Below, in pieces: positions 1 through 64,000 of a stretch of DNA of 64,000 nt. The notes beneath the pieces were generated by a model. The model had not been told where the DNA came from, did no database searches, and was given only the letters and a program-made list of their open reading frames with translations. The stretch comes from Lunularia cruciata (taxonomy: Eukaryota > Streptophyta > Marchantiopsida > Lunulariales > Lunulariaceae), in NCBI GenBank assembly GCA_948567375.1, contig OX419755.1:5771001-5835000 (forward strand), in the 5' to 3' direction. The position numbers and the translations under genes were made by a program. Each line of letters begins with the position of its first letter. The stretch's first letter is position 1.

Positions 1-2181
1 ATAGATCAAGGTCGTTGATAAACTTATAGCTTGCAATCGTTACTATTGATAATCCTCTGCTCGGAGTTGCACATTTTTAAAGATATCCCAATTTTTATGG
101 GAGTTGCAGCTTCGTAAAAGAAAGAATTTTTCCTCAATGATAAAGAAGGTGAAGTAAGGAAGGCAATGCATACTTTAAACTCTCCTAGACTTGTTGTTCA
201 AGAGTCCGGTTGTAATTGTGCCAACTTCTTTGAAAGAGATTCTTTTGTTATCACCAAGAAATTTATTTTTTAGTATGATCACTAGTTTGATAGTTGGTGT
301 ATTAGTCAAGAATAAATATCTATTTACCAAATTTCAATACAACTTTGGAATCAATATACAATCAATGATCCATGATATTGTTGGTTGCTACATATACATA
401 TGTAGAAGCAACAAAAACTCTATGTATTACTGGACTTAGTGTAGACAGAGCTTGGTCCACTATGTTACCATTAAATCATTAAATGTTGAAATTTTCTCGG
501 GTGATATTCTCGGCCGATGGCCCACCTCGTTACAATAGAAATAGTGTTGGTTTGGGTATGTTCAAAGTATCTTAAGGCGTTGGTTTATGAAGTTGTTTTG
601 AGAGCTTGTATAGTTCCAAAATAATCAAAATTCCAAATTAATCAATATTTCCCTATGTTGGATGAGTTTAGCAAATCTCAAGTGGGAATGAGAAGTATCC
701 TTCATTTTCATATGCTCAATGATGCACGCATGTTCACATGCCATTGTTAGGCCAATCTCTTAAGTTTTTGAGTATAGCATAAAAATTACTCAAGTACAAA
801 GTAGGTTCTTGTACAAGGCAGGGAATATAGAAACTTAGAATACAAAATTAACTTCTAATAATATTCATAAGAGGACATTAAGATATACATAGTAAGGATT
901 TTAAATCCAAAGGTTATTAACCTAAAAGGAGTTCAACTAAAAATTGGTCCTTATAAATGAAAATAAGAGTATAGTTAAAATTTCTATATTAGGAGTGCAT
1001 TGCAAAATCAAATACCTAAACTTAATTACTTTCTTATTCTTCAAAATATTAAAATTATCTCATTGGTGATATTCTAATATCAATTCGGATTGTACTTATT
1101 TAAATTCGGATATGATTTATGCTATGGAACATATCTCGATGTATGTGGGTGACAGTCCTTGTTGTAATCTCCACCCATTGAAATTTGTGTTCATGCTGAA
1201 GCGATTGTTTAAACATTAACACAGCGCTACGTAGTTAGTCTTCAAATTGTTCCAGAATGTGTTTACGTGGTTACTCCCGTTAGTGTTCGCGGCAAGTTGT
1301 TCAGTGACAGGAAATGTTGGTTGGGGCAATGAACAGAGGCAGCAAGGAAAGAGCGGGCGAGCAAACCAATTCAAATTCTCGAAGCTCAAACAGAATTGGA
1401 ACTGAGGAGTGTACAGTAGTGATGTTTCTGGGGTCAGTGGAACTGTCAGATTTGAGCTCGTGTAGTAGAGGGAATGTAACTGTAACCAGAATTTGAAGAT
1501 TGACAATCGCCGGTTTTGTAATTCTGCAATCGGACGAGGACGATAGCATGCTGTTGTAAGTTAAGATATCGCTTCAATGTGGGAATGGATCTGGAATCGC
1601 GTCTTGCTTTGAATCCAATCTATGACTCCATCAGCAAATTTGTATTTCGGAAGCGGTGCTCAGCTTCAAGAAGGAGATGGGAGAGAAAATGTGTGTGATT
1701 TATGGGGAAGAGTTAGATGGAGATGAGACCAGGTGGCGAATGTTTCAACCGGAGTTCGGATGAAGCACTTTTTATGAAAACTGTAGATTCTTTGGACAAT
1801 CTGCATCAACTGGAGGTTATTTAGGAGATTCTCCACGAACTGAAAGACTACTGAGTTGTCGTTTCAATGACAATCAGAAATTTTAACGACGATGTACGTT
1901 ATGGTCAACACAGAGATATGCTCACAGATCGTTCCGTTTCTTTGTGAGCTCCTGACAGTAGGACAATGCATATATGGGGAGCTCTGCACAAGCATGGCAA
2001 AGCGAAGCTTACTTATTCTCTCGTATAGTTATAAGGACTGCGAGAAGCTCCATCTTGTCTGTCTAAACTCAAGTTACAGGAATTAGCATCTTCTGTATAG
2101 ACTGATGTCACAGCGGCTAGAGTCTTCTGTTTTTGCTGTTCAATAACGGATGTTCCGGTTCATGGACACTGTGAACTACAG
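1..2181. other. No recognised gene; upstream flank of FANCM
   Basis: Only short open frames occur on either strand here, and none resembles a protein family I know. The right end probably holds the promoter, 5' UTR and a first small coding exon of the FANCM gene, because that gene's recognisable frame enters at 2182 directly after a plausible acceptor (ctacag) and has no in-frame ATG back to a stop at 2098. A donor-like GTAAGT lies near 1556, but I cannot prove which upstream ATG is used. Confidence 0.5.
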
Positions 2182-5100
2182 GATTTCGATTGGGAAGCCG
2201 CCGTCTCGGAGATTGATCAGGCTTGCAGTAAAGCTGAGACAGCATTACGGCCATCAGAACCGCGGTTAACACAAAAGTTGAAACAGAAAACTTTAGATTG
2301 TTTTATCAGGGAAAACAGGGGAAAGCAGCACAATGACATTGAAAGACAACAGCAGACGACTTCAGATTGCCTTCGCATGGAAAATGCGAAACAGTGCCGG
2401 AACGAAGGGTTAAAGGCAAGGGACGAAGGGTTTCGGGATCGAAATACAACAGGCAGGGTGGAGGATAAATTTCATTCTGAAGTACCTATTGACCCCGATG
2501 CAGCTCGGTCATGGATTTATCCTGGTAAGATTTGGTTATTGTCACCTTTAATAGCTTTATGACGAATTGCCCTGACATAGGTGCTCCTATGGAGTCACCT
2601 GACACGGATCTTCTTTTCTTCATTAGCCAAAGGATGGAAATCTTTACACATGTCTGTCTTGTTTGCTAGTTTAGTCCGCTATAATTGGTAATGTATCTTC
2701 TCTAGCACACGAGATTTTTTGTTACGGCTTCTTCATGTGGACATTGGAAAGCATCCATTCTTGGCCAACATTGTCTCAGCACAACACAAGAAGCAGAAAC
2801 GTGTTGTGTTTCTGCTGCACAAGTCTTCTGAGCATCCTGCCCAGACGAGGAACTAACCAGTGTGGTTACGACCAGCGAATGTACCCTGTCGCACCTACCA
2901 ATTTGACATCACAAAGGTGGCACTTTTCTCCAACACACTTGTTTCTCTGCCCACGGGATTGGGGAAAACTCTCATAGCTGCCGCAGTTATGTTCAACTTT
3001 TTTCGATGGTTTCCTACCGGTACGTGGTCCTTGCAAGCTGTTGTGTAATGAAACTTACTAGCGGCGATAGCCCATGCTAGCAATCGCGGGACACGTAGTT
3101 GGAATATTTTATGAGTGTTGCTCAGACATCGAGGACTTCTAACTTTGGCACGTATACAGGAAAAATAGTATTTGCCGCACCATCGAGGCCACTAGTCGTG
3201 CAGCAAATCGAAGCATGTCATAAAGTGACTGGCATCCCTCAGGTATGATTCAAAGTTCATAATTTCGATGAGGCCTAACTCAAGTTTTCCTGTCACTTGT
3301 GTATCTCTTGACCAGAGATAAGTGGAAGATTATCGAATTTTATTCATGTCCCATTTGCATCGTTGCCCTGCACCCAGCTTTAGTCTTATGACTTTTACAG
3401 ACAGTAACATAAGTCTGTGGTGCAGGATATGACAATCGACATGACAGGTGAAATGAGTCCATCCGTAAGAGCAGAGTACTGGCAAAGCAGACGGGTGTTT
3501 TTTGTCACACCTCAGTGTCTTGAAAAGGACATAAAGTCCGGTAAGATTTCCTATCTTCCCGATTTTAAAGAAGACTTGCAGATGAATTGACACACTTGCT
3601 GTTTTTGGGGGCATATCCCCGAGATCGCAAATCTCACCGAGGATATTGTTGAAGGCCAGGAACCTGGGTATGCTCAGTCCACACATCAGATTGCTTGGCA
3701 CTTGAATAAAATGACATTGGTTAACCCTAACCTGTGTTCCTCTGTAGTTATATGCATATGAGTTCTATTCTCATTTCCCAATATAAGCTGAAGTGATTTC
3801 TTGATTGGCAGGTACCTGTACTTCAAGACAAATTGTGTGCTTAGTTATAGATGAAGCGCACCGCGCTACTGGGAATTACTCATACTGTGTGGTAGTTCGT
3901 GAGGTCAGTGGATAATTCTCCTCCTTTTCTTATGTCCTTTCACGTCATCCTTATAATTTCTTGGCCGTATCTCACAAGTTTCTGCGTTAGCACTGTCAAC
4001 CCTTTATATCATCTTTTGCCTGCAATCGTCTTTCCTCTCTGGACTCGTAGAGGCCTCAAGAAGACGACTGTGACATCAATAAACTGAAATGTGGATAATT
4101 TTTCTTCCTGTCAAGTTACTTGCAGCCAAAATCAACTATCGATTATTGGCATTGACAGCAACTCCAGGATGTAAGTACTCCTTTTACTGGTAACTGCTTG
4201 TTTGTAGTAAGGTCAATTTGCTTCAAGACTTTCAGTTCTGGATGAAGATTCTCAATTTTGGCTTACGGTTGTTGAGACTCCCAACTTGAGTTTGAAGTAT
4301 GGTCTCCGTTTGCAGCTAAGCAAATAACAATTCAAGCCGTAGTAGACAATCTCCAGATTTCGTGTCTGGAATACAGAGATGAGCACGATCCTGATGTCAG
4401 CCAATACACTCACAACCGAAAAGTTGAGCTTATTGAGGTACTCAGGAGCACAAGAAAAATTGTCAGAAAGAATAAAGTTCCTTTTTTTCTTACTCTTTTG
4501 CAGACAAAAAGTAGCTGGGCTTGTAAGCCGTATTAATACAGTGTTTAGCGCATGCCGTCAGGTACCCATGAATGCTGAATCCAACCAAGTCAAGGATCTG
4601 CTGATCGAGGTGATGCAACCAATTGTGTTCAGACTTTGTCATCTTAGGGTTTTCTACAACAGAGAAATTTCAAGGGTATGTCAACCGAATCTATCCCTAC
4701 ATTATGTCTCCTCTTTCTTCCAGCAGTTACTGTTCAAAGGTCTGCAGTACCGCAATACTTTCTTCAAACAAACTCATGAACATGAAAACATTTCAACTCC
4801 AGTGTATGGGTGCAGAACCTTAACAGATTTTATTACTTTCATCTGCAGCTTACACCGTATGAGTTCATCCAAGCACGAGAGAGGTTTCGCCAGGCCCCGC
4901 CACAATCTATACCACAAAACGAATATCCGCAAGTCGAGATGTACTTTGGATTGGCAATAACGTTAACTCACATATTTAAACTGCTATTCACTCATGGCAT
5001 GCGACCAGCATATGAGATGCTACAGCAAAAAATGCAGCAGGGGTTAGTATTTTCCCAGAGTGCCCTTTGGCGACATTCTATTTTCTATATAATGTCAGAT

Positions 5101-8100
5101 ATTCTTACATGGTCTCAACTTTGAGAAGAAGATTCAAGCTTTGAATTCATAGCGTGCCACCTACAGAGTTCTGAAGAGACTTGGAGGGAATGACAAGATG
5201 CGCCATTTACAGAGCGTGATGAAACAGACAATAGGCTATGGTGCACCAAGCCCAAAGCTTGATAAGGTGGTGGATATTATCAGTACTCATTTCTGTAAGT
5301 TGTGTGCGACGTACCTACTCAACCTGGAGAGTACATGCTCTGATCTGCTATTGTTGTGGATATTTCTGCCCCAAGTCCTATCTTGAGGTCTCATAATTAA
5401 CATCACTTCACGTCAGTTGAGAAGAGTTCTCACTGGGTGTATCTCCACCTTGCAGGTGCACACGATCCTACAAAGACGCGAGTGATTATTTTTACAAATT
5501 TCCGAGAGAGTGTGAAGTGAGTAACTTCTTAGATTGAAGCTCTCCAACGTTAATTGACCCTCACTTAGTCTTGCTGTAATCTGTTGGAAGTTCTTTTGCT
5601 TTAACTAGCAAGTCTGACTTAAACCGTTCAGTGTGGTGGTGCTCGAAGATATAACTTGGTGACTACATGAAATCTCCTTTTGGGTTTGTAGTTGCACCTC
5701 AGCAACCATAGTTAGCTGTCCTTGAACCCTGAGAACTAACGAACCGTTAATGGCTCATGGCTTCTGCCTCTACCTCTACCTCTACCTCTACTAGAGATAT
5801 AATGGAGATTCTAGCTGCAAAGTGTACAGACGTCAAAGCCATGGAGTTTATTGGTCAAAGTTCGGGTAAGTACAATATCCATCCACCACAGTTCACAATA
5901 TATTTCTCCACGTGAAGCCTCGAATACCAAGTTGTAGTTTTATGTGTGTGATTCTCTTGCATTTGTCGAGACTGAAGTTACTCGTGAGGGATTTATGCTT
6001 GATTGTCTGTCAGCATTCTTTCTTGGAATGTTGACTTTGTCAGATAGAAAGGCTTTGTTGGGTATTTGTGGCTAGGCACTGCTCACTTACCCGTTTAATG
6101 ACGTTCTTTGATCTGTAGCTCTTTATTCAGCTCGTTTTGCTGAAGAATCAGGCCATCCCTGATCAACCTTGCAGTACGACTCAGCTTTCTCGTCGTTGCA
6201 TGTGGCAGGGAAGACTTCCAAGGGACAAAGTCAAAAAACTCAGCAAGCTGTTCTGCAGGTGACTGCCTGAAACTACAACTCCAGGTGGTCCCAACGATGA
6301 TAATGACTCTTGCTGAATGTCTGAAAATAACGGTCGCTTCAAAAATCTGCCAGTTGGTCCTTTGTTCAATCTACTTTCTTGACACTTAGGGGCACTGCGT
6401 CTTACATACCTCCTCTTGGTTTCTAATCACTCGAAGGGGGTATGCAGAAATTTCGGGCTGGAGGGTTCAATACCATAGTGGCAACGTCAATTGCCGAGGA
6501 AGGATTGGACATCATGGAGGTTGACTTGGTTATTTGTTTCGACGCTAATATCTCTCCTTTGAGGATGATTCAACGCATGGGACGAACTGGAAGGAAGCGT
6601 GACGGTCGAGTTGATATCCTGCCACTGTCCAATAAATGTCCATATTTTTAGAACTCCATAGTAAATTCCCTTGTAGGATCTTGGGAGTGAAAATTAATCA
6701 AATTAAACTTTTGCATTCTGTTTCTCCAGTGGTCTCCACCAGGTCCGGACTTTCACTAGGAATTATTACCGAATGGTACTCAAGTACATGTCTAATAAGA
6801 AACACGAGTTCTTGTTGGATACGGCTACCAGGTGTCTAGATTTTCGCAACCCAGCGTTGGCCTTAACCAGCAGCTTACTGGTTCTAGCATGCGAAGGATC
6901 AGAAAAAGAAGGCTATCTTAAAAAACAGAGCAAAAATAAGGCCCTGAATAAACACATGTGCAACGGAGGAATTCAGAGCTTCAATTTTCATCCAAGCTCT
7001 CCAATGGTAAGACTTTTGGCATTCAGTGCTTGTGTCCTGGTATTTACGCACATTTATCATTATCTTTGCTGATTTGAAATAACTCAGACGCTGTATGTTC
7101 TCAGTATCTTGTATCTACACAAGAAATAACTTCACTGCTGCTTAATATTCTGACATTTGTTGCAAAAATCAATCTACTTCCCGTCAGACCATTCTGATGA
7201 CTTCACTCGACAATGACGTGTAGATCCCACACAGCTATAGACCAGCAGTTCAGTTAGTGGAGTTGGCCATTGAGGACTATGTGCCACGTACCAAGAAGCA
7301 GAAAGCGAAAGAGACCGGGTCTACTGTTGGAGGCCTTAGGATTCTATCAGAAGAAGATTATCAAATACTGGAGAAGTGGAAGATTTCACCGGATGTGGAA
7401 ACATGGAAACCGTCGTTGATTGCATTTCCTCAGTATCAGTTGATACCAACGCCAGTATACAGAGTTAAACACTCAAGCAGGACAAGCATGCTGATAGACG
7501 CTCTGCAAGAGATTTCCGGGCAGATCACTGGTGTAACGCAACCTTTAGGGGACGATAAGGTGAAACTCGGATTTCTCAAAATATGTGAAAAGCGTGTTGG
7601 CTTATGATTCACGTCTGATCAGTGGAATCCATTTTGTTTCGAAGACTCTCGTACAGCATATAGATCTTTAACCATGGGTCATCGCGCCGAAGTGCTTCCT
7701 AGGTTGAGTTCGAGATATTTCTTGAGGCAATTTGCTTATCCATAAGTAGAAGCAGACGATTTTGCTCGTCTTTCTTCTACATACAGATCGAGTCCTGCCT
7801 ACTTATAGTACTGATTAGATCACCCCGCAGATCACTCCGCTAACAGAAGGTGGAGTAAACTTAGACCAGGATCGTATGGTCAACGAAATCCATGAGACAA
7901 TCGTTTTGTCATGCACTCCAGAGAAAACCGAGAGTGGTAAGTTAATATCTCATTCTTGATACTGTTAGCTATCGGACAAAATGCTTCATCTGGAAATAAT
8001 TCCGGTGTGCTATTTTGTCATTTGTCTTGCTTAAGAATGTAGTCAATCCCAGCTACAAGGCGAGGCTGACATATAAAAAGACCTTCCGATAACTCTCATA

Positions 8101-11100
8101 TCAAGTACATAGTCATGTATCTTCTATCAGATTGCTAGCTTCTACTTCTCTTCGAAGGTTCTACACTTATGCCTTTTCATACCAAGAAGCTCAGCAAAAG
8201 ACTCGCTTTTGTTTGTAGAGAGAAAGGATAAGTTGCTGAAGAGAATACTTACTCAATTTTTCTTGTTACCAATGGCTAAATTTTCTCAGCTCTTGAAGTT
8301 CATGGCGATAAAAAGAGAAATCTTTTAGTGTCGACATCAGCAGGCATTCCCGAAAACACAGAAGAGACGCATACTTCTTGTCTTGGGGGAGCTATACTCA
8401 TAGATGAAGGGGTGAAATCTACCCTTAAACATATAACGTCGACTTGCACTAAAGAAAACTCTTCACCCAGTGCCGTGAATGTCTCGAGCGAGGGCGGAGA
8501 AGTTCCAGTCCACCCAATTACAATTCAGCACGAGTGGGGTATTGCACTGGGAGACTGGAATATGGCACCACCTACGCGATTTCATGGATATATGTCAGGT
8601 CAGTTTTCTTAGTCACCTTTACGTACTCCTTCCCGTATTCAAACCTCCTTCACATCAAGTACTGACCTGATGAATGTAGCCCGGACTCAATACCGGAGAA
8701 ATTCCGATTGCATAGTATGATAAGTTCTTGATAAAATTAAGTACCTTTCCTCATCACTAATTTTCTTGCACCTGTGATGATTCTTGCATGTGCAAGTTTT
8801 CCAATATGGGAAGATTCCGGTTATTTTTACGGGTTCTGTATTCCAGTATTCAGTATGCTTTCCAGTACTAGAAAATACATGGGAGAACTTTCATTGCATA
8901 TCATTAATTTTCTTACCCCTTGTCCACTGCAATCATCACAGGTGCCAAGGATATACTCACTGACACAGAAACAGGGAATCACTATACCACAGTTGATCAC
9001 GAGGCTCAGGAGATTTCAGCACCGAACCGCCATGTTCATCACCCTCAAAAGCTCCTATCTCCATCCAAAACCATACCTGGAGAGACGAATTTCAGTACAA
9101 TTTTGGCAATGGGTTTGCATCGCTGTAAATATAGCTCAGGAGTTGTTTCTACCACCCAATTAGGTCTGATCGTCCTTAGTTCACCCCCTCCAAAATCAGC
9201 AGGAAAATATGCTGGAAAACTGAACCAGAAGTTTCAAGGGCATAACAAAGAAAACTGTGGAGATCCGATGACCAATGGAACTTCCCTGTCAACAGTGAAG
9301 CTTGCGACTCGTGCATTCAACATGCCGTCAGTCAATTCTAAAGCACATGAACCCCAGGAGAAAAATAAACTTTCCCAAGATGGGTCACCAGTTGCACGTC
9401 CAATGAGTCCCATTGCTGAGGTGCATGAAAACTTTCGTAGTGTTTCTGTAAAAGCAGGTGACAACCTTTTGCATTCGACTGCTGGAGAATGCAAGCCGGG
9501 CAAGGATCAACTATCAGCGTTTGACATAGGAAATATAAAAGGTCGACTGGCTGATATTGCTAGCGATGGCATTGTTCCCTCATCACCTGTTGCGAAGGCA
9601 CAATTCGAGCATGAGGATATCCCAACCTCACCTGTCCTCAACGCTGCATGTACCTTTCAGAGAATACACAGCACACCTATTCGGCCTCAGCTACAACAGC
9701 TGAACACCCCACAAACCCCAGCAACAACGAGATTGCCAACAGAATCCTTGAGAAAAGACGACTGCAGCCAGAGTAGAAATCTGACCAGTGACTCAAAGCT
9801 TAAGAAAACTCCAGTCTCTTCATTCCTGTGTCGTATACATGGTCTCTCTCCTCCTAAAGGAAAACTACTAGACTTTACCGAAGACTTTCACGAAGATTCA
9901 TTCGGCCTCAGGTTCTGTGAAACCAGCACCAATCCGGAAAGGACATCTGAAATTGGCCATTCCCTTCGAGAACGCGATCTGCCGACTGGTCGGAGCTTTA
10001 CAGAAGATGCAACAACTCCCCAAGCACAAAGGCGGAAAAGTCTGAGCGAAGAGTGGGAAGTCGCCGAAGGTGAAGGTTCAGCTTCTGTACAGAGGCCTCG
10101 GAAGCTAAAGAGGCTTTGCAAAGCCGGTGAGAAGCCGTCTAAAACATCCTCATACCTGAATTTCAAGCGGTTGAAGGAAGTTTCAGCACCCAACAAGCAA
10201 GGAAACAAATATCCTCGGCTTGACTCGAAAGCAGGTATGTTGAGTGAAGCATAGGAAAGGAATTTCCGAGACCAGCTCAGTCTTGCAAGCATCCATGTCT
10301 TACGACTGCCCATTTCACTCACTAGTAGGAACATGAGTGTTATCGTACCACCACGAGCTAAGTCCAAATTGGTGTTCGGATTCTTACCAGGAAAGGAACA
10401 GAGGAAGCTTATGGTCAAAGACTTTTTTGACGAAGAAGCAGAGTTTGTTCTCACCACCTCGATGCTCTCATGTGCTCTTATTTCTGGGCTTCGTGAAATC
10501 CATGAGTCGTGTATCGAGTCAGGGGGTTGTCTAATGATTGATTTTCTTCAATATGCAGAGTATCTGAAGATGAAGAATCATCTGATCAGTACGACGGCGA
10601 TGAAGAGGATGAGGATGAAGCAGACGGTTTCATTGATACCGCAGGAACGCAACATTTGAATGGCCCTGTAGATATGATGGCTATTTATAGGTAAGCTCCA
10701 TACCAGACATAGTCAGAAGTCTTCATATTGTCACAGAAGAGAAGGAATGAATGTCTTTCTGAAGCTTATTCGTCAATTACTCTATTTTCATGTTTGTTGG
10801 TTGCATTCCATATCTCGGCAAGAACTTTTTAAACAATCTCTGAATCTAACAGGCGGTCCTTGCTTACGCAATCACCGATGGCCGATCTTCAAGCCAAATA
10901 TGGGCACTTAGTGGAGACAAGCCCTACAACATGCTCCGATGAAACCACACGATCATCAGAAGAGCTCTCTCTGTCAACTGCCAGCGTGTTACCGGAACCC
11001 GCCTCTGTGACCCTTGGGGTTGAGACATCTACAGCGAGTCATAACAAATCTGTTCAAAGGAAGTCGAGCTTGCATCAAGAAAGTCGGTTCAACCAAAAGA

Positions 11101-11630
11101 GTGTTACACATGTACAGGCAGGGAATACATCTGTTGGATCAGATTTTCCAACAGTGGACCCTCTAGAGGATCATAAGAAAGCGGAGATGAGGAAACGAAA
11201 GCTTAGCTTCCAGATCAATCCAGGCAGTGCAGATGCAGCAGAACCATTACGTTCTCAACGACAGAGCCAAGGTATACTTGTTAGTGCGGTTGATGCCACC
11301 GTTTTGGATTGCAGAGGACCTCTTTTAGCAAGAAATGTCGAGATTAGCAAACCACCGCATTCCAGTCCTCAATTCGAGGATGACCTTTTTGATGGTGTTG
11401 ACCTGGATGCTTTAGAAGCCGCTGCAGCTCAAACAGCTCGAATACGTAGCCAACAAGTAGTATGTGCCAACCAAGAAAATCGTCAGGACTCACTCTCATG
11501 CCCTAGTTCTGCTGTTAGCAGAACTCAGATGTCCGGACTAGTATCATGCAGGCCTCGTCCATTAACGAGATTACGCAAGGATGACAATTTTGACTGTTTC
11601 CCGTCTTTTGACCTTGGAATTGCCGACTGA
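2182..11630 (+). CDS. FANCM: FANCM-type DNA helicase/translocase, multi-exon
   Basis: FANCM is a superfamily-2 helicase that remodels branched DNA and stalled replication forks; in plants it limits meiotic crossovers. I see the conserved N-terminal DFDWEAAV block (2182), Walker A LPTGLGKT (exon 2876-3019), then exons 3160-3242, 3426-3540, 3812-3903 (DEAH box, VIDEAH), 4115-4170 (LTATPG), 4316-4437, 4562-4675, 4849-about 5040, about 5166-5293, 5456-5518, 5800-5866 and about 6210-6258. Motif [11 protein letters not shown] is in about 6437-6608. Further exons near 6730-7013, 7223-7570, 7830-7937, 8290-8599, 8940-10234, 10329-10441, 10558-10690 and 10853-11630 carry the plant C-terminal landmarks RKLKRL, DEEAE, DMMAIYR and the final SFDLG. 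Splice sites are GT/AG by eye. The first coding exon is not resolved and some internal boundaries are approximate. No disabling change was found, so the gene looks functional. Confidence 0.9.
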
Positions 11631-13834
11631 AGCGATTTCACAGTTGAAACATAGCCGGACGTCATGTCTTGTCTCGTGCTCGGATACAGCTTTCCTTACC
11701 AAAAAAGTTGCTGATTATCAACTGCAGTGGAGGGCTTATGCAGGTTCTCTTCTCCACTTCATAGGATGGTGTTTTATTCTTCTGGATTTTCCTGCTTCTC
11801 TTCATTACCTGGACTGTCGTTCCATAATACTTTCAACAGACTATTGGAGTACTAGCAGGTATTTGGTTTCGTGGCTTACTTGCTTGTTGTACAATCGTAG
11901 AACATCTTCAGGAGAGCTTGAAGATATTCGACCCGTATCGATTTCACCAAGCAAAGGGGATAAAATCCCTAGTTTGTATCGGATGCAGTGTCCTCGGTCT
12001 CAACTTGCTCTCGTGGTCGTCAATTCTCTCTGACATTTGTGGCAAAGTTGCCTCTGCTGAAATAAGTTATCGAGTGCCTGGAGGTCCACTCAGACTTAAA
12101 ACAGACAATTAACATTCTTTTGTTTATGGTGAGTTGCAACCTCGTCATCTCTTTGCCAAACTATGCACTCAAGATCTGACTGCTTTCAACTCCTTATACT
12201 TTATACTGGCAAATTATGAGGCAATAATTCATGTTAGTTGTTTTATGTGCAGTGTTGACAACTGCCGCAAATACAGCCGACATACAGGACTGAAGGTTTT
12301 CCAAACAGAGCTATTTGTTTAAAGAGTTTCTTAGAAGATATCTTGGAGCATCTTTCGCTAAGAGGCTCCAAATAGTTATTGAGCAAATAATTTTGGGAAT
12401 TATAGCTGGGCTGCTCGTATCCATGTTACAACTCCGTGAAGATTGGACTAGGCCCTGCTCCGAGAACTGACGTCAGTCTTCTTTCCCGTGAGCGAGGAAG
12501 GGATCATTCGTATGGTTTCTAACCTCCTGAATATGCTTTTGCATCCGGAGGGTTCACGTCCTGCCTATCCTGTTAAGCTTAGTACTGTCCTTGTCACGGA
12601 ATCCACACATATCAGGCATTACATATCAGGCTCAACGGGAATCACGGCTGCGGCACCCTCAGGAGAAGTAGCCTCTGCTTGAAGCCTCCACATGATTATA
12701 TCCCTTGAACTGAGCAACTTGCGTTGTAACTGTGATTTACGATTATGAATATAAGGCTTGTTCGTATATTCATTTATTCACAGTGGCCTTCCTGCCGGGC
12801 TTGAGAACTGATGTTGTTCTTCTCTGGATATCTGAGGCTTTGACATTCCCGTGGACGACCAAGAGGGTCTCACCCTAGCAAGACTTTCCTTCCTGTCAAT
12901 CTTAGGGTTTTTATGATCGGTTCGAATAGCATTTGAACGGTAGATCTCTCACTCGCAGTAGTTTCTCCAGGAGCTTATAGCGCGTTTCATGTTTCCATCG
13001 ACAATTAAACTCTTCAAATTGGTAGATTATGCAAGATTGCACAAAAACCCTTTTCTGATGTTCCTCCGAATCTTGATTCGATATACATGTGGCGTATTCC
13101 ACTACTGTGGCTCGCATTATCTCTCTTGGGTTTGCGCTTCCGAAAAGTTGCCCAAACTGCACCAAATGTGATTCCATTCGTAGGATAAAATCACACAGTT
13201 ATTCTCTCCTTTCGTACTACCTCGCAACGCCTTTGCTGTCTTCGAAAATGCTGTCTTGTATTTTTTTTCGATTCTTGACAGATTCATCGCAACTGTGTCA
13301 TTGTTTCCATAAGGACACAGTTGCGATGTAAGTCACTAGATAGATACGATGAGTGGAGCTTTCCTACTTGATTTAGCTACCTAAACAGAAAGCGCTGTCT
13401 AAGGCTATATGTGTATGAATGTATGTACGTGCCTGTCTTCTCAAATACGGGTCCTGTCTTTTCAAACACGGGAAGAGAGACATTGCACTCAATCAGAAAC
13501 TTCAGAACTTTTTGTGTATATTCGACTACTTCCCGATAAAAGATATTACCCTAGGCAGAGACTTAAGGACCCCTTGGGACCCTTAGTTTAGTATACTCAA
13601 GGACAAATGACATAAACCCAGGGAAACGCATAAAGAACCACATTAACACTAGAGTGTTTTATTTAGTGATGAATAGTACAAAGGGGAATCCGGGTACAAA
13701 ACAATCCCTTAAACCCTCACTTGTTGTCAAAAGATAGTGTTTAGGATAGGATTTAGAGTTCTGACTATTGCTCACGCTGTCCGGAAACTATATTAGTTAT
13801 AGAACTAAATATTGCCGACCTTGACCAGACTTGT
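11631..13834. other. FANCM 3' flank and intergenic DNA, no gene recognised
   Basis: The start of this stretch should contain the 3' UTR and polyadenylation region of FANCM. The remaining short open frames on both strands show no domain or motif I recognise. The far end abuts the 8-bp target-site duplication of the MULE. Confidence 0.5.
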
Positions 13835-13842
13835 TATCCTTA

Positions 13843-13999
13843 GGCTCTTGCTATTGTCTCACCCGGTTTTTGGTATTGTCTCACCTTTATACATACATAC
13901 AAATCTGCTACTGTCTCACCCATACATATACAAGCGCTTGCTACTGCCTCACCCAACCAGTAACGCATATCCAGTGCCCTATCAGAAGCACTCAGTTCT
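13843..13999 (+). repeat. MULE left terminal inverted repeat
   Basis: About 157 bp that are the reverse complement (imperfect, with small indels) of 15432-15605. It contains several spaced copies of a CTATTGTCTCACCC-like motif, read as GGGTGAGACAATAG on the other strand, which are candidate transposase-binding sites. Confidence 0.8.
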
Positions 14000-14156
14000 T
14001 TCCCTCTTCGCTTGCTACCTTGCTTGTCTCTTGTCTTCACACTCGCTATTGCGCTCATCCTCTGGCACAATACACCTCCTTCACAAGCCTATCCACGACG
14101 GTCACTATTTTGTTACACATTTCTCTGCACTAAGCTTAAGGTAGACTATGCTTGGG

Positions 14157-15330
14157 CATTAAAGTGAATGCAAAGGAAGTTTGGCATGGTTTTGGGAGTG
14201 GTCCTGACACTGGAGTTAGCTCTAATGAATGCATTAGTTGATACTTTTCCCCAAAGCAAGAACCTTGTTTGCATTTGGTACATTAACAGAAACCTTCTAG
14301 CGCATTGCCACAGAATGTTTAAAGATGGCGAAGAATGGAAGGCGGTCATGGTAGAGTGGAACAAACTAGTCCGATCTGCCGATCTTGCTACTTTTGCAGT
14401 GAGGTAGCTATCTTTCAAGACAGAATATGTTGCACATCATCTGCTACTCCAATACATTGAGAAGACTTGGCTATCACACAAGGAAAAGTTTGCTCAAACA
14501 TGGACGTCCAAGTTCTTACACCTTGTGAACGTCAACACACCTTGGGCTGAAGGAGCTCATTCCATACTAAAACAATATATTCAAACATCGACAGGCGATC
14601 TTAAATCAGAGTTTGGAAATATGTGACTTGCATGGGAAAGTCAACATTAAGAGTTCTTGGCTCAATTGAGAAGTGAGAAGATTCAAACACCACAAGCATT
14701 TGTTGGACCTTTCTACAAAAAAATTGTGATGAAGGTATCCAAGATTACATTGAGCCTTGCCCATGACCAACATCTTCTTGCGGTGGTAGCCAAGAACTGC
14801 AAGTTGCCATGGATCCATGCACGTGAATCTCACAAGGACAATCGGTTTGCCCTATCACACCAAATCGCATTGTTGATCTGTATGGGGAATGCCTCCCAAG
14901 AACTATCACAATTTCATGAGTACTGGTGGTTGCAAGATCACCCCTAGCTTCAAAAACATGTGGTGCCATACATAAAAATGACATGGACTCCTTATTTGAT
15001 GCCATTTGCACACGCTTTGACCAAGATCCTCCACACCAATAGGAGCTAATGAAGCAAACCTTGCTCAACTGATGACTCAAGAGCTAGAACGTATCAAGGA
15101 CCCATTAGTAAAAGACTGAAAAGGAAGGCCAACTGGTTTGCTAAATAAGCTCCGCTTGTCATCAACTAAGTGGGATTTATCAGGATTCAAGATTGTCAAC
15201 CTTAAGGTTAAAGTTGAGTGACATTGTGGTATCTGTCACGTTCTTGGGACTAGACATGATGTTAGGAATTGCCCTACAAAAAGGAGCATGCATATAATCA
15301 CCTTTAGACAACCGGGCATGGTGCTTGCCC
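14157..15330 (+). pseudogene. MULE transposase pseudogene
   Basis: The open segment from 14168 encodes a stretch typical of the MULE transposase core (ALMNALVDTFPQSKNLVCIW, then INRNLLAHC), with the FP...CxW...N pattern of the DDE region. Further downstream in shifted frames are WAEGAHSILKQYIQ followed by TSTGDL, matching the block after the catalytic core in this family, and a C-terminal zinc knuckle CGICHVLGTRHDVRNC (about 15220-15275). The gene is broken by stops at 14405 and 14624 and by frame changes, and it lacks most of a normal N-terminus. It would have cut and inserted the MULE DNA; this copy cannot. Confidence 0.75.
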
Positions 15331-15431
15331 TTTTCTCTATAGTGATCCAAATGCTAACAAATGTTTTGGAGATGTGCATTGTGGCTTTCACATGCTGGCC
15401 GTTGGCTTGGGTAGTTAATATGATCGGCCAA

Positions 15432-15605
15432 TGAAGTGAGCGCTTCTAACAGGCACTGGATATGCAATACTAGTTGGGTGAGGCAATAACAAGCGCTTGT
15501 ATGGGTGAGACAATAGTAGACCATATATATAGGTGAGACAATAGCAGATCTGTATGTATATAGATGAGGCAGTGGCCAAAACTGGGTGAGACTATAGAAA
15601 GAGCC
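15432..15605 (+). repeat. MULE right terminal inverted repeat, unit A
   Basis: It pairs with 13843-13999. Five spaced versions of a (T)GGGTGAGACAATAG motif occur at roughly 30-bp spacing (for example near 15476, 15503, 15530, 15564 and 15583). The same repeat opens unit B at about 44843-45020. Confidence 0.75.
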
Positions 15606-15613
15606 TATCTTTA

Positions 15614-18600
15614 TATAATCCACTGTATGATTGGATTCCCCAGATGGTACAGTCAGCAAGGCTGCCTAGTTCATGGGTTTAATCCGTTCCACAATGTGTA
15701 CTTGTCTTTGGTATGAGTTTGCTGCACTCCGTAATTCATACTATGTGTATGTTTCGCTTGTTATCCATTTTTCTGGTTATCCATTCCGCTTTCTCACTCC
15801 TTCCCACCTCCGTGGTCCTTGGTACACTTGGTACTTGGTACTTCGTTAAGAATTCTTGTCCACTTCCCTTTTGTTCCCACATATTCCTATGAGAAGCAAG
15901 TTACATCCCACAACTATAGTAACCATTGTTTTCCTATCTAATTTGTATCTGGAGAAGAGATAGCCTCTTTTGACCAAGCCAAACTATTTGCAGATGCAAT
16001 GGGAGGAATATTTGTTCTAGTAGTTGGATGCAATGCCCTCCTTAGTTTACAATCTTTGTTAATAGGTTCATTGCTTAACATATGAAGATTACTTCTTGAA
16101 GAAAATGATTGGCTTGTTGGAAGAAGCATGATAGAGGACCGTCCAAAAGACCATGACCGGCAAAGCCCTATAAGGGTTGCACAATAAAGTGGGTATAGGT
16201 ATCCTTGCAATTCAAGGATGATCTCAATTTCCTAGAATGATCAGGAAGGTGAATAGTGTATGGCCCTGCTCCATGTACAAAAAGTGCATTCATAGGGTTC
16301 ATCATTTCACTAAGAATGGATCTCTACGGTAAAACTGATAAGCAAGTAGTCTATAGGTGAAGTGTACTTGTCATGATAAGTTATGAAAGTGATGCAGTTG
16401 GCGAAGGTGGTTGTATTAATTTAGGTTAATAGGGTAGGTTCAAAGAGCAACGGGGGAGGTTCCAGGCACAAGGAGCTGAGAAGTGAGAATAAACGAGGAC
16501 AGGTAGGACGGGAGCGCCAATTCAATTCATAAAAGAATGGTGTTGAATCATACAAACGCAAAGCATATCATGCAGAAGAGATCAAATTGAAGCACACACC
16601 GCCAAATTGAAGCACACACCGCCAAATTGAAGTGGCAAAATCCAGGATTGATTTCCCAGATTAAATGTCAAAGTATCAAGGGGCCCGCCCTCTCCAGGAG
16701 GAGATGCTCACGGAGAGGTCGGGCCCTATAGAATTGGTGGGAAGCAGAGGTGCTTTACTTAGTTGTGGCTGATTACCCAGGAATGTATTATATTATGCTC
16801 TCTGAAACACAGCACATGAACATTTCTGCCCTTCACTGTAGCGGCAGTAACATGTTGACTTTAGATTGTGGGTCTCTCGGAGTCAATTTCAATCTCGGCA
16901 CCCCGAAATCAGTCAGACTGATGATGATGCACCTCTGACATGTAATCTCGCCTCAAATGAAAATTGATGTGCATGCCCTAATTCCCGTAGTTGTACCTCC
17001 ACGGGTTCAATTCTCCCCCATCACTTTGGCGTGGGGGTACCTCTAGGCACTTAGTCGATTGCTCCTGCATCGTATATACAGTGTGCACGTTTGGCATCAT
17101 TCAACTCACAAGGTATTGAGGGATATCCTCAAAGTAGTTTATGTCCGATACAGAACTCAACTGACAAGGGGCCAGACCGAACATTATGTCCTACAGGAGA
17201 TTGATATCTGGGGTGTAACCGGTAGACTTCTTCTAGAATGTTGCCTGGCCTTTAGCTCATGGGTGGTGCCACAGAACAATACGATGTGACCAGTCCCGTT
17301 GACCAATACGACGTGGCAAATATGCTGCGCGAGCTTATACATTGAAGCTTCAATGTCTAACCAAGAGACCATATATGTTGTGACGATCCCGTCGCCACAG
17401 TGCGCGCATGTGGCAGCAGTTAACTGCTGAAGTTCAAGTGAAGAAGAAGGAAACTTTGTTCCAAGACTGCAGGAAGATATCGATATAGTTTATGTCCACC
17501 TTGGTAGCGTATCCGAATCATAGGAGAATAACTGTCGAATACAGATCATCACCTGCTCGAAAGTCCTGACGGCTTGTACAGGTCCAAACCATTTGGACCG
17601 ACAATGAGGAAGGTTCCCGTGTTAAATCACAAACCAAGACCTCCGGTAGATAGGTCAATTTGAGGGGCAAAGTCGGTTCATATACTAGTATTACATTTCT
17701 CCGTAATGCAAACATTTTTGCCATTGCTTGATGAGTGGAGTTTGACAAGAGGTGGAGAAAACCGAGTCAAAGATCAAATCCTTATTTGAGTAAGGCAAGG
17801 AACTGTCCGAGATGGGAGGTCTTGATTCTACTTTTGGAATTGTGAGTTTAAACACATTGGTTACCGCTATAGACAAGGAGTTTTCTAATTGATCTAATTT
17901 GTTAGAAATCTATAGATTCTTAAAAGCAAGCTTCACATCAGGCCACGAAATATTTTGGCAAAGATGAGGGGCCACTTCAACGTCTCCTACAGCTTGCCTG
18001 AGAAGAAATATGGACAACTTGCGGAATTTTGCTTGGGAGTATACTTTTGCCTACTTTAGAATATGAATTACATACAATATTGTTTGTAATGGTCAATGAG
18101 ACTTCCAATTGCCAATTTCAAGGCAACCTATGGTTTTGGTGTCAATAGAAAACCCTGAGAAGCTACTTCTGCCGAGATAAAGATCATTTCACTTGGACAT
18201 ATAACCACCGAGATATCAAGCCCAAAATGCATGCAATAAAATTCCTCTCTTGAGATGACTCTTCCAAGATGATGATAGATGGCGGCAAAGGTCCTCAAGG
18301 CCATCCCCTTCATACCTTGGGCGTGCACAAAGATAAAGCTAAATAATACCACTGAGTGGTTTCTTGCCTAGACATAATAATATGCTTCTTTATTCCTAAC
18401 AAAATGCAGAAAAATGAAACAAAATGCAGAAAAATGAAACAAAATTGCACTTTTGAGAAAATGTCTATTGTTACAATCATATTATCAAACCACATGCACT
18501 TTAACTAAGAGAATCAAAATGATGCTCGCCAATCTTTGTACACCGTAGCCAGCAACTCAAATAGGCTTTTTGGAGTTGCACTTTGAGATATATCCACTTT

Positions 18601-20368
18601 GGAATAGCCAGGAATGCAACAATAACATAGTATCTAATGGCCCATTTAACGGTGGGGACGATAGCTCAATAATGCAATCAGTCAAGCAAATGTCCACATC
18701 TCAAATATCTAATGATCGCATATGTTTCTACAAAATAAAAAAGAGTTGTACATAACATCAAGGCTTTTGAGTTCTCTTACATGTTTATTTCGACAAACTC
18801 GAGGTAACAGATTCTAAGAAGTAATCTAAATCACACACAGCCAATAAAGTATGATATATTTCTGAAGACATCCTCCCTCAATCTCACATTCATACTATTG
18901 GAATATGGATACTGTTGCCCCGTGCTTAGTTCCAGTAAGTGAGCCACTCCATATTGACCCTACCATGGATAAAAAACCTCAACTATAAGATTCAGGCAAC
19001 TTGGTATTTGGGGACATCTCTGAAATTGTCATTCATATTGAAATTTTCTTTCATATTCTCTCAGGAAGGACAAAATAGAGTTCTCATAAAAAAAACCTTT
19101 TGTGCGAGGAACCACTACACTTCCATGAGTACTGTGTAAAACGGGGTTGATTCCTTGATGACAATGCGGGAAAAGATTAAGGTGTTATTGTGCGTCCTGA
19201 GTTTCCTGCCCAATCTGGCAGGAATTGCTCTGAGATCTTTTATGATTGTTAGAAGTTCTTTGTAAGCTCATGGAGGCATAGGATCCACTTTGTGATCTTT
19301 ACAACAGAAAGAAGGGTATATATACACCATATCGTAAACTGGCGCAACAGCTGTTGCTTTTCAGTGTTTGGATCATCTAAAGCTTTTTGGTGCAAGTATC
19401 CTGAGCCAATATGGGAAGGGAGATGGTGTTATGGATCTGTCTCTACCAACTTCTGCACACGGGAGTGGATTCTGTCAAGCTCCTCGTTTCCTGTATCCTG
19501 TTGTCACATACAGGCCATCTCTAAGAACTGAATCATATATCTAAGTCGACAATTAGAATCAAATAAGGGAGACATCCAAGATTCCGGGTATCCTCAGCCC
19601 AGAGGCATACTAGATGGGCCCGTGCTGAGCAAGAAAGTGAGATGAGTGTTCCGGATGCTTTAGTTGTGGTCATGGTTGACTTTTTGTACCAGAGCTATAA
19701 GTTGAACACAGCTTTTTAGACTTCTCACAGAGCGTTGATATAGGATTTACCTCCATGTACATGTACATAGCTGCGTCTTCGTGTCTGCCTGCCACGACGA
19801 GGAGAGGAGTGTAAAGACTTTCGTAGTGTGTAGTAGTAAGGGGATCCCTGGATCAGATCGCTCTATGTTTCCGGGTGCTGAGGAGCGTTGTCCCAGTCTT
19901 TTCCATTCATGGCCTCCGAGTGCGTTCGATTGGAGTACACGAGGTGTCTAAACTCCATTACTGAGTCCACCTGGAGCATGTGGTACCTGGTTTTATCCCT
20001 GTCAGTTCTTATTCCATGTTGGAAATAAGGCAATGCAAAAGCAAAATCAGAGCAGAATACAACAGGTATGATGCTACCGTGCACTTGCATTTGAACGTGG
20101 CTCGTCTACAGAGTGCCTTGACTTCTCAAAGTTGTTATTGGCCATATTATCTAGCTGATCTGCATTCGTACACTAAACCCATTATGAATGACAGCACATT
20201 GAATTTTCAAATGCTGTGCTAAAATGTCTATTATACCGTCAAGTTTTGTATCCGCCACATTGCAATCTAATAGTGAGTAATGTAATTTCTTCATCGATTA
20301 ATTTCCGAATTGAAGCAGAATTCCTATTTGAAACCTAAATTAGTATCTGTGTGAACCATTAATAGCTA
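15614..20368. other. Non-coding DNA upstream of HNL-A
   Basis: No recognisable gene on either strand; open frames are short and do not keep their reading frame relative to the matching part of unit B. The block 17346-18222 has no counterpart in unit B, where about 150 bp (46754-46902) stand in its place, so it is either an insertion here or a deletion there. Its own content is unrecognised. Confidence 0.55.
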
Positions 20369-20411
20369 GCAAGCTTCACACAGATACTAGCAGTATCTGT
20401 GTGAAGCTTGC
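20369..20411. repeat. Perfect 20-bp inverted repeat (hairpin), unit A
   Basis: Arm GCAAGCTTCACACAGATACT (20369-20388), 3-nt loop AGC, then its exact reverse complement (20392-20411). A third, partial arm (TAGTATCTGTGTGAA) lies just upstream at 20341-20355. The structure is intact in unit B. It could be the end of a foldback element or a transcribed hairpin; nothing else identifies it. Confidence 0.85.
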
Positions 20412-20738
20412 GCTCCTCCATGGTCGGTTGCTGAATGCGGTAATAACTGCAGAACTCCTTTCCACGCATGCAGATTGAATACTTGGAACAAAATCAATCG
20501 TGAGCCACAACAGGAGAATTGGTGAACATGAGTTGCCAGGCAGTAAGCAGGAGGAGGTTGTGTGAGACACAGTGACCCCGGTGCAACACCAGTTACGGTG
20601 ATGACTCGATCACAATCTCCGCAACTAAGCCGCAAATGCAAAAGTCCATGACCATGTCCACCAGTTGCCATCTTGGTGGGGTGGAACTGATCGATACCTC
20701 GAAGCTCGTCTACAAAGGTACGGAACATTCTAACCTTC

Positions 20739-23700
20739 ATGTTAAGAGTTTATCCGGACGGTGAGTGTTCTTAGCTTAGCTTGGACTATCTGACCTGTAG
20801 TTCTTTCGGTATAAGATTCAGCGAAACAGAGATCCTGAAAGACGTCACTTACTGCGAGGGTTCTTTCCAAGGGGGCTGTGCAAATGGAACTACACAAGGT
20901 CTTGTGAACCAGTATTAGTTGCCAAAAACCGCTAGACAAGCCAAGCATCTTCAATGAATTCCGTCGTATTTTCTTGCAGATGATGCTCTGTCACTGAAAA
21001 CACTTTCGTATTGATTTCTCTGTTCGTCCAAATGACACCTCGCGTAAAATGTTTAAGAGTCTTATCCTTTTCGCTTATATTCGAGTTGCTGCAAAACAAC
21101 TCCATCATGAACTTGATTCATTATGTAGATATGTGATTTATATCTACGAGTGTCTGAGAATGTAAGAGCTCATATGCCGCATAACGTTTGATGTTTAGAA
21201 CCTCCTTCCGAAATCCAGAGGACGTATGCTTCAGGGAGTCACAGTGGAGCCTCTTCATCTAAGTGCACAAGGGTGAGAAATCTTCGGAAACAGATTGGCA
21301 ACTGGAATTGATCACAACTTTTTGTCACCTAGCGCTAGTATCTAGTATGCTCTTAAACAATGCTAATTTCCTGTTTCAACTCCTTCATGCGTTGTGAAGC
21401 TCTGCTTTTCCTCCGTGCTTCAATTTCTTCGTATATTGCCCTCTTAGTGTGAAGTCCACGCTCTTTCTACTTCCCTTTGCTGAATTTGTAGATTCAAAGA
21501 ACGCCCGAGTATCTAATTGGCACCCGTCTTAATCTTCCCGTGTCCAGCTTATGATTCGGTTTTCGAATTACATGCTCCAACGGAAGCAACAATGGATGTG
21601 CTGTTCTTCCACGGTTTTCAGCTGGATCACAACCCAAATCTGCATCTTTCCACCTGGGCATGTTCTGATGGGTCTATTTGGCCACAATCTTGGCTACCTG
21701 AAGAATTTCCCACAGCACGTATCTTGACCATATCTTACGACTCCTCTTTGAAGAAAACCGAGAAAAATGGGAGGATGGATCTTTACCTGATAGCGGAGAG
21801 CTTACTAAAAAGTCTATTTATGGCAAATGTAGGTGTAGATCGACTGGTAATACTAGTCGGACATAGTCTTGGCGGTTTAGTCATCAAGGAGTTGTGTGAC
21901 GCAGCTTATAGTGGGTGTCATATGCATGAAGATAAGGCGAAGAATTTTCTTCGAAATATCGGGGCCATTTTCTTCTACGGTACACCTCACATCGGAACCC
22001 CATTCGCAAACTCCTTGAAAAAGGATTATGGACTTAATGCTTGCGGAGAGCTCGTGAGATACTTAGAAGTTTTCAACAAAGATCTATCAAGACTTCACGA
22101 CAAATTCCAGAAACTGGTTACCAAATATCCGGAGTGGCGCATAGCTGGAGTGGGAGAATCGAGGAACACTGATATGGTCAGTAGTCAGTACCTAAACTTC
22201 TAGAGGCCACCTCTGTTCCATGATTGAAACCAATTCAAATCATATAATGGGTTTACGGGATGTATTAGCTATCTGACATGACCGGTTCAGTTAAGGTGGA
22301 AATCTCGTCATGGTCCTCTCAATTCAGCGATGGAGTTCCACGATATGGATCCCTCACGTTCTGCAAGTGCATCCGGTCTGAACTTCTGACCGACTTCATG
22401 GTCATCAAATGTATGCAGGGCTCCGGGACAACCCATATTGTAGTGCCTGAGGCGTCGGCAAGATGGGGGAATTTCATGATGATCGACGAAGATCATTTCT
22501 CCCTTTGTCAACCTCAAGGCAAAGACCGCACTAATTATCGACTGTTGGTCGATTTCATTCGGGAAGCTCAGCACAAGGTACAATTTCTGTACCTACGTCT
22601 ATGATATATTAGAAATGAAAGGGGCTTTTCGTCCTCATTACAGTAAGCACTTCCAAATTCCGGAGCTGGCTTTTGACTGTATTTAAAACGAACAAATGCA
22701 ACATACTTAATATGTGTGCAGGCTGCGAGATACATCAGGCACGAAGGAGATCAAGCAGAACTTTGTCGGGCTGATCTGGAGCCAATTCCCCTGTATGCCG
22801 TTGGTTTGAATCGTTTAGTGAAGAAGATCGAGAGGTTGCTGGAGACAGAATCCGTTGTGGGATTGTGGGGAATGGGCGGTGTAGGCAAGACTACACTAGC
22901 GAAGGCTGTTTTCAATGAATTAAGTTCCCAATTCGAATATACTCTCTTTGCGGATGTGGTAAAAGAGATTCCTGGCGATGTGGAAGAACTAGAAAAGAAG
23001 TTGCTATCCAAGGTAAGCCACTATGGCAAGGAGATGCCGCCTGAGGAGCCGAAAATAAGCTGGAACCACCTGAGCGGGAAGAAAACACTTGTCATCATGG
23101 ATGATGTTGCTACAGAAAGGGATACAACTTTGGTTGTGAAGTGGTGTACGCGTGGTGGAACTGAGAGCAAGTTCATCTTGACGTCTCGTGATAGAGGATT
23201 CTTAAACAGATTGGATAAGATACACGTACACAAGGTGGAATGTTTAGACGCTGAAATGTCTAAAGATTTATTCGTAAGTCATGCCTTCTCTGGGAACCGT
23301 TCCCCGCCAGAATCGTTGATGATTTTCGTGGACAAGATTGTCCAGAAATGCGAGGGACTTCCCCTGATCCTGGAAGTCCTCGGTAAATTTCTCAAGACAG
23401 CTAGCGCTGATCGGGTAGGTTTGTGGGAGCAGAGTTCGAACGCGCTTGGGGGTGCAGAAATTGAGGACGGATTGCATGAGGTGTGGCAAAAATTGAAATT
23501 GAGCTATGATAGTCTCAAACCTGCAGCGCAGCAAATGTTTCTTGATGCCGCATCCTTCTTTTCCGTTTGCGAGGCGGTAAATGCCCGCATGAGACGAGCC
23601 GTGGACGAGTGGACTCTTGAAAAAGCAAAAGCTTGTTGGGAGGTACAGTTCAAGAATTCAACCATATTATGGCAAACTCTGGTGGACAGGTGTCTCGTTT

Positions 23701-25800
23701 ATGATGTGACTGATGATTCTCCCGTGCAAGTGCATGAACACCTGAGAACTCTGGCTCAGAAGGTAGGAACCGCAAAGAGGTTACAACTACCCTCATCATC
23801 GGCTTTGGACGATTACGAAACAGCACTTCAGGTCAGCATTTCTTCTGAAGCCAACTTTAGTACTGGGTACTGGGAATTTAGATCTGCTTGTTCCCGTTGT
23901 GGCATAGATTCACAGGTAACCATATTTTTAGATTTTCATGATGATATGCATCCTGCGTTGAGTTCTACTTTGATCACATCATCCAATGTCAGGATATGCC
24001 CTCTAGATACTCTTTCATGGGGAAGGGAAGAATCGTACTGTCACAAGAGATAGTGTAGATTCCTGTCCTGTAGAGAACTGCTGCAGTAAAAGTATTTTTG
24101 GGAGATATTACTTACAAATGGAGCGGGGTGAATATGGATGGCAGGAAATTGTCTCGCTACAGATTATGTCCGAAAAATTTACAAACTTACAGATAGCCAC
24201 CGTTCAGAAAATGACAAATCTGCGATATATGCAGTTGATTAACTGCGATTTGGTAAAAAACGTACTGTCGCTATCGCGAGGAACCCTGCCCGCTGCACTC
24301 ATCGTCTTCACATCGACCTCGAGTGTGGAGTGCAGCAGCATCTCTTTTGCATCGTGCAACAATCTCACTTATCTCGACGTAAAGAGTGTTTCATGGACGC
24401 ATCTACCAGATTCTTTTGGCCAACTGAAGTCGCTTCAAACTCTTAAACTGGGGGCGGACAAACTTGTGAGATTGCCCGATGCATTTGGTGAGCTGGAGGC
24501 CCTCCGGGTACTAAAGCTGAGCTGCGAGCGGCTGAAGTGCTTGCCAGAATCGTTTGGGAAGTTGAGACGCTTGGAGGTTTTGGTCGTTAAGTCCCGAAAG
24601 TTTCAGTACTTGCCGGATTCCTCCGGCCAACTCAAGGGACTTAAGACGCTCTTTCTCGGATGCCCGGAAGGGCGCTGGCTCTCGTTCTCGGCGCTTGGTT
24701 TCCCGCCGACGATAGGCACTTTTGAAGCCTATCTTTCCGCGACAGCGCTTGGATCATTGGGAGAACTTCTGGCTCTGGAAGGGCTGACGTTGGAAGGGTT
24801 TGGTACTGAAGGACTCCCCGATAGTTTGGGGAATTTAATCCATCTGCGAGCTCTCTCTCTCTCTCGTTGTCCTCAACTGCGAGCCTTGCCGTCTACATTT
24901 GGGAAGTTAACCATGTTAGAAGGTCTGGAGATTGGGGGTGCATCACGTCTTGAAACCTTACCAGATAGTATTCAGAATTTGCGACTCCTAAAGCATATTT
25001 ACCTGGATGGAGTGGGGAGTAGAGTATCTGATACCAACTTTCAGTTACCAGAAACTATAGGACCCGCCCTAAAGATCCTGTTGATCAAGAACTCAAACCT
25101 CACTGAGTTTCCCACTTTACAGTGTGCAACTGGCATGAAGAAACTGATTTTATCGAACCTTCCCAACCTTGTGACTATACGTGAGCAACCATTCTCCAGG
25201 TTAGATTATCTTTATGTTTCATATACACCCTCTCTAGAGATATTCCCAAATTTAGGTACATTTACGACTCTCAAAACTTTGAGTATATGTGTTGCACCCA
25301 AAATACTTACTCTTCCCGATATGTGTTTGCCGAATATGACCGACCTTAGCTTCTACGATTTAAACGTTGCCGAACTCCCTAGTTTCAGCAGCCTACTTTC
25401 TCTCAAATTATTGAGACTAGTTAGGTTACGCAATCTTACAAGATTACCTGAATTGAAACTTTGTAAACTGTTGAGGAAACTTAAACTCGTCTCTTTAGAC
25501 GGTCTCAAGAAAATTCCCAGTTTACAGGAGCTCACTTCGTTGCGGAAATTGAGTATCTTAACATTACCAGAACTCGAGGCTCTTCCCGAAGTCCACCTGC
25601 TCTCTTTGGAGAGGATGAAGTTGAGTTATCTTCCAGGACTTGCGGTATTGCCTTGTTGGCTGGAACATCCCGTTGATACTTTGCAATCCAAGCTCAAGTT
25701 GATAAAGCTCACTTTCCAAAATAATAGGGTCGTAGACACTACCATTTTGTCCTATATTCATTTTTTTTTACGTTCCATTCGACGCTATGTATTAGAGTAG
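20739..25800 (+). CDS. HNL-type immune receptor A (hydrolase-NB-ARC-LRR)
   Basis: An intracellular NLR immune receptor: an N-terminal alpha/beta hydrolase, a nucleotide-binding switch and leucine-rich repeats. Proposed exons are 20739-20760 (ATG plus 6 codons, donor GTGAGTG), 21548-22176, 22419-22577 and 22722-about 23866, then a final exon ending at 25800 whose acceptor is near 24053 or 24086. The first junctions keep frame. Hydrolase motifs are FFHGF, GHSLGG (serine about residue 114) and DEDHFSLCQP with the probable catalytic His. NB-ARC motifs are P-loop GMGGVGKTT, kinase-2 LVIMDD, RNBS-B FILTSRDRG, GLPL CEGLPLILEVLG and an MHD-like VHEHL. The final exon has many LPDSFG/LxxL repeats. Compared with unit B about 17 codons are missing after the NB-ARC (near 23575-23630). 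The in-frame TAG at 22201 falls in the second proposed intron. An alternative start is the ATG at 21592. Confidence 0.82.
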
Positions 25801-28699
25801 CTTTGCAGCCCAACTATTTGTAACTGCAAGGGGTATCCATTTTTGTAAAGTACCGTGAATCTTATCCTTGAATGAATCGATTTGAAATTTGTATTTAGGA
25901 TGCGGTATTTAGTTTATAAAATCGTTAATTTTGTTATTTCTTTTAAATGTAGAGTCACTGTGCTGAAATTGCTTCTTTCTAATTCCACCTGAGTGGTGAT
26001 TAATTTTAGCTTCTCCCTGTCATCCACGTATCCCTAAAGTAGTTCTGGACTGTACAAGGGCCAGATCCTTTTCATAAATATTTACAATGGATTGAAGATA
26101 TGTCTATTAGCACAACGCCAAAAGTTGACATTCAGATTCATAGCACGACGTCCTCTCTGCTCTCGTGCTCGGACTACATCTCTATATCTAAGAAATCTTT
26201 TAAATCTCAAGATTGAATTTGGAAGCCAGCACATCGGGATCATCGAATCGTTTGTATTAGGAAAATCCGTATTTGGAAGAACCAGAATATTAATTCCAAA
26301 AGAGATTTAAGGTAAAAATTCTACATATATAGAAAGCAAGATTAAACTAGTTTATGATTCATTAACAAGACCTAGTGCCTATAAGACTGGTGTAAAACCT
26401 CTCCTCGCGGAAGTTCGTAATCATAAACTTGGTACTATATAAAAAAAATAAAAAAAATAAATGTTTTAGCATTTACGCTAAATTCACATGGCGATAAAGC
26501 ACGGATGCTATGCGGTCGACTCATCTATCTAAAATTGCTCGTGATCGGTAAGATATTGGCGGTACTGTTATGCCCGCCTATGCAAGCAGACTCTATAGGG
26601 TTTCAAGAACCGTTTTTACGGAAGCTTTAATTTACTTTACGGTAACGGGGATTTACCGTAAAGTTGTCCACGAGACTCAGTAAAGAAAAGCTGACGTGAA
26701 AATGAATACCTCGTAAAACTTGCTTTACCGGGCGACTGGTCGTTTCATTTTTCAAGGAGAGGGTAAAATTAGGGGGTTTACAGAAGAATTAGGCCCTTGT
26801 ATTGAAAAGTTGAAAAATTGCCATGTGTCACACAAAAATGAGTTTAAAATTAAATGTTGAATTTTGAATATCGTACGTGAAAAAGGGTTGCATAAGAGAG
26901 CTCAAAATCAAACACTTTGGGCGGTATATTTTTGGGTAGAAAGCAAAGTAGATTGATGTGTCAACATTTCTCTCTCAGTTGTGCATTTACATTTGAACAT
27001 TTGGAGTGAGTCATGAGCGCCAACATCAATAAGCCAAGCAAATTGCTCTGACATTATGCCAAACTTGAAAGAATTGAGTGTGTTGTCTTGTGAGTTGAAG
27101 AAATTGATAAGAACATACTTTGATAAACATACTAGGATGAGCATAGAGGAGGAAATGGGAGGAAAAATTACTTTAAAAAAGAGAAGGAAATTTTTGACGA
27201 AGGTACTCCTTTGTCGGGAATTTCACATGCTTATCGTATCCCATTTAGTACTATTTCTTTAGATCGGAAGTTTTAGCTCAAAATTTTTCTCGAGTTTCTC
27301 CTCTTCCCTCTCAATAGTTCAACATGTTCTCAACATTTCTCAACTTGTCACTTCTCCTTCCTCTAGATCTCTACCAAATTTCTCAAGTTCCCCTCCTCCT
27401 TCTCTCTTGATGTCTTCAACCCTATCACATCTCCTTCCTCTCTATCTTTGCAAAATTTCTTGAGTTTCCCTAAACCCTCTCTCCTTTGAATGCCACAATT
27501 TTTTAAGTTTCTACATCTCTCTCTTCAACCCTATCAAGTTCCCTCTAGAGCTCATTGCAAAATTCTATGGACTCTTTATAAATCCTTTCTCCCGAGCCAC
27601 CCTCTAAAACCCCTATAAGTATATGTTTGTCCTTCTTCTTGAGAATTTTGAAGTTTGAAGTCTTTACACTTTCACGAGTGCCTTCTCTTTGCATTAAGAA
27701 TTACTCTCTAAACTTAGAACTGCTTTTGAATTGCTTTCTATATTGCACAAGTTGTTATTCTTGCTCTTTTTTAATATCCCAAATTGAATATTTAAAAATG
27801 GTAAAGTTGTTCATATATATATAAAGATAAAAAATCTCACGTATATACATAGTAGATTTAAGATTTACTCCAAGATGTCCCATTAATTGGAATTTCCTTT
27901 TGGTAAATGTGATTCCTTGCCAAAATATTGTAGCATCTACACTCCCACTCCTCGCTCGAACAGAACTATCTTAATATGAGCAAACTCATCTCTAATGTAA
28001 CCCTATACAACATTAAAGTGAGTGGACTTATCATTAAATTGAGTAACCCATCGATATACATTCAAAAAATTTATGTCAACAAGGAAGTCCAAAACCATGT
28101 AGAAAAATCATCAAACTCCTTTATTAATTTTAGATTTGTACAAAAATCCACTAGGCTTGCAATTCTATGAAAGATAGCTTTCTACCACAAAAGCTCTGGT
28201 CTCTACTCAATATTGTTCATTATTTCTACTTAAAACTTAGTTGAACTCATGCTTAAAGTCAACCTCTTCCTCTCCAAAGTCTTTGTCCTTTACCCACATA
28301 TCAGTTTATTAATCAAAAGATTATGGAAGATGATACATGTCTTGATCCATCAAAAAAGATGAGAGTTTCTACTTCTTCTTTTTTATTTAATTGCACTCTC
28401 AATTCACATAAAGAATGGTATCTACCTATTTGAATACCAATACAATGTCCATACAGTGCCACAAAGGTTAACATCTATTATTTAAAAGAAGGTTCATAAG
28501 CACATAACCAGAATCCCCCCCCCCTCCCACAAAAGATATTGATGGCATTTCAAAGCATGGTATACTCCCCTTGTGTTTAGTTCCAGCCAAAGCTCCAATC
28601 TCTTTAGACATATCATGTCGTCGCAAGAGCCTGATATATTTGGAAACACACAAAGGAAGTCAATTATGAGCACAATCACAATCATATGCAAGCACATGA
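25801..28699. other. Non-coding DNA downstream of HNL-A
   Basis: No gene recognised. Contents are a 12-bp perfect hairpin (26634-26645 with 26653-26664, arm ACTTTACGGTAA), a pyrimidine-rich stretch at about 27290-27620 and a run of ten Cs near 28515 (twelve in unit B). Several short open frames are identical in unit B, but so is the surrounding DNA, so this is recent duplication rather than coding constraint. The identity step between the units falls at about 26350. Confidence 0.55.
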
Positions 28700-29231
28700 G
28701 AAAAATGTATCCATGTAAGTGAATCTCACAATGAAAATGGGTTTGCCCTATCACACCAAATTGCATTGCATCTGTATGGGGGATGCCTCCCAAGAACTAT
28801 CACAATTTCATGAGCAGAGGTGGTTGCAAGATCACCCCTAGCTTCAAACACATTTGGTGCTATACATGAAAAATGGCATGGACTCCTTATTTGGTGCCAT
28901 TTGCATGTGCTTCAACCAAGATCCTCCACACCAATAGGAGCTAATGAAGCAACCTTGCTCAACTGATGACTCAAGAGCTAGAACGTATCAAGGACCCATT
29001 AGTAGAAAGTGGAAGGGGGAGGCCAACCAGTTTGCTAAATAAGCTACCCTTGCCATCAACTAAGCAGGATTTATCAGGATTCAGGATTGTCAACCTAAAG
29101 CTGAAAGTTGGGTGCCATTGTGGTATCTATCATGTTCTTGGGACTAGAAATCATGCTAGGAATTTCCCTATGAAAAGGAGCATGCATATAGTCACCCTTA
29201 AACAATAAGCACGGTGCTTGCCCTTTTCTCT
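28700..29231 (+). pseudogene. Truncated MULE transposase 3' fragment, unit A
   Basis: From about 28700 the sequence matches the MULE interior from about 14815 to 15338 (for example the shared GAATCTCACA and CAAGAACTATCACAATTTCA stretches). The open part at 28966-29208 encodes the same C-terminal region as the parent pseudogene, with the knuckle now altered (CGIYHVLGTRNHARNF). The left inverted repeat and N-terminal half are missing. It ends at CTCT, the target used by the Ty3/gypsy element. Confidence 0.75.
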
Positions 29232-29550
29232 TCTCATGCCATTGGTAGTGTCGGATCTAGATTGCTCTGACACTGGAGTTCCAATGATAGTAGTTAGAGT
29301 TATTTTAGCAGTATCTCAGAGACTACTTTCCGACGGTCAGATTTTGTGTTCAGGGTACTGACTTCACGGTAGGGCCCATCGTGAAGTCAGTAACTATCAG
29401 TCAGTGAAGTCACTTTGCACCATTTGTATCATTGAGTGTACCGTCAATGGGACCGTTAGGATTTCAAAGCTAGCTTGAGTCCAAGGGGTATAGTTTCAAA
29501 GTGAGCCGAGAGAGCTCACCTCTTTGATGTTGAGCCTTCGAGTTCTTGGC
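29232..29550 (+). repeat. 5' LTR of the gypsy element, left part
   Basis: It aligns with 44199-44490 of the 3' LTR, starting TCTCATGCC against TGTCATGCC. Roughly a tenth of positions differ, plus a 26-bp-class indel. It includes a perfect 12-bp hairpin (ACTGACTTCACG and its complement, about 29359-29395) that is absent from the 3' copy. The chromovirus splits the LTR after TTGGC. Confidence 0.8.
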
Positions 29551-29654
29551 TATAAAAGACCGAAATTGAGGAGAGAAATAGGAGAATGGAAACTCACATT
29601 GGGACATTTGAATGAGTGAAAAATCCGAATGCCTAGCATGAGGTTTGGCTTTGG

Positions 29655-29663
29655 TATTTATAG
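29655..29663 (-). promoter_or_regulatory. TATA box in chromovirus LTR
   Basis: CTATAAATA on the - strand, lying downstream (in element orientation) of the GAAGCTTC repeats, as expected for a U3 promoter. The equivalent in the other LTR is 34823-34831. Confidence 0.55.
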
Positions 29664-29800
29664 GTAGCATACAAGACCCTTGAAGCTTCTCAAGAAGTTT
29701 CCTTGAGCCACTTTCTTGGAGTGCAAGCCAACTTAACCAGGAAGCTTAGCAAGAAGCTTCCTTCTAGAAGCCATTTATTGTTGTGCAAGCTAAGCTAATT

Positions 29801-29889
29801 AGAAGCTTCTAGAAGCTACCTACTTAGGGTGCAAGTTAACTAGTTGGGAAGCTTCCCAAGAAGCTTCTTAGATGCTTCTAGAATATTCT
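29801..29889 (-). promoter_or_regulatory. Heat-shock-element-like sites in chromovirus LTR
   Basis: 29801-29815 reads aGAAgcTTCtaGAAg and 29875-29889 reads cTTCtaGAAtaTTCt. Each is three contiguous alternating nGAAn units, the consensus bound by heat-shock factors. Additional GAAnnTTC pairs lie between and upstream. Confidence 0.6.
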
Positions 29890-29958
29890 AGGCTATTTGG
29901 TCTTATTCTCTACTTTGTAATCCCGACTAACTTCGTCGTTAAACTCCATATTGTTACA

Positions 29959-29972
29959 TATTCCCCCGCCGC
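29959..29972 (-). other. Chromovirus polypurine tract, unit A
   Basis: On the - strand a purine-rich GGCGGGGGAATA directly precedes the 3' LTR (TGTAACA). This is the position and composition expected of the plus-strand priming site. Confidence 0.7.
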
Positions 29973-30033
29973 TAGTTGGTGACGTCCTCGTCGCCAATGA
30001 AGCTTTGAATTTCTTGATGGCTGTCTGTGCATT

Positions 30034-30294
30034 CTAGAGGTGGGAAAGAGGTTCCCATGTGGCATCATGAAGGATATACCCTTTCCAAAGGACCTTGTAC
30101 TCCGTATGTTGGCAACGGCCTTGTTGAATATGGCAACGCGCAAGGATACAATCAACTTCGTACTCCTCATGATCATTGATAGGGATAGGCAGGGGAGGAG
30201 GTTGGACTCGAGAGGAAAAGGAAGAGGGGTTAGGAACAAAGGGTTTCAACTTGGAAACATGAAAGACAAAATGGATACGCTTGTGACAAGGCAA
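30034..30294 (-). pseudogene. Chromovirus integrase C-terminus and chromodomain, unit A
   Basis: The frame covers the end of integrase (FHVSKLKPF) and a chromodomain: YEVDCILARC, then TEYKVLWKGY and ATWEPLSHL. Those are the conserved aromatic and WKGY...TWEP positions of the fold. The frame stops at TAG exactly where chromodomains normally continue with Gln-Asn-Ala (the following codons read NAQT), consistent with a CAG-to-TAG change. Chromodomains read methylated histone tails. Confidence 0.85.
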
Positions 30295-30533
30295 GGCAAG
30301 TCAATAAGTAACAAGAGAGACAATATGGGTGATATCAAAGGGTCCTATCCAATTAGGAGCAAGTTTACGAACTTGGGTATCAAGTGGGAGAGGGAGATTA
30401 CTAGAGGATAGCATGACTTTATCACCATCTTCAAAGGTGAGTTCACGACGATGGTGGTCCGCATATTGTTTTTGGCTATTCTAAGCAACAAGGAGGTGAG
30501 ACTTGGCTTGTTGGAGACATTGAGATATAGTGG

Positions 30534-31277
30534 TCAAGAATGTGGAAGTATGAGGAACCTGAGAGGGAGGGGGAGCAAGAAGAGAATCTGGAACAAGCGG
30601 ATCTTGGCCAAAATTGAGAAAGAAGGGAGAAAATTGGTGCTTGCCTGTTTGGAATTGTTGTAGGCAAATTTTGCAATTGCAAGACATTCATCCCAGTTGG
30701 TATGGTGGACATTGACAAAGGCCCACAACATATCCTCCAATGTACAATTTGCGTGTTCGGTTTGTCCATCAGTTTGAGGATGATAGGCCATGGACAAAGC
30801 AAGCTTGGTACCAAGTATTTAGAAGAGTGCTTTCCAAAACTTCCCGGTAAATCGAGGATCACGGTCGGAGATGTGTACATGTGGCATCCCATGATGCTTG
30901 AAGATATTGTTGAAGTAGATTTGTGCTAAGGTTGGAGCATCCACGGTATCATAGGTTTGTGCCAAGTGGATTAGCTTATTAAGCTTATCCACAAACACCA
31001 CAATTGCGGTGTGTCCTTGTTTTGTCTTTGGCAAGGATGTGATGAGATCTAAGCTCACATGCTCCCAACGAGCGGATGGAGTGGCGAGTGGTTGAAGGAG
31101 TCCACTCGGCTTTTGGTTGCTGGCCTTGTTACGTTGGTAACTCTCACATGATTGGACAAAGTCTCGAACATCTCGTGTCATGTTGGGCCACCGCCATTGG
31201 CATTGGAGGGTGCCCAAGGTCTTGTCCACTCCCATGTGACCAGCTATTGGTAAATCATGGGCTTCTTGAAGGCACAC
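30534..31277 (-). pseudogene. Chromovirus integrase, unit A
   Basis: It starts in the HHCC region (AGHMGVDKTL); the second Cys of the CxxC pair is Tyr (CESYQRNK). The DDE core is visible as LDLITSLP, HISDRDPRFTG and HPQTDGQTEHAN, keeping D, D and E. A stop at about 30819 splits the domain. Integrase inserts element cDNA into the genome; this copy is unlikely to work because of the stop and the lost zinc ligand. Confidence 0.85.
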
Positions 31278-31280
31278 AAG

Positions 31281-31880
31281 TCAAAGATCACCTTTGGTTG
31301 GAACATAGATCTGGTCTGCATGGAATAAAAAGCCTTCCTTGAAGGAGAACGTGTTGTACTCCTTGTCGCATGCTGTCAGACGACCGCGTACCATTTGGAA
31401 GAAGGGATCTTGTTGTAGAGCTGACTGAAACTCATTATGGACCTTAAGGTCAATGGACACCGTTGTAATTGCCGCCGTGATGAGAGGAAGAGCCTTCAAA
31501 TTAGGTTGTCGTGATAGAGCATCAGGGATGACAAAGAACCAACCTGGTTTGTACTCAAGTTTGATGTCAAACAATTGGAGTTGCTCTTCCCATCGATGAT
31601 GCCAACTCTTCATGTGCTCCAAGTGTAAGGTCTACAACAATGTGATCAGTTTGCATGATCACTTGTTTCCCCAAGAGATAATGCTTCCATACCTTGGTGT
31701 GATATACCATTGCAACTTGTTCTTGATCTCAAGAAGAGTAATTTCTTTCAGTTGTATATAGTCGGCAAGACACAAAGGCAATAGGATGTAGTCCATCTGG
31801 AAATTCTTGTTGCAACACAACTCCAATTGCAAAGTTAGAAGCATCAAAATCAACCACACAAGGTAGTTGAGGATCATATG
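31281..31880 (-). pseudogene. Chromovirus RNase H and connection region, unit A
   Basis: On the - strand 31780-31877 encodes DFDASNFAIGVVLQQ, the first catalytic block of Ty3/gypsy RNase H. After a frame change 31281-31622 encodes the tail of the domain (LEYKPG, PDALSRQP) and the start of the region leading into integrase. Frame changes and a stop show decay. Confidence 0.8.
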
Positions 31881-31982
31881 GTTGAAGAATGGGTCTTGAA
31901 GACACCATATGCTTTAACTTCTAGAATGCTTCTTCATGCTTGGTGGTCCACTAGAAGCTCGAGTTCTTTCCCAAGAGGTCAG

Positions 31983-32840
31983 TCAATGGTGTAGCCATGT
32001 GAGCATAATAGTGGATGAACCATTGAATGCTTGTACTTCTCTAGCATCCTTCAGGGTAGGCCAATCAATAATGGCCTTGATCTTCTCTTCTTCCATCTTG
32101 ATCCCCTTTGATGAGATCTTATGACCCAAGAAGGTAACCTCCTTCTGCCAAAAAGCACACTTTGACTTCTTGTAGTAAAATTTCCACTGTCGTAGTAGTC
32201 TTAGGACTTCTTGCACATAATTCATATGTTCTGCCTCTGTACTGTTATAGATTAGGATATCATCTAAGAACACCACCACGGACCGATCCAATAGTCTCTC
32301 CAACACACGATGCATATGATCCATGAAGATTGTTCGAGCATTAATGAGTCCAAAAAGTAGAACTCTCCACTCAAAATTTCCATACCTTGTGCGAAAGGCA
32401 GTCTTTTGCACGTCATCTCCTTCAATAGGAATTTGCCAATAACCACTACGAAGATCCAACTTGGAAAAGTAGCGTGCTCCACTTAGTTGATCAAGCAGAT
32501 CATTGATCTGAGGCAAGGGATATGCATTCTTCACGGTTTGCTTATTGAGTCCACAATAATCAATACCGAAATGAAGTCCTCCATCCTTCTTTGGAACAAA
32601 TAGTACCGGTGCTCCCCAAGGAGAGGTACTATATTGTATGAAATCCTTCTCCAACAACTCTATAAGTGTTATTCGCAACTCCTCCAACTCCTTTGGTGAG
32701 AGCCAATAGATTGGCCTACTCATTGGAGTACTCCTTGGCAATAACTCAATCTTGAAGGGCATACCTTGATCGGAGGGTAATCCCTTTGGCAGATCATCCG
32801 AAAATACATCTGTGAATTCTTGAACTATCCGATCAACCAT
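31983..32840 (-). pseudogene. Chromovirus reverse transcriptase, unit A
   Basis: A 285-residue open stretch with Ty3/gypsy RT blocks in order: SPWGAPVLFVPKKDGG, KLDLRSGYWQIPI, the finger/palm segment RTRYGNFEWRVLLFGL, the catalytic FLDDILIY, and FLGHKISSKGI. It copies element RNA into DNA. The upstream join to the protease-RT linker is interrupted by a TAG near 32863 that is a sense codon in unit B. Confidence 0.9.
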
Positions 32841-32861
32841 TGCTTGATGAGGCTCTTGGCC

Positions 32862-33119
32862 CTACTCAGATTGTTCTTGTGCAATCGGGTTGACCCACAC
32901 CACAAATACAGACTTATCTTCCTCCAAAGCTTGCTCTATGGCCGTTTCATTAACAAACTTCCCTTCCAAGGACTCATCTCTCTTCCAAGCTTGCTCTATG
33001 GTTGCCTTCTTGGAAAACTTCCCAGCTTGGGACTCATCTCCCTTCCAGATTTGCTCTATGGCTACCTTCTCAACAAACTTCCCATCTTGGGACTGGCTAT
33101 TCTTAGACGTCTTACTCAA
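32862..33119 (-). repeat. Linker with three 60-bp tandem repeats, unit A
   Basis: Between protease and RT lie three in-frame 60-bp repeats (32941-33000, 33001-33060 and 33061 to about 33105). They encode charged 20-residue units of the form GKFxxKxAIEQxWKxDES. Start of the open frame is at 33119 on the - strand. Confidence 0.8.
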
Positions 33120-33137
33120 AGGTGCCAGACAACCTAA

Positions 33138-33530
33138 TCAAAAATTTCTACCTTGGTGTTGTACTTGAATTTGTGGTCGGGTCCAATCAAATTGAACCTT
33201 ATGACGTTCAAGCCAAGGTAGACCCAGAATGATATCATAGTGTAGAGGTGCCACTACAAACCTCATACACTCCAAATACTCCTTCCCAATCTTGAAGGTA
33301 ATAGGATGCGAGGTGTAGAATGCAGAACCCTTTCTACCATCTGCCATTATCAAACTACTTCCAAACACAAGCTTGATAGGAATATCTAATTCCTTTGCTA
33401 CTTGCATAGACATGCAATTCTCTGAACTTCTAGAATCAACCAAAATCTTACAACCTTGATTAGATATCGTACCTTGCAAGTGAAGGAAACTTGCATAGGT
33501 CAAGCCTTCAATCCCTTTGGAACTAATCAA
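33138..33530 (-). pseudogene. Chromovirus aspartic protease, unit A
   Basis: A retropepsin-like domain with ILVDSRSSENCM, where the active-site D-S/T-G is D-S-R, and the second block YDIILGLPWL followed by HKVQFDW. It would mature the Gag-Pol polyprotein. The Gly-to-Arg change in the catalytic triad suggests an inactive product. Confidence 0.85.
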
Positions 33531-33599
33531 GCTCCCAATAAGTGGCTCAAAATCTACTATTGGGATTCTTTGTTTCCTTGATCATTCTATTCCACAAAC

Positions 33600-34447
33600 T
33601 CCATCTGGGCAACTTGTCAAGGTCGCCTATTCCTAAGTGGACATTTAGCAATGCGATGTCCAACTTGGCGACAATAAAAGCAACCTCCATTTTGTCGTAA
33701 TCTTTCTCTAATGCTGTACCAAGTGGTCTTCATTGGATAGCATCAATCTCTATTGGTACAGGTTCTTCCACTTGTGTGTAGTGTATTGATAGGCTTTGTG
33801 TAGGTTGAGGTCGAGACCAAGGAATCAAAATGCTCAGCCGATTGCATGGCTTCTTCTACATTTTGTGGCTCCCGCATGGTCACATGCAATTTGGTTTGTG
33901 ACTTCAATCCTCACACAAATTGATCTAGAACTTCACCTTCTTGGATATATAGGATTTGCATGATGATATTTTGAAATTGTGTGATGTAGCTTCTCATTGA
34001 GCCAATCTGCCTCAACTCTGCCAATTTATCTCGTGCGGCTCGAGTGGCATTTATAGTTTGAAATTGACCAAGTATTGTATATTTGATTTCTGCCCATGTC
34101 AAAATCGGTGTAACAATTTGTCCTTCAGCTCTTTTTACTCGGAATTACCACCAAAGTTTTTCCATGCCATCCAATTGGCTAGAAGTCAAGAGAATTTGTT
34201 TCCGTTCGTCTTGAAGATTGGTGGCTTCAAAGTAATGTTCGTAGTCAAACATAGAATTCTCCACTGTGCCTAAAAGATTCTTGCCTTCAAACACCTTAGG
34301 TTTTGGAAATCAAATGTGATCTTCTCCATCTCGAATCGGCGCTCTGTCTATCTGTTCTCGTCGTTGCTGGTCTCGTTCATCCAACAATCAAGTAAAATGC
34401 TCGATTTGTTGTTGCATTGCAAGGATAACATCTGGTATTGCCGCCAT
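33600..34447 (-). pseudogene. Chromovirus gag, unit A
   Basis: The probable start is the ATG at 34447 (MAAIPDVILAMQQQIEHF). The capsid-like part includes MTWAEIKYTIL and SMRSYITQFQN, and an intact zinc knuckle CFYCRQVGHRIAKC (C-x2-C-x4-H-x4-C) lies near 33630-33690. Several stops interrupt the frame. Gag forms the particle that packages element RNA. Confidence 0.8.
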
Positions 34448-34705
34448 CACTACTACTCTATTCCACTACCCTCAATTTATCTAGTTGATTAACACATAGA
34501 TACAACACGTCCACCATTCTCCATAAGTTACAACTGGAAGTATCAAGGGTTCCTCTGACACGGTGATCATATATAGAAAATTCTGCCCAAAGCACGAGGT
34601 GATGAATTGTGTGAAATGATGCTTTGGTAATATCTGGACATGAAAGTCCCAATGGTTTGGCGGAAGTGGATTTGGTGATCCATAAATTCTATCCATCCCA
34701 TTCTT

Positions 34706-34717
34706 GCTCAGATACCA
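34706..34717 (-). other. Chromovirus primer-binding site, unit A
   Basis: TGGTATCTGAGC on the - strand, one base inside the 5' LTR. It differs at one position from the TGGTATCAGAGC complementary to initiator Met-tRNA, the usual primer of plant Ty3/gypsy elements. Confidence 0.8.
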
Positions 34718-34718
34718 A

Positions 34719-35133
34719 TGTAAAAGACCGAAATCACAGAGAGAAATAGGAGAATGGAAACTCACATTGGGACACTTGAATGAAGGAAAACTCCGAATGC
34801 CTAGCATGAGGTTTGGCTTTGGTATTTATAGGTAACATACAAGACCCTCGAAGCTTCTCAAGAAGCTTCCTTGAGCCGCTTTCTTGGAGTGCAAGCCAAG
34901 TTAACTAGGAAGCTTCTCAAGAAGCTCCCTTCTAGAAACCGCTTACTTGGCGTGCAAGGTAAGCTAGTTAGAAGCTTCTAGAAGCTTCTTTCTAGAAGCT
35001 ACCTTCTTAAGGCGCAAGTTAACTAGTTGGGAAGCTTCCCAAGAAGCTTCTTAAATGCTTCTAGAATATTTTAGGCTATTTTGTCTTATTCTCTACTTTG
35101 TAAACCCAACTAGCTATACTCCATATTGTTACA
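34719..35133 (-). repeat. Chromovirus 5' LTR, unit A
   Basis: 415 bp with ends TGTAACA...TTTTACA on the - strand. A four-unit heat-shock-element-like array, aGAAgcTTCtaGAAgcTTCt, is at 34970-34989, upstream (element direction) of the TATA box CTATAAATA at 34823-34831. Confidence 0.9.
34970..34989 (-). promoter_or_regulatory. Perfect four-unit heat-shock element in 5' LTR
   Basis: Four contiguous 5-bp units nGAAn/nTTCn without gaps, about 140 bp upstream of the LTR TATA box in element orientation. Further GAAnnTTC pairs lie at 34850-34870 and 35030-35055. Confidence 0.6.
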
Positions 35134-35138
35134 CTGGC

Positions 35139-35310
35139 TATGGTGGACAAAGGCCGGTAAGCGTCACTTGGATTCTCTATGCTTGAGTGGGTGTGGCTTG
35201 ACTGTAATCAGTGCCCAATCGTTGGCAGTTTATAGAGTGACATATCAAATACTGATCTATGTTGAGTTGAGTTGAGTTGAGAGTGGTAAGCAATCTGATT
35301 ACATCAAAGA
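35139..35310 (+). repeat. 5' LTR of the gypsy element, right part
   Basis: It continues the LTR interrupted at 29550 and aligns with about 44490-44648 of the 3' LTR (shared TATGCTTGAGTGGGTGTGGC and the GAGTTGAGTTGAGAG microsatellite). It ends in CTGATTACA, after which the sequence no longer matches the 3' LTR. Confidence 0.8.
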
Positions 35311-36711
35311 AGTGAAGTCAAGGGGAAATTGGGTGCAAGAACTTTGAGTGTTGGTGATATTTCCAACGCTCAGTGGATCGTTGGTAGCTCAATTCAAGTT
35401 CAGTGTTTCCCTAGTGTGCAAAAGCTCGTAGATTTGGCAGTTAGGCAGACGGTGTGTGGAAGCGCTGGCTAAACTTTGAGCAAAGAAGGAGCAAATTTCA
35501 AGCACTGGTTGTGATTTTGAGCTCAAGAGCTGAAGGCAGAACCAATTTGCTACGAATTGTGCTTAGAAAGTCAAATTGAAGGTGGAGTCGGGAAGCTATT
35601 CTCATGAATTTGTGATTTGGAGAAACCCGTATTGTCAATTTGGCTCAAGTGGAAAGTTAGTGGGGGATTTGATGGACAGTCAACTTTAGGGTTTACGTTA
35701 GATTTTAGCCAGATTTGGAAGAGTTTTGCTATTTGGCTAGATTTGGAGGAGTTTTGCTAGTTTGGAGGACTTTCGTAGATTTGGAGAAGTTTTGCCAATT
35801 TTGGAGGAGGTTCGAAGTGGCAAGAAGAAAGGCCTCATTTGGCGTTTAGAGGCTTTGAGGCATAGGGCTATGGGCTATGAGAGGTTACAAAGGCCTAGAA
35901 GGGCCAACAAGCCAGCTTGTTGGCGTGAGGCTAGCTAGTTTAGAGTAGATCTTGGTCATTGGTTGGAAAAAACTATCTTTCATGCTAGATTGTGCGCAAC
36001 AAGGTTTGACCTCTAGATCTCTTGTTCCTAGATTGGTACCCTAGCCAACTGATTCACCCTCACTTGTTGTCCTAGTGATTGTACCATTGTTATCTATACA
36101 CATGTAACTTTGGCTAGGAGAGGCAATTTGATCTCATTCTTGGTGATCCTGGTAGCTTAAAACTTAGATATGAACTGCTCTTATATCAAATGCCAAATGG
36201 TGGTAGAGTCAGTCTCGTGTTGTGTTATGAGATGGAGTGTTTTCGTTTAGATTTCTTGTGATTGGACCCCCTCCATTCTTTGCTTCCTGTTTGTGCACCA
36301 CGTTTGTGTGAGGTGCCCTAACTTTTGAGCATTGGTGCTCTGGTGTGCTCTTGGTAGTGAGGCTGGAGTGATGACCAATCAGACTACCTTTGTTTCTCTT
36401 TGGTGAGTCAAGAAGTGATGACCTGCAAACCGTGAGAGTGCGTGTTATGATGGCAAGTTATAGTTGCCATTTCCTGTGGTGTAGTTATCTTGGTTAGAGT
36501 TACATTAGTGGGTGGTGCTTGGTTGGTATTGGCACGTGGTGGTATTGGCACGTGGTGGTGTTGGCACTTGGTGGGGTACTTGCTGTTGCGACTTGCGGTT
36601 GTAGTTGGTGGTTTGGGTTTGCTGTTGCGGTTTTTTTGTCACGATGGAGTTCTTTGGAGATTCCAGAGGAGTTAGCTTTACAGTACATAGTGGGTTTACT
36701 CGGAGTGGTGC
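35311..36711 (+). other. Leader region of the gypsy element
   Basis: No protein recognised. It holds short internal repeats: four variants of GATTTGGAGGAGTTTTGCTA at about 35705-35815 and an approximate 18-bp repeat GGTATTGGCACGTGGTG at about 36520-36570. The position between LTR and gag suggests an untranslated leader. Confidence 0.5.
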
Positions 36712-38330
36712 TTGATATCAACATGTATCTCAAGTCCCAGTGAGGAGGAGATTGACTCTGAGTTGGAGTTTGACACGAGAGCTGATTCAGTTGAGAGTGC
36801 ACTTGGTGTGTCCGCACCGTTATTGTGGGACATGGACAAGATCTATGGGGCCTCCAAAGGCCCTAGGCGTTACTCTGGTATAGTGTATACCATTGAGTTG
36901 GATGACTTCATCCAGGATTTTGATAGTTGGTGTGATCTGTAGCAGATGCGGAACCAGACTTTGTTCACACCCTTCATGGCATGGAAGGGGTTGTTTTAGC
37001 AGTTGGAGGGTCCGTTGATGGATGACTACCATGAGTTCAGGAGAGCTCATTTGGAGGAGATTGAGTTATGGAGACAATATCGGTCTCCGAACTATATCTC
37101 TATCACTTCAGGTTCGGTGGCCAGGAGTAGATTGGTTGTACCTACGAGTTCTAGCTCGAGTAGTGTTGGTGGAGCTAGTGGAGGGAGGTGCACTAGTTGG
37201 AGATAGTGCTACTACGAGTGGAGGTACCGCTGTAGGAGGTGGTGTGGTACCGGGGTTTAACCTCATGGTGGAGTTCTTCTTGTGTTTGAGGCAGAACTAC
37301 TAGGGAGTGCGGACTGACAAGCTGAGGAGCTTGCAGGAGTTCCAATAGAAGGCTGGAGAGAGCCTACGCGAGGCATATACTCGCACAAGGCGGCTGATCA
37401 GTTTCACTCAGGGAGTTATTGAGGCCCAAGCAGTCAAGTTTTGGTATGGGATACTAGACAGGGAGTTACGACATAGAGTTCATGATGCTACGTTGTTACA
37501 GGCTACTTCGCCTACTTTGGCAGTGGTCTTTGGTTTGGCTAAGTGTATCAAGCTCAACATGGTAGAGGAGAGGGTGGTGACATCTGGATTTGGTAGAGAG
37601 ACCTCATCCACGGCTGTGACTTCTTCTAGAGTGTAGCAGAGTGTACCACGCCCAATTGGTTTTTGAGAATAACATGGACAGCCCAGATCCTATGGAGCAA
37701 GTGGTGGGCCTAGTGGAGTTAGACCCTTACCTTCATTTTTGGGTAAGGAGCAGCCAATGAGTGGTGGTGTTGCTTGTTGGACTTGTGGTGGACCGCACCA
37801 TCGGAGAGAATGTACTCAAGGCAGTGGACTTGATACCTCGGGTGCATCACATCCAACACAGAGGCAGTGTGAGCACTACCATAGATTTGGTCACACTAGT
37901 GACCAATGGTTTGACCTACAACCGTAGTTATGGAGTGGTAGGGTTGTTACGGCAGGTAGTAGAGGAGCTCCAATTCATGGAGGACGAGGTGGTAGAGGAT
38001 CTACACCTAGTAGGAGTGCAGTACCTGCACTTACTTCTTACACAACTATGGCTACTCGGATTGAGCAGTTGGAGCAAAGATTTGCTAGTATGGCTATTGC
38101 TCAGAGGAGATCAGATTCGAGTGCTGAGGCTTCCACCTCATATGTGGGTGATAGAGATGCTTTGGACTTCATGTGCGGAGCAGCACAGGTGGATGCATCT
38201 ATAGCAATGACTAGGAGTGCAGTACGTGCTCCAGTGCCTAAAGGAGCATCAGTGGAGTTGGACCCACATAGAAGAGAGGTTGGTAGACAGGTCAGACTGC
38301 CCCAGTCTTTCATGCTATCTGAGGCATAAC
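36712..38330 (+). pseudogene. gag of the methyltransferase-bearing gypsy element
   Basis: Capsid/nucleocapsid region. The first part (36712-37206) carries MDKIYGASKGPRRYSG and SPNYISITSG. After a frame change, 37250-37640 holds a retrotransposon-gag segment (SLREAYTRTRRLISF, VKFWYGILDRELRHRVHDA). A zinc knuckle CWTCGGPHHRREC is near 37775, followed by a second degenerate one (CEHYHRFGHTSDQW) that has lost two Cys. In-frame stops at 36940, 36997, 37301, 37346 and 37634 are all TAG. The product would coat element RNA. Confidence 0.75.
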
Positions 38331-38443
38331 AAACGATATCCATGGTTCCTAGACATTCTAGTGCAGGTGTGGTAGGTGGTGATGGAGTACATGATGGACT
38401 ACCTGCTAGTCAGCCACCTACTACTACATAGACTGAGTCTAGC

Positions 38444-39130
38444 ATGATGTTGGGGGTGGCTCAATTGATTATGCGGCATCCTTTGTTTTCAGCCAATGAC
38501 ATGTTTCAATTGGGAGTTGACCCAACCCTAGTGTTCCGGTTGGCTGCCATGCTGTGTGAGAGTATGGATGGTGCGGTTCCTACTACTAGAGCAGACGTGG
38601 TTGGTAGTGGAGCTGACTTGGTTGAGGAGTATGGGATCCATTCAACGACTAGTGGTTTATGGCAGGTAGTAGTGGCTAGACTAGAGGAGTTTCCAACTAG
38701 ACCGGCCTTTGAGAGAGCACGGTTCACACCTAGTGTTGTTCTATTGGATAACTAGAGGGGGATTTTTGTTTGGTGGGACCTTCAAGGAAGGTCTATACAC
38801 CACATAGAATTTTGTAAGACTCTGGTGCACAGCCTCTTATGTTGGGGAAGGCTGCAATTGTCGGTCTGGAATTACGGAAGACCGATGTGGAGAGGTGTTC
38901 ATTTCAGATCTAGACATCTCTAGGTGATGGTTTGACACAATACATCACACATGGAGAGCTTGTTGTCTAGGTTCAGCCTGGTCATCCAACTGATAGATTG
39001 GTGGTGAGAGCTCAGGCTATTGCGACAATAGCTGAGTCATATGATGTGCTAGTTGGGGGAGTAATGTTATACCCCATGGCTTTCAACATTGACTATTGGG
39101 AGGAGACAACCTCTTATAGACATGGTTAGC
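38444..39130 (+). pseudogene. Aspartic protease region of the gypsy pol
   Basis: One frame runs through 38770-39540. The retropepsin active site DSGAQPLMLGKA begins at 38818, preceded by a TAA at 38815 where a Val-type codon would be expected; a later block reads YDVLVGGVMLYP. This is the usual place of the protease in a Ty3/gypsy polyprotein. The segment 38444-38755 upstream (MMLGVAQLIMRHPLF...) has no known domain. Confidence 0.7.
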
Positions 39131-39540
39131 AGTCTGGTGAGGGACGGGTATGTCACCTACCAGTATGCTTCAATAGTGGCAGTCTTGGCTCACTACAGTT
39201 CGAGACCATGGCAGCATCAATTTTAGCTTTTAGTGGTGCAGTTACTTGGCCTGGTGACTTGTTGGAGGGGAATGCCCATGCAAAAGATACTCCAGTACTA
39301 GAGGAGATCACTCGGCTTTGGAGTACAAGTGGGACTGTTCCATCCACCTTGGATGTTCCATTGTAGAGTTCAAAGGAGGTGTTGCAGCAACATGTAGATC
39401 AGTTGGTGTAGTAGGCTTGGAGTGGAGCCTTCGTACCATCAAGAGATGAGTGTGAGAATGAGCCTCCAGAGGTGATTTCTTTGACACCTCTGGATACCAC
39501 ACTCATTGCTTGGCAGTATCCAGTAGAGGAGATATGCCTA

Positions 39541-40480
39541 TTAGAGTTGTTTGGTGGGATCAGCATCGGACTAGCTGTAGTGTTACAGGCGGGTATCCGA
39601 GTACAGAGGTACTTGTATATAGAGAGAGATGAGACTGCTAGGTGAGTCTCTCGACATCATGTGGCACACTTGGCCTATTGGTATATGAAGTTATTACCGA
39701 TGTCAACAGTCAAAGGTTACCAAAAGGCCCTATCAGCAGACATTTCCTTACAGGGGGCACATGACCTAGAGAGACATGGGCCTATTCACTTGGTGATTTT
39801 TGGATGGCCATGTCAGGGACATACACGTGCGGGCCACGGTTTTGGTCTTCAAGATCCTCGTTTTGGTGTGTTTTGAGAGATGTTATGGATATTATGACAT
39901 CTCCAAGTTCATCAGTCCGTTTCTCTAGCTTACTTTTGAAGAACATTCCTTTGATGGGTGATTTTCGCACCAGAGTGGTGGTGAGTACACATCAAGTCCA
40001 TTCTTGGATGGGACTTGCTGTATTGTTAGATGCAGCCAGAGTGGGATCACGGGCCCATCGTCTTCATCTTTGGTGGATGAACCTTTTACCCAGAGAGGTT
40101 TTACAGCGTGCTTATGATGGGATTCAGCGACTTGACCACATCCTTGTTGATGATATATTGGATATTGGGCGTCAGTCTCAGACAATGGTAGCGGTTGATA
40201 GGTCACCTATGGCAGTGGTGAACCTAGTTGGACAGCCTAGAGCCGCATTTCCCACACTCATGAGTTTCCTAGGCTCTCATACTTTTTGAGAGGGAGGACA
40301 TGGACTTGTTTAGGACTCATAGTTACAGCAGTTGGTGGAGCCCAATGCCAATGAGAGAGAGCGTGCGATGGGTTTCCGTACCGATATAACCGCTGTTCCA
40401 GTAGTGTCAGAGGCATCCATGCATCAGGTGTTAGGTCAGGCTAAGGACCTGAGTTGTTTGACCTGGATTGTGAGCCTTGG
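39541..40480 (+). pseudogene. C5-cytosine DNA methyltransferase domain within gypsy pol
   Basis: The enzyme family transfers a methyl group from S-adenosylmethionine to cytosine C5. Motifs occur in linear order: I, LELFGGISIGLAVVLQAGI (39541); II, RYLYIERDE; IV, VIFGWPCQGHTRAG with the catalytic Cys (39800); VI, LKNIPLMGD, where the usual ENV is KNI; VIII, SRAHRLHLWWMNLLP (about 40040); IX, NANERERAMGF; X, VLGQAKDLSCLTW. VIII to X resemble DNMT3; the PCQG of motif IV resembles DNMT1-type and bacterial enzymes. The order excludes the rearranged plant DRM type. The domain continues in frame from the protease, so it is part of pol. TGA at 39643 and 39874, a 1-nt loss near 39935 and the Glu-to-Lys change in motif VI make this copy inactive. 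Confidence 0.85.
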
Positions 40481-40956
40481 CTTGGCAGAGCAGCGTAGGA
40501 TGCGCTTGATAGGCATCACCACTCAGACACTTGTGAGCCTTGTGCCTATCAAGACGATTCAGGCACATGTTGGGGGCAATGGACCGAGTGGACATGGTAT
40601 TCTTGGGACACATCCAGTAGCTACTAGGAAGAGTGCTCTACTTGGAGTCCATCCAGGTGAGCGTGGGCTACTTGGATTACACCCTTGGTCCACTTGGGAT
40701 GCAACTAGAGGACATGTGGAGCTTGCAGCCATAGTGGAGGGAGTTTTTCACACAGAGGTTGGGACCTCTAGTGATCGGGAGCATGATGCTATTGCTCCCA
40801 AGGGCCCAATGTAGCAGCCAGTCAGTATATCTTCCACTCCTACTATAGTTATAGAGGATACTTGGGAGCCAGATCTTGGACCTAAGCTTATTGGAGAGGA
40901 AAGACAGAGTGTTTGGAGGTTCTTGAAAAGCCACACGAGTTGTTTTTTCCTTTAGT
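40481..40956 (+). other. Linker between methyltransferase and reverse transcriptase
   Basis: Mostly open frame with repeated LG(V/L/T)HP motifs (LGTHPVA, LGVHPGE, LGLHPWS at about 40605-40690) and no recognised domain. It leads into the conserved pre-RT segment. Confidence 0.5.
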
Positions 40957-42010
40957 ATGAAGGATTTGGGTGCTCTGAAAGGACTTGGCATATGGATTGA
41001 GCTTACTAGCAATACACTAATTTTCCGACGTCCATATTGTTATAGTGACATGGAGAGGACATTGATGCAGAGCCGGAGTAGTGACCTTTTTGAGGCTGGT
41101 TTGGTGGAGATTTCACATGGAGAGTATGCATCAGCGACAGTGATGCCAGCCAAGAAGGATATGCATGGCAACTACATAGATAGGCGGATGTGTGGAGATT
41201 ATTGTGCTATCAACCGATAGACCAGGGTTGATCGGTATGCCATGCCTACATCGGAGGAGATTTTTTATGTGATTGGGCATGCAAAGGTCTTCAGTACTTT
41301 GGATCTTTGAGCGGGATATCATCAATCGATCAAGGAGGAGGATAAGTCCAAGACAACATTTTGGGCTATTGATCCTCATGGCAAGGATGTGTTATATCAA
41401 TGGAGGTTTTTACCATTTGAGTTGAAGAACGTTACTATTGAGTTCTAGAGGGTCATGGATAGGATCCTAGCTGGATTGGATTTTGCTTGGTGCTATATTG
41501 ATGACATTTTGGTTTATAACACTACTATGGAGGAACATGAGAGACAGTTGTTGGAGTTGTTTGAGAGGTTGAGATCTCATGGACTCAAGTTACATCCTTG
41601 GAAGTGTAGGTTCTTCCACGAGCAAGTTGAGTATTTGGGTCACACTATCTACCCCAGAGGACTTGGTGTTCAACAGACCAAGGTGGAAGCTATTGCACGT
41701 AATTCTCAGCCTACGGATGTGAGCAGAGTGCGAACATTCCTTAGGTTGGCGAACTTCTATCGCTGCTATGTTAGAGGATTTAGTGCCATTACCAAGGCCT
41801 TGACAAAGCTGACCAAGCTTACATAGGAGTGGTGTTGGGGAGATGAGCAGGAGAGAGCTTTTGTAGAGCTCAAGGAGAGATTGACATTTGCTCTTATTTT
41901 GAGGAGACCATTTCAGGTTCATACTGATTGGAGTATGTTGGGGCTTGGAACTGTGCTCACCCAGCATGATGATGAGGGGAAGGAGTTTGTAGTGGCCTAT
42001 ACTAGTCGCT
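40957..42010 (+). pseudogene. Reverse transcriptase and RNase H of the gypsy element
   Basis: RT blocks: MERTLMQSRSSDLFEAGL, ATVMPAKKDMHGNY, MCGDYCAINR, KVFSTLDL, YQWRFLPFELKN, the catalytic YIDDILVY (about 41499), HPWKCRFFHEQVEYLGHTI and ANFYRCYVRGFS. RNase H begins FQVHTDWSMLGLGTVLTQHD at about 41910. Stops are at 41218 (TAG after INR), 41308 (TGA after LDL), 41446 (TAG after EF) and 41824 (TAG). At 41218 and 41446 the family normally has Gln. Confidence 0.88.
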
Positions 42011-42666
42011 CATGCTAGTTGCTCCAACAATTCAACAAAGGCAAAGTATAGTTCATATGAGGGAGAGTGCTTGGCAGTAGTTTGGGTAGTAACACATTTT
42101 TTATGTTACCTATTTGGTAACCTCTTCACTCTCATCACTGATCATTAGCCACTGAAGTGGTTGATGGAGTCCGACAAGCTTTCAGGGAAGCTTGCAAGAT
42201 GAGCTCTGATTTTATAGGAGTATGATTTCACGGTTGTTCACAGACCTAGAATAATGAACCATGATGCAAATGGGTTGAGTAGAAACCCATGTCCCAACTA
42301 GTAGGATCAGACCAGAGCACGTTGGCATGGTGAGATAGATGAGGAGATGGTGCCAAGTTGGCATGCATCTGCCTTTTTGTATATATTTTTAGAGGCTTTG
42401 GTGGTATCTCTCTCAACGTATATAGGAGGAGTTATTGAGGTTATAGATCCAAAGAGTGAAGATATTGGTATAGTTCAGCGAGACATTCATGATGATGTCT
42501 TAGTGATGGAATATCTTTGCATTGGTGTTGTGGGTGGCACAGTTGGGGCCAAGGAGAGAGATCATGTTCTTCAGTGAGCCAGATGGTTTAGATTGGAGTG
42601 CAGACACCTTTTGCGTGTATGAGAGGATGGTAGAGTGCAAGTAGTACCACTTCCATCTCAGAGACC

Positions 42667-43515
42667 ATAGTTGGTCCGTCATGCTCATGAGGAGCTAGGA
42701 CATTTTAGAGTAAAGCGTACATATAGCTTACTCCAGAGTCATTATTGGTGGCGCGGTATGCAGACCAAGGTATAGTAGTTTGTTGCCAACTGTGTGGTTT
42801 GTGACCAAGTTAGAGCATCATTCAATGCTCCTATGCCACAGTTACACCCATAACCTATCATGGGATTGGGTTACCATTGGAGTGTGGACTTTGCCAGACC
42901 TTTATCATTGACTATGAGACGCCATCGATATGTTTTGGTGATGGTGGAGCATTTCTCCAAGTGGATTGAGTTGGTGGCACTTCCTGACAAGTCTAGTGAA
43001 GGGATAGCTTACTCATTCATGGATCGAGTTCTTAGTCATTTTGGTGCACCAGCTGAGGTTTTGACTTATCAGGTATAGAGTTCTTGGGAGAATTTCAAGT
43101 CTTGTGTGATAAGGCTTTGATTGATCATTGTACTACATCCCAAGATCACCTCAAGGTAGATGGCTAAGCAGAGAGAGTGGTTCAAATAATGAAGAGAGGA
43201 TTGCAAAAGTATAGTTTGCAGAGAGGCCACTTGGGAGATTGGGATCTCCAATTACCTTGGTTGGCCATGGGCTATTGGTTCAGTTGGCAAGCCTCCTTAG
43301 CATCCTTCTCTCCGTACTTTCTACTCTATGGACGAGGTCCAGATTTACCTACAGCCATTCGTCGAGATGCTACTTTAGTTTTGGACTTGGATGACCCCGA
43401 TGTATGGATGAGTGCATGTTCTCGGCGGGCAGAGATCTTTCAGATAGTGATGCCAATGGCCTTTGAGAACTTGGTGATTGCTCAACATAGAGATACTTTA
43501 CGCTATGCTTCCATT
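42667..43515 (+). pseudogene. Integrase of the gypsy element
   Basis: The zinc-binding HHCC part is VRHAHEELGHFRVKRT with CVVC (about 42790). The catalytic core keeps the first Asp (SVDFARPL) and the Glu (AERVVQIMKRGL), but the second Asp is Tyr (EVLTYQ, near 43060), followed at once by a frame change and stops. The C-terminal part (PWLAMGYWFS, PYFLLYGRGPDLPTAIRR) is recognisable. Integration activity must be lost. Confidence 0.85.
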
Positions 43516-43589
43516 TGAGGAGGAGGTTATAGACCCTCGATCCATCAATTTCATCCAAGCGACTATGTCTATCTAAGCAGACAACACCG

Positions 43590-43916
43590 ATGACACTTGA
43601 TGTTTCGACAGGCCGCACTATCTTGAGAGTGCGTGAGGTTTTGCCATCTGGAGTCCTTGTGTTGGAAGGACGTGATGGTGTTGTTTGGAAGGTTCATGTG
43701 CGCAATTGTGCGCCATGCCACCTCCCAAACATTGATGGTACTATGGACCCAAGCTTGGCACTTGTACGTGTAGGCTTGAGGTGTATGTTGTGTGGCTCTT
43801 CTAGTGGAGCTGCTACTATGTTAGTGTGTGATAGCTGTTCAAGAGGATGGCATATGGCATGTATGACTCCTCCCATCACGGTGGTTCCTCAAGGATAGTG
43901 GTTATGTCCTAGATGT
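43590..43916 (+). pseudogene. Integrase tail with PHD zinc finger
   Basis: The tail has an SH3-like integrase segment (TILRVREVLPSGVLVLEGRD) and then a PHD finger at 43782-43916. Its Cys4-His-Cys3 ligands are all present: CMLC, CDSC, WHMAC (His and Cys) and CPRC, with the invariant Trp two residues before the last Cys pair. One TAG (43896) interrupts it, where GQW would be expected. PHD fingers usually read histone H3 tails, so this likely replaces the chromodomain found in other gypsy elements. Confidence 0.82.
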
Positions 43917-44091
43917 ACTTTGACCCATAGCTAGTTCATTCTTTATATGGTATAGATTGCAGACATGCGACTAACGATGGGGCTCCATAGCACCCGGCCT
44001 CTTGATCTTTGCCCATTAGAGGGTATACGATATACTTAGAGTAGATGGCTATCTGGAGTTAGAGGGACCTAACCGCCAGCTAGGGAGGTGA

Positions 44092-44198
44092 TTGTGGCAC
44101 TTTAGATTCTATGTATGACTTATGTGTGAATTGCGCTTCTTTAGTGTATGTTATAACAGCGATGTATGTTGTGTAGCAATGTATATACGCACGACAAC
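44092..44198 (+). repeat. Extra copy of the LTR terminal segment before the 3' LTR
   Basis: About 105 bp (TGTGGCACTTTAG...ATACGCACGACAAC) that recur at 44649-44753 with about 12 percent difference. A purine-rich AGCTAGGGAGGTGA precedes it and may be the polypurine tract. This makes the left border of the 3' LTR ambiguous. Confidence 0.65.
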
Positions 44199-44753
44199 TG
44201 TCATGCCATTGGTAGTGTCCCATCTAGATTGCTCGGACATTGGAGTTCCAGTGATAGTAGTTAGAGTTATTTTAGCAATATCTCACAGACTACTTTTTGA
44301 CGGTCAGATTTCATGTTTTGGGTACTGACTTCACGATGGTGCACACCGTCACTTTGCACCATTTGTACCATCAAGTGTGCCGTCAGCGGGACCGTTAGGT
44401 TTTCAGAGCTAGCTCAAGTTCAGGGGGTATAGTTTCAAAGTGAGCTCTAGAGAGCTCACTTCTCTGACGTTGAGCCTTCGAGTTCCTGGCTATGGTGGAC
44501 AGAGGTCGGCGAGCATCACCTGGATTCTCTATGCTTGAGTGGGTGTGGCTTGACTATAATAAGTGCCCAGTTGTTGACAGTTTATAGAATGACATATCAA
44601 GTACTGATCTATATTGAGTTGAGTTGAGAGTGGTAAGCAATCTGATTATTGTGGCACTTTAGAGTCTATGTATGACTTATGTGTGAGTTGTGCTTCTATA
44701 GTGTATGATGTTCACGCGATATATGTTGTGTAGCGATGTATATACGCACAACA
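44199..44753 (+). repeat. 3' LTR of the gypsy element
   Basis: It starts TGTCATGCC, ends GCACAACA and is followed by CTCT (44754-44757) and the MULE continuation TTAGTGATCC. Its first 450 bp match the split 5' LTR; the last 105 bp have no match in the 5' LTR but match 44092-44198. Confidence 0.75.
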
Positions 44754-45028
44754 CTCTTTAGTGATCCAAATGCTAAAAGATGTTTCAGGAGATGAGCATT
44801 GTGGCTTTCACGTGCTGGCCGTTGGCTTGGGTAGTTAAAATGATTAGCCAATGAAGTGAGCATTTCTACCAGGGCATTGGATATGCAATACTAGTTGGGT
44901 GAGGCAATGATAAGCGCTTGTATGGGTGAGACAATAGCAGGCCATATATATGGGTGAGATAATAACAGATTTGTATGTATGAGACAGTACCCAAAACTGG
45001 GTGAGACTATAGCAAGAGCCGATCTTTA

Positions 45029-48000
45029 TATAATCCACTATATGATTAGATTCCCAAGATGGTCCAGTCAGCAAGGCTGCCTAGTTCATGGGTTTATTCC
45101 GTTCCACAATGTGTACTTGTCTTTGATATGAGTTTGCTTCACTCAGTAATTCATACTATGAGTATGTTTTGCTTATCATCCATTTTTCTGGTTATCCATT
45201 CCGCTTTCTTACTCTTTCCCACCTCCTTGGTCCTTGGTACACTTGGTACTTTGTTAAGAATTCTTGTCCACTTCCCCTCTTGTTCCCACATATTCGTACG
45301 AGAAGCAAGTTACATCCCACAACTATAGTTACCATTGTTTTCCTATCTAAATTGTATGCGTAGAAGAGATAGCCTCTTTGGACAAAGCTAAACTATTTGC
45401 AGATGCAATGGGAGGAATATTTGTTCTAGTAGTTGGATGTAATGTCCTCCTTAGTTCACAATCTTTGTTAATAGGTTCATTGCTTAACATCTGAAGATTA
45501 CTTCTTGAAGAAAATGATTTGCTTGTTGGAAGAAGCATGATAGAGGACCGTCCAAAAGACCCTTATAGGGCTTTGCCCTATAAGGGTTGCACAATAAAGT
45601 GGGTGTAGGTATCCTTGCAATTCAAGGAGGATCTCAATTTCGTAGAATGATCAGGAAGGTGAATAGTGTATGGCCCTGCTCCATGTACAAAAAGTGCATT
45701 CATAGGGTTCATCATTTCACTAAGAATGGATCTCTATGGTAAAACTGATAAGCAAGTAGTCTATAGGTGAAGTGTACTTTTTTCATGATAACTTATGAAA
45801 GTGATGCAGTTGGCGAAGGTGGTTATATTAATTTAGGTTAATAGGGTAGGTTCAAAGAGCAACGGGGGAGGTTCCAGGCACAAGGAGCTGAGAAGTGAGA
45901 ATAAACGAGGACAGGTAGGACGGAAGCGCCAATTCAATTCATAAAAGAATGGTGTTGAATCCTACAAACGCAAGGCATATCATGCAGAAGAGATCAAATT
46001 GAAGCACACACCGCCCAGTGGCAAATTCAGGATTGATTTCCCAGATTGAATTTCAAAGTATCAAGGGGCCCGCCCTCTCCAGGAGGAGATGCTCACGGAG
46101 AGGTCGTGCTGTGGTCTCAGCCCGATAGAATCGGTGGGAAGCAGAGGTGCTTTACTTAGTTGTGGCTGATTACCCAGGAATGTATTATATTATGCGCTCT
46201 GAACAGCAGCACATGAACATTTCTGCCCTCCACTGTAGCAGCAGTAACATGTTGACTTTAGATTCTGGGTCTCTCGGAGTCAATTTCAAGCTCGGCACCC
46301 CGAAATCACGGTGCATCATCATGAGTCTGACTCATGATGATGGACCTCTGACATGTAATCTCGCCTCAAATGAAAATTGATATGCATGACCTAATTCCCC
46401 TAGTTGTACCTCCACGGGTTCAATTCTCCCCACCACTTTGGCTTGAGGGCACCTCTAGCACACGCACTTAGCCGATTGATCCTGCATCGTATATACAGTG
46501 CGCACCGTTTGGCATCATTCAACTCACAAGGTATTGAGGGATATCCTCAAAGTAGTCTATGTCCGATACAGAACTCAACTGACAAGCGGCCAGACTGGAC
46601 ATGATGCCCTACAGGAGATTGATATATGGGGTGTAACCGGTAGACTTCTTCTAGAATGTTGCCTGGCCTTTAGCTCATGGGTGGTGCCACGGAACAATAC
46701 GATGTGACCAGCCCCGTTGCGATGTGGCAAATATGCTGCACGAGCTTATACATTAGGGGGATTTTAGTTTTAGTTTTATGAAATTCTGTATATTTTTCTT
46801 TAGATTATTACAAAACATTGATTAAATAGGTACGAGATGCAGGCAGGAGGAAGAAACAGTCTCACTACAGAGTCCTGGCCAAGTTCCTGATAACCCCGAA
46901 CTGCATGCAACAAAATTCTTCTCTTGAGACGAGTCTTCCAAGCTGACGATAGATGGCGGCAAAGGTCTTCAAGGCCATCCCCTTCATACCGTGGGCGTAC
47001 AAAAAGATAAAGTTAAATAATACCACACGGAGTGGTTTCTGACCTAGACATAATAACATGCTTCCCTGTCCCTAACAAAAATATAAAAATGAAAAAAAAT
47101 TACACTTTTGAGAAAAGCTGGATTGTTACAATCATATCGTCAAAACACATCCACTCTACCCGAAAGAATCAAGGTGATGTTCACCAACCTTTGTCTACTA
47201 TAGCCAACAACTCCAAAACTTAACATAGAAAAAGTGAGCTCTTTACCATAGCCAACAACTCCAAAGCTCAACATAGAAAAAGTGAACTCTTTGAAGCTGC
47301 ACTTCTAAAATACCTCCACTTTGGAGTAGCCAAGAATGCAACAGTAACATTGTATCTTATAACATTGTATCTTATGGACCATTTGAAGGTGGGGACGATA
47401 GCTCAACAACCTTTTTCTACCATAGCCAACAACTCCAAAACTTAACATAGAAAAAGTGAGCTCTTTACCATAGCCAACAACTCCAAAGCTCAACATAGAA
47501 AAAGTGAACTCTTTGAAGCTGCACTTTTAAAATACCTCCACTTTGGAGTAGCCAAGAATGCAACAGTAACATTTTATCTTATAACATTGTATCTTATGGA
47601 CCATTTGAAGGCGGGGACGATAGCTCAACGATGCAATCAGTCAAGCAAATATGCACATCTCAAATGTATGATGATCGCATATGTTTGTACAAAATCAAAA
47701 ATAGTTGTACATAACACTAAGGCTTTTAAGTTCATTTACATGTTTATTTCAACAAACTCGAGGTAAGAGATTCTAAGAAGTAATCTAAATCCCACACAGC
47801 AATTAAGTATGATAAATTTCTGAAGACATCCTCCCTCAATCTCACATTCATACTATTGGAATATGGATACTTTTGCTCCGTGCATAGTTCCAGTAAGTGG
47901 CCACTCCACATTGACCCTACCATGGAGAAAAAAACCTCAACTACAAGATTCAGGCAACTTGGTAGTTTGGGACATCTCTGAAATTGTCATTCATTTTGAA

Positions 48001-49416
48001 ATTTTCTTTCATATTCTCTCACGAAGGACAAAATAGAGTTCTCATAAAGAACCTTTTCTCTTTTGCGAGGAACCACTACACTTCCATGATGTACTATGTA
48101 AAACGGGGAGATTGCTTGATGACAACGCGGGAAAAGATTAGGGTCTTATTGTGCGTCCTGAGTTTCCTGCCCAATCTGCCGGGAATTGCTGTGAGATCTT
48201 TTATGATTGTTGGAAGTTCTTTGTAGGCTCATGGGGGCATAGGATCCACTGTGTAATCTTTACAACAGAGAGAAGGGTATACGTACACCATATCCGATTG
48301 AGCAAGGTATGAAACCTGTGACATTTGAGGCTAGTAGCTTTCGCTCAAAGAGTAAATAAGAACGACAGTGTACCGTTATACTTCAAAGTTTTTGTATTAA
48401 CATATTTTTCTTCATCGTAAACTGGCACAACAGCTGTTGCCTTTCAGTGTTTGGATCATCTTAAGGCTTTGGTGCAAGAATCCTGAGCCAATTTGGGAAA
48501 GGAGATGGTGTTATGGATCTGTCTCTACCAACTTCTGCACATGGGAGTGGATTCTTTCAAGCTCCTCGTTTCCTGTATCCTGTTGTCACATACAGGTCAT
48601 CTACATGGACTGAATCATATATCTAAGTAGATAATTAGAATTAGAGTCTAATAAGGGAGACGCCCAAGATTCCGAGTATCCTCAGCCCAGTGGCATACGG
48701 GCTGAGCTGAGTATTGAGTGTTTCAAAAGCTTTAGTGGTGGTCATGGTTGACTTTTTGTACCAGAGCTATAAGTTCAACTTCTCACAGATCGTTGATATA
48801 GGGTTTACCTCCATGTACATATACATAGCTGCGTCTTCGTGTCTCCCTCCCACGACGAGGAGAGGAGTGTCAAGAGTTTCAAAATGTCTAGTAGTTAGGG
48901 GATCCCTGGGTCAGATCGCTCTATGTTTCCGGGTGCTGAGGAGTGTTGTCCGAGTCTTTTACATGCATGGCCTCCGAGTACGTTCGATTGGAGTTCACGA
49001 GGTGACTAAACTCCATTACTGAGTCCACGTGGAGCATGTGGTACCTGGTTTTATCCCTGTCAGTTCCTATTCCATGTCGGAAATGAGGCAATGCAAAAGC
49101 AAAATCAGAGTAGACTACAATAGGTATGATGCTACCGTGCACTTGCATTTGAACACGTAGCTCCACTACAGAGTGCCTTGACTTCTCAAAGTTGCTTGTG
49201 GCCATGTCATCTAGGTCATCTGCATTCGTATCCTAAATGACAGCACAGTGAATTGTCAAATGCTGTGCTAAAATGTGTATTATACCGTCAAGTCTTGTAT
49301 CCGCCACATTGCATTCTAATAGTGAGCAATTTACTTTCTCACCGATGAATTACCGAATTGAAGCGGACTTCATATTCCAAACCTAAATTAGTATCTGTGT
49401 GAACCATTAATAGGTA
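45029..49416. other. Non-coding DNA upstream of HNL-B
   Basis: It matches 15614-20368 with several percent divergence. Differences include the missing 17346-18222 block, a 222-bp tandem duplication (47194-47630) and an extra segment of about 122 bp (48294-48416). No gene recognised. Confidence 0.55.
47194..47630. repeat. 222-bp tandem duplication specific to unit B
   Basis: Two copies with a period of 222 bp (GGGGACGATAGCTCAAC at 47391 and 47613). Inside each copy an approximately 49-bp piece, CATAGCCAACAACTCCAAA and following, is itself repeated. Unit A has a single, shorter counterpart at about 18540-18690. Confidence 0.85.
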
Positions 49417-49459
49417 GCAAGCTTCACACAGATACTAGCAGTATCTGTGTGAAGCTTGC
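49417..49459. repeat. Perfect 20-bp inverted repeat (hairpin), unit B
   Basis: Same arms and AGC loop as 20369-20411, without a single change although the flanking DNA differs at several positions. Confidence 0.85.
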
Positions 49460-49786
49460 GCTCCTCCATGGTCGATTGCTGAATGCGGTAATAACTCCAG
49501 AACTCCTTTCCACGCATGCAGATTGAATACTTGGAACAAAATCAATCGTGAGCCACAACAGGAGAATTGGTGAACATGAGTTGCCAGACAGCAAGCAGGA
49601 GGAGGTTGTGTGAGACACAGTGACCCCGGTGCAACACCAGTTACGGTGATGACTCGATCACAATCTCCGCAACTGAGCCGCAAATGCCAAAGTCCATGAC
49701 CATGTCCACCAGTTGCCATCTTGGTGGGGTGGAGCTGATCGATACCTCGAAGCTCGTCTACAAAGGTACGGAACATTCTAACCTTC

Positions 49787-52700
49787 ATGTTAAGAGTTTA
49801 TCCGGACGGTGAGTGTTCTTAGATTAGCTTGGACTATCTCACCTGTAGTTCTTTCGGTATAAGATTCAGCGGAACAGAGGTCCTGAAAGACGTCACTTAC
49901 TGCGAGGGTTCATTCCAAGGGGCTGTGCAAATGGAACTACACAAGGTCTTGTGAACCAGTATTAGTTGCCAAAGAACCGCTGGACAAGCCAAGCATCTTC
50001 AATGAATTCCGTCGTATTTTCTTGCAGATGATGCTCTGTCACTGAAAACACTTTCGTATTGATTTCTCTGTTCGTCCAAATGAAACCTCGCGTAAAATGT
50101 TTGAGTCTTATCCTTTTCGCTTATATTCGAGTTGCTGCAAAACAACTCCATCATGAACTTGATTCATTATGTAGAGATGTGATTTATATCTACGAGTGTC
50201 TGAGAATGTAAGAGCTCATATGCCGCATAACGTTTGATGTTTAGAACCTCCTTCCGAAATCCAGAGGACGTATGCTTCAGGGAGTCACAGTGGAGCCTCT
50301 TCATCTAAGTGCACAAGGGTGAGAAATCTTCGGAAACAGATTGGCAACTGGAATTGATCACAACTTTTTGTCACCTAGAGCTAGTATCTAGTATGCTCTT
50401 AGTACAATGCTAATTTCCTGTTTCACTCCTTCATGCGTTGTGAAGCTCTGCTTTTCCTCCGTGCTTCAATTTCTTCGTGTGTATTGCCCGCTTAGTGTGA
50501 AGTCCACGCTCTTTCTACTTCCCTTTGCTGAATTTGTAGATTCAAAGAACGCCCGAGTATCTAATTGGCACCCGTCTTAATCTTCCCGTGTCCAGCTTAA
50601 TGATTCGGTTTTCGAATTACACGCTCCAACGGAAGCAACAATTGATGTGCTGTTCTTCCACGGTTTTCAGCTAGATCACAACCCAAATCTGCATCTTTCC
50701 ACCTGGACATGTTCTGATGGGTCTATTTGGCCACAATCTTGGCTACCTGAAGCATTTCCCACAGCACGTATCTTGACCATATCTTACGACTCCTCTTTGA
50801 GGAAAACCGAGAAAAATGGGAGGATGGATCTTTACGTGATAGCGGAGAGCTTACTACACAATCTATTTCTGGAAAATGTAGGTGTAGATCGACTCGTAAT
50901 ACTAGTCGGTCATAGTCTTGGCGGTTTAGTCATCAAGGAGTTGTGTGAACAAGCTTATAGGTGTCATATGCATGAAGATAAGCCGAAGAATTTTCTTCGA
51001 AATGTCGGGGCCATTTTCTTCTACGGTACACCTCACATCGGAGCCCCATTCGCAAACTCCTTGAAAAAGGATTATGGAGTTAATGCTCGCGGAGAGCTCG
51101 TGAGATACTTAGAAGTTTTCAACAATGATCTATCAAGACTTCACGACAAATTCCAGAAACTGGTTACCGAATATCCACAGTGGCGCATAGCTGGAGTGGG
51201 AGAATCGAGGAAGACTGATCTGGTCAGTAGTCAGTACCTAAACTTCTGGGAGGCACCTCTGTTTCATGATTGAAACCAATTCAAATCATATAATGCGTTT
51301 ACGGGATGCATTAGCTATCTGATATGATCGGTTCAGTTAAGGTGGGAATCTCGTCATGGTCCTCTCAATTCAGCGATGGAGTTCCACGATATGGATCCCT
51401 CACGTTCTGCAAGTGCATTCGGTCTGAACTTCTGACCGACTTCATGGTCATCAAATGTATGCAGGGCTCCGGGACGACCGATCTTGTAGTGCCTGAGGCG
51501 TCGGCAAGATGGGGGGATTTCATGCTCATCGACGAAGATCATTTCTCCCTATGTCAACCTCAAGGCAAAGACCGCACTAATTATCGACGGTTGGTCGATT
51601 TCATCCGGGAAGCTCAGCAGGAGGTACAAGTTCTGTACCTACGTCTATGATATATTAGAAATGAAAGGGGCTTTTCGTCCTCATTACACTAAGAACTTCC
51701 AAATTCCGGAGCTGGCTTTTGACTGTATTTAACCCGAACAAATGCAACATACTTAATATGTGTGCAGGCTGCGAGATACATCAGGCACGAAGGAGATCAA
51801 GCAGAACTTTGTCGGGCTGATCTACAGCCAATTCCCCTGTATGCCGTTGGTTTGAATCGTTTAGTGAAGAAGATCGAGAGGTTGCTGGAGACAGAATCCG
51901 TCGTGGGATTGTGGGGAATGGGCGGTGTAGGCAAGACTACACTAGCGAAGGCTGTTTTCAATGAATTAAGTTCCCAATTCGAATATACTCTCTTTGCGGA
52001 TGTGGTAAAAGAGATTTCTGGCGATGTGGAAAAACTAGAAAAGAAGTTGCTATCCAAGGTAAACCACTATGGCAAGGAGGAGCCGAAAATAAGCTGGAAC
52101 CACCTGCGCGGGAAGAAAACACTTGTCATCATGGATGATGTTGCTACAGAAAGGGATACAACTTTGGTTGTCAAGTGGTGTACGCGTGGTGGAACTGAGA
52201 GCAAGTTCATCTTGACGTCTCGTGATAGAGGATTCTTAAACAGATTGGATAAGATCTATATACACGAGGTGAAAAGTTTAGACCCTGAAATGTCGAAAGA
52301 TTTATTCATAAGTCATGCCTTCTCTGGGAACCGTTCCCCGCCGGAATCGTTGATGATTTTCGTGGACAAGATTGTCCAGAAATGCGAGGGACTTCCCCTG
52401 ACACTGGAAGTCCTCGGTAAATTTCTCAAGACAGCTAGCGCTGATCGGGTAGATTTGTGGGAGCAGACTTCGAACGCGCTTGGGGGTGCAGAAATTGAGG
52501 ACGGACTGCACGAGGTGTGGCCAAAATTGAAATTGAGCTATGATAGTCTCAAACCTGCAGCGCAGCAAATGTTTCTTGATGCCGCATCCTTCTTTTCCGT
52601 TAGCGAGGTGGTAGATGTCGGCATGGGACGACCCGTGAGAGCCCATGGTGTGTATCACGTTGCCAATGCTTTCCCTTTACTGATGGCCACCTTTTCGACT

Positions 52701-54938
52701 GGGTTGAGTCTTAGAGAAGCAAAAGCTTCTTGGGAGGTACAGTTCAAGAATTCAACCATATTATGGCAAACTCTGGTGGACAGGTCTCTCGTTTATGATG
52801 TGAGAGATGATTCTCCCGTGCGAGTGCATGAACACCTGAGAACTCTGGCTCTGAAGGTAGGAGCCGCAAAGAGGTTACAATTACCCTCATCATCGGCTTT
52901 GGCCGATTACGAAACAGCACGTCAGGTCAGCATTTCTTCTGAAGCCAACTTTAGTTCTAGGTACTTGGAATTTAGATTTGCTTGTTCCCGTTGTGGCATA
53001 GATTCACAGGTAACCATATTTTTTCATGTTCATGATGATATGCATCCTGCATTGAGTTTTACTCCATCACATCATCCAATGTCAGGATATGCCCTCTAGA
53101 TACTCTTTCATGGGGAAGGGAATGATCGTACTGTCCTGTAACCGAGAGATAGTGTGGATTCCTGTGCGGTAGAGAACTGCTGCAGTAAAAGTATTTTTGG
53201 GAGACATTACTTACAAATGGAGCGTGGTGAATATGGATGGCAGGAAATTGTCTCGCTACAGATTCAGTGCCAAGGACATGCCGAGTTAGACTTAGACATA
53301 GCCACCGTTCAGAAAATGAAAAATCTGCGATATGTGGAGTTGATTAAGTGCAATTTGGTAAGAAACGTACGGTCGTTATCGCGAGCAACCCTGCCCGCTG
53401 CACTCGTCGTCTTCAAATCGACCTCGAGTGTGGACTGCAGCAGCATCTCTTTTGCAACGTGCAACAATCTCACTTGTCTTGACGTAGAGCATGTTTCATG
53501 GGAGCATCTACCAGATTCTTTTGGCCAACTGAAGTCGCTTCAAACTCTTAAACTGGGGGCGCCCAATCTTGTGAGATTGCCCGATGCATTTGGTAAGCTG
53601 GAGGCCCTCCGGGTACTAAAGCTGAGCTGCATGCTGCTGAAGTGCTTGCCAGAATCGTTTGGGAAGTTGAGACGCTTGGAGCATTTGGTCCTTAATTGCC
53701 CAGAGCTTCAGCGCTTGCCGGATTCTGTCAGCCAACTCAAGGCACTTAAGACACTCTATCTCCAATGGCAGATTTCGGAATTTAACTACAGATTGAAACA
53801 GCGCTCGCGAGGGTGTCTTACCACGCATATCCCGTTCTCGGCGTGTGGTTTCGCGCCGACGATAGGCACTTTTGGAACCTATCCTCCGTGGAGAGCGTCT
53901 GAATCATTGGGAGGACTCGAAGATCTGGCTCTGGAAGAGATGGTTTTGGTAAGTTGTTATACTGAAGCACTCGACGATAGTTTTGGGAATTTAATCCATC
54001 TGCGAGCTCTCTCTCTCGGGAGTTGTGATGACCTGCGAGCCTTGCCGTCTACATTTGGGAAGCTAACCATGTTAGAATATCTGGGGATTGAAGGCGCATC
54101 ACGTCTTGAAACCTTACCCGATAGTATTCAGAATTTGCAACTTCTAAACAATATTCACCTGGATGGAGTGGGTAGACATACCAACTTTCAGTTACCAGAA
54201 ACTATAGGACAATTACCCGCCCTAAAGTTCCTGTGTGTAAAGGACTCAAACCTCACTGAGTTTCCCACTTTACAGTGTGCAACTGGCATGAAGCAACTGA
54301 TTCTATCGGACCTTCCCAAGCTTGTGACTATACGTGACCAACCATTCTCCAGGTTAGATTATCTTGATGTTTCAGATACACCCTCTCTAGAGATATTCCC
54401 AAATTTAGGTACATTTACGACTCTCAAAACTTTGCATATAGGTGGTGCACCCAAAATACTTACTCTTCCCGATATGTGTTTGCCGAATGTGACCGACCTT
54501 CGCTTCTGGAATTTAAACGTTGCCGAACTCCCTAGTTTCAGCAGCCTACTTTCTCTCACCTTATTGAGTCTAGTTAGGTTACCCAATCTTACAATATTAC
54601 CTGAATTGAAACTTTGTAAACTGTTGAGGAAACTTAAACTCGTCGCTTTAGACGGTCTCAAGAAAATTCCCAGTTTACAGGAGCTCACTTCGGTGCGGAA
54701 TTTGAGGATCCTCACATTACCGGAACTCGAGGCTTTTCCCGAAGTCCACCTGCTCTCTTTGGAGAAGATGAAGTTGAGTTATCTTCCAGGACTTGCGGTA
54801 TTGCCTTGTTGGCTGGAACATGCCAGTGATACTTTGCAATCCAAAGACAAGTTGATAAAGCTCACTTTCACAAATAATAGGGTCGTAGACACTACCATTT
54901 TGCCCTACTTTTATTTTACCATGGACATTGTATCATGA
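49787..54938 (+). CDS. HNL-type immune receptor B, start probably disrupted
   Basis: Paralogue of HNL-A. By alignment the exons are 49787-49808, 50596-51222, 51465-51623 and 51768-about 52968, then the final LRR exon ending at 54938. All hydrolase (FFHGF, GHSLGG, DEDHFSLCQP) and NB-ARC motifs (GMGGVGKTT, LVIMDD, FILTSRDRG, CEGLPLTLEVLG, VHEHL) are present, and the NB-ARC to LRR junction keeps about 17 codons lost in A (near 52620-52715). An extra A at the start of exon 2 (CTTAATGAT against CTTATGAT) gives a stop right after the junction, and the alternative ATG used in A is ATT here (50642). Unless another acceptor or start is used, the N-terminus is not translated. The LRR exon is 34 codons longer in its open part and differs strongly at 53755-53965. 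Confidence 0.75.
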
Positions 54939-57855
54939 TTTAGTATTAGAGTAGCTTTGCAGCCCAACTACTTGTAACTGCAAGGGGTATCCATTTTTGT
55001 AAAGTGCCGTGACTCTTATTCTTGAATGAATCGATTTGAAATTTGTATTTAGGATGCGGTATTTAGTTTATAAAATCGTTAATTTTGTTACTTCTTTTAA
55101 ATGTAGAGTCACTGTGCTGAAATTGCTTCTTTCTAATTCCACCTGAGTGGTGATTAATTTTAGCTTCTCCCTGTCATCCACCTATCCCTAAAGTAGTTCT
55201 GGACTGTTCAAGGGCCAGATCCTTTTCATAAATATCTACAATAGATTGAAGATATGTCTATTAGCACAACGCCAAAAGTTGACATTCAGATTCATAGCAC
55301 GACGTCCTCTCTGCTCTCGTGCTGGGACTACATCTCTATATCTAAGAAATCTTTTAAATCTCAAGATTGAATTTGGAAGCCAGCACATCGGGATCATCGA
55401 ATCGTTTGTATTAGGAAAATCCGTATTTGGAAGAACCAGAATATTAATTCCAAAAGAGATTTAAGGTAAAAATTCTACATATATAGAAAGCAAGATTAAA
55501 CTAATTTATGATTCATTAACAAGACCTAGTGCCTATAAGACTGGTGTAAAACCTCTCCTCGCGGAAGTTCGTAATCATAAACTTGGTACTATATAAAAAA
55601 AATAAAAAAAATAAATGTTTTAGCATTTACGCTAAATTCACATGGCGATAAAGCACGGATGCTATGCGGTCGACTCATCTATCTAAAATTGCTCGTGATC
55701 GGTAAGATATTGGCGGTACTGTTATGCCCGCCTATGCAAGCAGACTCTATAGGGTTTCAAGAACCGTTTTTACGGAAGCTTTAATTTACTTTACGGTAAC
55801 GGGGATTTACCGTAAAGTTGTCCACGAGACTCAGTAAAGAAAAGCTGACGTGAAAATGAATACCTCGTAAAACTTGCTTTACCGGGCGACTGGTCGTTTC
55901 ATTTTTCAAGGAGAGGGTAAAATTAGGGGGTTTACAGAAGAATTAGGCCCTTGTATTGAAAAGTTGAAAAATTGCCATGTGTCACACAAAAATGAGTTTA
56001 AAATTAAATGTTGAATTTTGAATATCGTACGTGAAAAAGGGTTGCATAAGAGAGCTCAAAATCAAACACTTTGGGCGGTATATTTTTGGGTAGAAAGCAA
56101 AGTAGATTGATGTGTCAACATTTCTCTCTCAGTTGTGCATTTACATTTGAACATTTGGAGTGAGTCATGAGCGCCAACATCAATAAGCCAAGCAAATTGC
56201 TCTGACATTATGCCAAACTTGAAAGAATTGAGTGTGTTGTCTTGTGAGTTGAAGAAATTGATAAGAACATACTTTGATAAACATACTAGGATGAGCATAG
56301 AGGAGGAAATGGGAGGAAAAATTACTTTAAAAAAGAGAAGGAAATTTTTGACGAAGGTACTCCTTTGTCGGGAATTTCACATGCTTATCGTATCCCATTT
56401 AGTACTATTTCTTTAGATCGGAAGTTTTAGCTCAAAATTTTTCTCGAGTTTCTCCTCTTCCCTCTCAATAGTTCAACATGTTCTCAACATTTCTCAACTT
56501 GTCACTTCTCCTTCCTCTAGATCTCTACCAAATTTCTCAAGTTCCCCTCCTCCTTCTCTCTTGATGTCTTCAACCCTATCACATCTCCTTCCTCTCTATC
56601 TTTGCAAAATTTCTTGAGTTTCCCTAAACCCTCTCTCCTTTGAATGCCACAATTTTTTAAGTTTCTACATCTCTCTCTTCAACCCTATCAAGTTCCCTCT
56701 AGAGCTCATTGCAATATTCTATGGACTCTTTATAAATCCTTTCTCCCGAGCCACCCTCTAAAACCCCTATAAGTATATGTTTGTCCTTCTTCTTGAGAAT
56801 TTTGAAGTTTGAAGTCTTTACACTTTCACGAGTGCCTTCTCTTTGCATTAAGAATTACTCTCTAAACTTAGAACTGCTTTTGAATTGCTTTCTATATTGC
56901 ACAAGTTGTTATTCTTGCTCTTTTTTAATATCCCAAATTGAATATTTAAAAATGGTAAAGTTGTTCATATATATATAAAGATAAAAAATCTCACGTATAT
57001 ACATAGTAGATTTAAGATTTACTCCAAGATGTCCCATTAATTGGAATTTCCTTTTGGTAAATGTGATTCCTTGCCAAAATATTGTAGCATCTACACTCCC
57101 ACTCCTCGCTCGAACAGAACTATCTTAATATGAGCAAACTCATCTCTAATGTAACCCTATACAACATTAAAGTGAGTGGACTTATCATTAAATTGAGTAA
57201 CCCATCGATATACATTCAAAAAATTTATGTCAACAAGGAAGTCCAAAACCATGTAGAAAAATCATCAAACTCCTTTATTAATTTTAGATTTGTACAAAAA
57301 TCCACTAGGCTTGCAATTCTATGAAAGATAGCTTTCTACCACAAAAGCTCTGGTCTCTACTCAATATTGTTCATTATTTCTACTTAAAACTTAGTTGAAC
57401 TCATGCTTAAAGTCAACCTCTTCCTCTCCAAAGTCTTTGTCCTTTACCCACATATCAGTTTATTAATCAAAAGATTATGGAAGATGATACATGTCTTGAT
57501 CCATCAAAAAAGATGAGAGTTTCTACTTCTTCTTTTTTATTTAATTGCACTCTCAATTCACATAAAGAATGGTATCTACCTATTTGAATACCAATACAAT
57601 GTCCATACAGTGCCACAAAGGTTAACATCTATTATTTAAAAGAAGGTTCATAAGCACATAACCAGAATCCCCCCCCCCCCTCCCACAAAAGATATTGATG
57701 GCATTTCAAAGCATGGTATACTCCCCTTGTGTTTAGTTCCAGCCAAAGCTCCAATCTCTTTAGACATATCATGTCGTCGCAAGAGCCTGATATATTTGGA
57801 AACACACAAAGGAAGTCAATTATGAGCACAATCACAATCATATGCAAGCACATGA
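54939..57855. other. Non-coding DNA downstream of HNL-B
   Basis: Equivalent of 25801-28699. From about 55504 onward it is nearly identical to unit A; single differences seen are near 56715 and the C-run length. No gene recognised. Confidence 0.55.
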
Positions 57856-58387
57856 GAAAAATGTATCCATGTAAGTGAATCTCACAATGAAAATGGGTTT
57901 GCCCTATCACACCAAATTGCATTGCATCTGTATGGGGGATGCCTCCCAAGAACTATCACAATTTCATGAGCAGAGGTGGTTGCAAGATCACCCCTAGCTT
58001 CAAACACATTTGGTGCTATACATGAAAAATGGCATGGACTCCTTATTTGGTGCCATTTGCATGTGCTTCAACCAAGATCCTCCACACCAATAGGAGCTAA
58101 TGAAGCAACCTTGCTCAACTGATGACTCAAGAGCTAGAACGTATCAAGGACCCATTAGTAGAAAGTGGAAGGGGGAGGCCAACCAGTTTGCTAAATAAGC
58201 TACCCTTGCCATCAACTAAGCAGGATTTATCAGGATTCAGGATTGTCAACCTAAAGCTGAAAGTTGGGTGCCATTGTGGTATCTATCATGTTCTTGGGAC
58301 TAGAAATCATGCTAGGAATTTCCCTATGAAAAGGAGCATGCATATAGTCACCCTTAAACAATAAGCACGGTGCTTGCCCTTTTCTCT
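57856..58387 (+). pseudogene. Truncated MULE transposase 3' fragment, unit B
   Basis: Same fragment as 28700-29231, with the same 5' truncation point and the same junction at CTCT (58384-58387) to the gypsy 5' LTR. The open part at 58122-58364 is identical in protein to that of unit A. Confidence 0.75.
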
Positions 58388-58706
58388 TCTCATGCCATTG
58401 GTAGTGTCGGATCTAGATTGCTCTGACACTGGAGTTCCAATGATAGTAGTTAGAGTTATTTTAGCAGTATCTCAGAGACTACTTTCCGACGGTCAGATTT
58501 TGTGTTCAGGGTACTGACTTCACGGTAGGGCCCATCGTGAAGTCAGTAACTGTCAGTCAGTGAAGTCACTTTGCACCATTTGTATCATTGAGTGTACCGT
58601 CAATGGGACCGTTAGGATTTCAAAGCTAGCTTGAGTCCAAGGGGTATAGTTTCAAAGTGAGCCGAGAGAGCTCACCTCTTTGATGTTGAGCCTTCGAGTT
58701 CTTGGC
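58388..58706 (+). mobile_element. Second copy of the gypsy element, 5' LTR left part
   Basis: Matches 29232-29550 with about one substitution (near 58547) and is split at the same base by the chromovirus. The rest of the gypsy element, including the methyltransferase, should follow beyond the window. Confidence 0.8.
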
Positions 58707-59114
58707 TATAAAAGACCGAAATTGAGGAGAGAAATAGGAGAATGGAAACTCACATTGGGACATTTGAATGAGTGAAAAATCCGAATGCCTAGCATGAGGT
58801 TTGGCTTTGGTATTTATAGGTAGCATACAAGACCCTTGAAGCTTCTCAAGAAGTTTCCTTGAGCCACTTTCTTGGAGTGCAAGCCAAGTTAACCAGGAAG
58901 CTTAGCAAGAAGCTTCCTTCTAGAAGCCATTTATTGATGTGCAAGCTAAGCTAATTAGAAGCTTCTAGAAGCTACCTACTTAGGGTGCAAGTTAACTAGT
59001 TGGGAAGCTTCCCAAGAAGCTTCTTAGATGCTTCTAGAATATTCTAGGCTATTTGGTCTTATTCTCTACTTTGTAATCCCGACTAACTTCGTCGTTAAAC
59101 TCCATATTGTTACA
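58707..59114 (-). repeat. Chromovirus 3' LTR, unit B
   Basis: Same as 29551-29958 with two or three substitutions seen. The GAAGCTTC repeats and heat-shock-element-like triplets are conserved. Confidence 0.9.
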
Positions 59115-59189
59115 TATTCCCCCGCCGCTAGTTGGTGACGTCCTCGTCGCCAATGAAGCTTTGAATTTCTTGATGGCTGTCTGTGCATT

Positions 59190-59450
59190 CTAGAGGTGGG
59201 AAAGAGGTTCCCATGTGGCATCATGAAGGATATACCCTTTCCAAAGGACCTTGTACTCCGTATGTTGGCGACGGCCTTGTTGAATATGGCAACGCGCAAG
59301 GATACAATCAACTTCGTACTCCTCATGATCATTGATAGGGATAGGCAGGGGAGGAGGTTGGACTCGAGAGGAAAAGGAAGAGGGGTTAGGAACAAAGGGT
59401 TTCAACTTGGAAACATGAAAGACAGGATGGATACGCTTGTGACAAGGCAA
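59190..59450 (-). pseudogene. Chromovirus integrase C-terminus and chromodomain, unit B
   Basis: Same organisation as 30034-30294: FHVSKLKPF, then YKVLWKGY and ATWEPLSHL, ending at the same TAG. Two residue differences (HPV for HFV, RR for RC). Confidence 0.85.
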
Positions 59451-59689
59451 GGCAAGTCAATAAGTAACAAGAGAGACAATATGGGTGATATCAAAGGGTC
59501 CTATCCAATTAGGAGCAAGTTTACGAACTTGGGTATCAAGTGGGAGAGGGAGATTACTAGAGGATAGCATGACTTTATCACCATCTTCAAAGGTGAGATC
59601 ACGACGATGGTGGTCCGCATATTGTTTTTGGCTATTCTAAGCAACAAGGAGGTGAGACTTGGCTTGTTGGAGACATTGAGATATAGTGG

Positions 59690-60433
59690 TCAAGAATGTG
59701 GAAGTATGAGGAACCTGAGAGGGAGGGGGAGCAAGAAGAGAATCTGGAACAAGCGGATCTTGGCCAAAATTGAGAAAGAAGGGAGAAAATTGGTGCTTGC
59801 CTGTTTGGAATTGTTGTAGGCAAATTTTGCAATTGCAAGACATTCATCCCAGTTGGTATGGTGGACATTGACAAAGGCCCACAACATATCCTCCAATGTA
59901 CAATTTGCGTGTTCGGTTTGTCCATCAGTTTGAGGATGATAGGCCATGGACAAAGCAAGCTTGGTACCAAGTATTTAGAAGAGTGCTTTCCAAAACTTCC
60001 CGGTAAATCGAGGATCACGGTCGGAGATGTGTACATGTGGCATCCCATGATGCTTGAAGATATTGTTGAAGTAGATTTGTGCTAAGGTTGGAGCATCCAC
60101 GGTATCATAGGTTTGTGCCAAGTGGATTAGCTTATTAAGCTTATCCACAAACACCACAATTGCGGTGTGTCCTTGTTTTGTCTTTGGCAAGGATGTGATG
60201 AGATCTAAGCTCACATGCTCCCAACGAGCGGATGGAGTGGCGAGTGGTTGAAGGAGTCCACTCGGCTTTTGGTTGCTGGCCTTGTTACGTTGGTAACTCT
60301 CACATGATTGGACAAAGTCTCGAACATCTCGTGTCATGTTGGGCCACCGCCATTGGCATTGGAGGGTGCCCAAGGTCTTGTCCACTCCCATGTGACCAGC
60401 TATTGGTAAATCATGGGCTTCTTGAAGGCACAC
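59690..60433 (-). pseudogene. Chromovirus integrase, unit B
   Basis: Identical in motif content to 30534-31277, including the CESY zinc-ligand loss and the internal stop (about 59975). The defects therefore predate the duplication. Confidence 0.85.
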
Positions 60434-60436
60434 AAG

Positions 60437-61036
60437 TCAAAGATCACCTTTGGTTGGAACATAGATCTGGTCTGCATGGAATAAAAAGCCTTCCTTGAAG
60501 GAGAACGTGTTGTACTCCTTGTCGCATGCTGTCAGACGACCGCGTACCATTTGGAAGAAGGGATCTTGTTGTAGAGCTGACTGAAACTCATTATGGACCT
60601 TAAGGTCAATGGACACCGTTGTAATTGCCGCCGTGATGAGAGGAAGAGCCTTCAAATTAGGTTGTCGTGATAGAGCATCAGGGATGACAAAGAACCAACC
60701 TGGTTTGTACTCAAGTTTGATGTCAAACAATTGGAGTTGCTCTTCCCATCGATGATGCCAACTCTTCATGTGCTCCAAGTGTAAGGTCTACAACAATGTG
60801 ATCAGTTTGCATGATCACTTGTTTCCCCAAGAGATAATGCTTCCATACCTTGGTGTGATATACCATTGCAACTTGTTCTTGATCTCAAGAAGAGTAATTT
60901 CTTTCAGTTGTATATAGTCGGCAAGACACAAAGGCAATAGGATGTAGTCCATCTGGAAATTCTTGTTGCAACACAACTCCAATTGCAAAGTTAGAAGCAT
61001 CAAAATCAACCACACAAGGTAGTTGAGGATCATATG
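60437..61036 (-). pseudogene. Chromovirus RNase H and connection region, unit B
   Basis: Counterpart of 31281-31880, with the same frame change between the DFDASNFAIG block and the PDALSRQP block. Confidence 0.8.
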
Positions 61037-61138
61037 GTTGAAGAATGGGTCTTGAAGACACCATATGCTTTAACTTCTAGAATGCTTCTTCATGCTTGGT
61101 GGTCCACTAGAAGCTCGAGTTCTTTCCCAAGAGGTCAG

Positions 61139-62275
61139 TCAATGGTGTAGCCATGTGAGCATAATAGTGGATGAACCATTGAATGCTTGTACTTCTCTAG
61201 CATCCTTCAGGGTAGGCCAATCAATAATGGCCTTGATCTTCTCTTCTTCCATCTTGATCCCCTTTGATGAGATCTTATGACCCAAGAAGGTAACCTCCTT
61301 CTGCCAAAAAGCACACTTTGACTTCTTGTAGTAAAATTTCCACTGTCGTAGTAGTCTTAGGACTTCTTGCACATAATTCATATGTTCTGCCTCTGTACTG
61401 TTATAGATTAGGATATCATCTAAGAACACCACCACGGACCGATCCAATAGTCTCTCCAACACACGATGCATATGATCCATGAAGATTGTTCGAGCATTAA
61501 TGAGTCCAAAAAGTAGAACTCTCCACTCAAAATGTCCATACCTTGTGCAAAAGGCAGTCTTTTGCACGTCATCTCCTTCAATAGGAATTTGCCAATAACC
61601 ACTACGAAGATCCAACTTGGAAAAGTAGCGTGCTCCACTTAGTTGATCAAGCAGATCATTGATCTGAGGCAAGGGATATGCATTCTTCACGGTTTGCTTA
61701 TTGAGTCCACAATAATCAATACCGAAATGAAGTCCTCCATCCTTCTTTGGAACAAATAGTACCGGTGCTCCCCAAGGAGAGGTACTATATCGTATGGAAT
61801 CCTTCTCCAACAACTCTGTAAGTGTTATTCGCAACTCCTCCAACTCCTTTGGTGAGAGCCAATAGATTGGCCTACTCATTGGAGTACTCCTTGGCAATAA
61901 CTCAATCTTGAAGGGCATACCTTGATCGGAGGGTAATCCCTTTGGCAGATCATCCGAAAATACATCTGTGAATTCTTGAACTATCCGATCAACCATTGCT
62001 TGATGAGGCTCTTGGCCCTCCTCAGATTGTTCTTGTGCAATCGGGTTGACCCACACCACAAATACATACTTATCTTCCTCCAAAGCTTGCTCTATGGCCG
62101 TTTCATTAACAAACTTCCCTTCCAAGGACTCATCTCTCTTCCAAGCTTGCTCCATGGTTGCCTTCTTGGAAAACTTCCCAGCTTGGGACTCATCTCCCTT
62201 CCAGATTTGCTCTATGGCTACCTTCTCAACAAACTTCCCATCTTGGGACTGGCTATTCTTAGACGTCTTACTCAA
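61139..62275 (-). pseudogene. Chromovirus RT with linker, open for 378 codons, unit B
   Basis: Same RT as 31983-32840, but here the frame stays open through the linker with three 20-residue repeats, because the stop near 32863 of unit A is a Glu codon (near 62019). The catalytic FLDDILIY is intact. So at least this stop arose after the duplication, or was converted away in unit B. Confidence 0.88.
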
Positions 62276-62293
62276 AGGTGCCAGACAACCTAA

Positions 62294-62686
62294 TCAAAAA
62301 TTTCTACCTTGGTGTTGTACTTGAATTTGTGGTCGGGTCCAATCAAATTGAACCTTATGACGTTCAAGCCAAGGTAGACCCAGAATGATATCATAGTGTA
62401 GAGGTGCCACTACAAACCTCATACACTCCAAATACTCCTTCCCAATCTTGAAGGTAATAGGATGCGAGGTGCAGAATGCAGAACCCTTTCTACCATCTGC
62501 CATTATCAAACTACTTCCAAACACAAGCTTGATAGGAATATCTAATTCCTTTGCTACTTGCATAGACATGCAATTCTCTGAACTTCTAGAATCAACCAAA
62601 ATCTTACAACCTTGATTAGATATCGTACCTTGCAAGTGAAGGAAACTTGCATAGGTCAAGCCTTCAATCCCTTTGGAACTAATCAA
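62294..62686 (-). pseudogene. Chromovirus aspartic protease, unit B
   Basis: Same as 33138-33530, with DSR in place of DSG/DTG and the block YDIILGLPWL. Confidence 0.85.
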
Positions 62687-62755
62687 GCTCCCAATAAGTG
62701 GCTCAAAATCTACTATTGGGATTCTTTGTTTCCTTGATCATTCTATTCCACAAAC

Positions 62756-63603
62756 TCCATCTGGGCAACTTGTCAAGGTCGCCTATTCCTAAGTGGACAT
62801 TTAGCAATGCGATGTCCAACTTGGCGACAATAAAAGCAACCTCCATTTTGTCGTAATCTTTCTCTAATGCTGTACCAAGTGGTCTTCATTGGATAGCATC
62901 AATCTCTATTGGTACAGGTTCTTCCACTTGTGTGTAGTGTATTGATAGGCTTTGTGTAGGTTGAGGTCGAGACCAAGGAATCAAAATGCTCAGCCGATTG
63001 CATGGCTTCTTCTACATTTTGTGGCTCCCGCATGGTCACATGCAATTTGGTTTGTGACTTCAATCCTCACACAAATCGATCTAGAACTTCACCTTCTTGG
63101 ATATATAGGATTTGCATGATGATATTTTGAAATTGTGTGATGTAGCTTCTCATTGAGCCAATCTGCCTCAACTCTGCCAATTTATCTCGTGCGGCTCGAG
63201 TGGCATTTATAGTTTAAAATTGACCAAGTATTGTATATTTGATTTCTGCCCATGTCAAAATTGGTGTAACAATTTGTCCTTCAGCTCTTTTTACTCGGAA
63301 TTACCACCAAAGTTTTTCCATGCCATCCAATTGGCTAGAAGTCAAGAGAATTTGTTTCCGTTCGTCTTGAAGATTGGTGGCTTCAAAGTAATGTTCGTAG
63401 TCAAACATAGAATTCTCCACTGTGCCTAAAAGATTCTTGCCTTCAAACACCTTAGGTTTTGGAAATCAAATGTGATCTTCTCCATCTCGAATCGGCGCTC
63501 TGTCTATCTGTTCTCGTCGTTGCTGGTCTCGTTCATCCAACAATCAAGTAAAATGCTCGATTTGTTGTTGCATTGCAAGGATAACATCTGGTATTGCCGC
63601 CAT
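62756..63603 (-). pseudogene. Chromovirus gag, unit B
   Basis: Counterpart of 33600-34447, with the zinc knuckle CFYCRQVGHRIAKC intact and the same interruptions upstream. Single-base differences (for example near 63217) remove the internal ATG seen in the unit A equivalent. Confidence 0.75.
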
Positions 63604-63874
63604 CACTACTACTCTATTCCACTACCCTCAATTTATCTAGTTGATTAACACATAGATACAACACGTCCACCATTCTCCATAAGTTACAACTGGAAGTATC
63701 AAGGGTTCCTCTGACACGGTGATCATATATAGAAAATTCTGCCCAAAGCACGAGGTGATGAATTGTGTGAAATGATGCTTTGGTAATATCTGGACATGAA
63801 AGTCCCAATGGTTTGGCGGAAGTGGATTTGGTGATCCATAAATTCTATCCATCCCATTCTTGCTCAGATACCAA

Positions 63875-64000
63875 TGTAAAAGACCGAAATCACAGAGAGA
63901 AATAGGAGAATGGAAACTCACATTGGGACACTTGAATGAAGGAAAACTCCGAATGCCTAGCATGAGGTTTGGCTTTGGTATTTATAGGTAACATACAAGA
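63875..64000 (-). repeat. Chromovirus 5' LTR, unit B (partial)
   Basis: First 126 bp of the counterpart of 34719-35133, cut by the window edge. Confidence 0.85.

Follow-up and report, generated by a model that had tools for sequence, protein, structure and literature searches.

The window analysed here, 64,000 nucleotides of the Lunularia cruciata genome (contig OX419755.1, positions 5,771,001 to 5,835,000), contains a decayed Ty3/gypsy retrotransposon in which a cytosine DNA methyltransferase, real as judged by sequence comparison, sits between the protease and the reverse transcriptase (RT). Such an element had been proposed in a first-pass annotation, and profile placement in the window bears the proposal out; the annotation overlooked a PHD finger and an A-B-A-B arrangement of repeats, and the window copy is moreover broken. 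By the same kind of comparison, the relatives of this copy are a streptophyte Ty3/gypsy lineage with a DNMT3-class enzyme and, in many members, a PHD finger. The reading we favour, and consider moderately probable, is that the window holds a dead member of a DNMT3-bearing gypsy family in which stop-codon readthrough, packaging of the enzyme, methylation of the element's own cDNA and PHD-steered integration would be combined.

C5-methyltransferase motifs I, IV, VI, VIII, IX and X are found in linear order in translations of the window frames, within the domain placed in Table 1, much as the annotation had them; of its further claim that they lie in the protease frame, profile placement upholds the part on motifs I-IV and puts motifs VI-X in another frame. 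With X at its stops, the window domain matches 67 proteins (best E 9e-139), and on such alignments the match is not chance. Among solved structures, 29 of the 30 PDB sequences found at E <= 10 are DNMT3A, DNMT3B or DNMT3C (best 1.7e-4). Pfam PF00145 stays below the cut-off on the decayed window copy (E 0.085 and 0.11) and is present in all 11 relatives scanned. A profile search without any C5-methyltransferase match, named beforehand as a ground for giving up the claim, is not what these searches or the DNMT3-ranked profile described below returned. The window copy retains the Cys of motif IV; the Glu of motif VI and the second Arg of motif VIII, both kept by most relatives, are gone.

For METHYLTRANSFERASE of the enzyme, a profile built from 8 relatives scores highest against DNMT3A/B (77-62 bits), followed by DRM (52-43), HhaI (38), DNMT2 (36) and DNMT1 (13), among the best 60 of 64. 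By this measure the family enzyme belongs to the DNMT3 class, with DNMT3A/B nearest among solved structures. The annotation had called the origin unclear and motif IV DNMT1-type or bacterial-like, a view at odds with 77 bits for DNMT3 against 38 for HhaI and 13 for DNMT1. PCQG in the family's motif IV is not a sign of DNMT1 or bacterial kinship, because the profile ranking favours DNMT3; the DNMT1-type or bacterial origin it had suggested is disfavoured. Motifs I-X run in linear order, unlike the rearranged order of DRM. Cys, Glu, Arg and Arg are all kept in 85 of the 109 relatives that cover the four catalytic positions (24 lack at least one), with all four intact in 31/33 elements of type I and 14/16 of type II, the two architectures described below. 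The catalytic Cys is kept in 123 of 126 rows and the Glu in 141 of 152. Elements only about 30-60% identical to the window copy in the methyltransferase domain still have open frames and catalytic residues.

The element occupies 29233-44753, with a 5-bp target duplication, CTCTT, on both sides. These limits follow from a paralogous site within the window at which the flanks join without the element, at 15335, and CTCTA stands once, as against CTCTT on both sides of the insertion. Inside lie the protease, RT, RNase H and DDE integrase in Ty3/gypsy order, with the methyltransferase placed between protease and RT. Two CCHC-like knuckles can be seen by eye near 37770-37920 in the Gag-like region, and the window RT is 74% identical to that of Marchantia P0167. 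The nested element E2 has an RT whose best match is yeast Ty3.

Table 1. The methyltransferase element, its nested insertion and its target site, in window coordinates
Feature	Position	Strand	Basis or remark (column counts cover the aligned stretch)
Paralogous empty site	14809..17343	.	14809-15338 matches left flank 28705-29231; 15335-17343 matches right flank 44754-46754
Left target-site duplication CTCTT	29228..29232	.	Empty-site paralogue 15335-15339 has single CTCTA
5' repeat A, left part, cut by nested gypsy E2	29233..29552	+	263/305 ungapped columns identical to 3' A
E2, younger nested Ty3/gypsy in 5' A repeat	29553..35130	-	LTRs 29553-29929 and 34721-about 35130
5' repeat A, right part	35131..35301	+	155/172 ungapped columns identical to 3' A
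Gag-like region, broken	36832..38767	+	tblastn to Marchantia P0174 residues 1-573
Aspartic protease region, DSGAQPLMLG type	38734..39150	+	Profile; frame 38401
DNMT3-class cytosine methyltransferase domain	about 39484-40502	+	Profile from relatives and window; two frames, 39484-39948 and 39846-40502, with stops
UAG stop closing ORF1, then CAG CCA (UAG CAR YYA)	40812..40820	+	Place and motif as L030 3489-3497
Reverse transcriptase and RNase H start	40936..42015	+	Profile (from 41083), homology to longer relatives
RNase H remainder, other frame	42002..42223	+	Profile and homology
Integrase (H2C2 and core) and following stretch, broken over frames	42635..43584	+	Profile to 43156, homology beyond
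PHD finger, C4HC3, one stop	43770..43925	+	Pfam PF00628 E 1.1e-7
Repeat B1	44091..44196	+	98/113 columns identical to B2; purine-rich stretch before B1 (by eye)
3' repeat A	44197..44648	+	Self-comparison
Repeat B2, element right end	44648..44753	+	Missing from empty site
Right target-site duplication CTCTT	44754..44758	.	Flank comparison

With E2 removed, the ends of this one copy read A-coding-B-A-B, that is, as split repeats and not as one plain LTR pair. An ordinary LTR of 168 bp had been considered and was overturned by the empty site and the nested E2, which together are the reason for reading the repeats as split. We infer that the arrangement represents a normal element, its LTR equal to BA, in which a two-LTR circle was opened where B meets A. 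Domain scans of the family gave no match to the tyrosine recombinase that marks DIRS elements and found H2C2 and rve integrase domains instead. By eye, no tRNA primer site is seen behind the 5' A repeat. The A repeat also has weak inverted similarity (73-76%) to 47135-47245 and 18480-18561.

An open-frame relative helps to read the broken frames of the window. L030 (CADCWO010000201.1), a contig of 9285 bp that carries the same 127 bases at both ends, comes from an uncultured sample and was filed in a cyanobacterium bin, where it is likely a eukaryotic contamination. If closed at its ends, it is open throughout: ORF1 encodes Gag, protease and methyltransferase, one in-frame TAG follows, and ORF2 encodes RT, RNase H, integrase and PHD finger. 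The methyltransferase domain closes the Gag-protease ORF ahead of the stop, which tells against the annotation's placing of the domain inside pol. The L030 junction reads TAG CAA TCA (3489-3497) and the homologous window stop at 40812 reads TAG CAG CCA; both fit UAG-CAR-YYA, a context found at 1 of the 101 plus-strand TAGs of L030 and at 2 of the 1854 TAGs on both window strands. UAG-CAR-YYA is the readthrough context of tobacco mosaic virus. Behind this stop the window frame is broken. Given this junction, present in L030 as in the window, the methyltransferase forms part of the Gag-protease product, and the RT-integrase-PHD part would be made by stop-codon readthrough. Many type I relatives end 40-170 residues past the methyltransferase (from a list of tails filtered to 40-260 residues), and some of these ends may be contig ends; P0181, P0183, P0184, P0196 and P0207 have methyltransferase and RT in one protein. 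Either the stop between the two is not universal, or gene models conceal it. Past the PHD finger and outside the ORF lies a 35-nt block in which L030 (6752-6786) and the window (43967-44000) are 88.6% identical, as against just 45% identity between their methyltransferases.

The PHD finger is present in 11 of the 13 proteins with at least 250 residues past the integrase, in L030 and in the window; P0204 and P0181 lack it despite sufficient length. Window positions 43575-43931 are 59% identical to L030 ORF2. The nearest solved PHD fingers include those of CHD4, PHF12, KMT2D, UHRF1, KDM5A/B, PHF21A and AIRE, several of which read unmodified H3. The chromoviruses carry a chromodomain after the integrase, whereas the present family has a PHD finger in the equivalent position (compare PMC3605345). 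In the literature searched, no report of a PHD finger in gypsy elements was found, the one Culex passage concerning a host gene.

Three protein searches returned at least 207 proteins, made up of at least 204 family members and P0159-P0161, which are set apart; all three used the methyltransferase domain as query, and the family is by design the set of its carriers. Organism-named matches numbered 19/67, 7/at least 111 and 17/at least 51, with some repeated between searches. The named hosts are Marchantia polymorpha, M. paleacea, Riccia sorocarpa, Calypogeia fissa, four Sphagnum species, Closterium sp. NIES-53 and Klebsormidium nitens. No vascular plant is among the organism-named matches listed, and most matches are metagenome or SRA contigs. 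Some members already stand in databases as genes: P0162 (Mp_4g09160) and P0163 (Mp_8g17980) are annotated Marchantia proteins made of protease and methyltransferase pieces of the family, the UniRef name of P0163 being DNA (cytosine-5)-methyltransferase, and P0166 (Mp_6g11220) and P0205 (Sphagnum fallax BDL97_09G086500) are annotated pieces that continue into the RT. Beyond these searches, two short patterns were run against 84,980 prokaryote genomes; they produced 101 pattern matches and 2 relatives, namely L030 and a short match in Streptomyces. A viral origin was also considered and set aside. In IMG/VR a scan with P0001 matched no pattern; a profile scan found 29 loci, 26-40% identical in the best segment. 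Relatives of the E2 RT were likewise scanned for, with no hit.

The enzyme tree with human DNMT3A, described below, groups the window with liverwort, Sphagnum and further elements (16 rows, 100/100), and the RT tree, restricted to RTs of at least 110 residues, joins the window RT to two Marchantia rows (100/100). A branch (100/99) separates the 19 family RTs from those of E2 and Ty3, the only enzyme-free RTs compared. For 19 elements, enzyme and RT distances agree (Mantel r 0.74, with 0/5000 permutations as high).

Two domain orders occur. Type I runs protease, methyltransferase, RT, RNase H, integrase (and PHD), as in the window, K. nitens P0196 and Marchantia; type II runs RT, RNase H, methyltransferase, integrase, PHD (7 complete proteins), with no example among the organism-named members. 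Type II RTs form one clade in the RT tree (99/99). One enzyme tree took rows of known type with at least 300 domain residues plus 13 hand-picked ones, and included a partial human DNMT3A as the sole host DNMT3 row. In it, type II falls on one side of a branch (82/96) and type I needs 3 changes, with P0207 apart and DNMT3A inside, among type I rows, on a branch of length 3.2. Without DNMT3A, and also without 10 near-copies removed by hand and the rows of unknown type, type I (21 rows) lies on one side of a branch (100/99); rooted with P0159-P0161, type II then needs 2 changes. This outgroup consists of the weakest matches of the second protein search, which we judge to be phage-type. The simplest reading of these trees would be one capture followed by one relocation, in either direction.

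By its sequence the window copy is dead and broken, with in-frame stops, frame splits and two of the four catalytic residues lost. Homologous alignments cover 51 in-frame stops of the element, 45 of them with an aligned residue, and 20 of those 45 fit a direct C-to-T or G-to-A change (raw counts: TAG for Q 9, TGA for R 6, stop for W 5). CpG observed/expected is 0.36 in the element and 0.44 in E2; genes and the left region have 0.66-0.80. Probably the element was once methylated and has since decayed through deamination, like other silenced elements.

The flanks contain duplicated reading frames of alpha/beta-hydrolase (DUF676) and NB-ARC type, behind which come frames that are leucine-rich by eye; window 15335-29231 and 44754-58387 are duplicated units of 13.6-13.9 kb with DUF676 and NB-ARC immune-receptor frames (Pfam on the first unit). 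NLRs with an alpha/beta-hydrolase domain are described as enriched in non-flowering lineages, bryophytes included, in PMC11218826 (see also PMC3352924). Taken with the kinship of the element, such frames indicate a bryophyte host, perhaps a liverwort. Positions 24680-34844 and 53830-64000 are 98.4% identical, as against about 90-94% for other array pieces, a difference that points to conversion or to duplication in two rounds. The left end of the methyltransferase element occurs once more, again with E2 nested in it, at 58389-64000, where it runs off the window; the insertion was therefore probably duplicated together with the array. Two tandem 222 bp copies, 97% identical, lie at 47181-47624.

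Capture of cytosine methyltransferases by retrotransposons, which the annotation had mentioned, is on record for KnitGypsy-Dnmt3 of Klebsormidium and for Symbiodinium elements (PMC5890265). KnitGypsy-Dnmt3 of Klebsormidium nitens is a gypsy polyprotein with a DNMT3 domain and a DIRS-like repeat order (de Mendoza et al. 2018), the A-B-A-B order itself being spelt out for SymbioDIRS. Its Ka/Ks is reported to lie under 0.2, and its domain gave no methylation in yeast, which the authors consider inconclusive; two SymbioDIRS-Dnmt3 domains methylate CG in yeast. The same authors suggest methylation of cDNA and report the SymbioDIRS and SymbioLINE captures as unrelated to the gypsy case. The present family resembles KnitGypsy-Dnmt3 in its DNMT3-class gypsy polyprotein and A-coding-B-A-B order, and it includes K. 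nitens P0196, which may be one of the paper's own elements. It differs in extending to bryophytes and Closterium, in the PHD finger that follows the integrase (the annotated P0196 stops too soon beyond its integrase to reveal one) and in having the methyltransferase on the Gag-protease ORF before the UAG-CAR-YYA stop, in the window as in L030. None of the words PHD, gymnosperm and fern appears in the main text of PMC5890265. A DNMT3-bearing gypsy element from one alga was already known; the land-plant spread, the readthrough layout, the PHD finger and the second architecture are additions.

Other comparisons place the family among known systems. SymbioDIRS-Dnmt3 and SymbioLINE-Dnmt of Symbiodinium are also retrotransposons with cytosine methyltransferases, and SymbioDIRS likewise has two domain orders and split repeats; according to PMC5890265, however, these are DIRS elements with a tyrosine recombinase, or LINEs, whereas the family here is gypsy with a DDE integrase. 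The plant host proteins PpDNMT3a/b (Yaari et al. 2019, PMC6453930) share the DNMT3-type linear methyltransferase domain but carry a C-terminal DUF3444, which Pfam found in none of the elements scanned. Ectocarpus gypsy elements also bear a histone-reader-type module past the integrase, a chromodomain or Tudor in their case (PMC12477816); unlike them and the chromoviruses, the family here has a PHD finger instead, plus the methyltransferase. An Ectocarpus Sola DNA transposon carries a methyltransferase gene of N4/N6 type, a different enzyme class (PMC12477816). A survey of plant LTR elements (PMC6317226) contains neither methyltransferase nor PHD as a word, and no report of bryophyte DNMT retrotransposons was found in the literature searched, which lies mostly outside subscription journals.

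How such an element might use its enzyme can be sketched from the layout. Production of ORF2 by stop-codon readthrough would yield methyltransferase in Gag-like amounts, packed into the particle, where the protease could release it from the Gag product. The freed enzyme would then act on the element's own fresh DNA copies, methylating them ahead of integration or at that step, and the PHD finger borne by the integrase may direct insertion into chromatin whose histone H3 tails suit it, like the chromodomains of chromoviruses. A new copy would land already methylated, in compatible chromatin. Such pre-methylation could hide the copy from detection of naked foreign DNA, or could curb its own activity and spare the host.

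Other roles for the enzyme deserve attention. It might act on RNA, or serve as a structural or nucleic-acid-binding part of the particle, with DNA catalysis beside the point; its place at the end of the Gag-protease ORF would suit this, as would the KnitGypsy domain's lack of detected activity on DNA in yeast, and De Mendoza et al. discuss RNA methylation for SymbioLINE-Dnmt (both from PMC5890265). We regard this as fairly unlikely, however, given the conservation of the catalytic Cys (123/126) and Glu (141/152) and a profile nearest DNMT3, far above the tRNA enzyme DNMT2 (77 against 36 bits). The enzyme might instead be aimed at the host, silencing host loci or upsetting host methylation in the element's favour: an expressed writer could act in trans, and the PHD finger could bring it to chromatin. 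Yet enzyme and finger lie on different ORFs in L030, and K. nitens, a carrier of such elements, has a land-plant-like methylome as reported in PMC5890265; host-directed use seems to us unlikely. Carriage as a passenger, captured once and kept along without function, would fit a window copy that is broken and CpG-poor (0.36), but it is very improbable where open frames and catalytic residues persist at about 30-60% identity and L030 is open throughout.

A separate question is whether the bryophyte, Klebsormidium and type II elements captured DNMT3 from hosts independently, with horizontal transfer as a further route to the same spread. De Mendoza et al. place the capture in the K. nitens lineage (PMC5890265), and in one enzyme tree human DNMT3A came to lie inside type I; its row, however, is partial and its branch measures 3.2. 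The enzyme of K. nitens P0196 likewise lies between protease and RT and groups with the other type I enzymes once DNMT3A is left out (21 rows, 100/99), its RT falls in the family, and enzyme and RT distances agree. Split repeats are reported for KnitGypsy-Dnmt3 too (PMC5890265). Repeated capture or transfer is, on this evidence, distinctly unlikely. The preferred reading, a family that methylates its own cDNA, may be extended to a broader proposition that we offer tentatively and hold to be doubtful. One lineage predating the split of Klebsormidium and land plants would have kept both a writer and a histone reader, with a readthrough stop giving the writer in Gag amounts and DNA copies that are pre-methylated, and a sister branch would have moved the writer between RNase H and integrase. 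Retrotransposons might then have been a standing, heritable, small-RNA-independent source of methylation in early land plants, with perhaps the sole DNMT3-class enzymes in, for example, Marchantia.

The case of Marchantia brings out what the family may mean for its hosts. Five DNA methyltransferases in three classes (MET, CMT, DRM) are listed for Marchantia in PMC5784723; with no DNMT3 in that list, the element enzymes would be the only DNMT3-class ones there. Counts of methyltransferases in bryophyte genomes can include element genes. The combination of enzyme, finger and integrase offers a natural set for comparison with DNMT3A and its ADD domain. Transposable elements are normally the targets of DNA methylation; here a family carries a writer, and many of its members also a reader by the integrase. 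With members in liverworts and Sphagnum, some of them on file as annotated Marchantia genes, the question of why a transposon would methylate DNA can be put to the test in Marchantia.
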